Part shown: positions 1 through 52,788 of the stretch, one piece after another
Position numbering within the stretch: the first letter of the stretch is position 1
How the letters are laid out: the number at the start of each line of letters is the position of its first letter
IMG/VR virus record: IMGVR_UViG_3300007775_000137
Span: 1 to 52,788 of that record
Length of the DNA stretch: 52,788 nt
DNA from: a virus
Reading direction: 5' to 3' (one strand)
Program-made: the position numbers and the translations under genes
Notes under the pieces: generated by a model
What the model saw: only the letters and a program-made list of their open reading frames with translations
Told to the model about the DNA's origin: nothing
The model's database searches: none

Positions 1-1
1 A

Positions 2-139
2 AACCGTTTTAGAAAACGTGCAGAAATTGAGCAGAAAACATTAACATGGATTGCAGGGGGATTACTTGTGAAACAAGTAAAACTTTCGGAGATGCCAGAC
101 GATTACCCAAAATCAAGAATAGAATTTTTGAACGAATAA
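2..139 (+). CDS. 3' end of a plus-strand gene cut by the window edge
   Basis: An open frame runs from base 2 to a TAA at 137-139 and gives 45 residues ending in KSRIEFLNE. No start codon is needed because the gene begins outside the window. An intrinsic terminator follows within a few bases, which supports a real gene end. The fragment is charged, has no recognisable motif, and I cannot assign a function. It shares its strand with the toxin-antitoxin-like pair downstream and is opposite to nearly everything else. Confidence 0.5.
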   Translation, partial: NRFRKRAEIEQKTLTWIAGGLLVKQVKLSEMPDDYPKSRIEFLNE

Positions 140-140
140 A

Positions 141-167
141 AAAACCCTCGATTAAGAGGGTTTTTAT
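141..167 (+). terminator. intrinsic terminator of the left-edge gene
   Basis: CCCTC (145-149) pairs with GAGGG (156-160) around a 6-nt loop and is followed by TTTTTATTT. It lies two bases after the stop codon of the partial gene. The flanking A-run could let it work on the other strand too. Confidence 0.75.
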
Positions 168-215
168 TTCGGATTTATATACTTCGCAAACCCACATTAA
201 GGCCAGTTGTGGAAA

Positions 216-239
216 TGTTGACAACACCTATTGTATAAT
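216..239 (+). promoter_or_regulatory. probable promoter and dyad upstream of the PBECR/DUF2283 pair
   Basis: A consensus -10 TATAAT (234-239) with TTG upstream lies about 90 bp before the first gene of the pair. No good -35 sits at 16-18 bp. Instead the palindrome TGTTGACAACA (216-226) lies just upstream, as expected for an operator or activator site. Self-regulation by the pair is an inference from this arrangement. Confidence 0.4.
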
Positions 240-327
240 GTAAAGTGATTATATGTTCTGTTGCGTCCTCAAAATGCAGTAAAAGTCGAATCTTAATCGT
301 TTATTTAATGTAACAGGGGTAGGATGA

Positions 328-669
328 GTGTCTGTACGCAATGATACTTTATTTGAAACAATAGACCCTAGAGGGCGTACAGTAATTTGCACAAAGCGTT
401 GCTGGTATGAACATATCTTAGCTAGTAGAGCTTGGATGGAGAACTGGGAACAAAGGATTATTGCAGTAATTAAAGCCCCCACGTATGGTATATTTCAAGA
501 CCCCGATTTTGAAGATCGGCATGTTTATTATAAACGGCAAACAAAGAAAGGACGTTTGCTAAAAGTTGTAGTTAAGGTTTCAGATACCGAACCAGATCAA
601 GTGATAACTGCATTCCCGACAGATTCGACAAAAGAAGGGGAGGTTTGGATATGGCCCAAGAGCGATTAG
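328..669 (+). CDS. PBECR2-like nuclease-fold protein, possible toxin
   Basis: 113 aa. The sequence resembles the phage-Barnase-EndoU-ColicinE5/D-RelE (PBECR2) family. It has DPRGRTVICTKRCWYEHIL near residues 13-31, an HVYYKRQ strand, then KVVVKVSD and VITAFPTDS towards the C-terminus. The usual His-Pro-Glu-Met after the helix histidine reads differently here. The start is GTG at 328 behind an AGGGG/AGGA site; the nearby ATG at 324 runs into a stop. The next gene overlaps by 19 bp, so the two are translationally coupled. Related domains are RNases or toxins; toxin activity here is inferred. Confidence 0.6.
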   Translation: MSVRNDTLFETIDPRGRTVICTKRCWYEHILASRAWMENWEQRIIAVIKAPTYGIFQDPDFEDRHVYYKRQTKKGRLLKVVVKVSDTEPDQVITAFPTDSTKEGEVWIWPKSD

Positions 670-914
670 TTGATACCGCATCCTTGAAGACAACAAAACT
701 CGCAAAATATGTTGAGCAAGGTCAGTTTACGTTTATGCGCTATGATGCATATAGTGATAACTTAATGTTGACCTTTGTACCGAATACGATTGAAACAGTT
801 GTTCATTACATCGATGATCATGTAGCTCTTTTATATCGACCCGATACAAAAGAGGTGGTCGGCTTTCAAGTAGAAGCGTTCCTTCATAGCTTTGTGAAAA
901 TGAAAAAGCCATGA
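651..914 (+). CDS. DUF2283-like small protein, possible antitoxin
   Basis: 87 aa from ATG 651, which has GGGGAGG seven bases upstream; a TTG at 645 is a less likely start. The stretch MRYDAYSDNLMLTFV followed by VALLYRPDTKEVVGFQVEAF fits the DUF2283 pattern of a YDxxxDxL strand and a VGxE/Q strand. DUF2283 proteins often follow a DUF4258 toxin-like gene; here the partner is PBECR-like. The two genes overlap by 19 bp. A GAAA-tetraloop terminator follows 20 bp after the stop. Confidence 0.55.
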   Translation: MAQERLVDTASLKTTKLAKYVEQGQFTFMRYDAYSDNLMLTFVPNTIETVVHYIDDHVALLYRPDTKEVVGFQVEAFLHSFVKMKKP

Positions 915-933
915 ATGCTATTTTAGACAAAAA

Positions 934-960
934 CGATCAGAAATGATCGAGGGATTTTTT
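934..960 (+). terminator. terminator after the PBECR/DUF2283 pair
   Basis: CGATCA (934-939), GAAA tetraloop, TGATCG (944-949), then AGGGA and six T (955-960). The stem also contains the first GATC-N6-GATC unit of the repeat cluster that follows. Confidence 0.65.
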
Positions 961-1051
961 GATCATTTCTGATCAATTTAGATCATTTAGTTATTGACAC
1001 TGATCATTTCCGATCCTTTCAAATCAAAAAAGAAACGATCTGTCAATGATC
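935..1051. repeat. cluster of GATC-flanked 14-bp repeats, helically spaced
   Basis: Nine GATC tetramers start at 935, 945, 961, 971, 981, 1002, 1012, 1037 and 1048. Most steps are 10 or 11 bp, close to one helical turn. The 14-mer GATCATTTCYGATC occurs at 961 and 1002, and its reverse complement at 935; the 1037-1051 copy is diverged. The cluster lies between convergent plus- and minus-strand transcription units. It could be an operator or iteron array. No regulator can be assigned. Confidence 0.7.
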
Positions 1052-1103
1052 TGTGTTGACCCTTTACATCAAAACTTTGGGAAGTACAATTGAGGTGTCA
1101 AAA

Positions 1104-1400
1104 CAAAAGCCTCGCACAGGGCGAGACTCTTATAGCGGGGTGATTAAAATCACCATATGCTTTTTGCTGGTCACACAAAGTATATGGAAGTGCATCACCA
1201 TTGTCAATAGTTTGTAAACTGTTGACAGTGCCACGCGGTTTTAATCCTCCAAACGGAGGTGCCACCGTGTTAATCCTCGTGATTATCACACCAACGGCCG
1301 TAATTATTGCGGTCATATCGTCGCTAACCCCCACTGGTTGATTTTTGGCTAGTGGGGGAACAAACGGTAAGGGCTAGGATTTACACCCTTTAACTAATAT
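1104..1400 (-). ncRNA. free-standing RNA locus with two promoters and a terminator
   Basis: A transcript from about 1400 to 1104 is framed by a strong promoter (1407-1435) and an intrinsic terminator (GTCTCGC / GCGAGGC, 1108-1128, then T4). The predicted RNA has clear helices: CCCCCACT with AGTGGGGG around 1338-1366, and CCTCC with GGAGG around 1246-1259. A weak reading frame (ATG at 1316, ending 1098, 72 aa) has no good ribosome site and runs through the terminator, so I favour RNA. A second promoter inside would give a ~65-nt short form. The RNA family is not recognised. Confidence 0.55.
1179..1226 (-). promoter_or_regulatory. internal promoter with AGTTTGTAAACT operator
   Basis: Minus-strand -35 TTGACA (1207-1202), 17-bp spacer, -10 TATACT (1184-1179). 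Directly upstream and overlapping the -35 is a 24-bp dyad (1203-1226) built on AGTTTGTAAACT. The same dodecamer lies in two other promoters of this window (39637-39648, 45151-45162), which suggests one repressor controlling several units. Confidence 0.65.
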
Positions 1401-1406
1401 GCACCT

Positions 1407-1435
1407 ATTTTAGCATTTTAGCTTGGTTTTGTCAA
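1407..1435 (-). promoter_or_regulatory. sigma70-type promoter
   Basis: TTGACA (1435-1430), 17-bp spacer, TAAAAT (1412-1407) on the minus strand, in the gap downstream of the MazG-like gene. It reads into the RNA locus at 1104-1400. Confidence 0.7.
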
Positions 1436-1476
1436 GTATATAATTCCGTTTTATTTTGCTTATTTCTCGTTATTTT

Positions 1477-1779
1477 CTAAATCCAGCCGTGACCGTCCTT
1501 TAATTTCTCTGCATTGGCCGCATCAAGCTCATCTACTGTAATGCCCAACAAATAAGCCGCAATAACCACGTTGTAAAACAAATCTCCTAACTCATCAATC
1601 ATTTGCTCCCTAGTGATTTTCTTAGATGGTTTATAGGCTTGCTTATCCACTAATGAGGCAAACTCACCCGCCTCGCTTGCCATGCCGATGGCTACATGCA
1701 ACATATGATCTTTCATTGGTATTTTGTCATCAAACCACGTTGTTAGGCATCTTTTTTGGTATTTGTCTGGTTGATTCAT
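1477..1779 (-). CDS. MazG-like nucleotide pyrophosphohydrolase
   Basis: 100 aa. The alpha-helical MazG signature is visible: SEAGEFASLVDK in the first half and IDELGDLFYNV about 30 residues later. These supply the E-E/E-D metal ligands that hydrolyse NTPs to NMP and pyrophosphate. Phage MazG proteins clean non-canonical dNTPs or lower alarmones such as ppGpp; which applies here is unknown. I place the start at 1779 because ATGA overlaps the stop of the HNH gene and GGAATGGAAA precedes it; an ATG at 1791 is also in frame. Confidence 0.8.
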   Translation of the reverse strand: MNQPDKYQKRCLTTWFDDKIPMKDHMLHVAIGMASEAGEFASLVDKQAYKPSKKITREQMIDELGDLFYNVVIAAYLLGITVDELDAANAEKLKDGHGWI

Positions 1780-2321
1780 TTTCCATTCCATGTTGGGTTT
1801 TCTAAATAGCTAACGGCATTTTTCAGAAGTTGTAAATCATCTTGAAATTTACCTAATCCCATATTGCAATTTGAGCAAAGCAATCCTCTTACCTTGCCAG
1901 TATCATGACAGTGATCTACATGTAATCTGTGTTTTCTTGCATCAGCTTGTGTAGCTCCACAAATAGCACATGTGCCATTTTGTTTTTCAAGCATTTTTTC
2001 ATAATCTTCTATGTCAATTCCAAATGCCGATTTAAGTCTAGTGTTTATTCGGCTACGTTTGCTTCTGTTTTTTGAGGCTTCTAGGCACTTTTCACGATAT
2101 TCAGGATCGTTTGCATATCGTTCCCTTCTGCGCCTATTTTTCTCTTCTTTGTAATCTTCTTGCCATTCTACCCATCGTTCTTTGTTTTCTTGATAGTATT
2201 GGCGCATGTATTTCTTGTTTTCTTCTGGCAAGCGACTTTGAGCCTTTCGCCTAGCGCGTTCCTCTGGATCGGATTGATATTTTTCTCGTCTACTTTTTGC
2301 GTATTCCGGTTTCCATACCAT
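1776..2321 (-). CDS. HNH endonuclease VII-type (free-standing homing endonuclease)
   Basis: 181 aa. A long Arg/Glu/Lys-rich N-terminal region, probably helical and DNA binding, spans about residues 1-110. It is followed by the recombination-endonuclease-VII type HNH fold: CAICGATQADARKHRLHVDH, CHDTGKVRGLLCSNCN. The two CxxC pairs and the H-x-DH motif are intact. Such genes sit in phage genomes as selfish homing endonucleases. It is wedged between the methyltransferase and MazG genes and overlaps MazG by four bases, so it is co-transcribed. Confidence 0.85.
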   Translation of the reverse strand: MVWKPEYAKSRREKYQSDPEERARRKAQSRLPEENKKYMRQYYQENKERWVEWQEDYKEEKNRRRRERYANDPEYREKCLEASKNRSKRSRINTRLKSAFGIDIEDYEKMLEKQNGTCAICGATQADARKHRLHVDHCHDTGKVRGLLCSNCNMGLGKFQDDLQLLKNAVSYLENPTWNGK

Positions 2322-2361
2322 CTTAATATTTTATCATATTTGCCAATTCAAGACAATAAAT

Positions 2362-3210
2362 CTATTCTGTATTATTTTTTGTAAGCAACACATCAAATAA
2401 GTTTTGTTGACCTGGATTTTGCTCTTTCATTAATGTGGGAGAAAACCCATATGCCTTAATTTCTTCACGGTATTTGGTGTAGTCATCAACCCACTTTTTC
2501 CCATCGGCATATAAATTTTTATCTATTTCAAAACCATATCCCTTACGTCCTAAATTTTCAGCCGCAATAATGGTAGACCCACTTCCAGCAACCGGATCGA
2601 TCACTACGTCGCCTTCGTCTGTAAAGATTTCAATCAACCGCTCTAACAGTTTTACAGGCTTTTGGGTCGGATGTATCTTGCGGTATAACGGACTTTTCGT
2701 ATCGTCACTAATCCAGTTCATAACATTAAAAACCATCTTGCCGTTATTGTTAAACTTTGGCAGCTTGTCACGATAAAGGATTAGCGCGTACTCTGCATTA
2801 CCCACTACCCGCATATTCGCCTTCAGCACCTGCGCACTAAAGTTTTTGCGAAAAACAAGATTAATATAATTATTAATGTCGTACTTTTTGGCTAGCTCTA
2901 TAATTCCCGGCTGTTGCTCAAAGGAACAAAAAACAATCATGCAGGGGGCTTGCCCTCGTTCTTTTGGCTCCTTCTTCATCAGCTTACTACAAAAGTGCAT
3001 GAACTCATTTGAGTTAAAGTTGTCATCCGTTGCAAAAAACTTTTTACCCGCAAGCTCGGATTGCCCATTGCTATTGTCGCCATCGACATACCATTGTGGG
3101 TTAGAGCCGTAGGCGTCAATCCCTATGTTGTACGGAATGTCAGCAATTACCAGTTGAGCGCGTGGTATTTGGTAGCCTTTGAAGTTTTGAAAATGATCTC
3201 TAATTAGCAT
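2362..3210 (-). CDS. beta-class DNA N6-adenine/N4-cytosine methyltransferase
   Basis: 282 aa. The catalytic motif is ADIPYNIG near residue 22, a DPPY-type motif with Ile in the second position. The AdoMet-binding motif DPVAGSGS comes near the C-terminus after HPTQKPVKLLERLI. Motif IV before motif I defines the beta class. It presumably marks phage DNA against host restriction; target specificity cannot be read from sequence. It follows the VWA gene by one base, in an operon started by the regulated leader at 3767-3925. Confidence 0.85.
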   Translation of the reverse strand: MLIRDHFQNFKGYQIPRAQLVIADIPYNIGIDAYGSNPQWYVDGDNSNGQSELAGKKFFATDDNFNSNEFMHFCSKLMKKEPKERGQAPCMIVFCSFEQQPGIIELAKKYDINNYINLVFRKNFSAQVLKANMRVVGNAEYALILYRDKLPKFNNNGKMVFNVMNWISDDTKSPLYRKIHPTQKPVKLLERLIEIFTDEGDVVIDPVAGSGSTIIAAENLGRKGYGFEIDKNLYADGKKWVDDYTKYREEIKAYGFSPTLMKEQNPGQQNLFDVLLTKNNTE

Positions 3211-3211
3211 T

Positions 3212-3766
3212 TTAACCTTTTAACAACAATTCTACGCCTGCCCCCAACATACCGGGCGCATCCGCTTCAAACCGCTTCCCACCCGTAACACTCATAAGTT
3301 TGTCTAAAAACTCTTGACCACTGCCACCTTCACGGCCAATGTAAATACAATCAATCCGGCTTGTAAAAGTAGCCGCCACTTTCAATGTTTCCCGTTCATC
3401 ATTTGGCGCACCATCTGACACTAGAATGATTTTTAAACCACAATCATCAGCTACTTTTACAAATTGCAATGCCTTAGCCATATCGGTACTGCCACCGCAA
3501 TATTGCACGTCGCCATGTGGACAAAAAACAACATCATCAGCAAAACAAATCAATGCAATTTTGCCGGGATGTTGTTTTTGCAATCGCTTAAGTTCTGCTT
3601 TTGCAGCTTCTTTTCTTGACATGTCGTTTGGCGCGTCTTTTGTTGTCATGCTTCCAGAATCATCTAACAGGATAACAATTTCCGCACTCAAAAACGATTC
3701 GGCCAATGATTGATTTTCTCGTTTTGCTATGTGTGAGAGGCTACCCGGTATGATTGCTTTACTCAT
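3212..3766 (-). CDS. von Willebrand factor A domain protein
   Basis: 184 aa. A near-complete VWA domain: the MIDAS motif EIVILLDDSGSMTT near residues 34-47, then KIALICFADDVV, GGSTDMAKAL and IILVSDGAPND. The DxSxS, T and D metal-binding positions are all present. VWA domains form Mg-dependent protein contacts; the phage role is unknown, and no MoxR-type ATPase partner is present. Start is ATG 3766, preceded by CAGGAG; a frame-extending TTG at 3799 lies inside the leader hairpin. First gene after a structured leader. Confidence 0.8.
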   Translation of the reverse strand: MSKAIIPGSLSHIAKRENQSLAESFLSAEIVILLDDSGSMTTKDAPNDMSRKEAAKAELKRLQKQHPGKIALICFADDVVFCPHGDVQYCGGSTDMAKALQFVKVADDCGLKIILVSDGAPNDERETLKVAATFTSRIDCIYIGREGGSGQEFLDKLMSVTGGKRFEADAPGMLGAGVELLLKG

Positions 3767-3925
3767 TTCATTCTCCTGTATAAAAAACAAGCGGGACAAT
3801 ATGTTTTTTAGACCGCCAAGTCTTACATATTGCCCCGCTGTTTAGGCGTATGCGGTTGTACAACAAACTTTATAATCTTTGATTTTGGTTTAGTAAATTA
3901 AAAAGTCTGTTAACTTGGCGGTATT
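3767..3925 (-). promoter_or_regulatory. structured attenuator-like leader of the VWA-methyltransferase operon
   Basis: Transcription should begin near 3924. A 14-bp stem forms between GCGGGGCAATATGT (3841-3828) and ACATATTGTCCCGC (3804-3791), with one G-U pair. It is followed by TTGTTTTTT and then CAGGAG and the gene start, so it is terminator-like. The loop contains ACTTGGCGGT (3821-3812). The first transcribed bases contain its exact complement ACCGCCAAGT (3922-3913). This 10-bp long-range pairing could form a pseudoknot or an alternative fold that controls readthrough. Confidence 0.6.
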
Positions 3926-3930
3926 GTGCC

Positions 3931-3959
3931 ATTATAGCACCACTGGTAAGCCATTGCAA
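3931..3959 (-). promoter_or_regulatory. strong promoter of the VWA-methyltransferase operon
   Basis: Minus-strand TTGCAA (3959-3954), 17-bp spacer, TGC-TATAAT (-10 at 3936-3931). It sits three bases after the stop of the DnaJ gene and reads into the structured leader. Confidence 0.75.
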
Positions 3960-3962
3960 TAC

Positions 3963-4808
3963 CTAAATCCATTCTTCAACAATTGACTTTGTTGTCTTGT
4001 CGAATGACGTAACAAGCTCCATATAGCCGCGCTTAATTGGCTCCCATTTCATAATCTTCTCGATTACAAAACGTCCAACTTCCTCTTTCCCCGTTGCCAT
4101 AATTAAGCCACAGCGCAACGGCGGACGGTAAAAGTTATCATTTTTTTGCCAACCATAATCAGGCTGATTTTCAAGACTGGCAGTCAATGTCAAGCCAGCA
4201 TCATATTTACGGCGCATCATTGGATTAGATAAAGTTTCATAGGCATCTTGCACTTTACGAAACATTTCATCAGCATCATCATCTTTGCATACGTCGGGAT
4301 GGAATCGTTTAGCCATGCGCCGATAACCTTTTTTAATTTCATCATCCGTTGCATTGCGGGAAACAACCAACAAACCATACAGGGTTTCGTAATTAGATTT
4401 TCCAGTTTGACCACCAATGCCACAATCAAACCAATCTCGCAAAACATCCTCTGAACATACAGTATTCCAATTGCCATCAAAATCTAAAGCAAATGATAGA
4501 TTGTTACCACCGCCGCGATCTTTTGGTGCGCCTATGTATTTCACTCGTAAAAGCTTAACAATCGGCCCTGTGTTTTCCGGTTTTGGCACTCCGATAACAT
4601 CAGGATAATTGCCGAAATGAACCATGCTCAAATCATCCAAAAGTTTCTTATGGCGGTTGTGAACCAGCCAATGACTAAATTTACCATTGACATATGCAGG
4701 TTGCCTTTCATTTTGCGGTATTTTGCTTTTCAGGCCGGCAACTAATCCCTTGTCATAAGGCGAGTAGTATTCTATACCCTGTATAGTGTGTCTAATTTCT
4801 AGTTTCAT
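3963..4808 (-). CDS. DnaJ-domain protein
   Basis: 281 aa from ATG 4808. A J domain lies at about residues 160-225: YETLYGLLVVSRNATDDEIK, then KRFHPDVCKDDD with the essential HPD tripeptide, then DAYETLSNPMMRRKYD. The 160 residues before it and the C-terminal 55 match nothing I know. J domains stimulate host DnaK, and lambda uses this to start replication; the position beside recombination genes fits a replication role, but that is inferred. The start overlaps the Lar-like gene by 17 bp. Confidence 0.8.
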   Translation of the reverse strand: MKLEIRHTIQGIEYYSPYDKGLVAGLKSKIPQNERQPAYVNGKFSHWLVHNRHKKLLDDLSMVHFGNYPDVIGVPKPENTGPIVKLLRVKYIGAPKDRGGGNNLSFALDFDGNWNTVCSEDVLRDWFDCGIGGQTGKSNYETLYGLLVVSRNATDDEIKKGYRRMAKRFHPDVCKDDDADEMFRKVQDAYETLSNPMMRRKYDAGLTLTASLENQPDYGWQKNDNFYRPPLRCGLIMATGKEEVGRFVIEKIMKWEPIKRGYMELVTSFDKTTKSIVEEWI

Positions 4809-4974
4809 CTTTTCCCGCTTCATTCCATTTTTCAATCGCCATTTCCTGGCTTTCCGCATTTGGCCCATAGCATCGGCATTTTGAGCAGTGAACACAAAAG
4901 GCCAAATGTCCAATATCTAACACGTCATTTCCGTCTTTTGGTTCATTGCAAAATGGGCAATTATTTATCTTCAT
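4792..4974 (-). CDS. Lar-like restriction-alleviation zinc-ribbon protein
   Basis: 60 aa from ATG 4974 with CAGGAG seven bases upstream. The order NCPFCNEPKD, VHCSKC, then AIEKWN fits the Lar family of phage and prophage proteins (CPFCG, C-x-C, AIxxWN). Rac prophage Lar modifies host EcoKI to spare phage DNA. Here the function is inferred from family alone, but it fits with the nearby DNA methyltransferase. Confidence 0.65.
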   Translation of the reverse strand: MKINNCPFCNEPKDGNDVLDIGHLAFCVHCSKCRCYGPNAESQEMAIEKWNEAGKDETRN

Positions 4975-4993
4975 TGCATCTCCTGTGATGATT

Positions 4994-5051
4994 AGAGCGG
5001 TTTTAATGGCAAACAGGATAGATACCACCCATAGGCCACAAAAACCGCTCT
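4994..5051 (-). other. intercistronic hairpin
   Basis: AGAGCGGTTTT (4994-5004) and AAAACCGCTCT (5041-5051) form an exact 11-bp inverted repeat around 36 bases between the 94-aa gene and the Lar-like gene. No T-run follows, so it is probably an RNA-processing or stability element rather than a terminator. Confidence 0.5.
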
Positions 5052-5056
5052 ACGCA

Positions 5057-5341
5057 TTACCCGCTATTGTCTCTGGCCTGAAACAACTCATCCAAAGCAT
5101 TCATAATTCGCTTCTCTGCGCTGTTTAGAGCCGCTTCTACATCGTTAACCGCCTGAATGGTAAAACCATCCGCATGTAAGTCTAACATGCCCCTAACGGC
5201 ATTCTGCAAGCTGCCAGGATACTTAATAATTCGCCAGTATTGTTCCTGATTTTTCGCATCTTCACTAGGAATAACAAGTTGCTCAATTTGCCACGCTTTA
5301 TAATTGTAATGCGTAGTCCGGTATTGTGGTTTATCGTCCAT
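5057..5341 (-). CDS. hypothetical protein
   Basis: 94 aa from ATG 5341, which has GGAGGAAAG just upstream, inside the end of the RecB-like gene (11-bp overlap). The N-terminal half holds QYRTTHYNYKAWQIEQ and the C-terminal half is a predicted helix with EAALNSAEKRIMNALDELF. No known domain. Its overlap with the exonuclease gene places it in the recombination operon. Confidence 0.65.
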   Translation of the reverse strand: MDDKPQYRTTHYNYKAWQIEQLVIPSEDAKNQEQYWRIIKYPGSLQNAVRGMLDLHADGFTIQAVNDVEAALNSAEKRIMNALDELFQARDNSG

Positions 5342-6056
5342 TCTTTCCTCCATATTCGCAAATATCCCAAAATCCACAATATTTATGATGACACCACCAA
5401 TTAGCCGGATCGGTCGGTGTGAATACTTCTTTTTGGATTGCTTGCCACACTTCATTAACCAATCCATACAGGGCAAAAACATCCTCATGCGTTCGTGTTG
5501 TTTCCAGAATTTGCACGGCTGGATTTTTCGTTTTGGTGAATACGATATAGCGAAATGTGGCAGGCAATTTAATCATTTGTAATTGTTCTAAAGCTGCTAG
5601 GTAAAATGTTGGTTGCAAACTGGCATCGGCTTGCTCTTGTGACCATTTTTTGCCGCTGGTTTTAATATCAATTGGAATGCCGTCTTTTTGAATCATGTCA
5701 ATGTAGCCAACAATAGGAACCGATACGCCTGGTATATGTAGCTCTGTTTTCATTTCCAATGATTCTGGATTGATGCTTAAACCCTGTATGGTTTGCACAA
5801 TATCGGGTGAGGTAAGCATTTTTTGACCTAGCAGATTCATTTCCTCAGTTAGACCATTTTCTAGCGCATTTTCTTGCCAAGTATCTGCCAATGTAACATC
5901 ATGCTCTAAATGTTGCCTGATTAATTTATGCCACGCGCTGCCAAACAAAAGCGCATCGCTGCTTTCCTCTTGCAGCTTATCCAAATAACGATATTTCCAT
6001 TGTTTGCCGCATTTTAGATATTTACTGATAGATGAGTATGATAAATGGTCAATCAT
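5331..6056 (-). CDS. RecB/Cas4-like PD-(D/E)XK exonuclease with probable Fe-S cluster
   Basis: 241 aa. The motifs in order are SISKYLKCGKQWKYRYLD, SAWHKLIRQHLE, then the nuclease core GYIDMIQKDGIPIDIKTSG (Asp, then D-x-K) and the QPTFYLAAL helix. One Cys in the first motif and three in WWCHHKYCGFWDIC match the four-Cys iron-sulfur pattern of AddB/Cas4-type nucleases. Next to a RecT-like annealing protein it probably supplies the 5'-3' resection partner. Start chosen at ATG 6056; ATG 6068 is possible. Confidence 0.8.
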   Translation of the reverse strand: MIDHLSYSSISKYLKCGKQWKYRYLDKLQEESSDALLFGSAWHKLIRQHLEHDVTLADTWQENALENGLTEEMNLLGQKMLTSPDIVQTIQGLSINPESLEMKTELHIPGVSVPIVGYIDMIQKDGIPIDIKTSGKKWSQEQADASLQPTFYLAALEQLQMIKLPATFRYIVFTKTKNPAVQILETTRTHEDVFALYGLVNEVWQAIQKEVFTPTDPANWWCHHKYCGFWDICEYGGKNGR

Positions 6057-6270
6057 TGGATTCACCATATTTTTCACCGCAAAATGGGCAAAATGAAGCC
6101 ATTACCTTTTTTGCACTGCCGCGCTTACTACTGTCTATTTTCTCTGTAGTAACAAGCGGTTGATCTGGTCTACTTTTTTCCCCAGTGTCCATATTGACCA
6201 TAAATGGTATAACAATACGGGTATTATGTTCTGCCATTTGTTTATTAAATTGTTCAATACATTTACACAT
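6049..6270 (-). CDS. small zinc-ribbon protein
   Basis: 73 aa from ATG 6270, which overlaps the RecT-like stop codon by eight bases. The C-terminal SFCPFCGEKYGESND gives one CxxC pair, and MCKCIE at the N-terminus could give the second. Function unknown. It sits between the annealing protein and the exonuclease and overlaps both. Confidence 0.65.
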   Translation of the reverse strand: MCKCIEQFNKQMAEHNTRIVIPFMVNMDTGEKSRPDQPLVTTEKIDSSKRGSAKKVMASFCPFCGEKYGESND

Positions 6271-6982
6271 TAGATTCGCCCTCACTCAACTTTTCATAAA
6301 CCGCTGCCATTTCTTCTGGTTTAGGAACACTCCCATTATTTGCATCTAAGATTTGTTTGAGAGTAAACCCGTATTTTCCCGTTAAGTCATTTAGGGTCAT
6401 TTCTTGCGGCTCATGTACTGAAAAACTACCTTCAATAATCGGACTGCCTTCACTGTCAACTTTCATTCCTAGTTCCTCAGGAATGTAAAGCGGCATTCCA
6501 AAAACATCAGGTGCATAAAACCGATAACCATTCGTAATTGCACGGCCAAAAAGCATATTTTTAGGATATTGTTTCCACACATCCTTACCTAGCAATCCCG
6601 CACTTTTGGCATCATCAATTGTAAATGTGGACACACCAGCCACGCCCCATTCACCACTGCGTCCTAGTCGCCAAATCTCAATTGTGCAAATCTTGTCAGT
6701 ATGTTCTTTAATCTCATAATCGTAATTCGGATGTTGACGCAATTTTGCCGCGATTGTATTTGACTGAACGGCCAATTTGCCATTTACAATGTATAACCCT
6801 GTATTGGCTGTTGAAAGATGCAAACCAGCTTCAAGGCAAAACAGCAGTTTAATAGTCGCTTCCCCAGGTTTGGTAATGCCAAATTTGCGGCTGTCATAAC
6901 TGGCAAGTGCGATCTTTTCTAGCATCTCATAAACATCTGGCGTTAATTTTTGCTGCGTGATTTCTAATGCTTTATCGTTCAT
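6263..6982 (-). CDS. RecT-like single-strand annealing protein
   Basis: 239 aa with AGGAG before ATG 6982. The core FTIDDAKSAGLLGKDVWKQY, PKNMLFGRAITNGYRFYAPD matches the RecT/Red-beta pattern of a basic AAGL-W-xxYP-xxML-xRA-xxR-xPD segment. Such proteins anneal complementary strands during phage recombination. An SSB-like protein, an ERCC4 nuclease and a RecB-like exonuclease in the same operon support this. The N-terminal region (residues 30-90) resembles host-range/nutrient-type repeats less clearly. Confidence 0.7.
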   Translation of the reverse strand: MNDKALEITQQKLTPDVYEMLEKIALASYDSRKFGITKPGEATIKLLFCLEAGLHLSTANTGLYIVNGKLAVQSNTIAAKLRQHPNYDYEIKEHTDKICTIEIWRLGRSGEWGVAGVSTFTIDDAKSAGLLGKDVWKQYPKNMLFGRAITNGYRFYAPDVFGMPLYIPEELGMKVDSEGSPIIEGSFSVHEPQEMTLNDLTGKYGFTLKQILDANNGSVPKPEEMAAVYEKLSEGESNV

Positions 6983-6996
6983 TTATTATTCTCCTG

Positions 6997-7656
6997 TTAC
7001 CACTGAAAAAAGTCTTTTAGATTTTGTGCTGATTTTTCACCCCAGCCCGGTATTGTCTTGGCACTTTCTGGGCTGCATAGCATCATGATTGATTCGCCCA
7101 AATTGTTGTCAAATAGCTTCAAATAATCCACTGCTTTTTTCACGCCAATACCGGGTAAAGATGCCAGCACAGCTTCTTGTCCACCAAATACATAGGCATT
7201 GCGAACTGGCTTAACTTTAATGTCGCCACGATTGCGCTTCGCTAAACGCTCAATACAGGGTGCAAAATCATCCTCGCCATCGCAAAAAATAATCATGACA
7301 CCCATTTCTTGTACGGATAACAATGCACCCCAAATAGAGGCATATGTCCATTTGCGCCCCGCATCGTCGATAAAATTTGAATCATCAATTTTGCCAGTGA
7401 CAACGACATAGCACCAGTTGCTAACTTGACGCATTTTGGCAGCTTGATTAAACAGGCGATTGTCGGCAATACTGGCAAGTAAATCATTAGGAGCTTTACG
7501 CTCTATTGTAATCATGTTGTCATCTTCGCACTTTACCCAAAAATCCCCCATATCATCTTGCATAGCAAATATTGGGTATTTATGTGCGAAATATTCCCAT
7601 ATTTCAGGATGGTGTATTTTTTCATTTCGGCTCATCATGATTGACTTAATTGTCAT
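6997..7656 (-). CDS. ERCC4/XPF-family structure-specific nuclease with HhH motifs
   Basis: 219 aa. The ERCC4 nuclease signature reads DFWVKCEDDNMITIERKAPNDL (residues ~38-60), with ERKxxxDL intact. Two helix-hairpin-helix motifs follow at the C-terminus: LPGIGVKKAVDYL and IPGWGEKSAQNLKDF. XPF/Hef enzymes cut branched DNA. In a phage this could resolve forks or recombination intermediates. ATGA overlap with the upstream gene. ERCC4 nucleases are mainly archaeal/eukaryotic and uncommon in bacteria outside phages. Confidence 0.85.
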   Translation of the reverse strand: MTIKSIMMSRNEKIHHPEIWEYFAHKYPIFAMQDDMGDFWVKCEDDNMITIERKAPNDLLASIADNRLFNQAAKMRQVSNWCYVVVTGKIDDSNFIDDAGRKWTYASIWGALLSVQEMGVMIIFCDGEDDFAPCIERLAKRNRGDIKVKPVRNAYVFGGQEAVLASLPGIGVKKAVDYLKLFDNNLGESIMMLCSPESAKTIPGWGEKSAQNLKDFFQW

Positions 7657-8009
7657 AATTCTAATTCGCCAGTTAAATTCATTTGTTTGATAGTTTCTTG
7701 AATAATCTTTATTGCATCAAAACAAGAACCATCAGAAATTGTTTCATCCTGTTTATTGTGTAGGATGTGATTTAGTATTTCTTCTGTATTACACGTATAG
7801 GGTAAATTGCAATTCCAATCTTCCTCATGCTGAAAACCAATACCAATAGTGAAAAACTTCGGGAATGCTACAATGGATTGATTTTCTGATAGTTGTACGC
7901 GAAATATCCAATAGTCCTCATCAAGAGGTGGTGTAATTGAAAGTATTGTATTGCCAACCTTTAATTCTGTATTTGCTTTTATAAATTTTTGGTTTATTTG
8001 TAGTTTCAT
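7653..8009 (-). CDS. hypothetical protein
   Basis: 118 aa, ATG 8009 behind CAGGAGATAAAA. Beta-rich N-terminal half (ELKVGNTILSITPP, DYWIFRVQLSENQSIVAFPKF), helical C-terminus. No recognised family. Located in the recombination operon between the SSB-like protein and the ERCC4 nuclease, with ATGA coupling to the latter. Confidence 0.7.
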   Translation of the reverse strand: MKLQINQKFIKANTELKVGNTILSITPPLDEDYWIFRVQLSENQSIVAFPKFFTIGIGFQHEEDWNCNLPYTCNTEEILNHILHNKQDETISDGSCFDAIKIIQETIKQMNLTGELEL

Positions 8010-8027
8010 TTTTATCTCCTGTCAAAA

Positions 8028-8068
8028 CAATACAGGGCAACACGCCTAAAACGCATTGCCCCATATTG
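8028..8068 (-). other. intercistronic hairpin carrying one dispersed motif
   Basis: On the minus strand a 13-bp stem pairs CAATATGGGGCAA with TTGCCCTGTATTG (two G-U pairs), followed by TTTT and the CAGGAG of the next gene. One arm is a copy of the genome-wide CCCKGTAT motif. Layout resembles the leader at 3767-3925. Confidence 0.5.
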
Positions 8069-8077
8069 AACTAAAAA

Positions 8078-8827
8078 TTAAAACGGCGGTTCAGTTTCAG
8101 CGTCATTAATTGCATCCTCAACTTCTTGACTTTGCACTGTAAAATGCGCTTTCAGCACGTCGCTAGATTCAATCAATTCTGCCAATTTGTCACGGTCAAC
8201 TCTGCCGTGACTCATCATTGCCATCTTCACAAATTCAGGCAAAAACAGCATGGCAGAACTTTTGTCATCGAAACCAGTTGGTTTTTCTGTATCATCAAAA
8301 CCAGGAATATCGCTGGTGATATTATAAAACTCATCATGTGCAGAAACAGCGGCATTTTCATCAGTAAAAACGTCTACAATTTTACTCGCCCATTTCGTTT
8401 TTTCTTCACCAGTTGTTTTACTTGTATATTTTCCAATGTCAACTAATTCGCGGGCAATATAGCCGCCGCCATGCTGGACATGAAAAGTTTCGCCAATTTT
8501 TTGGCTGACAGCCGCATCGTCAGTCATGCCCCAATACTCTTTGAGGCTATTAAAAATTTCACGCCATTCGCGGCTGTTTTTTGAGGATGTACGAGTGATA
8601 ACCTGTCCCTTAGTTCCTACGGGAATAAAGGAATACTCATAAAAAATTGTCAGTCCTTTTGCTGCCAATTTTTTATGTTCATCATTTTGATCGTCGTATC
8701 GCTCTGGGCGAGGATTCCATACACCTTGCCATCCGTCAACCTCAAACAAATCAAAGTACCGAGTTTTTTGATCTTCCGGCACTCCACCAGCACCAAATAC
8801 ATTATTATCTACATTACTATCTGTCAT
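8078..8827 (-). CDS. probable single-stranded DNA-binding protein
   Basis: 249 aa, ATG 8827 with AGGAGATAAA upstream. The protein ends in an acidic, proline-containing tip, DAINDAETEPPF, like the DDDIPF tail by which SSB recruits partners. The middle has SFIPVGTKGQVITRTSSKNSR and FHVQHGGGYIARELVDIG, compatible with an OB-fold, though I cannot confirm it. It opens the operon that continues with ERCC4 nuclease, RecT-like and RecB-like genes, which supports an SSB role. Confidence 0.5.
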   Translation of the reverse strand: MTDSNVDNNVFGAGGVPEDQKTRYFDLFEVDGWQGVWNPRPERYDDQNDEHKKLAAKGLTIFYEYSFIPVGTKGQVITRTSSKNSREWREIFNSLKEYWGMTDDAAVSQKIGETFHVQHGGGYIARELVDIGKYTSKTTGEEKTKWASKIVDVFTDENAAVSAHDEFYNITSDIPGFDDTEKPTGFDDKSSAMLFLPEFVKMAMMSHGRVDRDKLAELIESSDVLKAHFTVQSQEVEDAINDAETEPPF

Positions 8828-8843
8828 CTTGTTTTATCTCCTG

Positions 8844-9044
8844 TTATGATTGATTTTCTAAATCTGCCAGCCGCGCATTTTCTAATGAGCGGTTGACATT
8901 GCCAATATAATTTTTATCAGCCTGCCGTTTTTGACCAACGAACATATTCACAAGTCCAGACATTCCAACGCCTGTGCGTTTGCTTTCAGCGCGTAGCCAA
9001 TGCCGATTTTCATCCGATAAATAAACTGTAATTTGTTGACGCAT
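8844..9044 (-). CDS. ribbon-helix-helix regulator
   Basis: 66 aa with GGAGG before ATG 9044. RQQITVYLSDENRHWLRAES forms the strand and first helix, and GMSGLVNMFVGQ the second. This is a CopG/Arc-type DNA-binding protein. It is the first gene after the promoter at 9084-9112 and the inverted noncoding element, so it may control the recombination operon and itself. Confidence 0.65.
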   Translation of the reverse strand: MRQQITVYLSDENRHWLRAESKRTGVGMSGLVNMFVGQKRQADKNYIGNVNRSLENARLADLENQS

Positions 9045-9083
9045 TTTTTACCTCCATAAAGATTTTTTTAATTAGACAATTGC

Positions 9084-9112
9084 ATTGTAACACCTTAGCA
9101 CGTGTGGCACAA
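9084..9112 (-). promoter_or_regulatory. promoter of the RHH-SSB-recombination operon
   Basis: Minus-strand TTGTGC (9112-9107), 17-bp spacer, TACAAT (9089-9084), about 40 bp before the RHH start. The spacer contains CACACGTG, a possible operator half. Confidence 0.6.
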
Positions 9113-9165
9113 GTGTACCAATCTTAAATTTTTTCCCAAAACAAAACCATAAAAATCAACCCGTT

Positions 9166-9358
9166 ACCGTGTAAAATGTTGCAAAATGGCAAAATTGCCT
9201 GTAATGCCTCTAAAATGCGCTGTAAGCGTTTTTATCTTTTACATAGGGAAACACAAAGGGGGTATGCTCAAAACACTAGGATTGTTTTCAGTACTATACA
9301 TTTATGATTTGCTATGCAAACAGCGCAAAACGCAGCACAGGCCATTCTAGGGGCAATT
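9166..9358 (+). repeat. noncoding inverted-duplicate element, copy A
   Basis: This stretch is repeated in inverted orientation at 41426-41608. Shared blocks include ACCGTGTAAAATGTT (9166-9180), TAAAATGCGCTGTAA-like sequence near 9211, and TGCTCAAAACACTAGG (9265-9280). The core 9203-9358 has imperfect terminal inverted repeats: AATGCCTCTAAAATGCGC on the left, GCCATTCTAGGGGCAATT on the right. It contains no gene. Replication origin or a MITE-like element are both possible. Confidence 0.7.
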
Positions 9359-9465
9359 CAGATAACGATACAAGCCACCCGCAAACAATACAGGGTAGAT
9401 TTTTTTAAGGTTGCCTAGAATTGTTAAAAATTGGTTGTTTTTTGACACGGACTGACAGAGGATGA

Positions 9466-9511
9466 AAATAAAAAACCCTGTATGGCATTAGGGCGAACAC
9501 CATACAGGGTT
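9466..9511 (-). terminator. terminator of the lysis/LuxR operon built from two motif copies
   Basis: AACCCTGTATGG (9474-9485) and CCATACAGGGTT (9500-9511) form an exact 12-bp inverted repeat. On the minus strand it is followed by TTTTTTA. Both arms are copies of the dispersed CCCKGTAT motif. It lies about 30 bp after the stop of the LuxR-type gene at 9544. Confidence 0.85.
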
Positions 9512-9543
9512 ATAGGGAGGGGGTAGAGTGCTATTTGTTAGGC

Positions 9544-9789
9544 TTAATCAACTGTCCTTTGTCGGGCAATAATGTACTTATAGGCCAATTCTAGATCAAT
9601 GTGACCGCGTTTAATTCCTTCCATTACTGCCTCTGTTTTGTTGTGTACATTATAAATCCTATAAATAGAATGCAGATTATTTTTCACAGTTTGATGATTG
9701 ATTTTGAGTATAGCAGCTATTTCCCTGTTGCTCAAACCACCAGCAACAAACTGCAAAATCTTTTGCCGATGGGGGGTTAGTGTTGGCAT
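9544..9789 (-). CDS. LuxR-type HTH protein, DNA-binding domain only
   Basis: 81 aa. LTPHRQKILQFVAGGLSNREIAAILKINHQTVKNNLHSIYRIYNV is a complete GerE/LuxR helix-turn-helix at residues 4-49, with no receiver or sensor domain. Such stand-alone domains act as transcription regulators. It is coupled (TAATG) to the M23 peptidase gene and is the last gene of the late lysis operon, so it might act as a late or feedback regulator. Confidence 0.8.
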   Translation of the reverse strand: MPTLTPHRQKILQFVAGGLSNREIAAILKINHQTVKNNLHSIYRIYNVHNKTEAVMEGIKRGHIDLELAYKYIIARQRTVD

Positions 9790-10199
9790 TAAAAATAGGG
9801 CATTGGGTCAACTACGTTTGCCACGATATACCCCGACAATCCATAATTGGGAACCTGTAAATTGAAATGAACGTGTTCACCAAACGCATTACCCGTACTG
9901 CCAATTTCGCCTACGCCGTTACCTTGTATTGTTTGGTCAAACTCTCCGACGTACACTGCGTCAAGATGACAGTACCATGTATAAAAGAGTGAACCGTTAT
10001 TCTCATGTTCAATTATAACACGATTACCATAGCCTGAACTAAACCCAACATTTACAACCAATCCATCATAAGCGCACAATACAGGGTTTTTATTATCAGC
10101 ACTCCCGCCAATAACATCAAAATCTGCCCCTTCATGTTTATCATCCACTTTGCCACCAAAAGCAGAATAATTACGTGGTGCATTAAATGGTGATGTCAT
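9789..10199 (-). CDS. M23-family peptidase, endolysin component
   Basis: 136 aa. HEGADFD supplies the first metal-binding His-x3-Asp, and GEHVHFNL the HxH motif, as in LytM/M23 glycyl-glycine or D,L-endopeptidases. The chain opens with TSPFNAPRNYSAFGG, typical of phage M23 lysins. The frame stays open upstream for some 18 codons (FNAPYV is a partial duplicate of SPFNAP) without a good start, so the N-terminus is uncertain. It follows a glycoside-hydrolase-like lysin and holin candidates. Confidence 0.8.
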   Translation of the reverse strand: MTSPFNAPRNYSAFGGKVDDKHEGADFDVIGGSADNKNPVLCAYDGLVVNVGFSSGYGNRVIIEHENNGSLFYTWYCHLDAVYVGEFDQTIQGNGVGEIGSTGNAFGEHVHFNLQVPNYGLSGYIVANVVDPMPYF

Positions 10200-10258
10200 C
10201 ACATAAGGCGCATTAAATAGCTGCCCCAGTACCAGCCCAATTAATGGATTACTGGGGA

Positions 10259-11425
10259 TTATAATTTTGGGTCAGCAAACCATTGAACACTATTCCATTG
10301 TGGTACAACGGCATAATAAACGCGTCGTTCGCCAGTTGTCAGGCTCTCAGCTGCCATACATGCCCGTTGGATGCCGTCAGATGGTGTATACCAAAATTCA
10401 GATTCAACAGGTACAAATCCATCTGCAAAAATAGCGGCTTGTAATGATGCCTGAGGATTTAGGCTAATTGTTTGTCGCTCAATAGATTTATCCCATAATT
10501 CGGTTTGCCATGTCATACTCGGTACTCCCGGTACATAATTTTTAGCTAAATTAGCAATTGCGTCCATTTCTGGCTGTTGAGTTTGGAACCATTCCCAACC
10601 GCCGCCACTGGTGAATAAAACTTCACCCAAAGCGCGGTTTTCATGCGTTTGATTCCATGCCGTTTTTTGGTCAAGCCAGTATTTAATAATAGCTAAATAG
10701 GCATCTTGATCGGCATTGCAACAGCCATCCATACGCCAGCCGCCTTGAGGGTCAAGCGAATTTGTAAAGCCGCCACCTGTATCTTGATCGTAACGAACCG
10801 GGCCACCCTCAGTGAATAGCCATTGCACCTTGTAGCCAGCCGCTACAAACCGTTTATCCATTTCAGTCCAGCGACCGGCATAATTAGGCCATTCGCCCGG
10901 TAAGATTGCTTTATCTTTTGTTGGCACGTATGGATGATAGCCAACTAGACAATCATACTGGGCAGCAACTTTAGCAAACTCAACGGGAATATCATTTCCT
11001 ATAGCGGTATTGGCAATAACTAATTTGATGTGGGCATATTTAGCCTGATTGCGATATTCGTTTTTCCAGACACTCGCCGCCGCTGTTACCCAGTCGATGC
11101 GCTGTTGCATCTCTGTGGCATTTTGCGAATTGGCTAGATATTCATTAAATTCTTCGATAGCGTCCACATTTGGCGCATAATTGTCAAAAGTACCGTCAAT
11201 AAATGTTGCAAAAAATTGACGCGCTCTGACTTTATTGCCTTCGATACCGCCGTCAAATTGTTGCCCGGTATCGTACCAATGACGCAAAACAGTCTTGATG
11301 CCGCTATTCACGCCCTTGGCTTCATTTAGCAATTGAACATTGTCAACAGCTTTAACCCAGTATTCAGCAGGAAAAACAGCAACGGCACGCGGCCAGTCAT
11401 TTACAGGTGTCAAGAAGTGGAACAT
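10259..11425 (-). CDS. TIM-barrel glycoside hydrolase-like lysin
   Basis: 388 aa. The segments VGYHPYVP, GRWTEMDKRFVAAGYKVQWL, FTEGGPVRYD and HENRALGEVLFTSGGGWEW look like strands of a glycoside hydrolase barrel with a Glu in TEGG as candidate catalytic residue. The exact GH family is not clear to me. Placed between small membrane proteins and an M23 peptidase, it is probably a second cell-wall lysin. No signal peptide is seen, so export would need the holins. Confidence 0.55.
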   Translation of the reverse strand: MFHFLTPVNDWPRAVAVFPAEYWVKAVDNVQLLNEAKGVNSGIKTVLRHWYDTGQQFDGGIEGNKVRARQFFATFIDGTFDNYAPNVDAIEEFNEYLANSQNATEMQQRIDWVTAAASVWKNEYRNQAKYAHIKLVIANTAIGNDIPVEFAKVAAQYDCLVGYHPYVPTKDKAILPGEWPNYAGRWTEMDKRFVAAGYKVQWLFTEGGPVRYDQDTGGGFTNSLDPQGGWRMDGCCNADQDAYLAIIKYWLDQKTAWNQTHENRALGEVLFTSGGGWEWFQTQQPEMDAIANLAKNYVPGVPSMTWQTELWDKSIERQTISLNPQASLQAAIFADGFVPVESEFWYTPSDGIQRACMAAESLTTGERRVYYAVVPQWNSVQWFADPKL

Positions 11426-11428
11426 TGA

Positions 11429-11539
11429 TTATTTCCGCCTAAAATACCAAAGCAGGAGTGTAACTAAAGCAATAATTACAACCCCTGCAATGATAGTTAT
11501 ACCAATGGCATTAAGCCAAGCTAAATCTGAAAAGCTCAT
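11429..11539 (-). CDS. 36-aa single-span membrane protein (lysis accessory)
   Basis: ATG 11539 overlaps the upstream TAA by one base and the frame ends at 11429. The peptide has a short polar start (MSFSDLAWLNA), one strong transmembrane segment (IGITIIAGVVIIALVTLLLW) and a basic end YFRRK, giving N-out/C-in topology. It lies between the holin-like gene and the glycoside hydrolase with no gaps. A holin partner, pinholin or antiholin role is inferred from place and shape. Confidence 0.65.
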   Translation of the reverse strand: MSFSDLAWLNAIGITIIAGVVIIALVTLLLWYFRRK

Positions 11540-11835
11540 TATACCTTTGCTGGCTTTTTGGCAATCTTGTGAGTAGTCTGGTTGCCAACAATGGCAAATA
11601 CAACCGCGCCTAAAAGCTCAAACAATCCGTCAGTGGTACACTCAACATAAACCCAGGGCGTATTAAAACAGGATAGACCATAAACACCAGCAGCAACGGC
11701 CACAATTGCGCCTAACATAACTAGCCGTTTTACAGCCTCATCTTTTGCTTCGTACCATCCAGACAAACCCGGTACATATTCAAAAAGTAATGATAACAAT
11801 GCACCTGCTAATGTTGCTAATTGTAACTTATCCAT
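11539..11835 (-). CDS. holin-like membrane protein
   Basis: 98 aa from ATG 11835, with GGAGG at the right distance. Three hydrophobic stretches are visible: LATLAGALLSLLFEYVPGL, LVMLGAIVAVAAGVYGL and LFELLGAVVFAIVG. The tail KIAKKPAKV is basic. Size and topology fit a class I holin. It is followed immediately by a one-span protein and two lysins. Confidence 0.6.
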   Translation of the reverse strand: MDKLQLATLAGALLSLLFEYVPGLSGWYEAKDEAVKRLVMLGAIVAVAAGVYGLSCFNTPWVYVECTTDGLFELLGAVVFAIVGNQTTHKIAKKPAKV

Positions 11836-11839
11836 TCGA

Positions 11840-12214
11840 TTAACCTCCATTTAATGTTTTTACAATTTCAAAAATAATTTGAAAACCTAACCCACCGCCT
11901 AACAGCGGCCCTAGTATTTTAACCCATTTTTCCATTCTTTGGAAAATTTCTGTGCGCTCTTGTTCTCTAGCCTCACGAATATCATGCTCTTTTTCACGCT
12001 GTTCATTTTGCTGCCGTAACTCAACAGCTAAATTTTTGATTAGGTCTGATTGTTGCATAAACTTATTCTCTATTCTCTCTAATCGCCACAAAACGCCAGA
12101 TGAAAATGCTATATTTGTATCACCATTTAAGATGACATGATTGCGCCGCACCTGTTCACTTAGGTCATTTATCATCACTTCTAATTCTTCGATGCGCTTT
12201 TCAGTGATAGCCAT
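11840..12214 (-). CDS. coiled-coil protein with C-terminal membrane anchor
   Basis: 124 aa from ATG 12214. Residues 1-95 are a charged coiled coil (ITEKRIEELEVMINDLSEQV, QQNEQREKEHDIREAREQER). The end, WVKILGPLLGGGLGFQIIFE, is a probable membrane segment. This resembles phage XhlA-like haemolysin/lysis proteins that work with holin and lysin. It lies between the fibre protein and the holin. Confidence 0.55.
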   Translation of the reverse strand: MAITEKRIEELEVMINDLSEQVRRNHVILNGDTNIAFSSGVLWRLERIENKFMQQSDLIKNLAVELRQQNEQREKEHDIREAREQERTEIFQRMEKWVKILGPLLGGGLGFQIIFEIVKTLNGG

Positions 12215-12221
12215 AAAAACA

Positions 12222-13028
12222 TTATACACTAATGCCAAATAGCGGAGCGGTCATTTGAAAATAAGCATTGATAAATTGATCTGGTATTGCCGCCTGTGCT
12301 AAAAACACTAATGCAATACTACCATCAAAAAAACTACTACCGCCGCCATTCGCCCCAATCGAGAATGGATTAGCTACATTAGCAATTGATGCCGGAATAC
12401 TGGTTGTATTTGTGTATGTTGTATTGTTTACCCATAATTTCTGCTCTGTTGACGGATCAAATCTACCAGCTATAAATGACCACCCACTACCTACTGCTGC
12501 ACTGCTCACATTAATTGGCGTAACACCATCGCTAATCCACAAATTAACCAGCCCCGTTGTTCCTCTGCTAATTAAATATGCGCTTGTCCCACCCTTAGTA
12601 ATAATCTGTTCTGTGGCCACTGGCAGAGTGTTGTCAGGGAATATCCACGCGCCCATTGTTAAACCTCGAATAGTTGTGGCAATATGCGCCTCCGTTCCTA
12701 AAATATCAAATATTGCAGCATCGGCATGGGTATAGTAATCTGTGGAACCATTAAAACTCACAAAGTTCCGCAATTGCGCGGTGTTAAAAACAGGCGATCC
12801 GTTTCTAGTTAAATGTAGTCCATTACCTGATGTATCTACCAGCATGTCTTGATTACCACTGCCACCACCCGATAAACTACCAGGCCAAATTCCCACAATA
12901 CCAGGAAACATTTGCAACATGCCAATTGCATCCGCCATTGCATAAGTCGGATTATAAAGCAGTCTAAAATGCGCCGATAAAAGCGATATTTGATCTTCAT
13001 TCTGATTTTGCACCGCATATCCTGGCAT
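12222..13028 (-). CDS. LamG/concanavalin-like tail fibre or receptor-binding protein
   Basis: 268 aa. DTSGNGLHLTRNGSPVF, FVSFNGSTDYYTH, TMGAWIFPD and KLWVNNTTYT are the usual strands of a LamG (jelly-roll) domain, residues ~65-250. Such domains bind glycans and end phage tail fibres. It comes last in the tail operon, next to lysis genes, as expected for a tip protein. The protein is poor in charged residues, as expected for a virion surface domain. Confidence 0.65.
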   Translation of the reverse strand: MPGYAVQNQNEDQISLLSAHFRLLYNPTYAMADAIGMLQMFPGIVGIWPGSLSGGGSGNQDMLVDTSGNGLHLTRNGSPVFNTAQLRNFVSFNGSTDYYTHADAAIFDILGTEAHIATTIRGLTMGAWIFPDNTLPVATEQIITKGGTSAYLISRGTTGLVNLWISDGVTPINVSSAAVGSGWSFIAGRFDPSTEQKLWVNNTTYTNTTSIPASIANVANPFSIGANGGGSSFFDGSIALVFLAQAAIPDQFINAYFQMTAPLFGISV

Positions 13029-15041
13029 TTAGACACCACTCCCTATTCCACCTAATCCCAACTTAGCTAATTTCTGGCTTAATTTATCAGTCTTTCCACC
13101 CTGTATGGCAAGTCCCCACGGCATTGTATAAGTCAACGATTCGATAAAAATCATACGCGGATCAAGTCTCAATGTAGTTGGTTGCACTTTTCCAATTAAA
13201 AAGTCAGGTACAAATAGCCACTTTCCAGCCGTTACATCCCACGGCTTGACCTCGATTCCTTGTGAAGTTTCTACCCTTTGCGCCGGGTCGCTTAATCGCT
13301 GCTGATATTCAAAATCAGTCGGGATGACTTCGTATGTTGGCACTCTACCATTATAGATACCAAAAATATAACGATTGTCTGAACTATCACCACGCGCCAC
13401 TAAACCCTGTATGAGGCTCCAGGCGTTGGCATTGTCATTCAAATATTGCTTAACTGCTAAAGTATTGGCTGTTATTTTACTGGTTGACGTACTAAAAATG
13501 CTATTAGGATCGGCGGCAATAATAGCCGCTAAAACAACATCTAAATCATTAGTTCCCGTGCTGGCCGTTTGATTGTAAATGTATTTTTTGAACAGGTGCG
13601 AGTAACCCAAACAATTTAGACTTAATGTAATACCGCCGCCTTGACCAATGTTTAATTTTTGGCTAGTTTGCGGGTCTTTATTCTCATTCAAAAAGACATC
13701 ACGTATTGTTGTTGCTTCTGTTGTGCTGACTCCACCCGCACTCAAAACAGACTCTAAAACACCATACAGGGCTTGGCTATCAGTATCACCGCTAAACGCC
13801 GTAGTCGCCCTCATACCAATGGCAGGAGGGGAGACAGTAGTGTCTACTGTTGAATAGGTCAAGGCGACATTATTTGAAACTTGCAAAAGTGGCCCACGAG
13901 TTACCGACAATCCGCCTAAAATAATATCAATCTGATTTACGAATCCTTCCCAAATTTTTACCAGTGAAGGATTATAAACTTCAATATGTCGCATTAGGCC
14001 ATTAGCGAGCCAGTCCTCTAAATCAATCTGCGAATCGACTATTTTAATGAGTGCTGAATCATAGCCACCTAATGCGCTAATCGTATGCGAGTATGTACCG
14101 CTGTCTAATTTGTCGCCTAGGGAATCATCTACCAATGAACTGCCCACAACTAGCGGGTCAAATGCACTTATTGATAGGCTAACCGATTGATGAAATGTGC
14201 CAATAGTAGCGGCAAAAGTTGGCAGTATTGTTGTACTGCTTGTTGATGTGGTAGTAGTGCTAGTCGTCGTCGTCGTCGTTGTTGTCGTCGTTGTCGTCGT
14301 TGTCGTCGTTGTCGTCGTCGTCGTTGTCGTCGTTGTCGTCGTTGTCGTCGTTGTCGTCGTTGTCGTTGTCGTCGTTGTCGTCGTTGTCGTCGTTGCTCCA
14401 CCACTTGCCAACAATTCAATAGCAACGATAGACCATTCATCATTTGTTGAAGCTGTAAAATCTAATGTGTCACTTCCGCCCGTTGCGGTTTCATCACCAT
14501 CTGTGTAACTAATATCAGTTGAGGTTGAAACGCCAGTAGCACCGTCACTACGTTCAGTTGTACTAGTTCCAGGTGTAAATGGCGTACCATCACCGCCCAA
14601 GAAATTAGCACCACCTACAATTAGACTAGTAGCTGCTCCGGTTGTAAATGTACACGTTGGATTTGTATCCGTCCCATCGGCTTGACCAACATTCCCACCT
14701 ACGCCATTATTTGCGCCCGTGTAACTAATTGCCGATATTTCACTAGCAACTGCCGTTCCAGTGAGTGTAACAGCAACAGTATTTGAACCACTAGCAGGAT
14801 TATCTAATGTCCAGATTTCAGTAGTTAAATAACGGTTTACAGTGTAATTATATTCACGCTGGACACGCGCCGTTAATGTCACTCCATTATAGGTAATTGC
14901 CGTAACTGGATTTGTTACGGTTGAAAACAACTTTACAATAACAACTAATGTCCTATCAGTTCCGCTTGTAGTATGCGAAAATGACGCACTACTGCGATTT
15001 GCGCTACTAGCATCAACTGTTATTGCATCAAATGTCGGCAT
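13029..15041 (-). CDS. tail tip protein with threonine-rich linker
   Basis: 670 aa. Residues 1-210 form a beta-sandwich-like domain rich in Thr/Ser (FSHTTSGTDRTLVVIVKL, SEISAISYTGANNGVGGN). A ~55-residue run of almost pure threonine follows. The C-terminal 400 residues (SALIKIVDSQIDLEDWLANG to the end) resemble siphovirus tail proteins of the ReqiPepy6 Gp37 type. The linker probably spaces an outer domain from the tail body and may be O-glycosylated, given the many glycosyltransferases here; that is an inference. Confidence 0.6.
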   Translation of the reverse strand: MPTFDAITVDASSANRSSASFSHTTSGTDRTLVVIVKLFSTVTNPVTAITYNGVTLTARVQREYNYTVNRYLTTEIWTLDNPASGSNTVAVTLTGTAVASEISAISYTGANNGVGGNVGQADGTDTNPTCTFTTGAATSLIVGGANFLGGDGTPFTPGTSTTERSDGATGVSTSTDISYTDGDETATGGSDTLDFTASTNDEWSIVAIELLASGGATTTTTTTTTTTTTTTTTTTTTTTTTTTTTTTTTTTTTTTTTTTTSTTTTSTSSTTILPTFAATIGTFHQSVSLSISAFDPLVVGSSLVDDSLGDKLDSGTYSHTISALGGYDSALIKIVDSQIDLEDWLANGLMRHIEVYNPSLVKIWEGFVNQIDIILGGLSVTRGPLLQVSNNVALTYSTVDTTVSPPAIGMRATTAFSGDTDSQALYGVLESVLSAGGVSTTEATTIRDVFLNENKDPQTSQKLNIGQGGGITLSLNCLGYSHLFKKYIYNQTASTGTNDLDVVLAAIIAADPNSIFSTSTSKITANTLAVKQYLNDNANAWSLIQGLVARGDSSDNRYIFGIYNGRVPTYEVIPTDFEYQQRLSDPAQRVETSQGIEVKPWDVTAGKWLFVPDFLIGKVQPTTLRLDPRMIFIESLTYTMPWGLAIQGGKTDKLSQKLAKLGLGGIGSGV
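14261..14394. repeat. GTC/GTT trinucleotide tract (poly-threonine coding)
   Basis: About 134 bp of GTCGTCGTT-type triplets, reading as ACN threonine codons on the minus strand, around residues 216-260 of the tail protein. As a triplet microsatellite it can change length without a frameshift. Opposite-strand long frames here (poly-Val, poly-Arg) are by-products. Confidence 0.9.
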
Positions 15042-15716
15042 TTATTTTCCCAATATTGGCAGATAGTTGCAATGATTATAAAAACACCCGGTATTTGTGG
15101 CGGTTGGCATAGGTGTATTTGTTGGCTGTAGTGTTGGTTCCATTGTTGCATTACTGGTAGCTGTTGGCTCTGGTTTTATACCAGGATAGATAGTTTTGAA
15201 AATTGTGGCTGGTACATTTGCCGTCCCATTGCCATTAGTGGAAATTGGCCCATGCTTCGCAGCATACCGTCCCTCGCAATCCTCTGGTATTAGATTTTTA
15301 GTACCACCTGCCACAGATAGCGACCATCCAACATCGGGCAATTCCCATCCCGTCAAACCGCCATTCTCAAAACAACCATTAGGAATTACAACGCCATCTA
15401 TTGCAATTCCTTTAATTTTCCAGCCCAACGAATTTTGAGGAAATTCACTGGTAAAACCCACTCGCAAAACATCACAACCAGACAAGTCAACATCTATAGA
15501 ATGTTTATTCCAGCCACCCGGCTGAGACATGCCGTCAAGATGTTCAATAGTGGTTATTTCACTATTACAATCTACCCAGACATCCATATACGAGCCGCGC
15601 ACAGTAATTACCCAGTATGAAATGGTTGAACTTTCAGCACTTGCCGATGAAAACAGCCAGATTGCCAAAAGCAAACCAGCAATAAAGCCAATTGATTTTA
15701 AGATTTTATTTGCCAT
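15042..15716 (-). CDS. secreted protein with Chloroflexota-type C-terminus
   Basis: 224 aa with GAGGAAAA before ATG 15716. Residues 1-27 are a signal peptide (basic start, hydrophobic GFIAGLLLAIWLF, then SASA). The middle is beta-rich (residues 30-170) and resembles carbohydrate-binding or F5/8-type folds. It ends with a Pro-Thr linker (PEPTATSNATMEPTLQPTN) and NYLPILGK, which resembles the YLP-hydrophobic-K tail of many Chloroflexota secreted proteins. It may coat the infected cell or block superinfection. The role is inferred. Confidence 0.6.
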   Translation of the reverse strand: MANKILKSIGFIAGLLLAIWLFSSASAESSTISYWVITVRGSYMDVWVDCNSEITTIEHLDGMSQPGGWNKHSIDVDLSGCDVLRVGFTSEFPQNSLGWKIKGIAIDGVVIPNGCFENGGLTGWELPDVGWSLSVAGGTKNLIPEDCEGRYAAKHGPISTNGNGTANVPATIFKTIYPGIKPEPTATSNATMEPTLQPTNTPMPTATNTGCFYNHCNYLPILGK

Positions 15717-16363
15717 TTTTCCTCATATCGTTTCTTATTTGCCATAAAAAACTCATTCATGTTTTTGAGTTTGCCACTGGTAGCATTTCCCGCATGGTTA
15801 CACCATCCTGCCTTTTTCATCGTATAGCCAGCGGCCAAAACACGTTGCCAATAATCCCGATCTTCAAAATAGCCAAACTTATAACCTTCATCCAGCAAAC
15901 CAACATCAACCACAATACCGGGTTTTGTCATCCATAACGCACCAAACATAGTACCAACTGTTGCATCTTGCACACCCGCTTTATGTTCAGGATCGTGCGC
16001 ATGTAGGTGCGAGGATATTACGCCCGTCTTTTCATCCCACGCGCTTGACATATACTCAAACCAGTTAGGCAAAAATTCTATATCATTGTTGGCAACTACA
16101 ATCCAGTCAGCATCCATTGATATTTTTAATCCCTGATTGACTGCCCTTGCAAAACCATAATTAGACGGATTACGCCGATAATAGCCACTGGTTGAAATTG
16201 CCATCAAATAGCCAGTTCCCATTTGAGAACCGTTATCAATAATTAAAACCCGGTATGGTTGAGATGTATTTTCACGCAATGATTCAACGCATCGCGCTGT
16301 CCACTTAAGCAAAGCATTATTGTTATCAGGCAGCAAATAGCAAGGAATAATTACGTGAATCAT
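15698..16363 (-). CDS. family 2 glycosyltransferase
   Basis: 221 aa. HVIIPCYL opens the GT-A fold, followed by YRVLIIDNGSQ, NYGFARAVNQGL, WIVVANNDIEFLPNW (a D-x-D-like NND motif) and YFEDRDYWQRVLAAGY with the acceptor-site ED. This is the rhamnosyl/dTDP-sugar transferase-like GT2 type. It overlaps the secreted protein gene by 19 bp and the sulfotransferase gene by ATGA. It sits inside the tail operon and may decorate tail proteins or cell-surface glycans. Confidence 0.8.
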   Translation of the reverse strand: MIHVIIPCYLLPDNNNALLKWTARCVESLRENTSQPYRVLIIDNGSQMGTGYLMAISTSGYYRRNPSNYGFARAVNQGLKISMDADWIVVANNDIEFLPNWFEYMSSAWDEKTGVISSHLHAHDPEHKAGVQDATVGTMFGALWMTKPGIVVDVGLLDEGYKFGYFEDRDYWQRVLAAGYTMKKAGWCNHAGNATSGKLKNMNEFFMANKKRYEEKWQIKS

Positions 16364-16863
16364 GATGTTTGCCTTTTGCCAAAACCATGCCGTTTTTCAA
16401 TCGACACCCAAAGCTCATGAGAGTCGAGCGAATGATAATCAATCTCATATGATTCCTTACACAATGCTTTTTGCCATGTATACCATGCCTGATATTTCAC
16501 CAGCGAAATAATACCATTTGAGCGATTGTATTTTTTCAATTCATTTTGCCGCTCACCTTGCCAACCAATCCTTGCTTCACTGGCTACAATCTCATGTACC
16601 GGTCTGCTTACCATAATAATGGTTGCATCCAACTCATGAATGACATGACAAATTGCTGGACATTGCAAAACAAATTTATCTTGAGTTTCAACCATCTTTT
16701 TGGCAGCTTCAAAACTGCTAATATTGATATGTTCCTCAGTGTAAAAATTGTAGCCCAAATCATGAGCTAGAATTTTAGCGCATATGGTTGTACCGCTTCT
16801 TTGCGGCCCTGTTACCAAGATTTTTGAACCCTGTATGGTTGGCATTATATCTAAATAGTTCAT
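16360..16863 (-). CDS. sulfotransferase-like P-loop protein
   Basis: 167 aa. ILVTGPQRSGTTICAKILA carries the RSGTT phosphosulfate loop of sulfotransferases, a P-loop variant. TIIMVSRPVHEIVASE matches the 3'-phosphate-binding RxPxExxxS segment. Shorter than typical sulfotransferases (about 250 aa). It is flanked by two glycosyltransferases, so a sulfated glycan product is plausible. A kinase-like role is the alternative. Confidence 0.6.
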   Translation of the reverse strand: MNYLDIMPTIQGSKILVTGPQRSGTTICAKILAHDLGYNFYTEEHINISSFEAAKKMVETQDKFVLQCPAICHVIHELDATIIMVSRPVHEIVASEARIGWQGERQNELKKYNRSNGIISLVKYQAWYTWQKALCKESYEIDYHSLDSHELWVSIEKRHGFGKRQTS

Positions 16864-18083
16864 GATAATGCGGCTGCTAATTGGCAGCTAACCGCCTCTA
16901 AGCTTTTCACCTGTCGCACTCGCACATGCCCCGCCAATACAGGGTTATTGCTCATATGATAAACAATCTGATTAGCAATATTTTTCATGTACATTTTGCG
17001 ATCTGCATAATTCGTTTCAGTTGTGCCGAGTAAACCAGTGGTGATGTCAATATTTGCGCTAAATTTGCCCCACACCAATTCCTGCCACTGGTGAAACGGA
17101 CGTAAGTCCATATTCAAAACCAAGCCGCATCTAGCCCATGCCGCTTCAATGGCTACAATTGAATCAGTTTCGGATCGGCTAGGATGTACCAGAATATCAC
17201 CATATTCAAACAGTTCACGAATAACCTTATGAGGCACATGGTAAGGTGCATAATCTGACATAAAAATGACAGGCGTTTTAATTCCGGCCATTTGGCGCAA
17301 TTCATCACGGTAAGTCTTTTTATCACCGCCTGTTGAGTGAAAATCTGCCACAACGACAGGCGCATAAAAACCCATCTCGTTAAGTTGCTCAAAAATTTCT
17401 ATAACGATGTGTGGCTGTTTCCCCCGGTCTAATCGGCACGGGTAAACTGCTATCATGTCGGCTTGCCATAATTTATTGTCGGCAATTACTTTTTTTGTGA
17501 GTGGCTCATAATATTCTGTAATGTCCAGCGTATTAGGCACTATCGCTGTTTCATCGACTTCGTAGCCATACAACCCCGCTTTACGTATCTTTTCCTCATT
17601 GTCAAAAACCGCCAAAGTTGAATGAGGAAACTTGCCTAATAATTCTTTCTGATATTTTCCAGCTTGCCTAATGACATCCATTTTAGTGGCAGAATGAACC
17701 AAATGAAGCCATTTTATATCAGGATTTTCAATAGCAAACCGCCGCGCTGCTACGTGCATTTTCCACATTGCTGGCTGGTAAATTAAGTCATTCGTTACGA
17801 TGGCATCAAAACCCGGTATGGTGGTCATGAGTTCGTTGTAAATATGCTCAATTTCCGATTCTGTATCATTGTCAATTTTGACAACATTGTCACATTTGCC
17901 CTGATTTATCTCAATTATTTTAGGATTGCCATATTGACGGAATGAATCATCATAGCCATTTTTGACAACCAATACAGGGTTATAACCGCGCATTTGCAGC
18001 ATAAGCAATTGGTTTTTCACGGCTCCACAAATGGAGTATGCCGGGTCATAATTTAATAAATCTGTCAGTATTGCAATTTTCAT
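16860..18083 (-). CDS. GT4-type glycosyltransferase
   Basis: 407 aa. GT-B fold: MKIAILTDLLNYDPAYSICG at the N-terminus, and AVYPCRLDRGKQPHIVIEIF plus DILVHPSRSETDSIVAIEAA in the C-terminal half. The latter gives the S-x-x-E(T/S)xxxxxxEA nucleotide-sugar site. Retaining transferase, sugar unknown. Coupled by ATGA to the preceding tail gene and to the sulfotransferase. Its presence between structural tail genes suggests late expression. Confidence 0.8.
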   Translation of the reverse strand: MKIAILTDLLNYDPAYSICGAVKNQLLMLQMRGYNPVLVVKNGYDDSFRQYGNPKIIEINQGKCDNVVKIDNDTESEIEHIYNELMTTIPGFDAIVTNDLIYQPAMWKMHVAARRFAIENPDIKWLHLVHSATKMDVIRQAGKYQKELLGKFPHSTLAVFDNEEKIRKAGLYGYEVDETAIVPNTLDITEYYEPLTKKVIADNKLWQADMIAVYPCRLDRGKQPHIVIEIFEQLNEMGFYAPVVVADFHSTGGDKKTYRDELRQMAGIKTPVIFMSDYAPYHVPHKVIRELFEYGDILVHPSRSETDSIVAIEAAWARCGLVLNMDLRPFHQWQELVWGKFSANIDITTGLLGTTETNYADRKMYMKNIANQIVYHMSNNPVLAGHVRVRQVKSLEAVSCQLAAALS

Positions 18084-20068
18084 CGGTTGCCTCGGAGGGA
18101 TAAATAACGCTGCACAGTTTCAAGTTGCACAGACATCATTAACTCGGTTCCAATTTGCCATTGCGGATTAGAAGATCGTCGCATAGTCAAAAAATATAGC
18201 CTTTGCTGCTTTCCAGACTGTAAAATAAATTGACCATTGGCAACTACTTGTAAATTCATAGCTACATCATTATTAGTAGTTTCGCGCACGATACCAGATG
18301 GCGAATTTCTACCTTTTCTTACTGATATTGAATCTAAATATCCTATATTAGCATTGCCTAAAATTCTATCAGTATTAAATGTTCCTGCGGGATAAAAATC
18401 AGCAGCGTATTCATCAATTGGCATTAACCAAACTTGCCAATAATTTATTGTAGCGGTACTAGCATAAACAATATTTATTCGTATTTCTATTTCATCAGGA
18501 TCATTAAATTCAGTGGGAGCTAAAATCAATTGCCCTAAATCAATTGCAAAGTTATCAGAAATAGTTATGGCTTCCCTTCCAACAGAAGGCAATTCAACAG
18601 TTGACCCGGTACTGCCAATAGTATATTGAATGTAAAATGTCGTGTCTACAGGAATGCCCGTACCAGTAATAAGCCAAACATGATATGAACCTAAATACTG
18701 ACTAGCCAATGTTTCATCTATTGTAAATGCGATTACCTTTGTGCCTGTCGTTGTTGATTGTGCAGCGCGTCCGGTTGGCGATTCCGAGTCGTCAACAAAA
18801 GATGCTCCGCCCAATGCTATCGATATGCCTGCTGGATTTTGTTCATCTGCTACATTCAGAACTGGCGTAAAATCAGCACCGCGATCCATGCTACGCAACC
18901 CGACAATCACCCTTTGAATACGGCCAATCCCGTTTAGGTCGTTAATATCAATATAGCGATTTTGTACAATGCTTTTAACCAATGCAGGAATATCACCACC
19001 GATAATATTGCTTTGAATTTCTACATACGGCCAAACAACGCTATACGGTTGTCTATTTTGGATAATTACCGCTTGTGTTGCATTTGTTGTCGCATATCTA
19101 AAACGAATAAAATATCCATCTGTCACACCAATTGGCGTATTTGTTGCCCAGTCGTTAGGTTGCTGAAATGAAACAACCCTAACGCCAGTATTCAAAAATG
19201 AATCTGTCTCATCTCTGATAATAGAAAGTGCAGTCCATGCACTACCATCCCAATATTCCCATACACCACCAGTCCCCCCAACTTGCGCCTGTGAAATATC
19301 AAATACAATATTAGAAAACGGCCCAGAATCAGTTAAGCTGGTATCAATTCCGAACTCGGTTTCGTTACTTCCTCCAGTCCCCACAATAGTATACGGCAAG
19401 GCACTTCCCCAAATATTTGCCGCTGTTGACTGTTGAATTGTTGTAATATTTGCCACATTTCTACGGTTGGCAACAAAAACATCAGCAGTTGTAACAGCTT
19501 GCCTTACACCAGAACTATCTACATTGCCATACGAATTGCTTTCATAATCCTCAACAGAACTAATTGCAATTGCATTACTAGAACCCGGTATCTCTTGCAA
19601 CCACTCGCGCCGCTCAATTGCCAGCGGCAAATCTCGCATAGTGGTTTTAATGCCTGTAAACGGTTGACGATAGTAATTTTGGTCATTTCCCAAGCGACCC
19701 TTTACCACCAAACAATACCGGGTATTAGTCTCACATTTCGCTTTTGCCTTTAGATAAACAGGTGTATTCTGCCAATCAGTTGTCCAGTAAGCATTTGCCT
19801 TTTCCAGCAACCGCCGCAACTCTTGCAAATTATAAGCAACATTGTCAGGATTTTGACCGTTAATTGTCAGGCCAAATTGCTCCTGTGCTGTTGCCCATTT
19901 TGCCACGCGCAATTGCCGCCAGTCGGCTAACGGCGGGTCTTGAAAAATACCGCCGCCTTTATAATCAGTAATAGCAGGAACCCAATTAACCAGATGAAAA
20001 CCGCTTGATTCGTCAATCAAACTAATATAGGTAGTGCCATCTGTTATCCTTAAAATTGCATCCGTCAT
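18080..20068 (-). CDS. tail protein (distal tail/baseplate-like)
   Basis: 662 aa, directly after the tape measure gene (TAATG overlap), where siphoviruses keep the distal tail or tail-lysin protein. The N-terminus (ILRITDGTTYISLIDESSGF) is Dit-like. The middle has GVWEYWDGSAWTALSIIRDE, a motif common in phage receptor or baseplate modules, and the C-terminus (SISVRKGRNSPSGIVRET) is beta-rich. No enzymatic motif is seen. Assignment rests mainly on position. Confidence 0.6.
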   Translation of the reverse strand: MTDAILRITDGTTYISLIDESSGFHLVNWVPAITDYKGGGIFQDPPLADWRQLRVAKWATAQEQFGLTINGQNPDNVAYNLQELRRLLEKANAYWTTDWQNTPVYLKAKAKCETNTRYCLVVKGRLGNDQNYYRQPFTGIKTTMRDLPLAIERREWLQEIPGSSNAIAISSVEDYESNSYGNVDSSGVRQAVTTADVFVANRRNVANITTIQQSTAANIWGSALPYTIVGTGGSNETEFGIDTSLTDSGPFSNIVFDISQAQVGGTGGVWEYWDGSAWTALSIIRDETDSFLNTGVRVVSFQQPNDWATNTPIGVTDGYFIRFRYATTNATQAVIIQNRQPYSVVWPYVEIQSNIIGGDIPALVKSIVQNRYIDINDLNGIGRIQRVIVGLRSMDRGADFTPVLNVADEQNPAGISIALGGASFVDDSESPTGRAAQSTTTGTKVIAFTIDETLASQYLGSYHVWLITGTGIPVDTTFYIQYTIGSTGSTVELPSVGREAITISDNFAIDLGQLILAPTEFNDPDEIEIRINIVYASTATINYWQVWLMPIDEYAADFYPAGTFNTDRILGNANIGYLDSISVRKGRNSPSGIVRETTNNDVAMNLQVVANGQFILQSGKQQRLYFLTMRRSSNPQWQIGTELMMSVQLETVQRYLSLRGNR

Positions 20069-23000
20069 TAGATAGCCTCTGAAACTTTCTGCAAAATGAA
20101 GTCACCCAAGAATTGTAAATCCATTTCATTCCCAACTTGCATACCAGACATATCAACTTGTGCTGTTTTGGTAACGGTAGTAGTCGATGGCTGATTGATT
20201 ACCGATGGCATAGCCGCCTGACTTTGCACAGGTTGTACCATGCGATTTATCATTGATTCCATAGCCTGTGCCGGACTGGTAGAGGTTTGATCAATGCCCT
20301 CCGCCAAACCAGTTGTAATGTATTTGCCAATTTGTTTGAATACGCCAGATGGTGAGGCAATTTGCAATTGGTCATTCGCCTGTTCAATAATTGCCTGAAT
20401 TGCACGGGTCATGGCCTCGACTAATCCTTGTGTATCTGCCCCCAAGCCAAGCTCCAAACCGCCTAAAATATCCTTTGCATTTAGCCCATTTTCGGTAATC
20501 AAATCAAGTAATTTTTGCTGCTGCTCTAAAAATGCAAGGTCGGCTTGTGCTTTTTGCAATGCCACAATGCTGGCTTGTGCTTGTTCATATTCCGCTGTTG
20601 CTCCGTTTAATTCACCCTGTACGCGCCAAATGGACTCAATATCTTTTTGCATTTCAGTATTGCCGCTATGAATTGCGGCAAAATACGCATTGACCAAACT
20701 CGTCGGATCGGTTTCTATCCCAAATTTATCGGTAAAACTAGACATCAATGAATCAAGATTGAATTGCCTATTTTCAACCGCCGCTTCTAATTCTGGCAAA
20801 ATATCATTTTTCAATTGATTAACAAAACCGCCGCCAATTCCACCCAATGCACCGCCAATATCAAATAAAGCAGCGATTGATTCTTGCACCGATGGCGCAA
20901 TAGCATTAATGCCACCAATCAAACCTAGACCGATATTTGTGCCAATATCATAAAATACCTTTGATGGAGAGTGGGAATTTAATGCATCTTTTGCGGCATC
21001 AATAGCACCCTGTATCATATCGCCAATGGCACCTGCAATAGCTGCGGCTCCATTAGTAATTGCGCTTACTACACCATCTATAATAGTTTGTCCCAATGCT
21101 GCCCAGTCAATACTATCAAACCAGTCTTTAATTGAAGTCCACCATGCCTGAATTTTAGGCTGTGCATAAAACCAGAATTCACCCAAACCGACTACCATAT
21201 CGACAATCAGATTGATTGCCATTTGTTTCCAGTCGGTTTCGGTTACCCAGTCAACGAAATTTTGCGCCCACTGATCAAGTGTTGCTGGTACTTCCTCATT
21301 AAAGAATTGAAATGCATCAATAATAAAAGTGACAATATCATAGCCGATCTGTTTCCAATCGATTGATTCTACCCAGTCAGCAAATGCCTGATACCATGTG
21401 CCTAGAGTTTCGGCTACATTTGCTACAAAATTTACTAAACCTTCGATGACAAACATCACAATATTTAGGCCAATTTGCACCCAGTCAACACTATCCACCC
21501 ATGTTGTAAACGAAGTCCACCAGCCCGATAGTGTTTCCCCAACGAATGAAATAAAGTTATTCAAGCCATTCAAAACAAATGTGACAATTGAATTGCCAAT
21601 TGCCAGCCAATCAACCGACTGAACCCAACTGATAAATGATTGATACCAACCCTGTAAGACAGGCAATACACCAGCAACAAAACCAGATAAAGCATCTAAA
21701 ATTGAGTTTAATAAATCTAATCCAATGCTTGCCCAGTCTTGCGAGTCAGAGGTTCCTTTGAAAAAATTAAATAATCCCGTAACTGCCAATGCAATTAAGC
21801 CAACCGCCCCAGCTATAGCATTGCCAATAAATGTAATGACACTTTCACCTACTGCTATCCAATCTATGTTATTTATTGATTCAGTAATTGATACTAAAAG
21901 GTTGCCAGCCCATGTTCCAAAAGACTCGCCTAAATTAGACATTCCCTCTAAAAATTTTGTGATTAAATCTTGCCCCAAAGCGGCAAAGTCAGTTTCAGTT
22001 ATAAAATTGCGAATGTTTTCAATAATCTGCTGAATACCGCCAAAATGAGATATTGCCGCACCAAGTGCAGCAAATCCAACAATTAGCAAGCCGATAGGTG
22101 AAATTAAAGCAGCAATTAAACCGCCAATTGTGGTGAGAACGGATACGATAATACCAGCTCCCAAAACAGCACCGATACCAACTAATGCGCCCTTAAATTC
22201 TTTTGCATGGTCTTTTACAAATTCTATAATTGGCGTGACAAAATCATCTATTGCTTTAACCGCATCTTTTAATTGCTTAATAAAATCTTTTGATATGCCG
22301 CCTTTTTCCAGTCCACCAAAAAAAGCATCTAGTGGCGATTCGCCATCTTGCAATAAACTAACAAATTCACTAATACCACCTGATATATTTTCAAATGCTT
22401 TTACCACCTTTGGCCCGACATTCTGAACAAAGACCAAAAAATTATCTGCCAAATCTCTAATAAGCGGTAAAAATGCTTGTCCAATTTGTAGTTTCAAACC
22501 GTCAATAACACTGCTAATAATTTCCATTACACCAGCAACAGAATCCATTCGTTCCAATGCCGCCGCTGCTGACTTTGTTTCCGACATTGACGCGGCTAAT
22601 TCTGCAAAACCATCTGCCCCTTCTTTGGAAAGAGCAATAGCAGTACCTAAAGCGTCTGCCCCGAATATGGTTTCTAAGTACGCGCTTCTTTCGGCATCAG
22701 TTAGGGTATTAGTTGTTTCGATTAAATCACCCTGTATGGCGTTTAATGGCCCCATAACCGCCGCCGTATTGGCAAGTTGTAATTGCAAATCTTCTAATTT
22801 ATTAGCTCTGGCCTCATCTGATAAACCAGCACCTTTTACCCCTGTTTCATAATCCTGAATTGAGATTAGCGTACGATTATAAATACCTTGTAATCTAGCA
22901 AGTTCTTCATTTTGCGCTGCCGTTCGACCGCCCACTTCAACCATTGCAGTGGAGGTGCCAAATAGTGCATTTTCCAAAATGCCGCTTACTTCCGCCATGC

Positions 23001-23862
23001 TTTTCAATTGCCCGTTGGCATCAAAAAACATATTAGTACCAGCAGATGTAACTAGCCCCAATTGCTGCATGGCCTCTGCTGCTTTGTCACTAGCAGGCGT
23101 TAATCTGGTTAGGAAATTCCTAAACCCAGTACCCGCCTTCATACCGCTGCCCATTTCATCAGCACTAGTAGCAATTACAGCATTAAAATCTTCCATTGAC
23201 ACATTCATAATAGCCGCTGCGGCTCCACCATTCCGCAAAGCTAGGCTGTAATCGTCAATGGTAAACTTTGAATTAGTCGTGACTGACACTATGCCGTCAA
23301 CTGCCCCTTGCATGTCCTTAGCTTCGATATTAAAAATAGCCATTGCATCAGTAGCAATATTGGCCGCATTGCCAAATTCAGCACCCGTCGCATTTGCCAG
23401 CAAAACGGTAGACCTTGCCGCGCCGTCTAAGATTTCCTGCATGGTCAAACCATTACGCGCCAATAGTTCTATAGCATTCGCAGCTTCTTCGGCTGTGACT
23501 TTTAAGCCGGGATCAATACCTAAATCAACAATCAAATCAGATAGCGGCTGAATATCATCTTTCGTGGTATTCATTACAGCGGCAATGTTGCCCATTTGAT
23601 CTTCCATGTCGATTGCCGCTTTGATACCACTACCAGTAAAAGCAATTATGCCAGTCGTAGCCGCTGCTAATCCAGCCACCAACGCACCCGCCGCAATGCC
23701 GCCAATTTTTAACAGCGAATCACCCATACTATTTAAGCCAGGGACAATACCATCAGCAGAACGGCCAAAACCACGAACATCATCATCCATCTGGCCTATG
23801 CCGCGCCGGAAAGATGACAACCCCTCAATTGTGGCTTCAACCCCTATTTTCTCTAGTGCCAT
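20068..23862 (-). CDS. tail tape measure protein
   Basis: 1264 aa. It begins with an alpha-helical head domain (EATIEGLSSFRRGIGQMDDD) and a TP901-type tape-measure region rich in Ala/Gly (AANAIELLARNGLTMQEIL, ATSADEMGSGMKAGTGFRN). Two hydrophobic segments lie near residue 570 (IVSVLTTIGGLIAALISPIG). Residues ~640-960 are tandem ~45-residue repeats with a W-x-SVDW-xxIG-xxIV core. Length sets tail length; at ~1.5 angstrom per residue this suggests a tail near 190 nm. Confidence 0.9.
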   Translation of the reverse strand: MALEKIGVEATIEGLSSFRRGIGQMDDDVRGFGRSADGIVPGLNSMGDSLLKIGGIAAGALVAGLAAATTGIIAFTGSGIKAAIDMEDQMGNIAAVMNTTKDDIQPLSDLIVDLGIDPGLKVTAEEAANAIELLARNGLTMQEILDGAARSTVLLANATGAEFGNAANIATDAMAIFNIEAKDMQGAVDGIVSVTTNSKFTIDDYSLALRNGGAAAAIMNVSMEDFNAVIATSADEMGSGMKAGTGFRNFLTRLTPASDKAAEAMQQLGLVTSAGTNMFFDANGQLKSMAEVSGILENALFGTSTAMVEVGGRTAAQNEELARLQGIYNRTLISIQDYETGVKGAGLSDEARANKLEDLQLQLANTAAVMGPLNAIQGDLIETTNTLTDAERSAYLETIFGADALGTAIALSKEGADGFAELAASMSETKSAAAALERMDSVAGVMEIISSVIDGLKLQIGQAFLPLIRDLADNFLVFVQNVGPKVVKAFENISGGISEFVSLLQDGESPLDAFFGGLEKGGISKDFIKQLKDAVKAIDDFVTPIIEFVKDHAKEFKGALVGIGAVLGAGIIVSVLTTIGGLIAALISPIGLLIVGFAALGAAISHFGGIQQIIENIRNFITETDFAALGQDLITKFLEGMSNLGESFGTWAGNLLVSITESINNIDWIAVGESVITFIGNAIAGAVGLIALAVTGLFNFFKGTSDSQDWASIGLDLLNSILDALSGFVAGVLPVLQGWYQSFISWVQSVDWLAIGNSIVTFVLNGLNNFISFVGETLSGWWTSFTTWVDSVDWVQIGLNIVMFVIEGLVNFVANVAETLGTWYQAFADWVESIDWKQIGYDIVTFIIDAFQFFNEEVPATLDQWAQNFVDWVTETDWKQMAINLIVDMVVGLGEFWFYAQPKIQAWWTSIKDWFDSIDWAALGQTIIDGVVSAITNGAAAIAGAIGDMIQGAIDAAKDALNSHSPSKVFYDIGTNIGLGLIGGINAIAPSVQESIAALFDIGGALGGIGGGFVNQLKNDILPELEAAVENRQFNLDSLMSSFTDKFGIETDPTSLVNAYFAAIHSGNTEMQKDIESIWRVQGELNGATAEYEQAQASIVALQKAQADLAFLEQQQKLLDLITENGLNAKDILGGLELGLGADTQGLVEAMTRAIQAIIEQANDQLQIASPSGVFKQIGKYITTGLAEGIDQTSTSPAQAMESMINRMVQPVQSQAAMPSVINQPSTTTVTKTAQVDMSGMQVGNEMDLQFLGDFILQKVSEAI

Positions 23863-23877
23863 TCTTTATAAATCCTT

Positions 23878-23909
23878 AAAATAAAATACCCTGCCAACAT
23901 ACAGGGTAT
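23878..23909 (-). terminator. weak terminator between chaperone and tape measure genes
   Basis: On the minus strand ATACCCTG (23909-23902) pairs with CAGGGTAT (23893-23886) and is followed by TTTTATTTT. One arm carries the dispersed motif (ATACAGGG at 23899). It may reduce tape-measure transcription relative to the upstream tail genes. Confidence 0.5.
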
Positions 23910-23912
23910 CTA

Positions 23913-24184
23913 TCATTTCTTTTTAGGCTTTGGTATGCTGACATCCGTTTTATGAGCCTCTATGCTGTTGTGCAATCTATGCCATGCTATTACCCGCGCT
24001 TTGAATTCAGTCGGATACTCATTGCTTTCCCACTGCCACATATTAAGTCCAGCGGCTGTCCCAGCTTCCCACTCCTCGAATTCTGGTACAAAACCCGGTA
24101 TGGTTAGCCCAAAATGAATAGATGCGTTTAGGCGATTCCTTAATGGAACCGCCAAAACATCAGAACCATTCCACTTAACTCCGA
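23913..24184 (-). CDS. frameshift extension of the tail assembly chaperone (GT-like)
   Basis: Reading frame +1 relative to the upstream chaperone. After slippage at UUU-CGG (24186-24181) it adds about 90 residues, from GVKWNGSDVL to a lysine-rich end (SIPKPKKK). It has no ribosome site of its own in a sensible place and is located exactly between tail tube and tape measure, the canonical G/GT position. The product would be a 184+ residue fusion made in small amounts. See the matching finding for the slip site. Confidence 0.65.
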
Positions 24185-24729
24185 AATTGCGCCGCCGCGC
24201 TTTCCACGTCCTCCTGTGCAATATTGGATTTACGGCCAATGATTTGGAAAAGTTTTGTAGAATCCTTTTCTGTACACGCCACGCCACGCAACCATTCAAG
24301 ATAGCAGGCACGCGGATTGTCAGATAGGTTGCTCATTAATTCCATCTCAAAACGCCACTCATCAGAATCATATGTCATCATGCCATCTGGAACCGATACT
24401 AATTCAGTACCACGCAGCAAAATAAAGTTACTAATTGCCATTGACATGGATAGATTCCACGAAGTAAGCGCGTCTTGAAAATCAGGATCATCGTGATTTG
24501 GTTCTTTGCGCCCTTTACTTTCAATCATCACAATCGGCGGCTTGGGTTTTTCACGCAGATATTTGTCAGAAATGGAGCCGAGCGATTGACGGTTAACCGC
24601 CTTAAGACGTAACTTAACCCCGTATGATGTGGTAAAAGTGTCAGGACTTACACCATTTTTACTTGCCTGTATTTGGTCAACTTCAACAGCCGCCGCTACA
24701 GGATTACTAATTTCGTATTGTTTTTCCAT
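24175..24729 (-). CDS. tail assembly chaperone (G-like)
   Basis: 184 aa, two bases after the tail tube gene. The content (TSYGVKLRLKAVNRQSLGSI, GRKEPNHDDPDFQDALTSWN, acidic helices, AQEDVESAAAQFRS) is typical of phage tail tube/tape-measure chaperones, which keep the tape measure soluble. The gene ends a few codons after the likely +1 slip site. It resembles no other family. Confidence 0.7.
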   Translation of the reverse strand: MEKQYEISNPVAAAVEVDQIQASKNGVSPDTFTTSYGVKLRLKAVNRQSLGSISDKYLREKPKPPIVMIESKGRKEPNHDDPDFQDALTSWNLSMSMAISNFILLRGTELVSVPDGMMTYDSDEWRFEMELMSNLSDNPRACYLEWLRGVACTEKDSTKLFQIIGRKSNIAQEDVESAAAQFRS

Positions 24730-24731
24730 AG

Positions 24732-26246
24732 TTAGCTCAATTTCAGCAAAATGCCATCTGAACCATCAGCACCTAGACCGCCAGCATAAATTGTATTAGC
24801 CGCGATACTGGGTGAAGATTTTGAACAGATACCAATGCTATTAATGTAATCGTTGTCGGGAATTGCGCCGCTGCCTTCTGGCATGACGTACCAGCTTTTA
24901 CCACCGTCAATTGTGGCTAAAATGCGTCCAGCGGGAGCAGATAAACGAGCGGCCAAATAACCTACTGAATCAGTCGGGAAAACAATATCGTCAATTTCAT
25001 CAGTAGAAATTGGTAGATTACGCTGCGTCCAAGTAGTTCCGGCATTATTCGTGTACCATAATGCGCCATTAGCATCACCAACTAGCCATGTGTCTACATC
25101 TTTCATCCAAACCGCCGTAAGATTTACACCGACAGCAGGCCCAGTTACACTTGCCCATGTTCCGCCGCCGTCATTCGTATAGACCACTGCATTTGATGCA
25201 CCTACAGCGACCACATTTTGAGAATCATAAGCATGCACATCTGCTAGATTTTGGGCAGTTGCTACGCCCTCATCTTGCGCAGATACTCCCGCCGTTGGGT
25301 CATTCGTGTAGTAAATATAGCCACCATCTCCGACGATCCAGGTATCTCGTGCAGAAATTGACCAAATGGCATTCGGTTCACCACCAACGGCAAAACCAGT
25401 AGCAACTTCAACCCAAGTTTCAGTACCCAGTAAAATGTCACCCGTATTGGCATAATTCAGAGAACCAGCATCATTTGAAATGACTACTAAATTATCGCCA
25501 ATGCAAGCTGCGTCAGATGGTTCCTGAGAACTTGTCAAGGTATCAATAAAAGTCAGGCCATTTGTTTGAAGGCCATCATCGCTATAAATTACAGATGGGG
25601 ATACACCGGGGGAATTGCCAGCCGCCAATTGAACAGAGAAAACACGTTGGCAACCATCGGAGGGGGAATCGCAATCACCGCACTCGTTGCTATCACAAAC
25701 ACGAACAGCGACCACTTCGTTAAATGTGTCGCTTGTAGCACGTTCGGCAAAATTCAAACGTACTCGCTCATACCATCGTGCGGCATTGGTATCAGCAGAT
25801 TCGTTTGTTGGATTATCTTCACCAGATTCAATTGCACCAAAGTTTTCAATTGAGTAATTTGTCAGTCGGGTAGCTTCAAAAAAGATAACTTTTTCCCAAC
25901 CACCGTTATAATCTTGCGGGTCACGACAGCGACCAAGATGCGCTTGAATGTCAAGCTGGCATCGTTTTTCTGCAAGACGTTTCATATCTGATTGGGCACG
26001 TGGGTAACGTCCCATAATGCCAAATGATACCCGCTCTTCACTACCCTGCATTTCGTCAATTTCGATAAAACGTCCCGCTTGATTAGGATCTGGTATCTCA
26101 ATTTTTGTTACATCGCCTAAGGATTGACTTGGGTCATTAAACTTCATTAATCCCTGATACGTTGCATTGTTTGCCGGATTCGCACGATTTTCAATAAACC
26201 ATACGCGAATATCGCTACTTTTGCTTATTACGCGGTCAATTCCCAT
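24732..26246 (-). CDS. major tail tube protein with C-terminal beta-propeller
   Basis: 504 aa from ATG 26246, which has GGAGG upstream. Residues 1-200 should be the tube domain (RVISKSSDIRVWFIENRANP, RVSFGIMGRYPRAQSDM). From ~205 onward the chain has YCF48/BNR-type propeller blades: DTWIVGDGGYIYYTNDP, NVVAVGASNAVVYTNDGGGT, DTWLVGDANGALWYTNNAGT, and RILATIDGGKSWYVM. The TNDGG-T-W hairpins are clear. A tube decorated by propellers could bind glycans or cells. CDSNECGDCDSPSDGC is a Cys-rich linker. Confidence 0.65.
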   Translation of the reverse strand: MGIDRVISKSSDIRVWFIENRANPANNATYQGLMKFNDPSQSLGDVTKIEIPDPNQAGRFIEIDEMQGSEERVSFGIMGRYPRAQSDMKRLAEKRCQLDIQAHLGRCRDPQDYNGGWEKVIFFEATRLTNYSIENFGAIESGEDNPTNESADTNAARWYERVRLNFAERATSDTFNEVVAVRVCDSNECGDCDSPSDGCQRVFSVQLAAGNSPGVSPSVIYSDDGLQTNGLTFIDTLTSSQEPSDAACIGDNLVVISNDAGSLNYANTGDILLGTETWVEVATGFAVGGEPNAIWSISARDTWIVGDGGYIYYTNDPTAGVSAQDEGVATAQNLADVHAYDSQNVVAVGASNAVVYTNDGGGTWASVTGPAVGVNLTAVWMKDVDTWLVGDANGALWYTNNAGTTWTQRNLPISTDEIDDIVFPTDSVGYLAARLSAPAGRILATIDGGKSWYVMPEGSGAIPDNDYINSIGICSKSSPSIAANTIYAGGLGADGSDGILLKLS

Positions 26247-26261
26247 TATTGCCTCCAAAAC

Positions 26262-26297
26262 AAAAAAGCCCTCAACTCGCCTGACGAGTTAAGGGCT
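26262..26297 (-). terminator. leader hairpin/terminator before the tail tube gene, UCAGG loop
   Basis: AGCCCT-TAACTCG / CGAGTTG-AGGGCT stem around the loop TCAGG, then TTTTTTG and the GGAGG of the tail tube gene. The loop sequence is shared with hairpins at 44940-44967 and 48642-48675, each directly before a structural operon. Confidence 0.7.
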
Positions 26298-26326
26298 AAA
26301 AATATTTATGTTTATATGTCTATCTG

Positions 26327-26355
26327 ATTATAAATTAAGCAGGGCTATTTGTAAA
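26327..26355 (-). promoter_or_regulatory. promoter of the tail operon
   Basis: TTTACA (26355-26350), 17-bp spacer, TATAAT (26332-26327) on the minus strand. A copy of the dispersed motif (26360-26367) abuts the -35. Transcripts start about 60 nt before the UCAGG hairpin. Confidence 0.6.
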
Positions 26356-26356
26356 G

Positions 26357-26530
26357 TTACCCGGTATTGCGCTTTGTTTTTTTGCCAAACCAAATAACAA
26401 AGAAAAAACAGAGAAAATCTAAAGATGCAGAAAAACGCCAATTACTATATTTAGTCGTGGCAATCTGAAAACCAACACCCCATGAAGACATTTCACAAAG
26501 CACATTGGCTTCAAATAATTTAGTTTTCAT
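26357..26530 (-). CDS. small hydrophobic protein
   Basis: 57 aa from ATG 26530 (ATGA overlap with the adaptor gene). A single hydrophobic segment FSASLDFLCFFFVIWFG is followed by a basic tail KKTKRNTG. No family recognised. The tail-operon promoter begins within its last codons. Probably a small membrane protein. Confidence 0.5.
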   Translation of the reverse strand: MKTKLFEANVLCEMSSWGVGFQIATTKYSNWRFSASLDFLCFFFVIWFGKKTKRNTG

Positions 26531-27741
26531 CGCGGTATTTTCCTGCCTTCCTGATTTGCCCGTTTCCAAGCATACATTGCACCTTGCCAACTGCCAAACT
26601 CATTACCCAAATCAGCAAACGTTTTATTAAACGACCTCGCATCCGTCATTGACAAATCACGCTGCCAATGTTGCCAGAAAACGATAAGCGGCTCACACTC
26701 GCAGATTTCACGGTCTAGCAAAGCAACGGCAAAATAAGCAATTGCTTTTTCCCAGAATGGATCAAGCTGTTGCCACGGTCTATCCTGACTTTTATCTTGC
26801 CAGCCAGCCATATACCATAATCGCAATTGGTCAGGGTCGCGACATTCTGAAAAAGTGGACTCAGTAAATGCACCATCAGCATAAGTAGCAGGTGAATAAG
26901 CAAATCTGCCAAGGCGATAATCGCGGGCAAGCAAACAACCATACTGGGTTCCATGCTGGCAAACCGTACAAGTCCCAGTATCGCAAGTACAATTTGGGAA
27001 TGGTTCCCACATAAATTGTACTTGCGTTTCAGGGTCATTATAAACCCGGTATGCGTCAACGGTAGTTAGGAAATTGGCGGCTGTATCGCCGTCGATTCCT
27101 GTAGCGTCCAATTCCTCTAACAAATTAGGCAATGGTATTTGCCAGATTTTGAAAGTGATAACAGCATTGCCACCTGAAATGACTACGCTGTTAAGCGGTC
27201 TAATTTCCCACTCATCAGCAGCAGATTCACCGGGATAATATAATCTGATTTCATTTTCATCTGTAACTGTCGTTGCTACTGTAACAGTACACAATTCATC
27301 ATACCCATCACCATCAGCATCCGAACGTGTAATAGATGCACCTGCTTCAATTACAGTTTTGGCACGTTGCCCACCAGAGATAACATGATATTTATCTGTT
27401 CTAATTGTTTTATATTGGCCCCGTATGTTGAATCCAGAGGAAAAAAGCGTAGGGTCGCCTGGGGATTGCGTTTTGTGCCGTTCGTCAATTTCCCAAGTTG
27501 GCAAAAGATTATAGCCAACATAATTAGCAATCTGACTTTCAGCATCTTGAATAGCTTCAGCTAAACTTTCACGGCTAACATGCTGCGCATCTTGCCAGTC
27601 ATATTGAAGCCACATATCATCACAACCTGAACGAGTAGGTCGTAAGCTGGTATAAATGCCATTCGTATGAAATGGATCAGCTCCTAAGATTTTGAAAAAC
27701 CGGTCTAAGGGAAGCCATGTGTAGGTACTTGCTCTAGCCAC
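26527..27741 (-). CDS. head-tail connector/adaptor protein
   Basis: 404 aa, start GTG 27741 behind GAGAGG. AEAIQDAESQIANYVGYNLL near residue 60 is the helix found in HK97 gp6/SPP1 gp15-type adaptors. Towards the C-terminus it has QLRLWYMAGWQDKSQDRPW and FWEKAIAYFAVALLDREICE, features of longer adaptor proteins. A Cys-rich loop (NCTCDTGTCTVCQHG) may bind zinc. Position before the tail tube gene fits. Confidence 0.6.
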   Translation of the reverse strand: MARASTYTWLPLDRFFKILGADPFHTNGIYTSLRPTRSGCDDMWLQYDWQDAQHVSRESLAEAIQDAESQIANYVGYNLLPTWEIDERHKTQSPGDPTLFSSGFNIRGQYKTIRTDKYHVISGGQRAKTVIEAGASITRSDADGDGYDELCTVTVATTVTDENEIRLYYPGESAADEWEIRPLNSVVISGGNAVITFKIWQIPLPNLLEELDATGIDGDTAANFLTTVDAYRVYNDPETQVQFMWEPFPNCTCDTGTCTVCQHGTQYGCLLARDYRLGRFAYSPATYADGAFTESTFSECRDPDQLRLWYMAGWQDKSQDRPWQQLDPFWEKAIAYFAVALLDREICECEPLIVFWQHWQRDLSMTDARSFNKTFADLGNEFGSWQGAMYAWKRANQEGRKIPR

Positions 27742-28045
27742 GCGCCAACCTCTCTATCAAAATTGCACCTGCGGAAAGTGCAAATGGTAAAAACAACACA
27801 ACCAATACCGGGTAAAACCACAAAACAATCCCCACAAACGCACCTATCCAAACCGATAAACACCAAATGCAAGTAAACAATTCGGCAAAAAATGAACCAT
27901 CATCCGTTACAATTTCGCCTGTATCATCATGCACAATTCCAACCAATTCGCGTAACCAAATGAAGATATCAAATGGCCCCGCTTCATAAGATAGCATGGC
28001 AGATAGCCGCCATGTGGCGAGGATAGCAATTAGTAATTTAATCAT
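27734..28045 (-). CDS. DUF1360-like membrane protein
   Basis: 103 aa from ATG 28045. TWRLSAMLSYEAGPFDIFIWLR and FTCIWCLSVWIG match the DUF1360 pattern TWRLSxLLxxExGPFxxxxxLR plus CxWCxSxW. Two or three membrane segments (LLIAILATWRLS, LSVWIGAFVGIVLWFYPVLV, ALSAGAIL). DUF1360 proteins occur in many phages and Bacillus; function unknown, possibly superinfection exclusion. Confidence 0.75.
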   Translation of the reverse strand: MIKLLIAILATWRLSAMLSYEAGPFDIFIWLRELVGIVHDDTGEIVTDDGSFFAELFTCIWCLSVWIGAFVGIVLWFYPVLVVLFLPFALSAGAILIERLARG

Positions 28046-28256
28046 CAGATTTTGGACATAAGACAACATCAAATCCGCGCTCGGATTTGTTTAATGGAAA
28101 TACTTCGTAAATACAATTTGATAATCCGCTACTGCTGTCTATTATCCAAACATTTCTGTCATCAAGATCGAGAGGTATCATATTAATGATTTTCCTCAGT
28201 TCCCCGATGGTTAGATCGCCATCTTTTGCCGTATAAGGAATACTCAATTTATCCAT
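28038..28256 (-). CDS. hypothetical protein
   Basis: 72 aa. GDLTIGELRKIINMIPLDLDDRNVWIIDSSSG is followed by FDVVLCPKSDD. It resembles phage proteins in which a short helix (TVGELRxxL) precedes a strand with D-x-x-V/I. No function known. Overlaps the glycosyltransferase fusion gene upstream and the DUF1360 gene downstream. Confidence 0.65.
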   Translation of the reverse strand: MDKLSIPYTAKDGDLTIGELRKIINMIPLDLDDRNVWIIDSSSGLSNCIYEVFPLNKSERGFDVVLCPKSDD

Positions 28257-31200
28257 TCAACGCCCGATTAATTTCTTTAATGATGGTCTTGCGCGGCTTA
28301 TCCTGATTTTTCTCAGTTGTCAAAACAACCAATAAATCCTCTGGTTCTGGATTCGTTTTCATCCAAATACGAAAATCATCAATGGTATCAAATTCTGGAA
28401 CCATGACATTTAACGCTGCTTCAACATTGCTTGAATCAATGCCCATGCCAGCAGCTTTAACTGGTACATCTGCCCAAATGTCATCCATAACAATATCATT
28501 GACAGGCAATTTTGGCGCATTACTTTTAATCGGTTCAGTTTTTAATGTGGTATTTCGCTCTGGTAAACTAAACTCAACCCATAGCGGTTGACCTTTTCGT
28601 GTACGTTGTTTCAATGATTCAGCATCTTGAGGATGCACATCAAAAAGCAACATGCCATCATTCGTTAGCATTGTTCGATAGGACTTACCACTTGCCCCGC
28701 CTTTTACTGTAAATTTGCCAGACATCGGCCCTTTGTATTCAAGTATCATACCATCTCCATTTCTAGCTACGAGTGCCTCAAAATCAGATTGTGGCAATTC
28801 TGCCAGTGCTTTGTTATACGGTTTGCCTTGTGGGCATTTTTTGCATGCCATTGGTTTGCGCCTCTTGTAATAATCAATATGTTCATTATAAAGTATTTTC
28901 TTTAGCTTGTCATTTTCTGCTTTCACAGCAGCTTTTTTTTCTGGACTTGCTTCCTCAAACGCTGCATATTTGCGCCTTAACCCGGTATTTGGACGATAGG
29001 CTAAAATGGCTTCCTCAACTCGCAAACCACATAAGCCAATTTGGGCATACATCTTAATCTGATAATCCCAATCTTCCCATGCTGGCATTGTGATATTAAA
29101 ACCACCTATTTTTTCATGCGCCCATCTGGGATATAAAGCCGTTACCGGGTGAATAATCCGTCGCAAAATTACATCATCGCTGTTTATGTCACAAGTAAAA
29201 TCATAGGACTTGTAATAGTCTGGCAATTCATCGCCTTTAGGTACTAGCCAGTCGCCATAAACTACACAATTGCCATCCGTCGATTGCCACGCTTCATACA
29301 GGGTAGACAATGCACCCGGCAATAAATAATCATCAGCATCTAAAAAGACAATCAATCCAGACTTGGCAGCTTTTACACCAGCATTACGCGCTTCACCCGC
29401 ACCACGCGCATCAGGATGTTTTTCTTTTGGTGTCACAATTCGGGCATATGATGCACCCGGTATGGTTGTCCACTTTTCGCCAGTATCATTTACTACAATG
29501 GCTTCCCAGTCTTGGAAATCTTGAGCTATCAAACTATCTAAAGCGTCAATAACATATTCTTTATGGTTTGGCCCTACTGGAATTATCACCGACAATACCG
29601 GGTTTTGATGGTGTCTGACATTCCAATATTTACCGTATCTTGCCCACGAACGAGGCGGCAAACCTTGCGCCCCGAATGGTACTATCTGAGCATTGGGAAT
29701 TTCGCCATTATGCCGCTGGCTTATTTTCTCACCATCTTTAGCTTTATCGGCAAAGCGAAATGGCAACCATGCTAGCCAGTTCGGTTCCTTGCCAAACTTA
29801 CGCATCTCATTAGCTGATTTACTGTCACCACGTAGGCGGTAAATTAAAGTTGATGCCTGCGTAACTTTCTTGGCAATATAACCATAAGAGGTAACACGCG
29901 CCCAAAAAATAGCATCCTCATTACGTGAATCTCGCACACGATACCCGCCGCTGTTTTCTAGCACTTCTCTACGCATCATAGCGGCATATGGTAACTGATT
30001 CAAATGCGCCAATTGCCCACGCCAACTATATTGTTCAGGCGGGAAAAAGTCTTTATCTTTATTAGCATTACGCCGCTGGTTCGTGCCGTCATCGTTGATT
30101 AAATCTAAATGACCATAGGCAATATGAATGCCTTGATCTTTATCCAATTCGTTGGATAAAACCTCTAGCGCATTTGGAGCAAGCATATCATCAGCGTCTA
30201 AATAGATTATGTATTTGCCTTTTGCATGGGTGAATCCAAGGTTTCTTGCACCTGATAACCCTGTATTTTGTGGGGTTTTTAGATAGGTAATTTGCTTGTG
30301 AGGATTGTACAATTCGATTATGTCTAAACTGCTATCAGTTGAACAGTCATCGACGATTAAACATTCATAATCGGTAAAAGTTTGATTCACAACTGAATCT
30401 AAGCAACTTTCAAGATATTTTTCTAGGTTGTAATTCGTAACAATAACACTTACTTTTGGCTCTTTTGGCTGACAATGAATATCATAAACCGACTTAAAAA
30501 CATCGGCATATTGTTCAATCTTATCCCGCCATTGCCACCGTTCAATAACATCTTGCCGTGCGTTTTTGCCAAGTTCATCGCGGTTTTTTAGAGCAAGCCG
30601 AATAGCTTTTTCTAGCTGCTCATAATCGCCCTCTGGAACCAGATAACCCGTTACACCTTGCTTAATAATTTCTACCTGTCCACCAAATGCCCATCCAACT
30701 ACAGGCACGCCACAAGCCATAGCCTCTAATGTGCCAATGCCGAAAGTTTCCCGCGTCGTTGCCAAATAAACACCGGCTTTAGCAACAATGCTTTTCATGC
30801 GCTCATATGGTACAGCATCTAAAATCTTTACATTTTTCCGCTCACCCCCATACGTGGTAACAAATCGCACATCAGGCATAAGACGCGCCAATTCATTTAA
30901 TGGAGCTGGATCGGATATAGGGTCAACCCGTGCCTTATTCCACAATACCCAGTCGGCTGGATTGTCATCAGGTGTAAATTCATCTATGTCTACACCGTGA
31001 TAGATGACTTTTGGGTCAATTAACATGCCCCGTGTAATGGCATTGCGTACCCAGTATGAGGGTGCAGTCGTTGCTTTTGCCCGTTTCATTGATTCGATAA
31101 CCAACTGATTAACGCGGTGCATTGTTGCACCCCAATCATAATCTGCCCAATATAAACCATGACATGAGCTTACAATTGGCTTGTCAAATTTAGTAACCGG

Positions 31201-31371
31201 CATTGCCCCATGTGCATTAATAATATCGGCTTCTTCTGGTGTATTGACAATCTCAATACCAAATTCAGGCAAGTATTTTTGCATGGCTTCTATTACCCGC
31301 CGAATGCCGCCGTCTGGTTTGTCGCCTTCTTGCCCTGTATAGTCAGGAGAAATGTAAAGTTTTATTGTCAT
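28249..31371 (-). CDS. triple glycosyltransferase fusion (GT4-GT2-GT2) with C-terminal extension
   Basis: 1040 aa from ATG 31371 (ATGA overlap). Residues ~1-300: GT4 domain with GVDIDEFTPDDNP, VYLATTRETFGIGTLEAMAC and WAFGGQVEII. Residues ~305-560: GT2 with SVIVTNYNLEKYLESCLDSV, LIVDDCSTD and IIYLDADDM. Residues ~595-840: second GT2 with SVIIPVGPNHKEY, VVNDTGE, VFLDADDYLLPGA and MPAWEDWDY. The last ~200 residues begin with a MACKKCPQGK segment and are not transferase. The DxD motifs are intact. It could assemble several sugar units alone. The extension may dock the enzyme on a virion or partner. Confidence 0.85.
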   Translation of the reverse strand: MTIKLYISPDYTGQEGDKPDGGIRRVIEAMQKYLPEFGIEIVNTPEEADIINAHGAMPVTKFDKPIVSSCHGLYWADYDWGATMHRVNQLVIESMKRAKATTAPSYWVRNAITRGMLIDPKVIYHGVDIDEFTPDDNPADWVLWNKARVDPISDPAPLNELARLMPDVRFVTTYGGERKNVKILDAVPYERMKSIVAKAGVYLATTRETFGIGTLEAMACGVPVVGWAFGGQVEIIKQGVTGYLVPEGDYEQLEKAIRLALKNRDELGKNARQDVIERWQWRDKIEQYADVFKSVYDIHCQPKEPKVSVIVTNYNLEKYLESCLDSVVNQTFTDYECLIVDDCSTDSSLDIIELYNPHKQITYLKTPQNTGLSGARNLGFTHAKGKYIIYLDADDMLAPNALEVLSNELDKDQGIHIAYGHLDLINDDGTNQRRNANKDKDFFPPEQYSWRGQLAHLNQLPYAAMMRREVLENSGGYRVRDSRNEDAIFWARVTSYGYIAKKVTQASTLIYRLRGDSKSANEMRKFGKEPNWLAWLPFRFADKAKDGEKISQRHNGEIPNAQIVPFGAQGLPPRSWARYGKYWNVRHHQNPVLSVIIPVGPNHKEYVIDALDSLIAQDFQDWEAIVVNDTGEKWTTIPGASYARIVTPKEKHPDARGAGEARNAGVKAAKSGLIVFLDADDYLLPGALSTLYEAWQSTDGNCVVYGDWLVPKGDELPDYYKSYDFTCDINSDDVILRRIIHPVTALYPRWAHEKIGGFNITMPAWEDWDYQIKMYAQIGLCGLRVEEAILAYRPNTGLRRKYAAFEEASPEKKAAVKAENDKLKKILYNEHIDYYKRRKPMACKKCPQGKPYNKALAELPQSDFEALVARNGDGMILEYKGPMSGKFTVKGGASGKSYRTMLTNDGMLLFDVHPQDAESLKQRTRKGQPLWVEFSLPERNTTLKTEPIKSNAPKLPVNDIVMDDIWADVPVKAAGMGIDSSNVEAALNVMVPEFDTIDDFRIWMKTNPEPEDLLVVLTTEKNQDKPRKTIIKEINRALNG

Positions 31372-32411
31372 GTTATGCGCCAAACCGTCCTACTTGCATC
31401 CCTACCGTGTACGGGAATTGTTACCAATTTCTCAACCTTGCCATATTGCTTAAGCATATTGTAAACGTCATCATCTGTTTTGTGAACACCTGGGCCATCT
31501 CCGACAAGTTGAGTCTCAAAGAATAATTGATCTGATTTTTCAATCAACCGCATAAGGGTGTATTCTGCCCGATTATAACTTTCATTCCTGGCAATATGGG
31601 CAAATACTGACATAAAAAATATAGTATCAGTTTTATACTTTATCGGACTAGTAGAAACAACATTACCATGACAAATAGGCCAAACGATATTACTTGATTC
31701 CACCTCTCCACTTAACCATACTTCTTTTAAAGCATCGTTGCCATATTTAGGAATACTAACATCTCGATCCATTCCCCAAAACCTGCCCATATCCCATGAT
31801 GCTTTTTCAGTTAAAGCAAAAAGTAAATAGTCACCCTCAGCACATCCAAAATCTATTAAAGAGTTACCCTGTATGCAGGGTCTTATTGCCTGCCACTTAC
31901 GAATATGACGCGATGTGTCAGGCGATAATTCCAAAGCAGCTTGCCACAAATTAAAGGCATCACCCTCCGGTCTTTTATCTGGCCCCGGTTCATTATCAAA
32001 TTTGCTTTGGTGAAAGTCAATCAGCATTGGCTTATTGTTTTTGACAATGATGTTTTTAGTTGAGATGTCACCATGACGGATGCCGTGTTTTTTGAGAGTG
32101 TAAAGAAGTAAAGCGCAATTGCGACGGAAAATTGTTTCATCTGTAACTGGTTCGGACTTACCTAAATCTTCAACTATTAAATGAGATAAACTAGAGGGAG
32201 CATCACTATAATCAAATTTGATAAATTTCGGAGTAAATCCAGTACCATCTAAAGCCTTTAAAAATCTAGCTTCATTTTGAAGAAACATATTTTCAATACC
32301 GGTATAAGCATGTTTGATTATTGTATCAGCATCATGTTGTATTTTTATCCCCTTCAATCCACCAGCCACAAAAGCAGCATCGCCGTCTGTTACTAAATCA
32401 ATTTTGCTCAT
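31368..32411 (-). CDS. kinase-like domain fused to SAM methyltransferase
   Basis: 347 aa. Residues ~1-140 have a protein-kinase/LPS-kinase fold: VEDLGK hinge, HGDISTKNIIV catalytic loop (113-123) and MLIDFHQSK (DFG-like, 129-137). Residues ~180-347 form a class I methyltransferase: SLIDFGCAEGDYL (184-196) and a later FMSVFAHIAR. Such kinase-MTase chains modify glycan ends (phosphorylate then methylate) in O-antigen synthesis (WbdD of E. coli is the known case, in reversed order). It lies directly before the glycosyltransferase fusion, fitting a chain-terminating role. Confidence 0.75.
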   Translation of the reverse strand: MSKIDLVTDGDAAFVAGGLKGIKIQHDADTIIKHAYTGIENMFLQNEARFLKALDGTGFTPKFIKFDYSDAPSSLSHLIVEDLGKSEPVTDETIFRRNCALLLYTLKKHGIRHGDISTKNIIVKNNKPMLIDFHQSKFDNEPGPDKRPEGDAFNLWQAALELSPDTSRHIRKWQAIRPCIQGNSLIDFGCAEGDYLLFALTEKASWDMGRFWGMDRDVSIPKYGNDALKEVWLSGEVESSNIVWPICHGNVVSTSPIKYKTDTIFFMSVFAHIARNESYNRAEYTLMRLIEKSDQLFFETQLVGDGPGVHKTDDDVYNMLKQYGKVEKLVTIPVHGRDASRTVWRIT

Positions 32412-32617
32412 AGCTCTTTACCAGTAATTTCTTTATACGCTTTAACAATAGAATTAATCTCATTTTGCATTTGACTTTGCACCCGGCTAAGCCGATTAGC
32501 TTCTTCCCTAGCAGTACTATATTCTTCGTCAATCTTTTCTTTTTTCTTGACAAGAGAAGTATATAATTCTTTTAATGTGTTTTCAGCCTGCCCAATTTCA
32601 TCAGTTCTTAGATTCAT
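32408..32617 (-). CDS. coiled-coil protein
   Basis: 69 aa, almost entirely a predicted coiled coil (ENTLKELYTSLVKKKEKIDE, then SRVQSQMQNEINSIVKAYKE). ATGA overlap with the kinase-methyltransferase gene. WbdD-type chain regulators also carry a coiled coil that measures polymer length, in the same chain; whether this separate one does is speculative. Confidence 0.65.
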   Translation of the reverse strand: MNLRTDEIGQAENTLKELYTSLVKKKEKIDEEYSTAREEANRLSRVQSQMQNEINSIVKAYKEITGKEL

Positions 32618-32623
32618 ATCATT

Positions 32624-32899
32624 TCACCTTGTTCTATAACTCATAATCATTGACGGATAAATACGTTTGCAACCTAGACAATTAATCAAATGATTGCCAA
32701 ATTCAGTGAGTCTAAATGATACCCGGTATTGTTGCTTTTGTTTGGCATATAATTCAACACCTAGCCAACTTTCAAATAGTTGCATCCGATGAATAAAACA
32801 CATTACTGATAATCCAGTATTTTTTGCTGCCATGTAAAATGAACCAGATTGCCACAAAAAAGCAAAGGTTTTTTCAAGCAAATCAGGAGTCAGTCTCAA
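32624..32899 (-). CDS. LysR/ModE-type winged-HTH protein
   Basis: 91 aa from TTG 32899 (GGAGAAGGG upstream). LLEKTFAFLWQSGSFYMAAK, then MQLFESWLGVELYAKQ and FRLTEFGNHLINCLG follow the LysR N-terminal HTH (GSF-AA, LE-LG-LF, LT-G-L). There is no effector domain. It may be a stand-alone regulator of the glycan module. The family match is by pattern only. Confidence 0.5.
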   Translation of the reverse strand: MRLTPDLLEKTFAFLWQSGSFYMAAKNTGLSVMCFIHRMQLFESWLGVELYAKQKQQYRVSFRLTEFGNHLINCLGCKRIYPSMIMSYRTR

Positions 32900-33284
32900 T
32901 TTCCCTTCTCCAAGAAACAATAACTTCGTCAATATATGGGAAGATAACACCAAGCAAACCGCCTTTTTCTATTTTACTTTCATCAAAATAAATGAATCTA
33001 GTTGCCCGTACAATATCACCACATCGGCAAATTACTTGAAAATCAAGATGCTCTTGTTTTATTTCAACTTGCCAAACATTATTTGTTTTTTCAGCAAGAT
33101 AGCCAATAATGGCATAATTAAGTACATCAATGGCCTCAACAACACTTGTCAGTTCTTCTTTTGATATTTTTGGCACTTTGGGAATATGTCTAGGTATTGA
33201 ACCGTTAACGGGAACATGCCCCCAGTATCCATGTACATTATCATAATAAATCTCACCTTTACATGACTCGCAATAAGTAGCCAT
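32883..33284 (-). CDS. hypothetical zinc-binding protein
   Basis: 133 aa from ATG 33284 (TGATG overlap). N-terminal CESCKGEIYYDNVHGYWGH gives CxxC...H-x5-H, a possible zinc site; C-R-CG appears later. The rest is alpha/beta with no known family. Glycan-module neighbourhood. Confidence 0.6.
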   Translation of the reverse strand: MATYCESCKGEIYYDNVHGYWGHVPVNGSIPRHIPKVPKISKEELTSVVEAIDVLNYAIIGYLAEKTNNVWQVEIKQEHLDFQVICRCGDIVRATRFIYFDESKIEKGGLLGVIFPYIDEVIVSWRREIETDS

Positions 33285-33961
33285 CAATCCACCTCGTAAC
33301 TTTGCACCGCGCCAATATGATTAAATACTCCCCAACCAGAAATACTAGCAGGTCGCCATATTTTAATCTCATTTTGTTGTCTGAAACGATAATCAAAATC
33401 AATCTCAACATCACCGGGAGATGGCTGGATATTTTCATTGTATAAGCCAATTGCCTGATTCAGCCGCTTATGCCGCAAATGAGGATTGCCACTAAAAGCG
33501 TATTGTGGCTTATGATCCATTTCTAAATAGTGCCGCCCGTCATGGCCTTTTACATGGCAAATCATGCCAAGTGTCAAGGTTCCAAATCTCACGATGCCCA
33601 CTTGCTCATTTTCCTGTAACAATTTGACGTAAGGTGTAATGTCGAACGGTTCTGGAAGTAACCAATCATCTTCCATAACTAGCACATAATCAGACCATTT
33701 ATAACATTCAACTAGACCACGATTCCAATTTGCGCCGGGTGTCATTTTTTCGCAATGTATACCGATAGTACGCTCGTTTTCAAGACTGCTAAATAATTGG
33801 TCAAGTCGTTCACTGTTGCCAAAACCATCAGCAATATACCACGCCAGTTTACCATCATAATGCAGGTTTTTAATTAAACCCTGTATTGTTTTTGTGGCAT
33901 ATTCTAGCCTGTCATTATCTCGCAGATAAACAAGTAAAAGAATTGTAATGTTAGGATTCAT
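33284..33961 (-). CDS. GT2-like glycosyltransferase
   Basis: 225 aa from ATG 33961 (ATGA overlap). NITILLLVYLRDNDRLEYAT at the start, WYIADGFGNS, MTPGANWNRGLVECY and YVLVMEDDWLLPEPFD with the EDD metal motif support a GT-A transferase. Shorter than most. It is coupled to the FkbM-like methyltransferase upstream, so the two may act on one glycan. Confidence 0.7.
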   Translation of the reverse strand: MNPNITILLLVYLRDNDRLEYATKTIQGLIKNLHYDGKLAWYIADGFGNSERLDQLFSSLENERTIGIHCEKMTPGANWNRGLVECYKWSDYVLVMEDDWLLPEPFDITPYVKLLQENEQVGIVRFGTLTLGMICHVKGHDGRHYLEMDHKPQYAFSGNPHLRHKRLNQAIGLYNENIQPSPGDVEIDFDYRFRQQNEIKIWRPASISGWGVFNHIGAVQSYEVD

Positions 33962-34566
33962 TTCACCACCCAACATGCCAACCATTTACCATAATCCCAA
34001 AACTTATCATAATGTTGCTTAATTAGTTTCCTCAACAATAAATCCTGTAAAGCATCACCATGAAATTGAATCATCAAATAACGCGGCATAATGTTATTTT
34101 CCAGCATATAAGGCACAAGCTCATATTCGTATCCTTCGATATTTATCAGACAAACATCTATTTGCTTAACACCTGATTCGCGCACCACGTCAACAATATT
34201 ACGGATATAACCCGTACCTTTCTGCCGTGTATCTCGCAAGAATGAACAACCGTCAGTACCAAATTCACCCATAGGCAATTCTTCATCCCGAACGCCTAAG
34301 CCGCAATTTCTAACAACTACATTGTCAAAATCACGCAAAACACGCCTTGTAACTTCACATGCCCACAATTGCGGCTCAAAACAATACAACTTTGGGTTAT
34401 ATCGTTCAGCCATTTGTAATGCCCAGCGACCCTTGAAACTGCCAATTTCCCATACAACAGAATTAGAATTTAGCTCAGGCCAATCAATCGCTTTTCTATC
34501 CCATTCGTGTTCAGGATTAGCTGCCGCTTCTCTTGTCTCTTTTGCCCATTGTTCTAGTTGGCTCAT
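33958..34566 (-). CDS. FkbM-like methyltransferase
   Basis: 202 aa. VVWEIGSFKGRWALQMAERY binds AdoMet; YCFEPQ, VRNCGLG and CLINIEGYEYELVPYM match the FkbM order (EPxP, xGxG, IDxEGxE). FkbM enzymes O-methylate sugars. ATG 34566 lacks a strong SD (AAAGAAAGTGAATA upstream). Part of the glycan module. Confidence 0.75.
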   Translation of the reverse strand: MSQLEQWAKETREAAANPEHEWDRKAIDWPELNSNSVVWEIGSFKGRWALQMAERYNPKLYCFEPQLWACEVTRRVLRDFDNVVVRNCGLGVRDEELPMGEFGTDGCSFLRDTRQKGTGYIRNIVDVVRESGVKQIDVCLINIEGYEYELVPYMLENNIMPRYLMIQFHGDALQDLLLRKLIKQHYDKFWDYGKWLACWVVK

Positions 34567-34699
34567 TATTCACTTTCTTTAGTACGATCCAAAAATAAAA
34601 AAACATAATCCAAGTTTGTTCGGGAAAACGCAAAAATTTATAGCGCGGTTCAAAAAGATATGTGAAGCGGATTTTGTAACCGAATAGATGAAAGGTCAT
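34517..34699 (-). CDS. small basic protein, uncertain
   Basis: 60 aa. ATG 34699 overlaps the stop of the RHH gene (ATGA), and the frame ends 50 bp inside the methyltransferase gene. The chain is aromatic and basic with a short hydrophobic run (WIMFFYFWIVL). No family. ATGA coupling argues for a gene, the large overlap against. Confidence 0.4.
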   Translation of the reverse strand: MTFHLFGYKIRFTYLFEPRYKFLRFPEQTWIMFFYFWIVLKKVNNEPTRTMGKRDKRSGS

Positions 34700-34893
34700 C
34701 TGCGTCTAACTTGCAAATTACTAAAGTTGATTTCTATCACGGTAGAGCTGTTGCCCAATTGATAAGCCGCAATATTAATTAATTGCCGCAATGTTCCAGC
34801 TTTACTTCTGTTAAACGCCTCAGACAATAAGCGAAGATTTTCCTTTTCTTCTTCACCTATTCTAAAGTTAAAAGTTTCTGTTTTCTTTTCCAT
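34696..34893 (-). CDS. ribbon-helix-helix-like regulator
   Basis: 65 aa from ATG 34893 behind GGTGGGG; an upstream ATG at 34920 is ATGA-coupled and adds nine residues. TETFNFRIGEEEKENLRLLS forms strand plus helix, and SKAGTLRQLINIAAYQL the second helix. Typical CopG/Arc size. Likely local regulator in the glycan module. Confidence 0.55.
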   Translation of the reverse strand: MEKKTETFNFRIGEEEKENLRLLSEAFNRSKAGTLRQLINIAAYQLGNSSTVIEINFSNLQVRRR

Positions 34894-34916
34894 TACCCCA
34901 CCTACTGTCCATAAAG

Positions 34917-35477
34917 TCATTTGTCAAACACCTGCAAATTGCCTAGCCACCAATCCCTACTGGGTGCAGGAATTAAAAGATTAATTGCCACTTGCATAAC
35001 TGTCGTATAGTCATGTCTATATGACAATCCATGCTTATAAAACATATCACGCCATACGCTACCCAAAACACAATTTTTATGCTCAATTCCATTTTGCCCT
35101 GGCCCCGCTGCTGAGAAAATGAGGATTGAACCCGGTATTGTGTGGCGTGCAATTGACTCAACTAAAACAGGCCCGAACTCTGGTTCTAAATGTTCAGCGG
35201 TTTCAATACAAGTAATTAATTGATATTTTCGCTGATGATCAAACGGTTCTCTGAGGTCATGGTGATAAATGTAATCACTAAAACCCGCCATAAGGTCAAT
35301 ACCCCATGCCTCGATGCCCATTTCACGCGCTGCTAAAACCATTGCGCCCGTGCCGCTGCCAACATCTAAATAGCTGGCAGGTTGACCAAAATAAGCCATG
35401 ATGACATTAAGCAATCGCCTATTCCAGCGGTCGAATTGAGTTAGTTCGGTTTCAAATTGTGGATTATGGTCAGTCAT
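34917..35477 (-). CDS. class I SAM methyltransferase
   Basis: 186 aa. ASYLDVGSGTGAMVLAAREMG is motif I, GIDLMAG motif II, and ITCIETAEHLEPE the later acidic strand, as in Methyltransf_11/23 small-molecule enzymes. Substrate unknown, probably a sugar or lipid-linked glycan from its neighbours. Overlaps the HNH-AP2 gene by eight bases. Confidence 0.8.
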   Translation of the reverse strand: MTDHNPQFETELTQFDRWNRRLLNVIMAYFGQPASYLDVGSGTGAMVLAAREMGIEAWGIDLMAGFSDYIYHHDLREPFDHQRKYQLITCIETAEHLEPEFGPVLVESIARHTIPGSILIFSAAGPGQNGIEHKNCVLGSVWRDMFYKHGLSYRHDYTTVMQVAINLLIPAPSRDWWLGNLQVFDK

Positions 35478-35961
35478 TTATTTCATTTACCCAAGCAAAT
35501 TTACCAAACAATTTAACGGCTTTTTCATTATATGCCCTCGCCGCCTCATGAATATCATCAAAATAACCAACATGTTTATTTTTCCCATTGCAATACACTT
35601 GTACTCTATACTTGCCCTTTTCTTCGTGAACACCCTTGTATCCAGTTTTATTGTTTTTTTGCGGGCCTCTGTTTGCTTGGTTTTGGGAATAATTTGCCAC
35701 TCTTAAATTGTTGCGTTTGTTATTTAACCCATTCCCATCAATATGATCAGTCAATTCATTGGAGCTTAATTCTTTGCCGATTATTCTGGAAAGAATTACT
35801 CTATGCATAAGACTTGTTGTGCCGTCATTGTTGCTTCTTTGTGCATATTGTGTGCTTCTATCCGTTTGATTTTTACAGCACCAATTTTTATTATTTAGAT
35901 CGGCATCAATATCATCAACTATTGCATAAAATCCATCGCTTAGTTTTATTTTAATTGTCAT
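35470..35961 (-). CDS. HNH-AP2 homing endonuclease
   Basis: 163 aa. SLMHRVILSRIIGK, then LTDHIDGNGLNNKRNNLRVA is the HNH_3 motif (DHIDG-N-NN-R-NLR). GYKGVHEEKGKYRVQVYCNG to GKFAWVN is an AP2 DNA-binding domain. This is the standard free-standing phage homing endonuclease. It splits the glycan module and is a second selfish element beside the one at 1776-2321. Confidence 0.9.
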   Translation of the reverse strand: MTIKIKLSDGFYAIVDDIDADLNNKNWCCKNQTDRSTQYAQRSNNDGTTSLMHRVILSRIIGKELSSNELTDHIDGNGLNNKRNNLRVANYSQNQANRGPQKNNKTGYKGVHEEKGKYRVQVYCNGKNKHVGYFDDIHEAARAYNEKAVKLFGKFAWVNEIND

Positions 35962-36184
35962 CTTTCAAATCAAAAAGCGCAAATGAACCATTCAAATAAA
36001 CATCCCCTACATGTACAATGTTTTTTACACCATACACAATCGAAGCATTGTCAAGCCATGTGCCTTTATCCCCAAATTTAGTTTTAGGCGTGACTTTGCA
36101 GGAAAACATGCCTAATTCGTGAATGACAATTCTGTCATGTCCCACTGCTTTTACTGCGTCAATTATATTTTTATCTAGTCTCAT
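35951..36184 (-). CDS. hypothetical protein
   Basis: 77 aa, beta-rich (RIVIHELGMFSCKVTPKTKF, NIVHVGDVYLNGSFALFDL). No family. Overlaps the HNH-AP2 gene downstream by 11 bases and its upstream neighbour by 14. Confidence 0.6.
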   Translation of the reverse strand: MRLDKNIIDAVKAVGHDRIVIHELGMFSCKVTPKTKFGDKGTWLDNASIVYGVKNIVHVGDVYLNGSFALFDLKDDN

Positions 36185-36431
36185 TTTTTGGCTTTACCCT
36201 CTCAATTGCCTGCTCTAATTCCGCTTTTATAGATTCACTTATAGGATACTCCTGACCACCTTCTAAAGCAGATTCGCAAGCATCTCTAAGAATCAAAATG
36301 CTATTTCTCAACCATTTCAACTCACAATCGCAATCGCTTTCTTTTGCCCATGATTTCATACTGCATAGGCAATTATCAGCGTGTTTTGCTTGATTTATTC
36401 CTGACTCCCATCCCCATTCATACAGCTTCAT
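36171..36431 (-). CDS. hypothetical protein
   Basis: 86 aa with several Cys (NCLCSMKSW, SDCDCELKW) and a helical C-terminal half (SIKAELEQAIERVKPKN). No family recognised. ATGA coupling to the small membrane protein. Confidence 0.6.
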   Translation of the reverse strand: MKLYEWGWESGINQAKHADNCLCSMKSWAKESDCDCELKWLRNSILILRDACESALEGGQEYPISESIKAELEQAIERVKPKNETR

Positions 36432-36592
36432 TTTTTACTCGCAATTGCTGCTGAAAAAAACATGATGATAAATGATAGAATTAATCCACCCAATGCCGCG
36501 CCTGTGCCGCCTTTCAGAATTAAATACCACAAAATGCCAATGATATTTAATGCCATAAAAATGGCAATGATTGCGCCCATGAATCTAGCCAC
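36428..36592 (-). CDS. 54-aa two-span membrane protein
   Basis: GTG 36592 overlaps the epimerase stop by one base (an ATG at 36580 is also in frame) and the frame ends at 36428. Two hydrophobic segments: GAIIAIFMALNIIGILWYLI and GAALGGLILSFIIMFFSAA, separated by LKGGTG. Basic end ASKK. No family. Position in the operon and exact overlaps support a real gene. Confidence 0.6.
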   Translation of the reverse strand: MARFMGAIIAIFMALNIIGILWYLILKGGTGAALGGLILSFIIMFFSAAIASKK

Positions 36593-37545
36593 TATTCCAC
36601 CCATCCAACCATCTGGTAAAGCTCATTTTGGTCAATCCATCGTATAGGGTTGTTGCTTTGATACCCGGTATAGTGGGGCGAATCCTCAGTAATTGTACCA
36701 ACATTAAACCCGCTAGGATAAAGTAAAAATGCCCGTTCATTTTCTAAAACCAACGCCCTGTGAACTTCCTCTTGCGTTAAAAGCTCCTCGTGAATCTTTT
36801 CCCCAGGTCGCAAGCCGATAACTTTTTGCTTTGCCTCTGGAAACAAATATGAAGCCATTTGTCCCATGCTCAAAGCGGGTAGCATTGGAATGGTAATGGT
36901 TCCAGGATCTTGACGTAAAGTTAATAAAATCAAATCAACAGCCTGATCGACTGTTAACCAGAATCTTGTCATGTTAGGATCGGTTATGCCTATCTCACCT
37001 TCTTCTTTGAACTGTTGCGACCATAAACCCAAAACAGAAGCGGTGGAATCTAACACATTACCATACCGGGTTAAATAAAAGTTAGTTGGATAATCCCACA
37101 ATTGCGCCTCTTGAAAGATGCCTTCCATAAGGTACTTAGTGGCCCCGTATCGGTTTACTGAGTGGCAAACTTTATCCGTGCTAATTCCTATCACTTGCTT
37201 AACACCAGCATAAGTCGCTGCCTGTGCAACATTCAAAGAACCAATAACATTATCACGAATGGTCTGCACCACGTTGAACTCTGCCACTGGGATAATTTTT
37301 GTAGCTGCTGCATGGATGACAACATCATGTCCAGTCATGGCCGTGACAAGATGGTCAAAATCACCAGCCACATCACCCCGTATGGTTTTTACGTGCGGGA
37401 ATTGTCGCTTAAGTTTGGCGTGTTTTACTTCGTCACGGCTGAAAACCGTAATGTTACAATCCCAATTTTCATCTATTGAACGTTGAATAATGCCACGTCC
37501 TAAAAATCCAGCACCGCCAGTTATAAAAATGTTACCTTCTATCAT
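36592..37545 (-). CDS. NAD-dependent sugar-nucleotide epimerase/dehydratase (PseB/CapD-like)
   Basis: 317 aa from ATG 37545. Rossmann motif NIFITGGAGFLGRGI, then VVIHAAATK, VIGISTDKVCHSVNRYGATK (the S/T-x-D-K-x3-Y-x3-K active-site region) and LRPGEKIHEELL at the C-terminus. The SDK and RPGEK signatures are those of UDP-GlcNAc 4,6-dehydratase/C5-epimerases. It would make a modified amino sugar as donor for the nearby glycosyltransferases. Confidence 0.85.
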   Translation of the reverse strand: MIEGNIFITGGAGFLGRGIIQRSIDENWDCNITVFSRDEVKHAKLKRQFPHVKTIRGDVAGDFDHLVTAMTGHDVVIHAAATKIIPVAEFNVVQTIRDNVIGSLNVAQAATYAGVKQVIGISTDKVCHSVNRYGATKYLMEGIFQEAQLWDYPTNFYLTRYGNVLDSTASVLGLWSQQFKEEGEIGITDPNMTRFWLTVDQAVDLILLTLRQDPGTITIPMLPALSMGQMASYLFPEAKQKVIGLRPGEKIHEELLTQEEVHRALVLENERAFLLYPSGFNVGTITEDSPHYTGYQSNNPIRWIDQNELYQMVGWVE

Positions 37546-38345
37546 TATCGTATCCACTCCATCATTGATTTGCGTTCCACTGGATTAGTCACCCAAGACG
37601 GCAATACCGGGTCAAGCTCCAAACATTCCTTTACCGTATAAAGTTTAGGAACGTATATTTTTTGCTCATAACCCCGTTCGCTAATCCAGCGAATCATTTT
37701 GTTGTTACGAATCCATTCTGCCAGTTCTAAAGTTGACCGAACATCATCACCTAAATAGGCCAAAACCGCATCATACTCGCCAGCTTTCCATAAGCCGGGA
37801 GCTTTACCGCCGCTCATGTCAGTTAGTTTTGTGCCATCTGATAGGGTGACATCGTGAAGTTTACCCTGTATGTTTGCGCCTTTTGCCGCCTTGTCTAGTC
37901 CTAGAAAATGGCCGCGTAACGTAACAACCAAAAACATTAAGTCCACATGGTTTAAGGCAAGTTCAGCACATTCTTTATACATGCCTGACTCTTCAGCAAG
38001 GACATCAAAATCAAAACTGAGCGAATTCCACCCGACAATTGTATGACCGTGTTTAACTGCTATCATTAAATCATTGACCACTTGCGCGGCATATCGCTTG
38101 GTCATTTTATTATTCATTTCCCAAAATTGAATGTAATCACCATAATGAACCGCCGCACAAGTAATCCCCAATGGCCTATGATTTTTCCAGTCGCTTCTGA
38201 ACTCGTGAATATTGCCAGTTTTGCCACAATCTTTGCACATTGCGTCCTTATTATTTACTAGCACGTTTTCAGACAAACATACCGGGCATTGCTTATCAGG
38301 TAGCTGCGCTGCAATCTCTAGATCAAAACTTGCCAATCGTTGCAT
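37545..38345 (-). CDS. DEDD-type 3'-5' exonuclease with zinc-ribbon insert
   Basis: 266 aa from ATG 38345 (TAATG overlap; GGGGCAG upstream). LASFDLEIAAQLP gives D-x-E (Exo I). A zinc ribbon follows directly (CPVCLSENVLVNNKDAMCKD, then CG). GWNSLSFDFDVLAEE is Exo II and YLGDDVRSTLELAE Exo III. RNase H-fold exonuclease, proofreading or processing role unknown. There is no polymerase domain. The zinc ribbon inside the fold is unusual. Confidence 0.75.
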   Translation of the reverse strand: MQRLASFDLEIAAQLPDKQCPVCLSENVLVNNKDAMCKDCGKTGNIHEFRSDWKNHRPLGITCAAVHYGDYIQFWEMNNKMTKRYAAQVVNDLMIAVKHGHTIVGWNSLSFDFDVLAEESGMYKECAELALNHVDLMFLVVTLRGHFLGLDKAAKGANIQGKLHDVTLSDGTKLTDMSGGKAPGLWKAGEYDAVLAYLGDDVRSTLELAEWIRNNKMIRWISERGYEQKIYVPKLYTVKECLELDPVLPSWVTNPVERKSMMEWIR

Positions 38346-38452
38346 TACTGCCCCAATGCCAATGACACAACCCATGCGCCCAACCAACCAATAACAATGA
38401 TGACAAGTCCAGTTATTAAAAGTGCTGTAAGTTCTAAATTATCTTTGCTCAT
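38345..38452 (-). CDS. 35-aa single-span membrane protein
   Basis: ATG 38452 overlaps the upstream stop (ATGA) and its own TAA overlaps the exonuclease start (TAATG). One transmembrane segment (LITGLVIIVIGWLGAWVV) follows a short acidic start MSKDNLELT. Exact coupling at both ends is strong support. No family. Confidence 0.6.
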   Translation of the reverse strand: MSKDNLELTALLITGLVIIVIGWLGAWVVSLALGQ

Positions 38453-38655
38453 GGTAAAAGCTCCATTAGAGCCGATCCTATTTTATTATGGTCATAATGA
38501 GTGGTAACTTTTCCATTTAGCAATCGGCTATAAGCAAGTCTGAGATTGCGTATATCACCATCGGATTTAATGCCATTATTGAATAACAACGTAAAATAAT
38601 AGTTTGCATGTCGTTGCATTGCTTCCTGCCTTTCAATAAATTTTTGTTTGTTCAT
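38449..38655 (-). CDS. hypothetical protein
   Basis: 68 aa, helical and basic (NKQKFIERQEAMQRHANYYF, DIRNLRLAYSRLLNGKVTTH). No family. TAATG and ATGA couplings on both sides. Confidence 0.6.
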   Translation of the reverse strand: MNKQKFIERQEAMQRHANYYFTLLFNNGIKSDGDIRNLRLAYSRLLNGKVTTHYDHNKIGSALMELLP

Positions 38656-38858
38656 TAAAATTTATCCTCCCGCAAAACAACATTTTTAACAGCATCCAAT
38701 CTGTCTTTCAAATTGTTAACACGCCGCTGTAAGCTATTATTTTTAAGCCGCAATTCTCGATTGTCTTTAATGACCATCAGAACATCATGCAGTTCACCAT
38801 CATATGAATTAAGGGACTTCTCAGCCGCATTAATTAATCTATCTTCGTAATCATCCAT
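38655..38858 (-). CDS. coiled-coil hypothetical protein
   Basis: 67 aa from ATG 38858 (CAGGAG upstream). Helical with a leucine pattern in ELRLKNNSLQRRVNNLKDRL, a likely short coiled coil. Function unknown. Overlaps the RHH gene by eight bases. Confidence 0.6.
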   Translation of the reverse strand: MDDYEDRLINAAEKSLNSYDGELHDVLMVIKDNRELRLKNNSLQRRVNNLKDRLDAVKNVVLREDKF

Positions 38859-39030
38859 TTTCTTTTTTCTCCTGTTGAAAATCTGATAAATCATCCCGCC
38901 GTTGCTCCACTATTTGCCCAAGCAAAAATAAACACTCTCTATTAAATGAGCGTAAATCTTTACCCGCTAAATGTTGGATTTTTTCGTAAAGCTCTTGGGG
39001 GATGTATAAATTATGACGTACTGTTTCCAT
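38851..39030 (-). CDS. Arc-like ribbon-helix-helix protein, probably leaderless
   Basis: 59 aa from ATG 39030. TVRHNLYIPQELYEKIQHLA is strand plus first helix; SFNRECLFLLGQIVEQRRD the second. No ribosome site precedes the ATG. The -10 box ends seven bases upstream, so transcription should start at the A of ATG (leaderless mRNA). Likely regulator of the operon 39.0-28 kb, which begins here. Confidence 0.7.
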   Translation of the reverse strand: METVRHNLYIPQELYEKIQHLAGKDLRSFNRECLFLLGQIVEQRRDDLSDFQQEKKENG

Positions 39031-39036
39031 AGTGCC

Positions 39037-39066
39037 ATTGTAGCACAGGTATATTGTAGATTGCAA
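39037..39066 (-). promoter_or_regulatory. promoter of the RHH-exonuclease-glycan operon
   Basis: TTGCAA (39066-39061), 18-bp spacer ending TGC, TACAAT (39042-39037). The extended -10 and the distance to ATG 39030 predict a leaderless transcript. The -35 abuts a terminator. Confidence 0.65.
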
Positions 39067-39093
39067 CAAAAAAGCCACCATGTATTGGTGGCT
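39067..39093 (-). terminator. terminator after the 83-aa gene
   Basis: AGCCACCA / TGGTGGCT 8-bp stem (39073-39080, 39086-39093) followed on the minus strand by TTTTTTG. It ends the short operon 39582-39128 right before the next promoter. Confidence 0.85.
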
Positions 39094-39127
39094 TATTTGA
39101 TCATAAGATTTCAAAAGAAAAATCGAC

Positions 39128-39379
39128 TTATTGATCTCCCATCATTGCATCAATGGCATAGTAGATAATTTGTCGATAAACGTATTCGCTCATTCCTGGT
39201 TTTACTATTAAGCAGTCTATTGCATTGTCGTTTTCTAGTTGTGCCTTTACCATTAGTTCTATCCATTGAAGTTTATATGGAGTGAGTGTGTCAAGGGTTA
39301 CAACGTCAATTAATTTTTGAATAGGAATTTCGCTTTTGTCTGGCATTACTACCAATGCTTTTTCGTATAAATTGCTCAC
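39128..39379 (-). CDS. hypothetical protein
   Basis: 83 aa from GTG 39379, with GGAGG eight bases upstream. KLIDVVTLDTLTPYKLQWIE and VYRQIIYYAIDAMMGD are helical. No family. Second gene of a two-gene unit driven by the operator-bearing promoter at 39627-39655. Confidence 0.65.
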   Translation of the reverse strand: MSNLYEKALVVMPDKSEIPIQKLIDVVTLDTLTPYKLQWIELMVKAQLENDNAIDCLIVKPGMSEYVYRQIIYYAIDAMMGDQ

Positions 39380-39381
39380 GT

Positions 39382-39582
39382 TTATGCCTCCAAAAACATA
39401 ATCTTTGCTTTGATAACTTGACTACAAAGAGAATCGTAATCTGAGCCGCCGTTATGACGTAGAATAAAATCTTCTGCGTTTTGCAAAAATTCTGCTGCTT
39501 TTCCTGAGTTTAGCAGACCAGACTGAAATTGATTAACGATTGTTTGAACGTATTCTTGATTATCTTTAATTTGCTGATTCAT
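39382..39582 (-). CDS. hypothetical protein
   Basis: 66 aa from ATG 39582 (AAGGA eight bases upstream; ATG 39588 is too close to it). Helical, NQEYVQTIVNQFQSGLLNSG, ending IKAKIMFLEA. No family. First gene after the AGTTTATAAACT-controlled promoter. Confidence 0.6.
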   Translation of the reverse strand: MNQQIKDNQEYVQTIVNQFQSGLLNSGKAAEFLQNAEDFILRHNGGSDYDSLCSQVIKAKIMFLEA

Positions 39583-39626
39583 TTTCATTTCCTTTTATCT
39601 GATATTTTTATCTCTCAACTGCCCTT

Positions 39627-39655
39627 AGTATATACTAGTTTATAAACTATGTCAA
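39627..39655 (-). promoter_or_regulatory. promoter with AGTTTATAAACT operator in the spacer
   Basis: TTGACA (39655-39650), 17-bp spacer, TATACT (39632-39627). The spacer is largely the palindrome AGTTTATAAACT (39637-39648). The same arrangement occurs at 45144-45172. A bound repressor would block polymerase directly. Confidence 0.75.
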
Positions 39656-39676
39656 TACCCAAAAGTACCATGCAAC

Positions 39677-39703
39677 AAAAAAAGCATACCCATTTGGATA
39701 TGC
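39677..39703 (-). terminator. terminator of the structured RNA locus
   Basis: GCATATCC / GGGTATGC stem around AAAT, followed on the minus strand by TTTTTTTG. A similar TATCC-AAAT-GGGTA hairpin terminates the gene at 52193. Confidence 0.85.
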
Positions 39704-39951
39704 TTAATTCTAGTTATGACCGCTCACCCCTTCAATCATAGCTCACCAGGCTCGGCTATTCGGCCCCCCTCTTACGCTTGGCCTTTCGCTCGGTATACCC
39801 AAACTATTACGTTTGTTAGGATGCAAGCCCAGGGCATTGTGAATTTGATTTCCCTGGACAATATCAGCAGTGGACTAGACTCGCCCACTGGCGACCTGTT
39901 TAGGATCGCGGGTGCTGGTGTTACTCATATTCAGTTGTTAATTACTCAACT
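39677..39951 (-). ncRNA. ~270-nt structured noncoding RNA
   Basis: Framed by a terminator on each side and a -10 box TATACT (39963-39958; -35 weak). It is visibly richer in G+C than its surroundings and has no good frame on the minus strand. Exact helices include CAGTGG/CCACTG (39868-39890), CCAGGG/CCCTGG (39829-39857), CAAAC/GTTTG (39800-39815) and nested GGCC/GGC pairs near 39740-39785. It resembles none of tmRNA, 6S, SRP or RNase P in the signatures I checked. A plus-strand frame of 100 codons here lacks a ribosome site. Confidence 0.6.
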
Positions 39952-39990
39952 AAAAACAGTATACAATCTAATTCTGACAATCAATCTGAC

Positions 39991-40026
39991 AAAAAGAAAG
40001 GCACTGCAAGAACGCTAGTGCCTTTC
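39991..40026 (-). terminator. terminator after the zinc-finger gene
   Basis: GAAAGGCACT and AGTGCCTTTC (exact 10 bp, loop 11 nt) followed on the minus strand by TTTTTG. It isolates the RNA locus from upstream transcription. Confidence 0.8.
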
Positions 40027-40087
40027 AAATTACAAAAACAGGAGAATTTTTGTGTACCAATAAGATAACATACAACCCTATATAAGG

Positions 40088-40276
40088 TCAAGATTCCCAT
40101 GCAAATCTATAATTACGCCCTGGCAAACTTACCCCCTTTTTCCGCAAAAATCGCATGATGCAATTATGCGTATCTTTGCATTCTTTACCATGCGCCGTTA
40201 TTCTGATTGTTTCATCCTGACTAAATTGTTTGCCGCAAGTGCGGCATGTCTCATTGTGTTTTGCTATTGTATCCAT
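40088..40276 (-). CDS. small zinc-finger protein
   Basis: 62 aa from ATG 40276. ETCRTCGKQFSQDETIRIT, then HGKECKDTHNCIMRFLRKKG: a CxxC pair and a later C...H...C group may bind one zinc. The stretch resembles phage HNH-fragment or C2H2-like proteins. A TATTCT -10-like box lies about 15 bp upstream. Single gene between two terminators. Confidence 0.55.
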   Translation of the reverse strand: MDTIAKHNETCRTCGKQFSQDETIRITAHGKECKDTHNCIMRFLRKKGVSLPGRNYRFAWES

Positions 40277-40333
40277 AAAAACAGAATAGAATAGCAACCT
40301 TACATTGTGCGTTAATAGCACGTTCTTTAAGAC

Positions 40334-40374
40334 AAAAAAAGAGGACACCCCTTTCAGCGGTTTGGGATGCCCTC
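40334..40374 (-). terminator. terminator of the head operon's last gene
   Basis: GAGGGCATCCC and GGGGTGTCCTC pair (with wobbles) around AAACCGCTGAAA, then TTTTTTTG on the minus strand. It lies 60 bp after the stop of the decoration-like gene. Confidence 0.75.
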
Positions 40375-40436
40375 AAAAAACAGGAGATAAAAATGTATCA
40401 GAATGTTAATAGGGTAACATAACCCGGTATTGCGTG

Positions 40437-41324
40437 TCAACTAGCTAAAAAACCCTGAGTAGAGCCTGATACTTCTGTACCCGCGCCATCAGCCACAGCA
40501 ACAAGCCTAACATCTGAATTTTTAGGAATAATTAAATAAGGTGCAAATTGCAAAATACCAGCGGCATTATTACTTGCGGTTACATCTTCCACTTCCCGAA
40601 AAACCCCACCAACTGGTCTAACTTCCAAGGCCACATCTGCAAATGCCGCCGTCTTTTCAATTACCGAACCCCTAAATCCGGTCACTATCCAATAATCTGT
40701 ACTAGCCAATGATGTACTGGCTTTTTCTGATTGATTTCTTCCAGCAGCTACCGTTAAATGTATCTTAGTAGTATCGGATGGCTTTCCACTTACAATTGCC
40801 GTATCTTCATATACATAAATCTCGCCCACTAAATTTGTAGCAGATTGTCCCGCATGATATAGCCGCGAACATCTATTCAATGGCGTAGCAAGTGTAGCTT
40901 TGTTTTGACCTAATAGTGTAATATTTTGAACAACAAAAGTACGATTGCCACCCGTCATTGTATGGCCTTCAACGGTTACAACTTCCGTATCGCTTCCACT
41001 ATTAGAGCTAACTGTATCAATTGAATTTACATTATCAGCAACATATGTTTCATTTGCTTGATCTTGCCCGGTGTACCAGATGGTAGCACGAGATGTTCCA
41101 ACGTTCGGATTTAGACCAAACTTTAATAATGATTTTGCTTTATTTTTTACCGATACCGAATCGCCATAATCTGCCAATATGCGATTAAGCGCATCGGCAA
41201 TAAGCGGGTCACTATCAATTGAATTTAATGGAGAAGTGGCAAAGGTCACACCATCTTTAATGGAGCGAATATTGACGGAAGTTTGTGCCTGTTGTAAAAC
41301 TTTGTCTAGTAAATCTTTTGCCAT
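40437..41324 (-). CDS. putative capsid decoration or minor head protein
   Basis: 295 aa. Ser/Thr/Val-rich and beta-prone after a helical start (AKDLLDKVLQQAQTSV). VTVEGHTMTGGNRTFVVQ, STDYWIVTGFRGSVIE and FAPYLIIPKNSDVRLVAVAD suggest a virion jelly-roll-like domain. No family recognised. Follows the capsid gene after a 450-bp gap that carries its own promoter-like TATAAG box. A head-associated role is inferred from position and composition. Confidence 0.5.
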   Translation of the reverse strand: MAKDLLDKVLQQAQTSVNIRSIKDGVTFATSPLNSIDSDPLIADALNRILADYGDSVSVKNKAKSLLKFGLNPNVGTSRATIWYTGQDQANETYVADNVNSIDTVSSNSGSDTEVVTVEGHTMTGGNRTFVVQNITLLGQNKATLATPLNRCSRLYHAGQSATNLVGEIYVYEDTAIVSGKPSDTTKIHLTVAAGRNQSEKASTSLASTDYWIVTGFRGSVIEKTAAFADVALEVRPVGGVFREVEDVTASNNAAGILQFAPYLIIPKNSDVRLVAVADGAGTEVSGSTQGFLAS

Positions 41325-41425
41325 AAGTCACCTATTGTGTCAACTTTTCTTATATCATAAATCATTTTAAGCAAAAATAAAAATGGAACCCTGTATGATT
41401 TGTGGAAGTAATGAGACACGGCATA

Positions 41426-41608
41426 GATTGCCCCAAATTCGCCGCGTAAGCGATTTTAAGCATATCACATAGGAAAACACAAGCATGTAGTGCTAGAAAT
41501 AACCCTAGTGTTTTGAGCACCCCCCATGTGTGTTCTTACCTAAAAATGGCAAAATTCGTTACAGCGCATTCTAGGGGCATTTGAGAGGGTTTTAACATTT
41601 TACACGGT
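41426..41608 (-). repeat. noncoding inverted-duplicate element, copy B
   Basis: Reverse-complement counterpart of 9166-9358. CCTAGTGTTTTGAGCA (41504-41519) and AACATTTTACACGGT (41594-41608) are exact inverse matches; the core 41426-41581 has the same 156-bp length as copy A. The rest of the gap 41325-41777 holds one dispersed motif (41389) and the capsid-gene terminator but no gene. Confidence 0.7.
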
Positions 41609-41725
41609 ATAGTGTTGAATTAGGACTTTTGGTAAAGGTCATTTTAGATGGAACGCAAAAGAATAATCCCCTTTAATTGGGCTAAATCACAAAAGAGAAC
41701 TAGAAACAAATTAGGACAATGGGAA

Positions 41726-41755
41726 TAAAAAAAGAGTACCCCGAAGGGTACTCTT
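41726..41755 (-). terminator. terminator of the major capsid gene
   Basis: AAGAGTACCC and GGGTACTCTT form a perfect 10-bp stem with a UUCG loop on the minus strand, followed by TTTTTTTATT. 23 bp after the capsid stop. Confidence 0.9.
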
Positions 41756-41777
41756 AATATTTGAAACTTGAATACTA

Positions 41778-43259
41778 TTACGCCGGTAGATTCCAGTCTG
41801 AGAAATAGCTTGGAGCTGCTCTCTCTGTAGTTATGCCACCATTTACAAAATAGTAATCATCCGGAACCGCGTCACGGAAATGCTGGAGAGGTTCGTAGCA
41901 AACATTCTGCAAACGTCCTGCGAGTTGAGGCGTTCTCAAAATCACACGAGGACGAATCTGAGCATTCCATTGTACACAGGACTGCGTAGGCGGCTCTTTA
42001 TGCCATAAGAAACGGCCAGCGTCAGACCAAAAATCTTGGCTTAGGCGACCGCCAGAAATGGCAGATTGAAGCGCATCATTGCCGTAGTTGAACACTTCCC
42101 AGAAGGTCACAGGAGTGCCACCCCGTACGGTCATCGGAATAAGATAGATGTCACTTGCAAATTGACCATCTACCAAATTCGCGCCAGGAGTGCCGCTAGA
42201 TTCTTCAACGATAAATGAATCCTGAATAACCGGAATGCGCTGCCCGTCAATTAGCAAGAATGAACCGTTACGCATTTCATCACTAAATCGACGCTGTGCA
42301 TCACCGTCAACAAATACCCGCGCATTGTCGCCAATGACCTCGCAACGGTCGGTATTGTATTGGCAAGGCCAAACGTCGGTTAATTCAGTAAACAAGTTTG
42401 GGTTCATTGTGAAAACCCAGCTAACCTGCCCGAAATTCATTGTCCTTGCATTATAACGGACATAACGATATATCGCATGAAGTGTACGAACGATGCCGCT
42501 GCTTAACGTGGTATCATCCACACAACCATAATTGAAGTTCTTAATGTCGGAGTCAAGCGCAGGACAATCAGTGCCAGTCAATGCGTCAACTTTGCTAGTA
42601 CCAACCAGCAAATCTAGGCCAGGGAATTCGTTACCCGTTCCCGTTCCGGCATAAACCTGTTCGCCTAATTCGCGCTGGAAACTTACACCAACTTCAATCA
42701 GTCGTGACATAAAGTCCATTGCCAAAACATTAGCCTGTCCACTTGGCAAACCGCCAAACAAACCAGTAGCAAAATCATTTACCAATGGGCTATTTACGAT
42801 ACGCAAATCCATAAACTCGCCACGATCAATTACTTCACCTAGCCGATTCAAATCAATGGCGCGTGTCTCAAAACCGTAACGGCCAAATTGTGCCGTCTGA
42901 ATACAGTTTTTGATTGCACCAGCTACCGGAAAAGCTCCACATGGATCGGTTGTTGGGTCTGGCTGTGAACCATTAGACGCTTGAAACCCTGTAATGTAGC
43001 CATAAAGAGGATTAGTCTTTACAGACAAACTAACAGGCAACATTGAAGCAATCCCATCGCCATTGATATGGCTAGAGAAAATGTCACGCTCTAAACCAGA
43101 TACGCCAAACAAACCGCCAGGGCCATGCAAAAATGGCACACCGGGAGTAGATGGAGCGGCCTTATACCCCTGCGGAAAGCTGCCCCATTTTTGTTGATTA
43201 CCGCCTGCCATACTAGCCAGGGCAGTAGCCAACTGATTTACATCAATCATATTGCTCAT
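41778..43259 (-). CDS. major capsid protein, HK97 fold
   Basis: 493 aa, ATG 43259 behind GGAGG. Long loop-rich N-terminus, then the spine-helix and beta-hinge region NDFATGLFGGLPSGQANVLA, RLIEVGVSFQRELGEQVYAG and the P-domain FTMNPNLFTELTDVWPCQYN. AGTGTGNEFPGLD is the segment common in HK97-like capsids of the unusual large type. Size, order after protease/scaffold, and its own strong terminator all fit. Several Cys suggest stabilisation. Confidence 0.8.
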   Translation of the reverse strand: MSNMIDVNQLATALASMAGGNQQKWGSFPQGYKAAPSTPGVPFLHGPGGLFGVSGLERDIFSSHINGDGIASMLPVSLSVKTNPLYGYITGFQASNGSQPDPTTDPCGAFPVAGAIKNCIQTAQFGRYGFETRAIDLNRLGEVIDRGEFMDLRIVNSPLVNDFATGLFGGLPSGQANVLAMDFMSRLIEVGVSFQRELGEQVYAGTGTGNEFPGLDLLVGTSKVDALTGTDCPALDSDIKNFNYGCVDDTTLSSGIVRTLHAIYRYVRYNARTMNFGQVSWVFTMNPNLFTELTDVWPCQYNTDRCEVIGDNARVFVDGDAQRRFSDEMRNGSFLLIDGQRIPVIQDSFIVEESSGTPGANLVDGQFASDIYLIPMTVRGGTPVTFWEVFNYGNDALQSAISGGRLSQDFWSDAGRFLWHKEPPTQSCVQWNAQIRPRVILRTPQLAGRLQNVCYEPLQHFRDAVPDDYYFVNGGITTERAAPSYFSDWNLPA

Positions 43260-43261
43260 AT

Positions 43262-44926
43262 TTATCCTCCACCCAAATTAAATAGGTTACTTGCCCAGCT
43301 TTCATCTGGTTTAGAATTCTTAAATGTTTCTTTTTCTTTTTCAGTTACAACGGTTGCTTTTTCAGCACTTGCCCGAAAACCACCCATCCAGTCAATACCG
43401 GGTACTTTTGGTGCAAGTTCATTAGCCATCTTTTGATCGTCAGAAAGTTCTAAGGCTTCCAACCGCTTAACCACATTTTCAATTGCCGTTGCATTGGCAG
43501 AATTAGACTCATTAAGCGTTTTAATTGCCTCATGCAGTCCAGCGGGATTAAGCTGCTTTGTTACCAAATCGGCTACGCTTTTTGCTAAATCTGCGGTATT
43601 AAGAACAGCTTCAACTTCTGATTCAGTAGCCTGAATTTCCTCTACCAAAACAGCATCGGCGGGAATTTCCTTACTGCCAGCAATCGAACCATCAGCTTTA
43701 CCACCACCAATTGCGCCATCTTCTTTTTGCTTACTTTGAATTCCTGCACTTTCGAGAACTTCTGCGCGTTGCTTGGTTCCATCTTCCAGCGCATTGGCAA
43801 AATCCTCGCCATGCAATTGTGCCAGCATTTGACGCTGGTCATTTGTGAGTGCCATATTTCCTAGCTCCTTAACATTAAATTCAGTCCACGGATTAGCCGC
43901 TGCCCTGCGAGGTAAAACCGTAGCCTCAAAAGTTCTGTACTTATTAATCAAATTTTGTTGCTTGCCCAAAACGTAAAAACCATGCGACATCCCCAAATCA
44001 TCGCTTACGTTATCAAATACCTTTGCCTCTTGTTCTGTCAGTTTCCCCCCAAGAATTAAGAAGCCATTTAGATATGCCCAGAAGTCTGCTTTGCTTTCCC
44101 TCTGCGTCCCTGGTGTATGATAAGTCCATAGTTGCGGCGCGGCTTTAGGATGTGCGTCAAGCCATGCGATATAATCTTTGTGCGCTTCATCGGTAAGAAT
44201 CTCCCCTTCCCGATCCATAAACTTATTTGATACCCAACCTAGCCAACGAAATGAGCCGTCAACAGCTTTTAATACTTTGAACCCGGTATTGTGAGGTGAA
44301 TCAAAAACAGACTCATTGCGGGAAACGTCTGCCGTTTCTTTTGAGTCTTGCAATTTCTGCAAATATACCGGGTCTAATTTCCCGTTAATCGTTGGAATGC
44401 TGATGGTACGCTCCCCACGTTCAAAATCAGCATCAAGGCGCATACGCATCTCTTCTGTTAAATTTCGCAATGCCGCCGAGCGGTCTGTCGGGTCAATGGC
44501 TGGATTCTGAGTAATGTTACGCGCCAGTCGCATGAAGTTGTCAACAATTCGGCGCAGCTTGCCATGTTGTTCTTGCGCCTGTTCAATAGTGTCTAATTCA
44601 GAAAAAGACATTGCGCCCATGACAGGATCGTAATAGTCCATGCTTTCACCTATGCCATGTTCCATTTTTGAAGCGTCAACATACGCCATTCCAGCATTTG
44701 TTGTTGTCACAGATTCAACCTTTGCTGTTTGTTTTCCAACTTGAACAAAATTAGCAGAATCTTCTGTTTGCTTTTCGTTTTCAGTATCCATAGCTTTTCC
44801 AATTGAAGAACGGCATATAGCGATAGCTGCGCTTTTGTCTGTTTCACCACCTGCCATAACGCGCTCTACGCATCTATCTATTTTGGCCTCTGCGGCTGAA
44901 CCTGCCGGTATTCCTGAATATGGCAT
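43262..44926 (-). CDS. prohead protease-scaffold protein
   Basis: 554 aa. Residues 1-50 (CVERVMAGGETDKSAAIAIC) match a segment often at the start of phage protease/portal proteins. The protease core is FRWLGWVSNKFMDREGEIL, LWTYHTPGTQRESKADFW and VSDDLGMSHGFYVL, giving the His and Ser of U35 prohead proteases. The C-terminal ~200 residues are helical and acidic (TESEVEAVLNTADLAKSVAD) as in a fused scaffold. ATG 44926 lies seven bases after a terminator-like T-run, with no free SD. Confidence 0.8.
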   Translation of the reverse strand: MPYSGIPAGSAAEAKIDRCVERVMAGGETDKSAAIAICRSSIGKAMDTENEKQTEDSANFVQVGKQTAKVESVTTTNAGMAYVDASKMEHGIGESMDYYDPVMGAMSFSELDTIEQAQEQHGKLRRIVDNFMRLARNITQNPAIDPTDRSAALRNLTEEMRMRLDADFERGERTISIPTINGKLDPVYLQKLQDSKETADVSRNESVFDSPHNTGFKVLKAVDGSFRWLGWVSNKFMDREGEILTDEAHKDYIAWLDAHPKAAPQLWTYHTPGTQRESKADFWAYLNGFLILGGKLTEQEAKVFDNVSDDLGMSHGFYVLGKQQNLINKYRTFEATVLPRRAAANPWTEFNVKELGNMALTNDQRQMLAQLHGEDFANALEDGTKQRAEVLESAGIQSKQKEDGAIGGGKADGSIAGSKEIPADAVLVEEIQATESEVEAVLNTADLAKSVADLVTKQLNPAGLHEAIKTLNESNSANATAIENVVKRLEALELSDDQKMANELAPKVPGIDWMGGFRASAEKATVVTEKEKETFKNSKPDESWASNLFNLGGG

Positions 44927-44932
44927 ATAAAC

Positions 44933-45069
44933 AAAAAAAGCACCTATTCGCCTGACGAATTAGGTGCAATAAATAATTGGTATTCAATTAGTCCTGGCAA
45001 TCCCGCTACTGCCACCGCGCCTTAAGGCTCTTGTCTGCGTTTCACACTGTCGTAGCTAGTCAGATTGCC
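44933..45069 (-). ncRNA. structured leader RNA with terminator before the capsid operon
   Basis: Predicted 5' end near 45069 starts with GGCAAUC, which pairs exactly with GAUUGCC (44996-45002) to close a 74-nt domain. Inside, GCUAC pairs with GUAGC, and GCC-UUAA-GGC forms a small hairpin. After a 28-nt linker comes a terminator (GCACCTAATTCG / CGAATAGGTGC, loop TCAGG, 44940-44967) with seven T. The gene ATG follows at 44926. The layout is that of a riboswitch or attenuator: aptamer-like domain, terminator, coding start. It is not tRNA (no T-loop). Confidence 0.65.
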
Positions 45070-45075
45070 ATTACG

Positions 45076-45105
45076 ATAATAACATAATATCTGGTTATGC
45101 GTCAA
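45076..45105 (-). promoter_or_regulatory. promoter of the structured leader / capsid operon
   Basis: TTGACG (45105-45100), 18-bp spacer, TATTAT (45081-45076). The expected start is at or next to the first G of the 74-nt RNA domain. Confidence 0.65.
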
Positions 45106-45143
45106 CAATACTAAGCAATCTTGAAAATTAGTACCGTAGACTA

Positions 45144-45172
45144 TTGACATAGTTTGTAAACTGTGATAATAT
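45144..45172 (+). promoter_or_regulatory. promoter with AGTTTGTAAACT operator in the spacer
   Basis: TTGACA (45144-45149), 17-bp spacer, TAATAT (45167-45172). The spacer holds AGTTTGTAAACT (45151-45162). It drives the only plus-strand gene in the middle of the genome. Confidence 0.75.
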
Positions 45173-45208
45173 TAAGGCAATTCAGAGATAACTAACAGGA
45201 GATAAAAA

Positions 45209-45412
45209 ATGTACGAAAAAATCACGGTATCCAAAACAGTATCAAATGAAGTAGGAACAATTGAAATTGTAAAGTTTAAGAAAGTAGGTACAAAAAGAAC
45301 ATTCTGGGCTCCAGAGTTTGAAGGAAAACGAATCAATAGCACAATGTACGGCGAAATGGGACAAGCTACCAAATTAGCTAAAAAGTTTTTAATCTGGAAA
45401 GCAAATCAATAA
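45209..45412 (+). CDS. small plus-strand protein under operator control
   Basis: 67 aa with AACAGGAGATAAAA before the ATG. Basic and beta-rich: YEKITVSKTVSNEVGTIEIV, KFKKVGTKRTFWAPEF, ATKLAKKFLIWKANQ. No family. It is a one-gene unit with its own promoter, operator and terminator, against the direction of all neighbours. That is the usual form of a lysogeny or moron-like gene; it could also be a regulator or an anti-defence protein. Confidence 0.75.
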   Translation: MYEKITVSKTVSNEVGTIEIVKFKKVGTKRTFWAPEFEGKRINSTMYGEMGQATKLAKKFLIWKANQ

Positions 45413-45419
45413 AACAATT

Positions 45420-45444
45420 AGCCACTCGCAAGAGTGGCTTTTTT
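45420..45444 (+). terminator. terminator of the plus-strand gene
   Basis: AGCCACTC-gcaa-GAGTGGCT followed by TTTTTT, seven bases after the stop codon. Confidence 0.9.
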
Positions 45445-45637
45445 ATTGCCCATTTTCTTTTATCCTCACTGGCGAATTAACCTCCCGACAAACGACACGC
45501 CCTCCACCATTTGCCCCAACTGGAACCCATTGTACCAACATAAAAAACGGCCGTCCGCTGCTATGTTCTTTGCGGCATTGTCGCCACGCTTTCAAAATGT
45601 CTTCAAATTCTTTTTGGCTTATTTGGGTATTGCTCAT
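45443..45637 (-). CDS. hypothetical protein
   Basis: 64 aa directly after the gp10-like gene (ATG abuts TAA). KEFEDILKAWRQCRKEHSSG then FFMLVQWVPVGANGGGRVVC. No family. Its end overlaps the opposite-strand terminator at 45420-45444. Confidence 0.6.
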   Translation of the reverse strand: MSNTQISQKEFEDILKAWRQCRKEHSSGRPFFMLVQWVPVGANGGGRVVCREVNSPVRIKENGQ

Positions 45638-46123
45638 TTATGAGGATGCCTTTTTGATTGCTTTGCGAACTTCTTTTACTAATTCAGGTTGTAATTGCTC
45701 TGCTATTACAATGTCAAATTCACGCGCCGTTGTACCGGGATGATGTACTATTTTTGCACTTACCATTCTGCCCGAACTTCCTCCACGCCTCGATCCAATT
45801 TTACGCGGTGTCGTTTTAGAAGTAAAGCCAGTTTGAAAACGTAAAGCAGGAGCGCGTTTAGGCGTAATAACATGCGGCTTAGTACCTCTCACAACATAGC
45901 CATAAATCTCATCCATCGTCGAAACGACAGCTACCAATTTACTTGACGTTGCCCTGTCAACCTTAAAGTCTGGCTTTCGTTTCCAAGTGGCTACTGTTTT
46001 GCCAAATTCACGCTCTGCTTTTTTGATAATATCGTTTAGGGTTTTGGCAGACTCCCTATCAAATTTATCTAGGTCGAATATTTTACCTTTTGGTGTAATT
46101 GAGCGTAGGATTATTTGTGCCAT
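45638..46123 (-). CDS. HK97 gp10-like head-tail completion protein
   Basis: 161 aa. Helical start with FDLDKFDRESAKTLNDIIKK, then DEIYGYVVRGTKPHVITPKR (the Y-V-x-x-GT-PH-I-P segment typical of phage minor tail/gp10-like proteins) and PGTTAREFDIVIAEQLQPEL. These proteins join head to tail. It is coupled to the portal gene by TAATG. Confidence 0.65.
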   Translation of the reverse strand: MAQIILRSITPKGKIFDLDKFDRESAKTLNDIIKKAEREFGKTVATWKRKPDFKVDRATSSKLVAVVSTMDEIYGYVVRGTKPHVITPKRAPALRFQTGFTSKTTPRKIGSRRGGSSGRMVSAKIVHHPGTTAREFDIVIAEQLQPELVKEVRKAIKKASS

Positions 46124-48621
46124 TAAACACCTGTGAGCGGTTCATCAGTTTCTACCCAACTACATTGGCACAGCCAGCCGCCGCAATCTAATTCGTGACT
46201 TTTTGGATATGTTCCTAAAGCTCGCCATTGACTACGGGTGAGAACACGCTGGCTATTATCTAGGCAAGAGTTACAATGATCGGTTGGCCCTAAAGCCCAA
46301 CCAATATGATCTTCATCATCTCCACCACGTAAAAACCCAAGCGCGTAAACAGCCAGTAAACCAACTCCCCAAAGCGTTACACGATTATCAATCAGTTCAT
46401 CAGTAGGCGTATCCTCATCACCACCAAAAGCAACAGCCGATAAATATAAACCCGGTATAGCGTCAAGGTTCACTTCTGTTTGGTCTGATATGATTTGCCG
46501 ATCCTCATCTGTCAATTGCGCTATGGTTTTGCCGCTTGCCAAAAGATACGTATTAATAATTTCAGCAGCAACCAATGATTCAGCTTCAATTCTGAACTCA
46601 TCTTCTGTAATTGTACCATTGGCAGCTTCCGCCATTAAGTCAGCTAATTCTGATTCATAATCCGCTGTATCAATTTGTTTGGTTGTCTTTTTTTTTATGG
46701 AACCCTGTATGGTGGTGTGGCTCTCCCCCTTGTCAGAATAAACCAACTCGCCAGATACGCGCATACCATTAAGAGGATTGTCAAGTTTTAGGTATTTCTT
46801 ACCCATACCGGGTTTAAGATATGCAATAGTCATATGTGGATTGTAGGTTGGATGTGTATCCTCGTTTGGCAACTGACTAACAATTGCATTCATTTGCCGT
46901 AATTCTGCCCCGTCAACATTCAACTTCAATACATCAAAATCATCATTCTGGAATAATGCCAAATTGCCAATTTTTATAGTAAGTGGCAATAGTTTTTGAA
47001 TCTGTGAAGTAATTTGCTTTGGTGTCACACTATCCAAAAATCCATACTTAACTGTTACATGGGAATCTGTCACAATTGGTGAACTTGACCATGATTCTGG
47101 TGGCTGAAACAAATCATCACTATCTAAATTAGCAGCAATTAACGAAGCGGCATGTCTAATATGATCAGGCATCATTAACATTAAGCATCCATATTCTTCA
47201 TTTTCCTTCGCTCTAATTTCCGCTGGTATCTGTTCCGGTTGCATTTCTGCCGTATCGGTTGACGGCGTATTGTTTGCCTCATTTAGTTCTGATTCAGTTG
47301 CGGCTTGCTCATCATCCGTTGCCACAATATCGGGTGTCACATCTGTAGTATTCAAAAGTGCCATGTACTCAGGCTTTAAGATGCCTTGGTCTGCCATCAT
47401 TTGATGGATAACTGGCAACGACAAAATGCCTTGACCCTTATCATAATAAGTTGAAAATGTTTTTGCCTGTTTATCTTCTAATTCAGCAGCTTGAATATCT
47501 GACTCAATGTCTTTTTCATCAAAAGCAAATGTCACCGATTGCGGCATGATGCCATTAAAATTTAGTTTATGTTCCCATAGCTTGACATCAGTTTCGCGCC
47601 CTTTGCCGCGTGACTTACGGTCTAGCACGTCACTTTGTTGACCGCTGCCCAAGCTGCCAGATGATAATGGCGCAAAATCCTGATAATCAGCACCAGCGGC
47701 CATTGCAATTTGGGCAATGTACCAGCGCAATGTAGTATCCTCGTCGAATCCATCAGGAACACTACGCAAGTCGATTGAAGCCGTGCTAACAGTCGAATTA
47801 GGGTCAAGACTACCAATAATCGTTGGCAACATGAAACGGCTATAGCCTTGATTGTCGGCACTCATTTGGTCATCGGCTAATTTGTCGTTGATTAGTTTAG
47901 TCTGAACACCTGAAACAAAATGTATCTCGCCAGGATTACGCCCTGCTATTTTTTCCCGTTTATAGATTCCAAAGTCTTTTATAATTTGGGCTGCTCTTAA
48001 GACGCGACTTAAGAAGCAAACCTGCAAACTATTCATTTCCTCAATTGGCGACGGCATATCCTCAAAAGTCAATACCTGATACCATGCTAATTTATGCTCT
48101 ATGCCATCACGATCCCAGTAAATGACAGGGGTTTCGGGGATGCCAGTTCTTACGCATCTACCTGCGTCCAAATGCGCTAGATTCAATACCGGGCTATTTG
48201 GCGCGTCTTCTTGCCGAATGACTTCTACAAATGCGCCATTGTCTTGTGTTAGTTGGTCAGTAAGTACTTTAATTCTTAGGTCAAGCCAGCCTTTGCCCAA
48301 GTTGGATGACTGTAGCATACGCTGCAAAATGCCAACCGTGCGAGGAGGCCCGTCAAGCGACCATGACATATTGGCACGCGCTGCCACAATCGTTTGAATG
48401 GCACTTGCTATAATCGGTTCAGTAGGCCAAAACCCCCGCAGCTTCCTATCACGTAATCTGACATTGCGTCCCCAGGCTGGCAAGTCATCAGCAAATGACG
48501 AAACATTGATAACAAAAACATCACTACCCGGTATTGTTTGTTGGTCTGGTATCTTTTGAACCGTACGATCCAATATCCGATCATCTATGAGTGCTTTTTC
48601 TTGCGTACCATTTTTGGTCAT
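46123..48621 (-). CDS. portal protein fused to a 2H phosphoesterase and a minor-head-like C-terminus
   Basis: 832 aa from ATG 48621 (a TTG at 48642 is inside a hairpin). Residues ~20-430 are a phage portal: FWPTEPIIASAIQTIVAARA, DQLTQDNGAFVEVIRQED, WYQVLTFEDMPSPIEEMNSL. Residues ~470-640 form a 2H phosphoesterase (2'-5' RNA ligase-like) with SHVTVKYG (His 521) and PHMTIAYL (His 596), both HxT motifs intact. The C-terminal ~170 residues end with GPTDHCNSCLDNSQRV and CGGWLCQCSW, resembling SPP1 gp7/MuF-type minor head proteins. Such a triple fusion is unusual. Confidence 0.8.
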   Translation of the reverse strand: MTKNGTQEKALIDDRILDRTVQKIPDQQTIPGSDVFVINVSSFADDLPAWGRNVRLRDRKLRGFWPTEPIIASAIQTIVAARANMSWSLDGPPRTVGILQRMLQSSNLGKGWLDLRIKVLTDQLTQDNGAFVEVIRQEDAPNSPVLNLAHLDAGRCVRTGIPETPVIYWDRDGIEHKLAWYQVLTFEDMPSPIEEMNSLQVCFLSRVLRAAQIIKDFGIYKREKIAGRNPGEIHFVSGVQTKLINDKLADDQMSADNQGYSRFMLPTIIGSLDPNSTVSTASIDLRSVPDGFDEDTTLRWYIAQIAMAAGADYQDFAPLSSGSLGSGQQSDVLDRKSRGKGRETDVKLWEHKLNFNGIMPQSVTFAFDEKDIESDIQAAELEDKQAKTFSTYYDKGQGILSLPVIHQMMADQGILKPEYMALLNTTDVTPDIVATDDEQAATESELNEANNTPSTDTAEMQPEQIPAEIRAKENEEYGCLMLMMPDHIRHAASLIAANLDSDDLFQPPESWSSSPIVTDSHVTVKYGFLDSVTPKQITSQIQKLLPLTIKIGNLALFQNDDFDVLKLNVDGAELRQMNAIVSQLPNEDTHPTYNPHMTIAYLKPGMGKKYLKLDNPLNGMRVSGELVYSDKGESHTTIQGSIKKKTTKQIDTADYESELADLMAEAANGTITEDEFRIEAESLVAAEIINTYLLASGKTIAQLTDEDRQIISDQTEVNLDAIPGLYLSAVAFGGDEDTPTDELIDNRVTLWGVGLLAVYALGFLRGGDDEDHIGWALGPTDHCNSCLDNSQRVLTRSQWRALGTYPKSHELDCGGWLCQCSWVETDEPLTGV

Positions 48622-48641
48622 AAACTTTACCAGTAAGCGCA

Positions 48642-48675
48642 AATAGCCTAACCCCGCCTGACGGAGTAGGCTATT
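48642..48675 (-). other. leader hairpin of the portal operon, UCAGG loop
   Basis: AATAGCCTA / TAGGCTATT outer stem with an inner CTCCG-TCAGG-CGGGG hairpin, about 20 bases before the portal start. There is no long T-run. It shares the UCAGG loop with 26262-26297 and 44940-44967. An AT-rich promoter-like stretch lies upstream (48680-48705). Confidence 0.6.
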
Positions 48676-48708
48676 AATTTAATCCAATATAATTAATATA
48701 TGATAACA

Positions 48709-48738
48709 CAAAAAAAGCTCCATCGTAAAGACAGAGCC
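48709..48738 (-). terminator. terminator downstream of the CRISPR array
   Basis: On the minus strand GGCTC and GAGCT pair around a 13-nt loop and are followed by TTTTTTTG. It lies 30 bp beyond the last repeat and only works for minus-strand transcription, which supports the array being read in the same direction as the TnpB-like gene. Confidence 0.75.
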
Positions 48739-48768
48739 TGTAAATATTAATTAGAGTTTTGGATCGTA

Positions 48769-48982
48769 CAAACTACCCACGCGCCTGTAGGATAAACTTG
48801 GCGTTGAAAGTTAGCCGCTTGTGAAGTAGCAAACCACCCACGCGCCTGTAGGATAAACGTGATTTCGTGCTACAATAGCTCATGATGATTCCAAACCACC
48901 CACGCGCCTGTAGGATAAACGAGGAGTGAGAAATGGAAAATGTGACAACTTTTCAAACCACCCACGCGCCTGTAGGATAAAC
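48769..48982 (-). CRISPR. mini CRISPR array: four 29-bp repeats, three spacers
   Basis: Repeats at 48769-48797, 48830-48858, 48892-48920 and 48954-48982; spacers of 32, 33 and 33 bp. Three repeats are identical. The one at 48769 has a single change (C to T at its sixth base) and is therefore the likely distal end of the array. Read on the minus strand the repeat begins GTTTATCC and ends GGTGGTTTG, and CCUAC pairs with GUGGG (one G-U) around AGGCGC. Mutated distal repeat, terminator and hairpin all favour minus-strand transcription from the TnpB side. The length pattern is also that of type I-E arrays, and the plus-strand end GGATAAAC recalls their repeats, so use of host Cascade is the alternative. 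Confidence 0.9.
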
Positions 48983-49083
48983 CCTTGAGTATTACCCCTA
49001 TATACAGTTGTTAAGTGGGTGTACATATGAGTTACCCCATATGTGCTGGTGGTCTTAATACCGAAGTATGCCACCTTCCTGAT
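48983..49083 (-). ncRNA. structured RNA between TnpB-like gene and array (omegaRNA/tracrRNA/leader candidate)
   Basis: In the 101 nt between the stop codon and the first repeat the minus strand can form GGTGG...CCACC enclosing ATAC-TTCG-GTAT (UUCG tetraloop, 49048-49075), then ACATATG-8 nt-CATATGT (49023-49044). CACCCAC (49021-49015) is complementary to GTGGGTG in every repeat, a 7-nt anti-repeat. In TnpB systems the omegaRNA lies exactly here, at the 3' end of tnpB, and guide sequence follows. The region ends ACTCAAGG before the repeat; TCAA is the right-end cleavage site of IS608. Confidence 0.6.
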
Positions 49084-50262
49084 TCACAGTGAGCGTTCAC
49101 TACCGCCCAACTCCACAGGCAATTCCCCGCGCTTCACAGGTTCAGCTAAAGCCGCTAAATTCATAGCAGCATTAAGGTCTCTATCCATTTCTGCCCCGCA
49201 ATCAGGGCATTTATAAATCCGCATGGCTAATGTCAATTCAGAATTGATACAGCCACAGGAGCTGCATGTTTTGGAAGATGCAAACCATCTATCCGCTTTC
49301 AAAACCTCAATCCCATTCCATGCTGCTTTATATTCAATTTGTCGGTGCAATTCAGACATTGAAGCATCACTAACGGCTTTAGCCAGATTGTGATTTTTAA
49401 CCATGCCCTTAACGTTCAAATCTTCAATGACTACCACCGAAGGCCGTTTATGTTCGGTTACATACTTGCTTACATTGTGCAGGTTATGCGCCCGTTTGTT
49501 AGCTATCTTTTGGTGAAGCTTGGCAATCTTAGCTTTTGTTTTGGTCCGGTTAGAACTGCCTTTTTCACGTCGTGATAATTCGCGCTGTAAACGGGCTAAC
49601 TTTTTCTCGTATGTTTTCAGCACCTTGTCATTAGGAAACTCTTTCCCATCTGAGCAAACCGCCAATGATTTAATGCCAACGTCAACGCCTAGCGGTTCAC
49701 CCATTGCCGGTACGGGTTCGTCTGTTTCTTGTTCGACTTGAAAGCTAATAAACCATTCCCCGGCACTTTCCGAAAGTGTCACAAAGTTTATTTTTACATC
49801 CTCTGGAATATAATTAGATTCAGCTAAATTTACCCAACCAATACGGGGTAACTTAACACGCCCATTTTCAACACGAATAGAACCACGTAAAACAAATGAT
49901 TGCTTGTCTTTGTATCTGCTTTTGAATTTCGGAAATCCTGTTTCTTTGCCGCCTTTACCCTGTTTAATGCGACGGAAAAAGTTTTGATAAGCAATGTCCA
50001 CATGGTCAAACTCTTCTTGCATTATGCAATATGGGTATTCACGAATCCATGGACAAATCTCATCTTTGGTAGCATTAAAACGCCTCTTTTGCTCAAACTT
50101 GTTTGGTTTACCGCCAGCTTCATAAGTGGCGATCCTATCGGCCAACGCCCAATTAAAAACATACCGAGCAGCTCCACAACAGCCGCCAAAATAACGCCGC
50201 TGCTTTGCGGTTGGTCTAAGTTTTGTCTTGTAGGCTTTTAAAATCGTGATATGATTTATCAT
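49084..50262 (-). CDS. tnpB: TnpB/Cas12-like RNA-guided nuclease
   Basis: 392 aa from ATG 50262 (AAAAGGA upstream; TTG at 50280 overlaps that site). It has the HTH/helical N-terminus KLRPTAKQRRYFGGCCGAAR and FPKFKSRYKDKQSFVLRGS, then RuvC-I PLGVDVGIKSLAV, a Lys/Arg-rich bridge, RuvC-II VVVIEDLNVKGM, the zinc finger CSSCG...CPDCG, and RuvC-III EMDRDLNAAMNLA. The D-E-D triad is intact, so it should cut DNA. No TnpA is adjacent. Downstream are a structured RNA and a CRISPR array in the same direction. That pairing recalls minimal type V-U/Cas12 systems, which arose from TnpB. Confidence 0.9.
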   Translation of the reverse strand: MINHITILKAYKTKLRPTAKQRRYFGGCCGAARYVFNWALADRIATYEAGGKPNKFEQKRRFNATKDEICPWIREYPYCIMQEEFDHVDIAYQNFFRRIKQGKGGKETGFPKFKSRYKDKQSFVLRGSIRVENGRVKLPRIGWVNLAESNYIPEDVKINFVTLSESAGEWFISFQVEQETDEPVPAMGEPLGVDVGIKSLAVCSDGKEFPNDKVLKTYEKKLARLQRELSRREKGSSNRTKTKAKIAKLHQKIANKRAHNLHNVSKYVTEHKRPSVVVIEDLNVKGMVKNHNLAKAVSDASMSELHRQIEYKAAWNGIEVLKADRWFASSKTCSSCGCINSELTLAMRIYKCPDCGAEMDRDLNAAMNLAALAEPVKRGELPVELGGSERSL

Positions 50263-50287
50263 GCTTCGATTCCTTTTCAATCGGAGG

Positions 50288-50317
50288 GCTAGTGGACGTT
50301 ACCGCGTCGCGACTAGC
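50288..50317. other. hairpin upstream of tnpB (possible IS200/IS605 left end)
   Basis: GCTAGT (50288-50293) and ACTAGC (50312-50317) enclose GACG-6 nt-CGTC. An imperfect subterminal hairpin is what TnpA recognises at IS200/IS605 left ends. It lies 25 bp before the start codon and might also be the promoter/leader of tnpB. Element ends are not certain. Confidence 0.4.
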
Positions 50318-50353
50318 AATTTCTATTATTATAACAAACAACACAGTAAAACA

Positions 50354-50381
50354 CAAAAAAGCCCTTCGGTAAAGAAGGGCT
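50354..50381 (-). terminator. terminator of the small-gene operon upstream of tnpB
   Basis: AGCCCTTC and GAAGGGCT (8 bp, loop 6) followed by TTTTTTG on the minus strand, eight bases after the stop at 50389. Confidence 0.9.
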
Positions 50382-50388
50382 AATTTAA

Positions 50389-50760
50389 CTAATTAACTTT
50401 ACGCCAATCAACACTTTCAGAGTAATAACCATTTGAACTGCCATACCAACGGATAGTTACATACCCTTTTACAGTTGCCAACTTGTAAAAAGTCCAAGTT
50501 TCACTATAATCACGATATTGAATTTCTGCATTTTCTGGCTCATCTGCATTACTAATTTCTTCTGCCATTAGAATAGGACTATTTACCAAATCGTCTAAAT
50601 CTCCGATAATATCTTCAATATAGACATATTCACAGCAATCTTGCTCATGATACAATTTATAAATATCACCATTAACAAGCGTAAAAACCAATTCCCCATT
50701 CTCTTTATTCTTAACACTTGCTAAAACTTCCCCTTTCAAATCTTCAAATTTTTCTAACAT
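50389..50760 (-). CDS. DUF7448-like phage protein
   Basis: 123 aa from ATG 50760. VFTLVNGDIYKLYHEQDCCE, YVYIEDIIGDLDDLVNSPIL, AEEISN and TFYKLATVKGYVTIRWYGSS match a phage family with the Y-H-x-QDCCE-x-V-x-IEDI-GD-DL-G/N-P-I signature (DUF7448 as I recall). Function unknown. Last gene of the operon headed by the promoter at 51961. Confidence 0.65.
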   Translation of the reverse strand: MLEKFEDLKGEVLASVKNKENGELVFTLVNGDIYKLYHEQDCCEYVYIEDIIGDLDDLVNSPILMAEEISNADEPENAEIQYRDYSETWTFYKLATVKGYVTIRWYGSSNGYYSESVDWRKVN

Positions 50761-50762
50761 TT

Positions 50763-51113
50763 TCATTTCTCCTGCCCATTAGCTAATCTATTAATAATTC
50801 TTGCCACGTTTTGCAACTGAGCATCAATACCGGGTATCCAATCTCCCATTGCCCATTGCGGCCATGAGGAAAGGTCAAGCTCAAAGTTTGGCGACATGCC
50901 GCGCCGTTTCATTTCATCACGCAGTTGCCCATGCCGTTGCAGTAGGTAGCTGCCCTTATCGTAAAAGAACAAAACATGACCTTTACCTAGCCTATAGCTA
51001 CTTACACCCGTCTGACGTGGCCGCGCATGGCGCAGACGTAACATCTCGCGGTATTCGGCAAGTAAATGCTTGGATGTTAAGCGGCTTGGTTCAATGCAGT
51101 TAATGCGGGTCAT
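50763..51113 (-). CDS. denV: pyrimidine-dimer DNA glycosylase (DenV-like)
   Basis: 116 aa. MTRINCIEPSRLTSKHLLAE aligns with T4 endonuclease V; Thr2 (N-terminal nucleophile), Glu23 (EYRE) and the later GHVLFFYDK and GDWIPGIDAQL segments match. It removes UV-induced cyclobutane dimers by beta-elimination. This suggests a host or virion exposed to light. Ordinary DenV is 138 aa, so this version is a little shorter at the C-terminus. Confidence 0.85.
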   Translation of the reverse strand: MTRINCIEPSRLTSKHLLAEYREMLRLRHARPRQTGVSSYRLGKGHVLFFYDKGSYLLQRHGQLRDEMKRRGMSPNFELDLSSWPQWAMGDWIPGIDAQLQNVARIINRLANGQEK

Positions 51114-51300
51114 TTTTACTCACAAATTCTAATTCAAAATCCCCACTTTCCAACATTCCGATCATTTCATCATACCCATGACCATCCCGGCCATGTTGCA
51201 TAATGCCGCACTTTTGCGCCAATTCTTTGAGCAGGTCATAAGCGGCTGTTTTTCGTTGCATTCCGATTTTGTTTTTTTCGCTCATTGTTTGTGGAGGCAT
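51100..51300 (-). CDS. hypothetical protein
   Basis: 66 aa from ATG 51300 (TAATG overlap, AGGA upstream). Helical, AAYDLLKELAQKCGIMQHGR. No family. Overlaps denV by 14 bases. Confidence 0.6.
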   Translation of the reverse strand: MPPQTMSEKNKIGMQRKTAAYDLLKELAQKCGIMQHGRDGHGYDEMIGMLESGDFELEFVSKNDPH

Positions 51301-51515
51301 TATAAATTCCTTTCCGCCGCTGTCAGTGACGGGTCATTAAGCCATCGTTGCCAATAGGCATATGTCTTTACGTTTTCATGCGCTTCATTCTCGCATGTAC
51401 CATTAGCACAATCATCACAATGATTCAGCCAGTAGTTTTGAATACTTCCCGCACATTTGCCTCCGTTTGGCCGATGCGGGAACGGGTATGCTGGACAGTT
51501 ACAAACTTTGCTCAT
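51300..51515 (-). CDS. small Cys-rich protein
   Basis: 71 aa with seven Cys (CNCPAYPFPHR, KCAG, HCDDCANGTCEN), probably binding zinc. No family. ATGA coupling to the upstream gene. Confidence 0.65.
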   Translation of the reverse strand: MSKVCNCPAYPFPHRPNGGKCAGSIQNYWLNHCDDCANGTCENEAHENVKTYAYWQRWLNDPSLTAAERNL

Positions 51516-51739
51516 TCCATCACCTCATTAATTGCGCTGTCTAGGTCGCCGTACATTTCGCCGATGGCCTCGTATGTAGCTTGACCCAAATCCTGCAAAC
51601 GATTCCAGACATATTCATCAAAGCTACTACCATTTTCGTGGTCAAATGCCAAACCGCTCATTTCATATTCTAGATAGAGCTGGTCAAGCATATTTTTAAT
51701 CAGATTACTTGCTAAATGTTCCTGCGTGATGATTTTCAT
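51512..51739 (-). CDS. hypothetical protein
   Basis: 75 aa, acidic and helical (FDEYVWNRLQDLGQATYEAI, GDLDSAINEVME); CAGGAG upstream. No family. Confidence 0.65.
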   Translation of the reverse strand: MKIITQEHLASNLIKNMLDQLYLEYEMSGLAFDHENGSSFDEYVWNRLQDLGQATYEAIGEMYGDLDSAINEVME

Positions 51740-51766
51740 TGTTATTTCTCCTGTTTTCTAATTTGA

Positions 51767-51919
51767 TTAAAACTCGCCACTTTCAATAATTTGTTGAGCA
51801 ACTAAGCTAACCAGTTCAGCATCCTCAACGATGTAATAAGCTTTGCCGATAACAACTTCGTATTGACCATTGCCATTCTGTAAAACTGTGTAGCTGATTC
51901 CCATATGTTGCTTTTTCAT
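51767..51919 (-). CDS. 50-aa hypothetical protein
   Basis: ATG 51919 behind AAGGAACTAGAA, stop at 51767. The peptide reads MKKQHMGISYTVLQNGNGQY, EVVIGKAYYIVEDAELVSLV and ends IIESGEF. First gene after the promoter at 51961-51990. No family. Confidence 0.65.
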   Translation of the reverse strand: MKKQHMGISYTVLQNGNGQYEVVIGKAYYIVEDAELVSLVAQQIIESGEF

Positions 51920-51960
51920 TTCTAGTTCCTTTTGTCTGGTTTATTGTCTCAACTGATAAG

Positions 51961-51990
51961 ATTATAAACTATTAGAATGCAAACTGTCAA
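51961..51990 (-). promoter_or_regulatory. promoter of the right-end operon
   Basis: TTGACA (51990-51985), 18-bp spacer, TATAAT (51966-51961). The flanks resemble the promoter at 39627: GGTACYTTTTGG upstream, CAGTTGAGA downstream. AGTTT half-sites lie in the spacer, but not the full palindrome. Confidence 0.75.
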
Positions 51991-52010
51991 CACCAAAAGG
52001 TACTATACGC

Positions 52011-52044
52011 GAAAATGACCATCTGGGGATAGATGATCATTTTC
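52011..52044. other. hairpin upstream of the right-end promoter
   Basis: GAAAATGA-C-CATC pairs with GATG-A-TCATTTTC (52011-52023, 52032-52044), an almost perfect dyad without a T-run. It includes one GATCATTTT, like the repeats at 935-1051. Possible operator. The rest of 51991-52150 has no gene. Confidence 0.45.
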
Positions 52045-52150
52045 TTGCCAGTCGTATGTCGTGCCAGTTGAGGGGGGAGTTAAAAGGGGGAGTGTTGAGA
52101 AGTATCCTTGCAAGGTCATTGTAGCATAAACCAGGTATGGGATGCAATAA

Positions 52151-52187
52151 AAAAAAAGACCGTTACCCATTTGGATAACAGCCCTTT
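52151..52187 (-). terminator. terminator after the 22-aa peptide gene
   Basis: GGCTGTTATCC and GGGTAACGGTC pair (with wobbles) around AAAT, followed by nine T on the minus strand. It shares the TATCC-AAAT-GGGTA top with the terminator at 39677. Confidence 0.75.
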
Positions 52188-52192
52188 AATTT

Positions 52193-52261
52193 TTAGCCTG
52201 CCCAGTAATTGCCATTTACATCTGGGATTAAACCGAGATAGTACAAAATCCAATCGAACAT
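52193..52261 (-). CDS. 22-aa hydrophobic peptide with a perfect Shine-Dalgarno
   Basis: ATG 52261 is preceded by AGG-AGGT at ideal distance. The peptide starts MFDWILYYLGLIPDVNG and ends with NYWAG. It has its own extended -10 (TTTGCTACAAT, 52292-52287) and a terminator, so a dedicated mini-gene is likely. The longer frame from 52375 is not supported by a ribosome site. Confidence 0.5.
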   Translation of the reverse strand: MFDWILYYLGLIPDVNGNYWAG

Positions 52262-52364
52262 ATTAGCACCTCCTGTTAAGTTTGTTTGATTGTAGCAAAC
52301 TATACAGGGTTTTGATAGGTGACGTTTGTCATGAATTAGGTAGACAATAAAAAGCTCAACACCA

Positions 52365-52745
52365 TCAGCCATCAATAAATAAGAGTAGTATAAACATTAT
52401 CTGCCACAAGCAAGATGCTATAACAATCAATAAAACTTCAACAAGTATCTGATCGCCAATGAAAAACATGGCATCTTCCCATTGGCTTCTATAATCGCCG
52501 TCTTTCTTAATTTCCTCAATGAAATGGCGTATAGTCAGGGCATAAATAACCCAACCAATCAAATGGATAACAACGGCATAACTATAAAATTCTAAACTAA
52601 CTAGGGCGAAAAAAGAGCAAAATAGAATCAACCCAACCGCATCCCCCCACGTCACCCCATCGATTCTAGGCGAATATAGATATAGGGGCATTTTTCTACC
52701 ATTGACCTCTATCACAATCTCAATTTTATTCCACTTTAGCCTCAC
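52365..52745 (-). CDS. membrane protein
   Basis: 126 aa, start GTG 52745 with GAGGTG upstream. Hydrophobic segments: VGLILFCSFFALVSLEF, YAVVIHLIGWVIYALTI and ILVEVLLIVIASCLWQIMFI. The N-terminal 30 residues are beta-like and soluble. No family. First visible gene at the right edge; membrane location suggests superinfection exclusion or a host-takeover role. Confidence 0.6.
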   Translation of the reverse strand: MRLKWNKIEIVIEVNGRKMPLYLYSPRIDGVTWGDAVGLILFCSFFALVSLEFYSYAVVIHLIGWVIYALTIRHFIEEIKKDGDYRSQWEDAMFFIGDQILVEVLLIVIASCLWQIMFILLLFIDG

Positions 52746-52788
52746 ATTTGCACCTCGCCATTACCATATTGTTTACACTGCTATATCA

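Follow-up and report, generated by a model that had tools for sequence, protein, structure and literature searches.

Two elements are needed in a transcriptional riboswitch, namely an aptamer and an alternative fold in competition with the terminator. The put RNA of phage HK022 binds the zinc-binding domain of the RNA polymerase β′ subunit. Structural operons are controlled through antitermination by the Q proteins of lambda and phage 21 (PMC6606751), and a gene-transfer-agent cluster is likewise subject to antitermination, by GafZ (PMC11150451). The putL element of HK022 is about 70 nt long and is located directly after its promoter, with the put RNA forming two adjacent stem-loops (PMC9378689).

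The DNA compared here with these systems is a viral stretch of 52,788 nucleotides, corresponding to IMG/VR virus record IMGVR_UViG_3300007775_000137 (hereafter, the window). On its minus strand, reading toward lower coordinates, a promoter is followed by a leader, an intrinsic terminator and the ATG of a gene for 554 amino acids. The features of this locus, together with those of two further sites that share the apex of the terminator hairpin, are as follows.

45076-45105, minus strand: promoter TTGACG-18-TATTAT, identical to the consensus at 10 of 12 positions
44995-45070, minus strand: folded leader domain of 76 nt (the 74-nt domain of the earlier note), from fold prediction, starting at the predicted +1
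44974-44990, minus strand: linker rich in A and U, forming a weak hairpin of 6 bp, from fold prediction
44940-44967, minus strand: hairpin of the intrinsic terminator, CGUCAGGCG at its apex, -14.0 kcal/mol, d = 32.6
44933-44939, minus strand: U7 tract of the terminator, read from the sequence
43262-44926, minus strand: protease/scaffold-like gene, 554 amino acids, named by gene order, no family match
41778-43259, minus strand: putative major capsid gene, 493 amino acids, good Shine-Dalgarno sequence, named by gene order
26327-26355, minus strand: promoter TTTACA-17-TATAAT of a second promoter-terminator-gene arrangement, read from the sequence
26268-26297, minus strand: second terminator hairpin with the CGUCAGGCG apex, -21.2 kcal/mol, d = 45.9, immediately 5′ of a tail gene for 508 amino acids
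48643-48674, minus strand: hairpin with the third CGUCAGGCG copy, ahead of the portal ATG at 48621, U-tract absent, d = -26

The earlier note had described a consensus promoter and a strong terminator at this locus, with the start codon seven bases beyond the T-run, and had argued that the terminator must be overridden if the head genes are to be made from this promoter. Both signals were recovered. The promoter has, in addition to its 10 consensus positions, a TG-extended -10 element (TGTTATTAT), and the hairpin at 44967-44940 with its U7 tract is strongly supported as a terminator by the d'Aubenton-Carafa score (d) of 32.6, with most of its stem pairs having probabilities of 0.97-1.0. The ATG at 44926 does lie close behind the T-run, at a distance of six bases rather than seven. 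A second, weak promoter (TTGCCA-16-AATTAT, 9/12) is present immediately upstream of the terminator hairpin and was not favoured, and no promoter was found between the terminator and the protease-like ATG. Transcripts of the protease and capsid genes that start from the promoter at 45105-45076 must therefore pass the terminator, and the layout thus supports the argument for an override. Directly upstream of the head promoter, on the opposite strand, a 67-amino-acid open reading frame (ORF; 45144-45439) with its own promoter and terminator resembles a moron-like insertion and is absent from the close relative described below. The palindrome AGTTT-NN-AAACT, of which three exact copies were found (1209-1220, 39637-39648 and 45151-45162; 0.14 expected), lies in each case within or beside a TTGACA promoter, as an operator might.

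Family searches gave no support for the identity of the protease or the capsid protein, and the portal itself showed only a weak family match (phrog_146, E = 0.0068). Given that the structure predictions for the protease-like (pLDDT of 37.5) and capsid-like (pLDDT of 30.0) proteins were too poor for use, these two names rest on gene order beside the weakly supported portal. The protease-like gene has no Shine-Dalgarno sequence, and its MP[FY]SG start is also found in three distant relatives (L031, L035 and L038). The portal polypeptide (46123-48642) contains a 2′-5′ RNA ligase/phosphodiesterase-like domain at residues of about 528-610, in a region that is conserved in the close relative too, and an IS605 OrfB/TnpB-like gene is located upstream of the portal gene at 49084-50280.

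One close relative was found in the collections searched, contig IMGVR_UViG_3300022562_000910 (entered in our set as L004, L005, L006, L008 and L030, and referred to here as L008), with identities to the window of 67% for the portal, 86% for the first 317 residues of the capsid-like protein and 55% for the protease-like protein. Between its portal block and protease gene, L008 contains a promoter, a hairpin, a U7 tract and a nearby ATG in the same order as in the window. When the 191-nt region of the window was used as a query, two pieces matched L008: the promoter (17/17 nt) and the segment from the terminator to the start codon (83% over 46 nt). The terminator d-scores are 32.6 and 31.1-32.1, the -35/-10 spacers of the two genomes share the 3′ part ATTATGT, and the promoter 16-mer TTATGTTATTATCGTA has an identical copy in L008, which was the sole relevant contig among the 18 that a search of IMG/VR for this 16-mer returned. 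In L008, about 40 nt of unrelated leader sequence separate the promoter from the hairpin, with no trace of the folded domain. Since L008 keeps the promoter and terminator without the domain, the conserved unit appears, from these two genomes, to consist of a promoter, a short leader and a terminator hairpin whose CGUCAGGCG apex does not vary, and the domain appears, on the comparison with L008, to be a lineage-specific insert.

We also counted how often such an arrangement occurs, defined as a terminator with a promoter of at least 10/12 consensus positions 10-120 nt before it and an ORF of 100 amino acids or longer within 40 nt after it. It was found for 2 of the 16 terminators in the window and for one of three in L008. 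Unrelated viral contigs totalling 373 kb had 27 terminators, none of them so arranged. Four distant relatives that have both genes (L031, L035, L038 and L039; portal identity of 42-46%) showed no such arrangement before their protease or tail genes; L031 has a promoter 62 nt ahead of a terminator upstream of its portal gene. In L038, a tRNA-Met gene (L038:12170-12238) occupies the gap between the portal and protease genes, where the window carries the folded domain.

The window has exactly three copies of the apex CGUCAGGCG, all of them on the minus strand and each in a hairpin just 5′ of a structural gene, these genes being the portal gene, the protease/capsid genes and the 508-amino-acid gene, which we call a tail gene for its position shortly before the tape-measure gene. 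With the L008 copy there are four hairpins, throughout which the 9-nt apex is identical, and in the stems four of ten pairs have compensatory changes on both sides with pairing retained. By score, two of the window copies and the L008 copy are terminators, with T6-T7 tracts; the portal-side hairpin is not a terminator. A covariance model gave 46-56 bits for the four hairpins, at most 18.5 bits elsewhere in 12 related sources and at most 15.3 bits in 28 unrelated sources; given that it was built from the same four hairpins, the informative part is the gap to all other sites. A pattern search of IMG/VR for the hairpin returned L008 and one chance match, antisense within an ORF. The presence of the same apex before the portal, head and tail genes suggests that the structural operons share a signal. 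The region before the portal gene also contains a terminator at 48715-48739 (and at L008:8453-8473) whose loop, CUUUACG, doubles as the -35 element of the next promoter-like site.

The folded domain was predicted to be closed by a helix of nine pairs, UGGCAAUCU/GGAUUGCCA, in which 45070-45062 pairs with 45003-44995, the outermost pair having a probability of 0.80 and the others 0.87-0.99. Given that the predicted +1 falls at about 45071-45068, within 1-2 bases of this helix, the proposal in the earlier note that the domain begins at the transcription start agrees with our prediction, as does its remark that the domain has no T-loop and no class that it recognised: neither a tRNA nor a tRNA-like cloverleaf was found, ARAGORN reporting no tRNA in the window, and the leader had no match in Rfam 15 at the gathering level. 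When E values of up to 10 were admitted, only sub-threshold noise appeared, the best being L10_leader with 19.1 bits against a threshold of 44. The inner helix GCUAC/GUAGC that the note had drawn has a probability of only 0.07; the favoured fold has CUA/UAG stacked on GCUAC/GUGGC, with probabilities of 0.67-0.84, and a small GCC-UUAA-GGC hairpin, which together form a single nested stem, imperfectly paired and branched at its tip. Reading the domain by eye for a leader peptide gave only MAI-stop and a seven-codon GTG frame, with no Shine-Dalgarno sequence. A blastn search with the leader against 50,697 phage records yielded only chance matches and no relative of the domain, and the 21 IMG/VR contigs that contain a 15-mer of the domain were all unrelated, with likeness limited to short stretches.

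The leader as a whole is more stable than its shuffles (z = -3.1), with the terminator supplying much of the excess. For the domain with its exact ends, z was -2.2 and 7 of 200 shuffles were equally stable; removal of two bases from its 3′ end abolished significance (z = -0.8). A 5′-anchored helix of at least eight Watson-Crick pairs arose in 2 of 2000 shuffles, and one of at least nine pairs including G-U in 36 of 2000, these tests on the domain and the helix having been chosen after the helix had been seen. The domain is modestly supported above chance, whereas support for the terminator is strong.

We tentatively propose, at slightly less than an even chance, that the head operon has a promoter-proximal attenuator similar to lambda pR′-tR′, which is opened by antitermination. 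Host RNA polymerase would initiate at the promoter at 45105-45076 and make a short leader. By default it would halt at the CGUCAGGCG hairpin and U7 tract, releasing an RNA of ~135 nt; late in infection, a phage or host factor would let it past the terminator and into the protease and capsid genes. The logic would be that of lambda pR′-tR′ with Q, and the structural operons might share one coordinating signal, with the apical loop perhaps being what is recognised. The 5′-terminal helix of the 74-nt domain might protect the RNA or, less likely, aid antitermination in cis. In favour of this attenuator are the order of promoter, terminator and start codon kept in L008, the lack of the arrangement among the 27 terminators of unrelated contigs, and the invariant apex. 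Against it stand the portal hairpin, whose lack of a U-tract means that not every copy of the hairpin terminates, and the distant relatives L031, L035, L038 and L039, which have no terminator of this kind before the protease or tail gene. Leaky readthrough, too, would account for this layout, and no switch would then be needed.

Lambda and phage 21 resemble the window in having, before late or structural genes, a promoter, a short leader RNA and an intrinsic terminator, with a short terminated RNA as the default. They differ in that the terminators of the window are repeated ahead of different operons, the apex being the same each time, and that its ATG is 14 nt past the hairpin; no Q homologue or Q binding element was recognised. 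Among the small proteins scanned, none matched an antiterminator, and the only matches to transcription regulators were a LuxR/sigma-region-4-like helix-turn-helix protein (9544-9789) and a weak Arc-like protein (38851-39114). The GafYZ system of the Caulobacter gene-transfer-agent cluster likewise has capsid-type genes behind a terminator and requires an antiterminator, as we propose for the window, but its terminator follows the first gene, whereas that of the window directly precedes it.

A somewhat unlikely alternative is that the promoter and terminator delimit a free-standing phage small RNA of ~135 nt, its 5′ end sealed in the 9-bp helix, with protease and capsid made by leaky readthrough and no dedicated switch. 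Sealed 5′ ends and strong 3′ terminators are typical of stable small RNAs, and the window has other closely spaced promoter-terminator pairs that no long ORF follows, for example from 1207 to 1109. An RNA product would, however, need its sequence to be kept, and not merely its promoter and terminator, and in L008 the leader is ~40 nt long and unrelated.

Less probable still is that the hairpin works after transcription, as a 5′ untranslated element that either makes the mRNA more stable or serves as the binding site of a protein controlling late-gene translation, with termination at the U-run being incidental. The portal copy, which retains the apex without a U-tract, fits such a role, as do the positions of the hairpins about 14-22 nt from structural-gene start codons and the lack of a Shine-Dalgarno sequence at the protease and portal genes. 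The T6-T7 tracts and high terminator scores of two window copies and of L008 would nevertheless be needless for a translational operator.

The folded domain could itself be a put-like RNA that acts in cis to make polymerase resist the terminator 28 nt downstream, although we consider this improbable. Its size and placement are those of HK022 putL, which is also a folded RNA of about 70 nt made from the promoter of a phage operon with terminators after it. Rather than two adjacent stem-loops of about 70 nt in all, however, the window has the single nested, imperfect and branched stem described above, and this before a head operon, not an early one; the phage records and the IMG/VR contigs sharing a 15-mer contained no homologue, and in L008 the terminator is present without the domain. 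The role of the domain is perhaps protection of the RNA 5′ end or that of a put-like element.

The proposal in the earlier note that a ligand-binding transcriptional riboswitch controls the head terminator is scarcely credible: the window does have a folded domain between promoter and terminator, and then a coding gene, as riboswitches and other attenuation leaders do, but the mutually exclusive fold and conserved aptamer of such systems are missing, no Rfam class was found and no homologue in the phage records or the IMG/VR contigs sharing a 15-mer, and the part of such a leader expected to be conserved is the one that senses the ligand, whereas here that domain is dispensable, gone from L008. 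Forbidding the terminator in folding cost 13.3 kcal/mol and the best alternative left the domain unchanged, so that the two are predicted to fold independently with no competing antiterminator.

Other sequence features of the window were also recorded. An 11-bp motif, ACCC[TG]GTAT[TG]G, is dispersed over its whole length and on both strands (for example, 4375-4385, 26359-26369 and 46702-46712). Its exact form is present 35 times, where shuffles give an expectation of 0.07; with an iterative weight matrix the numbers are about 85 against about 5. L008 has three copies (0.01 expected) and the distant relatives none. The spacing is stoperator-like or uptake-signal-like, and the motif is probably more surprising than the finding at the head leader. 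A CRISPR-like mini-array at 48769-48989 comprises four 29-nt repeats (GTTTATCCTACAGGCGCGTGGGTGGTTTG, minus strand), which resemble type I-E repeats, and three spacers of 32-33 nt; a 21-mer of the repeat had no exact match in genome contigs, and genome scans for a host with the portal and with this repeat found nothing. The intergenic region 914-1477, which has two minus-strand promoters (11/12 each) and a terminator at 1127-1109 but no ORF of at least 100 amino acids, is possibly a small RNA region.

If the attenuator reading is right, this locus is a case of a strikingly folded RNA being dispensable in a leader while selection acts on the ordinary-looking terminator. An extension of the attenuator that we regard as unlikely, though not far-fetched, is a clade-specific late regulon, in which a phage factor recognises the apical loop CGUCAGGCG and so switches the portal, head and tail operons on or off as a group, the 74-nt RNA being a cis module added at the head operon. 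If the attenuator itself works as proposed, a lineage without isolated relatives in the phage records searched would coordinate its structural genes through one shared leader hairpin, and its antiterminator could be sought directly through its affinity for a loop of 9 defined nucleotides.

Follow-up and report, generated by a model that had tools for sequence, protein, structure and literature searches.

A portal protein fused to a predicted 2H phosphoesterase domain in a phage known from environmental DNA, and the varying C-terminal cargo of its portal family

The window, the entire virus record of 52,788 bases, carries a minus-strand gene (46123..48621; 832 aa plus stop) in which a portal, a 2H phosphoesterase domain and a C-terminal region are read as one protein, and over which homologues were aligned. 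The start codon is an ATG at 48621, the last sense codon occupies 46126-46128 and the stop 46123-46125; the reading frame stays open 5' of the ATG as far as a TTG at 48642. The portal core (residues ~45-420; 47362..48489, minus strand) is supported by the portals that the full-length model matched in Foldseek and VIA and by an alignment of 53 portals (A5). It is followed on the same strand by the 2H domain (residues 474-640; 46702..47202), which contains the motifs H521-V-T523 (47053..47061, minus strand) and H596-M-T598 (46828..46836, minus strand), and by the C-terminal region (residues 641-832; 46126..46701, minus strand). The original prediction of a portal fused to a 2H domain with intact HxT motifs, placed at residues ~470-640, was borne out by the profiles, models and relatives described below.

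The gene lies in a head module whose order, portal, small head gene, protease-like gene and capsid-like gene, is the same in the related locus L091. The small head gene 3' of the portal (45638..46123, minus strand; 161 aa) is 36% identical to the L091 ORF 10430-10948 and may have a connector-like role. The 554-aa product of 43262..44926 (minus strand) resembles a prohead protease. All 6 sequences of alignment A8 share H270 and S314, and we take the product to be a protease on the basis of its motif; Pfam gave no match. The 493-aa product of 41778..43259 (minus strand), 85% identical over 322 aa to its L091 counterpart, is probably the major capsid protein, judged by its position. The placement of the portal between terminase and capsid genes holds, the terminase being seen upstream in L091 only. 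No terminase resembling that of L091 was found in the window record, which is therefore probably incomplete; exact terminal repeats were absent from the window at the lengths tested, 20 to 200 bases. Directly upstream of the portal, where L091 has terminase genes, the window has a TnpB-like gene (OrfB_IS605 with a Cas12f-type zinc ribbon, 49084-50280).

The profile evidence for the portal consisted of a weak PHROG 146 match (E 0.0067), and no Pfam portal model was matched in the fusion protein. The full-length model reached a pLDDT of 53.3 overall; it was good in residues ~40-210 and poor over the 2H domain (about 23-36 in residues ~441-640), so that it does not give the placement of the 2H domain relative to the portal. 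In the Foldseek search with this model all 50 listed rows were phage or gene transfer agent (GTA) portal, neck, connector or virion entries. The best VIA match was the GTA portal 6toa with a Z of 16.7, at a high rmsd of 6.6 over 268 residues. Fifty-two distinct relatives were aligned with the portal part. According to these model comparisons, a portal fold is present in the fusion protein.

The 2H domain was recognised by Pfam PF13563 (2'-5' RNA ligase superfamily; residues 521-603, E 5.7e-8, 33.4 bits against a cut-off of 27) and by PHROG 755 (RNA ligase; residues 518-604, E 8.2e-9). The Pfam model of Acb1, PF23474, stayed below its cut-off (15.3 bits vs 27, E 0.017), and LigT_PEase (PF02834) was absent among the Pfam matches of the fusion protein at E<=1. 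Both HxT(S) motifs of the 2H superfamily are present. Across the 44 aligned 2H domains of A4, made of 42 rows hand-chosen from 80 loci (the best 80 of 509), the window and L091, the residues H521, T523, F557, Y593, P595, H596, T598 and Y601 were found in 44 of 44 rows. The invariance of the second motif is partly built in, because that motif belonged to the pattern by which most rows were retrieved; the first motif lay outside the pattern. L091 itself was retrieved with portal peptides and no 2H pattern. Because the domain E-values, a confidently predicted fold and the conservation in L091 coincide, a chance match is excluded: the fusion is real, the portal-2H reading of the sequence and models is correct, and its kind is ordinary.

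The model of residues 465-645, built from the 44-row alignment, had a mean pLDDT of 91.3 and a pTM of 0.85. The highest Foldseek matches in the PDB were the phage phosphodiesterase entries 9q2y/9q2g (E 1.4e-5), followed by the poxvirus cGAMP PDE, Usb1, LigT-like proteins, CPDase and FBB1 Acb1 chains. The VIA Z values were 14.4 for drCPDase, 13.1 for Usb1, 12.9 for LigT, 12.8 for 9q2g and 11.9 for FBB1 Acb1. The duplicated 2H fold is present in the model (Z at most 14.4, with 158 residues superposed at an rmsd of 3.5); comparison with Acb1 and LigT, the check proposed originally, thus returned 2H enzymes as the PDB matches, and the predicted 2H fold is secure. The structures of Acb1, LigT, Usb1 and CPDase match about equally, therefore the substrate is left undiscriminated, and an assignment of the substrate from structure was dropped since neither Foldseek nor VIA separated the four.

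A strict Acb1-like anti-CBASS enzyme, cleaving cyclic di- or trinucleotides and injected from the virion, is a rather doubtful reading of these matches. The lowest Foldseek E-values belong to the Acb1-named phage phosphodiesterases 9q2y/9q2g, Acb1 chains come first when the PDB is searched with a profile (7t26, E 2e-6), and PF23474 is matched at E<=0.001 by 17 of 36 fused relatives, scanned from the best 80 of 526 loci. The window's own domain, however, falls below the cut-off of that model, the DALI-like Z-scores give Acb1 no advantage over CPDase, Usb1 and LigT, and injection would depend on a putative cleavage. The original prediction is thus partly supported: the 2H domain in the portal looks intact, and an Acb1-like choice of substrate is one candidate among several. 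Acb1 binds with the aromatic base-stacking residues Y12, W74, F107 and W147 and a C-terminal lid (PMC9117128, also the source for the chemistry of Acb1); by hand mapping of residues on the alignment, F557 falls in the W74-like column and H590 in the F107-like column. The anti-Pycsar option offered in the original prediction received no specific support, because Apyc1, the enzyme known to counter Pycsar, adopts the MBL fold instead of the 2H fold (PMC9117128).

The equally good matches of Usb1, LigT and CPDase speak also for RNase or RNA-end processing, in which the domain would trim or open RNA ends in the host, as a Usb1-like RNase or by hydrolysis of 2',3'-cyclic phosphates, and so disable host RNA or repair RNA damaged by defence RNases. 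An RNase role was proposed earlier for phage 2H fusions (PMC5512222), and phage 2H enzymes are treated as RNA-repair partners in PMC7824862. Against it, neither an ATP-grasp RNA ligase (PF09414) nor a tRNA was found in the window record, although missing RNA-repair genes count for little because the record is incomplete; besides, in the passage of Iyer et al. 2017 on this kind of 2H domain it is said never to have been seen with RNA ligases (PMC5512222). We regard RNA processing as possible, but less likely than not.

The C-terminal region contains helices in residues 653-720 and then five cysteines, C783xxC786 and C813x4C818xC820, which are kept in L091. Thus one CxxC (C783, C786) accompanied by C813-x4-C818-x-C820 was found where CxxC pairs had been claimed. 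The region had also been called minor-head-like, which applies by position only: no Pfam or PHROG profile matched it. MuF (PF04233) was unmatched in it at E<=1, and hhalign against the MuF regions of relatives gave a probability of 0.7% and an E of 0.08 with a profile of two sequences only. A MuF identity was not supported by these comparisons. A scan of viral contigs with this region as the query yielded zero relatives.

The relatives of the portal were collected from a portal-only scan (14 loci), an alignment scan (54 loci) and three genome contigs; once duplicates among the 70 portal ORF records were removed, 52 distinct ones remained, which with the window gave the 53 rows of the alignment and the tree. 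The portal of L091 is 79% identical to that of the window, and its portal-2H-tail fusion is entire with both motifs (67% identity overall). The portal of L092 is 68% identical and lacks exactly the 2H domain: its linker joins straight to the segment which follows the 2H domain in the window and L091, after which the contig ends. The window and L091 were grouped with a support of 100/99, and the two together with L092 with 100/100. Within the portal family the window-type 2H is restricted to the window and L091. L126, L121, L145 and L148 form a separate clade of the portal family (support 100/100). The portal of L126 (4929-6986) ends in a 2H that is LigT-like and unlike that of the window; Pfam LigT was listed for it. 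The L126 domain represents an independent acquisition; most simply, the 2H domain would have been gained twice in this family. With the L126 domain as the query no phage record was matched.

Among the 53 portal-family proteins Pfam matched MuF in 10, intein in 4, 2H in 3, LAGLIDADG in 2, ADP-ribosyltransferase (ADPrib_exo_Tox) in 2 and LigT in 1. In the tree 13 rows carry the MuF label, some of them judged by eye, and Pfam backs 10 of the 53. Thus some members carry ADP-ribosyltransferases, which phages are known to use as effectors, and others have no cargo. Because the cargo differs within one portal family, the C-terminus of the portal is a swap site. The pN/pS values between the window and L091 were 0.174/0.801 for the portal, 0.26/0.745 for the 2H domain and 0.378/0.72 for the tail, which show purifying selection only roughly since the synonymous sites are saturated. 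Intein-like insertions were seen in the portals of L102 (6477-8993) and L148 (4977-7535), at or near the conserved TQDNGAFVE, and in the MuF part of the portal-MuF fusion of L119 (4911-8024), at a cysteine cluster; L107 and L110 have an insertion in the MuF part like that of L119, as judged by eye.

These relatives bear on a structural or assembly role, in which the 2H fold would serve as a nucleic-acid-binding or spacer domain of the portal and its chemistry would be irrelevant. Such a role is consistent with the location of the domain in a virion protein and with its recurring position right after the portal core. It is nevertheless improbable: the window retains both HxT motifs, as does L091, a locus found independently of 2H patterns, the portal of the sister L092 exists without the domain, and other relatives carry a different 2H or an ADP-ribosyltransferase. 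Since the portal of L092 does without precisely this domain, a portal of this type can dispense with it; the swapping with ADP-ribosyltransferases and the clean absence in L092 argue for cargo rather than a structural part.

Outside the close relatives, the whole fusion protein and the capsid-like protein gave zero matches as scan queries, and the portal part matched none of the named phages, also when E was relaxed to 10. Related portals without a 2H domain are encoded on three contigs of MAGs, whose titles name Methanothrix, Anaerolineae and Nitrosotalea. Of 400 sampled genomes from the phylum of the Anaerolineae MAG, two had a match, namely that MAG and the genome of L162. The latter, a Chloroflexota genome, encodes at 595-2913 a 772-aa fusion of protease-like, 2H and MuF-like parts.

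The 2H domain was found also on other portals. In the first 2H scan it lay in a frame of at least 400 aa at 17 of 80 loci (the best 80 of 509), for example in the portal-2H-MuF of L059 and the ART-2H-MuF of L081. The second scan, for fused types, gave 76 distinct proteins from the best 80 of 526 loci; 63 of them had at least 400 aa and 36 of these 63 were scanned with Pfam, 10 of the 36 singly, chosen by the position of the 2H. Among the 36 proteins from those best 80 loci, of which one may match more than one model, 7 matched Portal_Mu, 5 Phage_portal, 4 Phage_portal_3, 2 Phage_portal_2 and 8 MuF, with a single match each to the prohead proteases S77 and S78. A portal match stood ahead of the 2H in 7 of the 10 chosen proteins (L164, L165, L180, L182, L186, L200 and L207), being weak in L164 and L165 and sub-threshold in L164; the other three, L212, L240 and L241, matched no portal model. 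L182 and L200 from IMG/VR share the domain order of the window, with the 2H directly after the portal. They differ from it in that their portals belong to the Pfam Phage_portal family (E 4.8e-36 and 4e-49, respectively) and some MuF match is present, so that both read as portal-2H-MuF, the MuF matches (1.8e-4 and 8.4e-6) being below Pfam's own cut-off. It seems from these domain matches that the 2H domain was acquired repeatedly by different portals at the same position. One predicted protein of L165 (3648-6995) combines a portal and a 2H with DUF5661 and the core of a type IB topoisomerase.

Among named phages, the closest 2H sequences include those of the Maribacter phages Molly and Colly and of Microbacterium Ilzatvirus phages, at about 30-33% identity. 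In contrast to the window, these are separate small genes amid hypothetical or DNA-metabolism genes, with no portal fusion. Gp321 of Tunturiibacter phage Tunturi_5 is similar to the window protein in that its 2H is one of several domains of a large protein encoded next to head-tail genes, but no portal was noticed in it, and with 1362 aa it is annotated as a NUDIX hydrolase. Large 2H proteins are present in Gordonia phages, too. Acb1 of phage FBB1 and the Burkholderia phage BCSR5 phosphodiesterase (9q2g/9q2y) share with the window the 2H fold, the HxT/HxT tetrad and the phage origin; they are small standalone proteins, whereas the window domain is fused and sub-threshold for the Acb1 profile.

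Fusions of this type have been described: Iyer et al. 2017 (PMC5512222) reported 2H-MuF and 2H-portal fusions and predicted them to be injected anti-signalling enzymes or RNases, and a survey of 2022 (PMC9503650) presents the same fusions with the injection and anti-signalling idea. The polyvalent-type fusions of both surveys resemble the window in that a 2H is carried on a portal or MuF in a head context, with packaging predicted; an effector-type domain on a portal in the head module was likewise found here. Unlike the published 2H-MuF fusions, the window protein has a C-terminus that was not recognised as MuF. The fusion type and the anti-signalling idea are thus already published, and the window adds one member. 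In their passages on 2H fusions the two surveys neither align the window's portal family nor compare relatives with and without the domain nor test single residues; the comparative evidence, consisting of a with/without pair and the portal-family counts, comes from the present analysis.

On the basis of the domain matches and models, the most likely function is that of a virion-associated, swappable phosphodiesterase directed against host nucleotide signals or RNA. In its specific form, the proposal is that an active 2H phosphodiesterase sits at the portal C-terminus as exchangeable cargo and is followed by a structural tail; we hold it to be evenly balanced. About twelve copies of the 2H domain, as expected from the usual portal ring size of ~12, would face the capsid interior. 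The presumably metal-independent enzyme would cleave either a small nucleotide by which host immunity signals (a cyclic oligonucleotide or related) or an RNA linkage, 2',3'-cyclic or 2'-5'. Portals stay at the capsid vertex and are not normally ejected, which is an obstacle to the delivery at the moment of infection that was suggested originally: to reach the cell, the 2H part would first have to be severed from the portal. In the infected cell the domain might thus act once a protease has freed it and it has been ejected together with the DNA, or else during head assembly. The prohead-protease-like gene lies in the fusion's own head module; no cleavage site between the portal and the 2H was identified. 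A link between CBASS and a prohead protease is described in PMC12409349. Anti-signalling delivery is a reasonable idea.

It is also conceivable, if unlikely, that the portal-tethered domain erases the signal without injection, in the producing cell at the assembling prohead. If true, this would explain why the 2H was repeatedly joined to portals instead of being encoded only as a standalone protein. The 2017 prediction of injected counter-defence enzymes or RNases rests, in the passages on these fusions, on domain architecture (PMC5512222); with/without pairs (the window and L091 vs L092) and repeated acquisitions make it testable. The question raised is whether a virion-borne 2H protects against nucleotide-signalling defences, and whether on entry or during assembly.

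Further observations were made among the tail genes of the window. A predicted protein of the tail region (13029-15041) has a very long threonine run which originates from a simple repeat. Glycosyltransferase-like genes were noticed by eye at 15698-18083, 28249-31383 and 33284-33985.

Follow-up and report, generated by a model that had tools for sequence, protein, structure and literature searches.

A phage tnpB gene followed by a structured gap and a four-repeat CRISPR array: a possible TnpB-derived, miniature type V-like system

The window, i.e. the whole stretch of DNA analysed here, is a 52,788-base virus record in IMG/VR. On its minus strand, positions 48709-50381 hold a tnpB gene, a structured gap of ~100 nt and a four-repeat CRISPR array (Table 1). 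Minus-strand terminators were found on both sides of this region by a scan that returned seven terminator-like sites compared to 1.9 +/- 1.4 expected. Since one lies beyond the array and the other upstream of tnpB, tnpB and the array form one unit, and they are likely co-transcribed. The hairpin upstream of tnpB was the sole candidate seen for a transposon end. An early reading that placed an end of the element at a TCAA adjoining the array was dropped because no relative fixes the boundary. In a related phage stretch (L022), neither tnpB nor an array lies upstream of the portal-like gene, and the flank there was not alignable. An earlier note on this DNA had described an intact tnpB, a 101-nt gap folding into a UUCG hairpin and a 7-bp ACATATG hairpin, four 29-bp repeats with 32-33-bp spacers, a minus-strand terminator beyond the array, and a single orientation of all parts with the mutated repeat lying farthest out. 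All of these features were recovered.

Table 1. Features of the tnpB-array unit, in window positions.
Feature	Position	Strand	Basis
Intrinsic terminator, 3' of the array	48715..48739	-	Terminator scan
CRISPR array, four copies of GTTTATCCTACAGGCGCGTGGGTGGTTTG, three spacers	48769..48982	-	Repeat detection; orientation by I-E register, stronger hairpin and position of the mutated copy
Candidate anti-repeat CACCCAC, complementary to repeat GTGGGTG	49015..49021	-	Inference
Stem-loop ACATATG...CATATGT, 7 bp	49023..49044	-	RNAfold
Stem-loop GGTGG...CCACC, UUCG cap	49048..49075	-	RNAfold
TGAATCAGGAAG, omegaRNA scaffold 5' pseudoknot strand, which overlaps with the stop of tnpB	49075..49086	-	11-mer TGAATCAGGAA common to 18 relatives; role by ISDra2 structure
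tnpB, RNA-guided nuclease (by family)	49084..50280	-	ORF and family models
Hairpin CTAGT...ACTAG, possible IS605-type left end	50289..50316	-	RNAfold; left-end identity a candidate
Possible promoter TTGTGT-17-TATAAT for the unit	50328..50356	-	Inference by eye; weak -35, missing from scan list
Intrinsic terminator upstream of tnpB, ending the preceding gene's transcript	50360..50381	-	Terminator scan

The phage nature of the window is backed by a tape-measure protein. Directly downstream of the array, a gene at 46123-48642 (minus strand) encodes a large protein of 839 aa that is called portal-like by its position and has relatives in IMG/VR. Its C-terminal half carries a 2'-5' RNA ligase-like domain (PF13563, residues 528-610). 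Neither tnpB nor a CRISPR-like array was present in the examined IMG/VR stretches of its relatives, suggesting that the tnpB-array unit is probably an accessory insertion. When the DNA of the locus was compared with phages and plasmids, the only match was one of 109 bp between tnpB and a Butyrivibrio plasmid. The motif ACCC[T/G]GTAT[T/G]G is dispersed over the whole window, with 38 copies on both strands when any base is allowed at position 5 compared to ~0.2 expected (e.g. at 6796, 15913, 26359, 32721 and 48526), and from 4375 to 50825 the gaps between copies never exceed 3.2 kb. Three copies occur in L022 and none in the stretches L064, L071 and L072, and the motif looks like a phage-wide signal. 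The earlier note had it missing from the tnpB-array locus, which is not quite the case, as a variant copy, ACCCCGTATTG, lies at 49839 inside tnpB. Among the window proteins scanned, the sole adaptation-like gene is a PD-(D/E)XK nuclease with weak Cas4 likeness (5331-6077, minus strand; PF12705), of a type that is frequent in phages. A long low-complexity tract at 14197-14443 encodes poly-threonine within a 670-aa structural-type protein. The protein encoded at 15042-15716 (minus strand) combines a PT-rich linker with a C-terminal YLPILGK, which we take to be the style of Chloroflexota surface proteins. Judging from this protein, the host of the phage is probably a member of the Chloroflexota.

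The tnpB reading frame encodes 398 aa from a TTG, or 392 aa from an ATG at 50262 that is the likely start. Its product passes the cut-offs of PF01385, PF07282 and PF12323 and scores 315.9 bits with the NCBIfam model of RNA-guided TnpB, NF040570 (cut-off 100). The RuvC D-E-D residues are intact (GVDVG at residue 198, IEDLN at 285 and DRDLNAA at 366), as is the zinc finger (CSSC at 339 and CPDC at 358). With the NCBIfam model of C2c8 (V-U2) the product reaches 82 bits, below the cut-off of 350, compared to 451 bits for the protein of cyanophage vB_AphaS-CL131. The PADLOC V-U4 model (Cas12u4) gives 290 bits. Since the same model gives 265 bits for L005, an array-less locus encoding the nearest relative found (47% identical protein), this match does not make the window TnpB a Cas12n. 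By family models, the window encodes an ordinary TnpB.

The guide of ISDra2 is immediately preceded by GUUCA, and in the solved structure these bases pair with a GAA strand further upstream to make a pseudoknot; Cas12 guide RNAs have this feature too (PMC10097598). Array-less relatives that carry the exact 11-mer TGAATCAGGAA have GTTCAC (once ATTCAC) 48-50 nt downstream of it in 18 of 18 loci, most of them cyanobacterial, which do not count as independent cases. The 11-mer is retained in the window, but neither the omegaRNA 3' pseudoknot strand nor the guide junction was found in the 101-nt gap (49083-48983); no TTCA precedes the array, and the first one occurs at +261 nt. The locus resembles a solitary IS200/IS605-type tnpB with its omegaRNA in protein family and 5' omegaRNA motif, and differs from it in this 3' end and in the downstream array. 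By eye, GGTAACTCAT at 49027-49036 matches GGTAGTTCAC at seven of ten positions and is a possible degenerate omegaRNA end. Retention of TGAATCAGGAA without TTCA would be expected of a split omegaRNA, and equally of a decayed one. A search of the locus and the repeat against Rfam returned no family.

The repeats of the array start at 48769, 48830, 48892 and 48954, are 29 bp each with periods of 61, 62 and 62, and enclose spacers that measure 33, 33 and 32 bp when read in the direction of transcription. Three of the four are identical, and the tnpB-distal copy has one substitution. Repeats of 29 nt with a period of 61-62 are typical of type I-E and not of type V. As a reference, true I-E arrays were retrieved via Cse1 from three phyla and a profile was made of 22 repeats. 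The window repeat scored 4.0 bits at offset 0 on the minus strand (best plus-strand score, -5.5), far below the 23.9-44.8 bits of the 22 true repeats. In exact register, it shares 15-18 of 28 positions with the first ten I-E repeats, and its I-E likeness had p = 4e-4 against shuffles and p = 0.04 against hairpin-preserving shuffles. The I-E 3' handle is absent from it, and the periods compare with mostly 61 in the Cse1-retrieved arrays. The period and the in-register likeness, taken with the low score and the missing handle, suggest I-E geometry, perhaps I-E ancestry, rather than a regular I-E repeat. The I-E register, the stronger repeat hairpin on the tnpB strand (-5.4 kcal/mol compared to -1.5 on the opposite strand) and the tnpB-distal position of the mutated repeat place the array on the minus strand. 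A plus-strand orientation, hinted at by GGATAAAC at the 3' end, was rejected, as the I-E register fits the minus strand only. The repeat core had no match in the 84,980 genomes of the GTDB 220 representatives or elsewhere in IMG/VR. The spacers had no exact 20-22-mer target in IMG/VR and only chance-level matches in phages, plasmids and the other compared loci. Cse1 was not found and no cas effector genes were seen.

In the orientation of tnpB, the 3' end of the repeat reads GTGGGTG-GTTT-G. The gap contains CACCCAC, the complement of GTGGGTG, and the GUUU that comes next in the repeat is able to pair with GAAU, so by complementarity the repeat end could replace the missing omegaRNA 3' strand. 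The 7-nt anti-repeat proposed in the earlier note is thus present, but is weak as lone evidence since 15% of shuffled repeats have one. The combined fit of the anti-repeat and the adjacent pseudoknot strand was reached by 0.2-0.4% of repeat shuffles and 2% of gap shuffles, modest p-values (~0.002-0.02) for a template that was set after inspection of the sequence and is post hoc. None of ten real I-E repeats had this fit. The pseudoknot match includes two G-U pairs and lies one base nearer the spacer than in the relatives. The energy of the repeat-gap duplex was rejected as proof of a tracrRNA because it was not significant (p ~0.1).

The closest parallel in layout that we compared is the type V-U2 (C2c8) locus of CL131 (MG209611; PMC6293099), in which a structured gap and then an array likewise lie downstream of a phage tnpB and share its strand. 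CL131 also keeps a 5' motif, TCAGGAAG, with no TTCA in the gap or within 330 nt, has no other cas genes reported, and shows C-to-T repeat substitutions like the window. In contrast, the two proteins are only 28% identical over the RuvC half, and CL131 has a 36-nt repeat with variable spacers where the window has 29 nt and 32-33. The CL131 gap (L075, ~2892-2914, minus strand) contains two 7-nt blocks complementary to the repeat, CCAACTA and ACATCCT. The CL131 paper reports no tracrRNA (PMC6293099), and these blocks are a candidate tracrRNA for the V-U2 system.

We tentatively favour, at a little short of an even chance, the interpretation that the array feeds guides to TnpB, making the locus a phage-borne, TnpB-derived miniature type V-like system. 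In this reading, a tracrRNA-like scaffold would come from the tnpB transcript, the scaffold's own 3' pseudoknot strand and guide junction having been lost. RNA from the array would pair with this scaffold through its GTGGGTG-GTTTG repeat end (GTGGGTG with CACCCAC, GUUU with GAAU) and deliver the spacer as guide, whereupon TnpB would cut DNA matching the three spacers, most likely from rival phages or plasmids. As to its origin, the array may descend from a type I-E-like array captured by tnpB. This interpretation is supported by the single co-directional unit between minus-strand terminators, by the repeat orientation matching the tnpB strand, by the absence of the GTTCAC/ATTCAC that all 18 array-less relatives with the exact 11-mer have, by the missing TTCA and the two anti-repeat blocks in CL131, and by the rarity of the combined fit in shuffles and real I-E repeats. 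We also count in its favour that no arrays were seen beside the other retrieved TnpB loci, and that there are published precedents (PMC6293099, PMC12607003, PMC12669027), including one for the split-omegaRNA model (PMC10097598). It is weakened by the post hoc template and the plain duplex energy, by the G-U pairs and the one-base shift, by the possible omegaRNA end, by the I-E-typical repeat length and period, and by the lack of any spacer target. No close relative of the tnpB-array pair was found, so there is no covariation to draw on. The earlier note had proposed a minimal RNA-guided system of a TnpB-like protein and a multi-spacer array. The CL131-like layout of the locus, its split-omegaRNA look and the repeat fit speak for that proposal, which is supported in part; the post hoc nature of the fit, the I-E geometry, the possible degenerate end and the lack of a relative of the pair leave it short of established.

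The strongest rival, which we hold to be the less probable of the two, has the array as a phage-borne mini-array that stems from class 1 (I-E-like) CRISPR and whose crRNAs are both made and used by host Cascade/Cas3 against competing phages, or serve as decoys. The tnpB would then encode an unconnected IS605-type nuclease that has an omegaRNA of its own, adjacent by insertion or co-capture. Viral mini-arrays using host Cas proteins are well known (PMC6858448, PMC11656645), and those of SPV1/SPV2 resemble the window array in being viral, with few spacers and no Cascade genes (PMC6858448). The repeat length, period and in-register I-E likeness, and the absence of Cse1 and cas effector genes, also fit host service. 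However, the profile score and missing handle are not those of an I-E repeat, the hairpin-preserving shuffles leave the likeness marginal, and the tight co-directional coupling to tnpB, which also sets the array apart from SPV1/SPV2, would be a coincidence. The repeats of viral mini-arrays are normally identical to those of the host (PMC11656645), so the lack of a match in GTDB and IMG/VR makes simple service by the host less likely, provided that the host is among the sampled genomes. The earlier note's alternative of a solitary tnpB beside a host-served I-E-like array is weakened, as the repeat falls far below the I-E profile and is missing from the sampled genomes, but it keeps a fair probability.

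It is improbable that the locus is a relic, with a passenger array next to a tnpB whose omegaRNA end is gone, and with neither of them guiding anything or the repeats serving solely as RNA anti-CRISPR decoys. The missing omegaRNA 3' strand and the lack of spacer targets in the collections searched are consistent with decay, but the catalytic and zinc-finger residues are intact, three of four repeats are identical and the terminators are maintained. That the repeats are phased binding sites of the iteron, regulatory or partition type and not CRISPR is very improbable, since four copies with a period of about six helical turns are offset by CRISPR-sized spacers of unrelated sequence, an I-E-like repeat in register, no change in G+C skew at the locus, and a position directly 3' of tnpB as in CL131.

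The tracrRNA of TranC originates in the tnpB transcript. That of Cas12n (V-U4) does so too (PMC11641405), and LaTranC (PDB 9jfo, 9jfq) and Cas12n resemble the window in having a TnpB-like effector. Compared with solved structures, the window protein matches ISDra2 TnpB (4e-64) far better than it does LaTranC (5e-30). TnpB beside an array has already been described in phages (PMC6293099; PMC12607003), and TnpB is held to have given rise to type V effectors in ~50 independent events (PMC12669027). Intermediates that still show a readable tnpB and array together with an omegaRNA that is partly dismantled are few, and this phage locus is compact enough for one short construct to probe both the splitting of the guide and the origin of the array. 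It would be notable if a split guide and an I-E-like array source were proven. The specific route, in which a phage TnpB took over an array of class 1 (I-E-like) type, the omegaRNA of this TnpB was split as the guide junction was lost, and the end of the captured repeat changed from a Cascade handle to a pseudoknot-completing strand, we consider unlikely as it stands. If true, the locus would represent an independent and very young TnpB-to-CRISPR transition in which both ancestors are still recognisable.

Follow-up and report, generated by a model that had tools for sequence, protein, structure and literature searches.

Phage mini-arrays without Cas proteins of their own are a known kind of system. 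Viral mini-arrays act against related viruses, as has been shown for archaeal viruses, and leaderless examples in phages may stem from recombination with host arrays (PMC6858448). Huge phages carry compact arrays that also lack Cas proteins of their own; use of the host's Cas proteins has been proposed for these, and the authors suggested that some of their spacers block promoters (PMC7162821). Solitary repeat units in phages serve as RNA anti-CRISPRs (Racrs), with type I-E among the systems that they target (PMC10651486).

A three-spacer array in a phage fragment

The window analysed here is a fragment, a virus record that is linear and 52,788 bases long, and it contains a real, well-formed mini-CRISPR array (48769-48982; Table 1). 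Four near-identical 29-nt repeats (CAAACCACCCACGCGCCTGTAGGATAAAC on the plus strand) enclose three spacers of 32, 33 and 33 nt, with start-to-start repeat distances of 61, 62 and 62 nt. Three of the repeats are identical, and the fourth, at 48769, differs by one substitution (CAAACT for CAAACC, plus strand). The direct repeats thus fall within the 21-40 nt range of CRISPR arrays, are regularly spaced and are separated by unique spacers, the lack of mutual similarity among the three spacers counting in favour of a genuine mini-array. No second such array was found across the window.

The genomic context is that of a phage, with tape-measure, portal-like and capsid-like genes and nearly all ORFs on the minus strand. 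No CRISPR-specific cas gene, whether for an effector or for adaptation, was recognised among the proteins scanned (the main ORFs), and PADLOC detected neither a Cas effector complex nor Cas1/Cas2 among ten ORFs. Within the ORFs scanned in this fragment, the locus is a small viral array without cas genes, and it contributes a clean example, Cas-less and with three spacers, from a tailed phage. We consider it probable that this is a phage-borne mini-array that depends on host Cas proteins, no cas genes being recognised in the fragment, and that it is directed against competing mobile elements. Weighing against this reading, no leader was recognised beside the array, and a fragment such as this leaves room for cas genes beyond its ends.

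Table 1. Features of the array and its surroundings (positions in the window).
Feature	Position	Strand	Remarks
Intrinsic terminator	48715..48739	-	past the array
CRISPR repeat	48769..48797	-	one substitution; likely leader-distal if read on minus
Spacer 1	48798..48829	-	32 nt; no match found
CRISPR repeat	48830..48858	-	29 nt; minus-strand RNA GUUUAUCCUACAGGCGCGUGGGUGGUUUG
Spacer 2	48859..48891	-	33 nt; TGCTACAAT at 48868-48876 and ATG at 48882-48884 on plus
CRISPR repeat	48892..48920	-	29 nt
Spacer 3	48921..48953	-	33 nt; GAGGAG at 48921-48926 and ATG at 48933-48935 on plus, MENVTTF
CRISPR repeat	48954..48982	-	29 nt; closest of the four to tnpB
Structured tnpB 3' region	49019..49110	-	omega-RNA-like; approximate ends; likeness to L007/L020
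TnpB gene	49084..50280	-	398 aa; OrfB_IS605 and TNB zinc-ribbon domains
Extended -10-like TGTTATAAT	50328..50336	-	ahead of tnpB
Intrinsic terminator	50360..50381	-	separates upstream DUF7448 gene from tnpB

With the known virus-borne mini-arrays, those of SPV1/SPV2 and the leaderless ones of phages (PMC6858448), the array shares its few spacers, its cas-free flanks and its intergenic position in a virus genome. It differs in having three spacers where those have one or two, in that no protospacer in a related virus was found, either in the related phage contig L005 or in the databases searched, and in that no leader was recognised. The compact huge-phage arrays (PMC7162821) resemble it as small phage arrays that may use host Cas proteins. 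Racrs (PMC10651486) likewise bring CRISPR repeats into phages that have no cas genes, but they are solitary repeats, whereas the array described here carries spacers. This difference bears on the idea that the repeats merely act as decoys for host Cas6 or Cascade and that the spacers are irrelevant. Solitary phage repeats do act in this way, type I-E systems included (PMC10651486); the known cases are nonetheless single repeats, and a decoy would not need as many as four repeats, nor three spacers that are distinct and of full length, so that we regard an RNA anti-CRISPR as quite improbable here.

Repeat type, reading direction and the adjacent tnpB

A type I-E array, or one closely related, is suggested by the lengths of the repeats and spacers, the period and a partial resemblance in sequence. 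Type I-E arrays share the 29-nt repeat with a short stem, the 32/33-nt spacers, the 61-62-nt period and part of the repeat sequence; here the repeat has diverged and no cas operon was recognised in the window. In comparison with reference repeats, the repeat outscored nearly all of its own shuffles against that of the E. coli I-E system in the plus orientation (0.002) and against that of the S. thermophilus I-E system in the minus orientation (0 of 1000 shuffles), which speaks for the preferred mini-array reading. Type I-C fitted nearly as well (0.004), which counts against it. The two I-E comparisons also conflict over orientation, the former suggesting plus and the latter minus.

Three weak signs favour reading the array on the minus strand. 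The repeat with the substitution is the one farthest from tnpB, the repeat makes five pairs in its stem when read on the minus strand but has a C-A mismatch on the plus strand, and a terminator stops minus-strand transcripts just beyond the array. The stem (CCUAC/GUGGG, -5.4 kcal/mol) is no better than those of shuffled sequences, and the terminator is no proof of direction because L005 has a closely similar one without an array. This second terminator lies at about 8451-8480 of L005, upstream of the portal gene, and its retention there marks the element as part of the phage backbone; a role for the 48715-48739 terminator as a component of the array was ruled out on this ground. A TCTTTAC loop is common to the L005 terminator and to both terminators in Table 1, and such terminators are seemingly the house style of this phage group. 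A separate hairpin-like stretch, GCCTAACCCCGCCTGACGGAGTAGGC, lies upstream of the portal gene (48641-48680, plus strand). Its pairing with the minus-strand repeat surpassed that of all 100 mononucleotide shuffles, although this was one of ten pairings tried and may be chance; as the pairing involves the plus strand, it would need RNA from the opposite strand.

The array lies beside a gene for an IS605-family TnpB. As in ISDra2 TnpB, we found the family's domains, TnpBs as the closest solved relatives (8h1j and 8bf8 among them, together with an AI-designed nuclease of the TnpB family) and a 3' RNA layout of the same kind; the locus differs from ISDra2 in that no TnpA was recognised alongside and a CRISPR array lies downstream. 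The RuvC D-E-D motifs (GVDVG, IEDLN and DRDLNAA, identified by eye) accompany the OrfB and zinc-ribbon domains, and the 3' region has, also by eye, the order CAGGAA-stem-AGCAC-stem seen in two relatives (L007 and L020), the likeness expected of a 3' omega RNA. It thus seems that TnpB carries a guide-RNA scaffold of its own. A search of Rfam gave no match. That the CRISPR repeat itself is the TnpB guide was dropped as a candidate, the omega-RNA-like scaffold seeming to end roughly 30-40 nt before the first repeat.

This neighbourhood invites the reading that TnpB and the array form a small type V-U-like CRISPR system in which TnpB uses the array's RNAs. The array begins about 100 nt past tnpB on the same strand, the pair is flanked by two terminators, the acidic motifs of TnpB are present, and the protein matches Cas12u4 and Cas12f models strongly. 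Those same models are, however, matched by seven TnpB-relative controls, on which basis identification of the protein as a Cas12 was ruled out, and an array directly downstream of tnpB occurred at none of 56 TnpB-relative loci. We thus found neither an effector distinct from ordinary TnpB nor the consistent array association that would mark a type V-U or Cas12f-like system. Furthermore, TnpB has an omega-RNA-like 3' region of its own, the repeat and spacer lengths have a class 1 look, and no anti-repeat or tracrRNA rose above shuffles between tnpB and the array. Taken with these points, a V-U-like partnership is very unlikely. At one locus in a cyanobacterial genome (L027, 3575-3740), three repeats of GTAGGTTTGTAGTGAGGACTTT spaced at 71 nt occur about 1 kb from a tnpB.

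At the corresponding place L005 has neither array nor tnpB. The simplest view is of a mobile TnpB gene that shares one variable site with the array, amid phage backbone genes. The absence of both from L005 would also suit a piece of a host chromosomal array acquired by recombination and without function in the phage, a reading to which the unrecognised leader and the proposed host-array origin of leaderless phage mini-arrays (PMC6858448) lend further weight. The array is intact, though, with a single substitution across four repeats, and we hold such a functionless remnant to be unlikely.

For a mini-array that works through the host, we infer the following course of expression. Minus-strand transcription would proceed by read-through from tnpB, for which TGTTATAAT is a possible promoter, to the conserved phage terminator; alternatively, it could start from an unrecognised leader. 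A class 1 Cas6 of the host would process the crRNAs, which would then be loaded into a host Cascade, most likely one of type I-E-like character, and directed to the DNA of the competing phages or mobile elements that supplied the spacers.

Spacer content and target searches

Two of the three spacers have the look of gene starts on the plus strand. In spacer 3 the sequence reads GAGGAG-TGAGAA-ATG-GAA-AAT-GTG-ACA-ACT-TTT, and the ribosome-binding site, start codon and M-E-N-V-T-T-F frame described in the initial annotation are all present, the gap between GAGGAG and ATG being six bases and not the seven given there. Spacer 2 does contain the motif followed by an ATG, as TGCTACAAT-AGCTC-ATG, with a gap of five bases where six had been reported; the layout that it was said to share with the leaderless promoter-start, which lies at 39045-39028, is accordingly only approximate, with gaps of five and six bases. 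The reading frames that open in spacers 2 and 3 run for only 14-15 codons before a stop within the array, and were therefore rejected as genes in place.

The motif in spacer 2 is enriched in the window, with five matches against 0.9 expected and none of 100 shuffles reaching five. Three of its four other matches lie on the coding strand (39037-39045, 52118-52126 and 52289-52297, all minus), and the one at 52297 precedes AGGAGG and an ATG. Given this enrichment and placement, TGCTACAAT is a plausible extended -10-like box of the phage's host, and the presence in spacer 2 of a -10-like motif enriched in the phage counts in favour of the mini-array reading.

On the idea raised in the initial annotation, the array would be aimed at gene starts: in related phages, the promoters and start codons of key genes would be cut or blocked by its crRNAs. 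Start-like motifs in spacers 2 and 3 lie on the same strand, and TGCTACAAT recurs as a -10-like motif in the phage. When three 32/33-nt pieces were drawn at random from the rest of the window, the share of draws in which at least two of the three passed a strict test, RBS-ATG or extended -10-ATG, was 0.035%. Since the criteria were set after the spacers had been seen, these chance figures are suggestive only, and under a looser start-like test the proportion rose to 5.4%. Neither motif occurs in spacer 1, start-like pieces arise in any case in gene-dense phage DNA, and no protospacer was found in GenBank phages, plasmids, IMG/VR or L005. Nor do the surroundings lend direct support to antisense or CRISPRi-like action, the sole nearby nuclease being TnpB, with its own omega-RNA-like region. 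The motifs make gene starts a fair lead that is suggestive of somewhat more than chance; as an account of the array, an aim at gene starts is distinctly improbable. More improbable still is that the spacers were drawn by preference from the promoter and translation-start regions of rival phages, or came under selection for such regions, in which case even a host complex that only binds would silence key genes. Should the spacers of such arrays indeed prefer gene starts, viral mini-arrays would serve to silence genes and not only to cut.

As initially reported, the window holds no perfect match to any spacer, and the best non-self similarity of any spacer, in the window or in L005, is 22 of 33 letters, which equals that of shuffled sequence. 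GenBank phages yielded no protospacer (best E 0.5) and plasmids no match. IMG/VR, scanned with spacer cores of about 19-22 bases that were exact or wobble-tolerant (spacer 3 by one pattern, covering its start in wobble-tolerant form, spacer 2 by two patterns and spacer 1 by one), gave none, in a scan blind to targets with changes in the core. That none of the spacers has a protospacer in the databases searched counts against the mini-array reading.

Host and phage backbone

The GTDB r220 species genomes scanned did not contain the repeat, nor, with three mismatches allowed, did 398 and 292 genomes from the two phyla represented by L023 and L028. Both results count against a host-dependent mini-array because known viral mini-arrays share the repeat of their host; absence from the GTDB species genomes scanned may also point to an unsampled host. 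Two matches to the repeat in IMG/VR were set aside as chance, arrays being absent there. The portal, capsid, PseB-like and methylase genes did not indicate a consistent host.

L005 is related to the phage through its portal-like and capsid-like genes, which match at 67% and 85-86% identity, and a capsid scan for further related phages with two peptide patterns returned L005 alone again. In the portal-like protein (46123-48642, minus), the C-terminal half includes a fused 2H phosphoesterase domain of the 2'-5' RNA ligase-like kind, and the protein's L005 relative is alike across residues 15-839. Elsewhere, a PD-(D/E)XK nuclease (5331-6077, minus) gave weak Cas4 matches; we take it to be a nuclease of the kind common in phages. 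The DNA methylase at 2362-3210 (minus) is about 70% identical to methylases of Gordonia phage GMA4 and of Campylobacter prophages, a likeness that suggests transfer between distant hosts. Finally, the fragment encodes a large double glycosyltransferase (28249-31383, minus) and a PseB-like sugar dehydratase (36592-37557, minus), which perhaps glycosylate the virion or the host surface.
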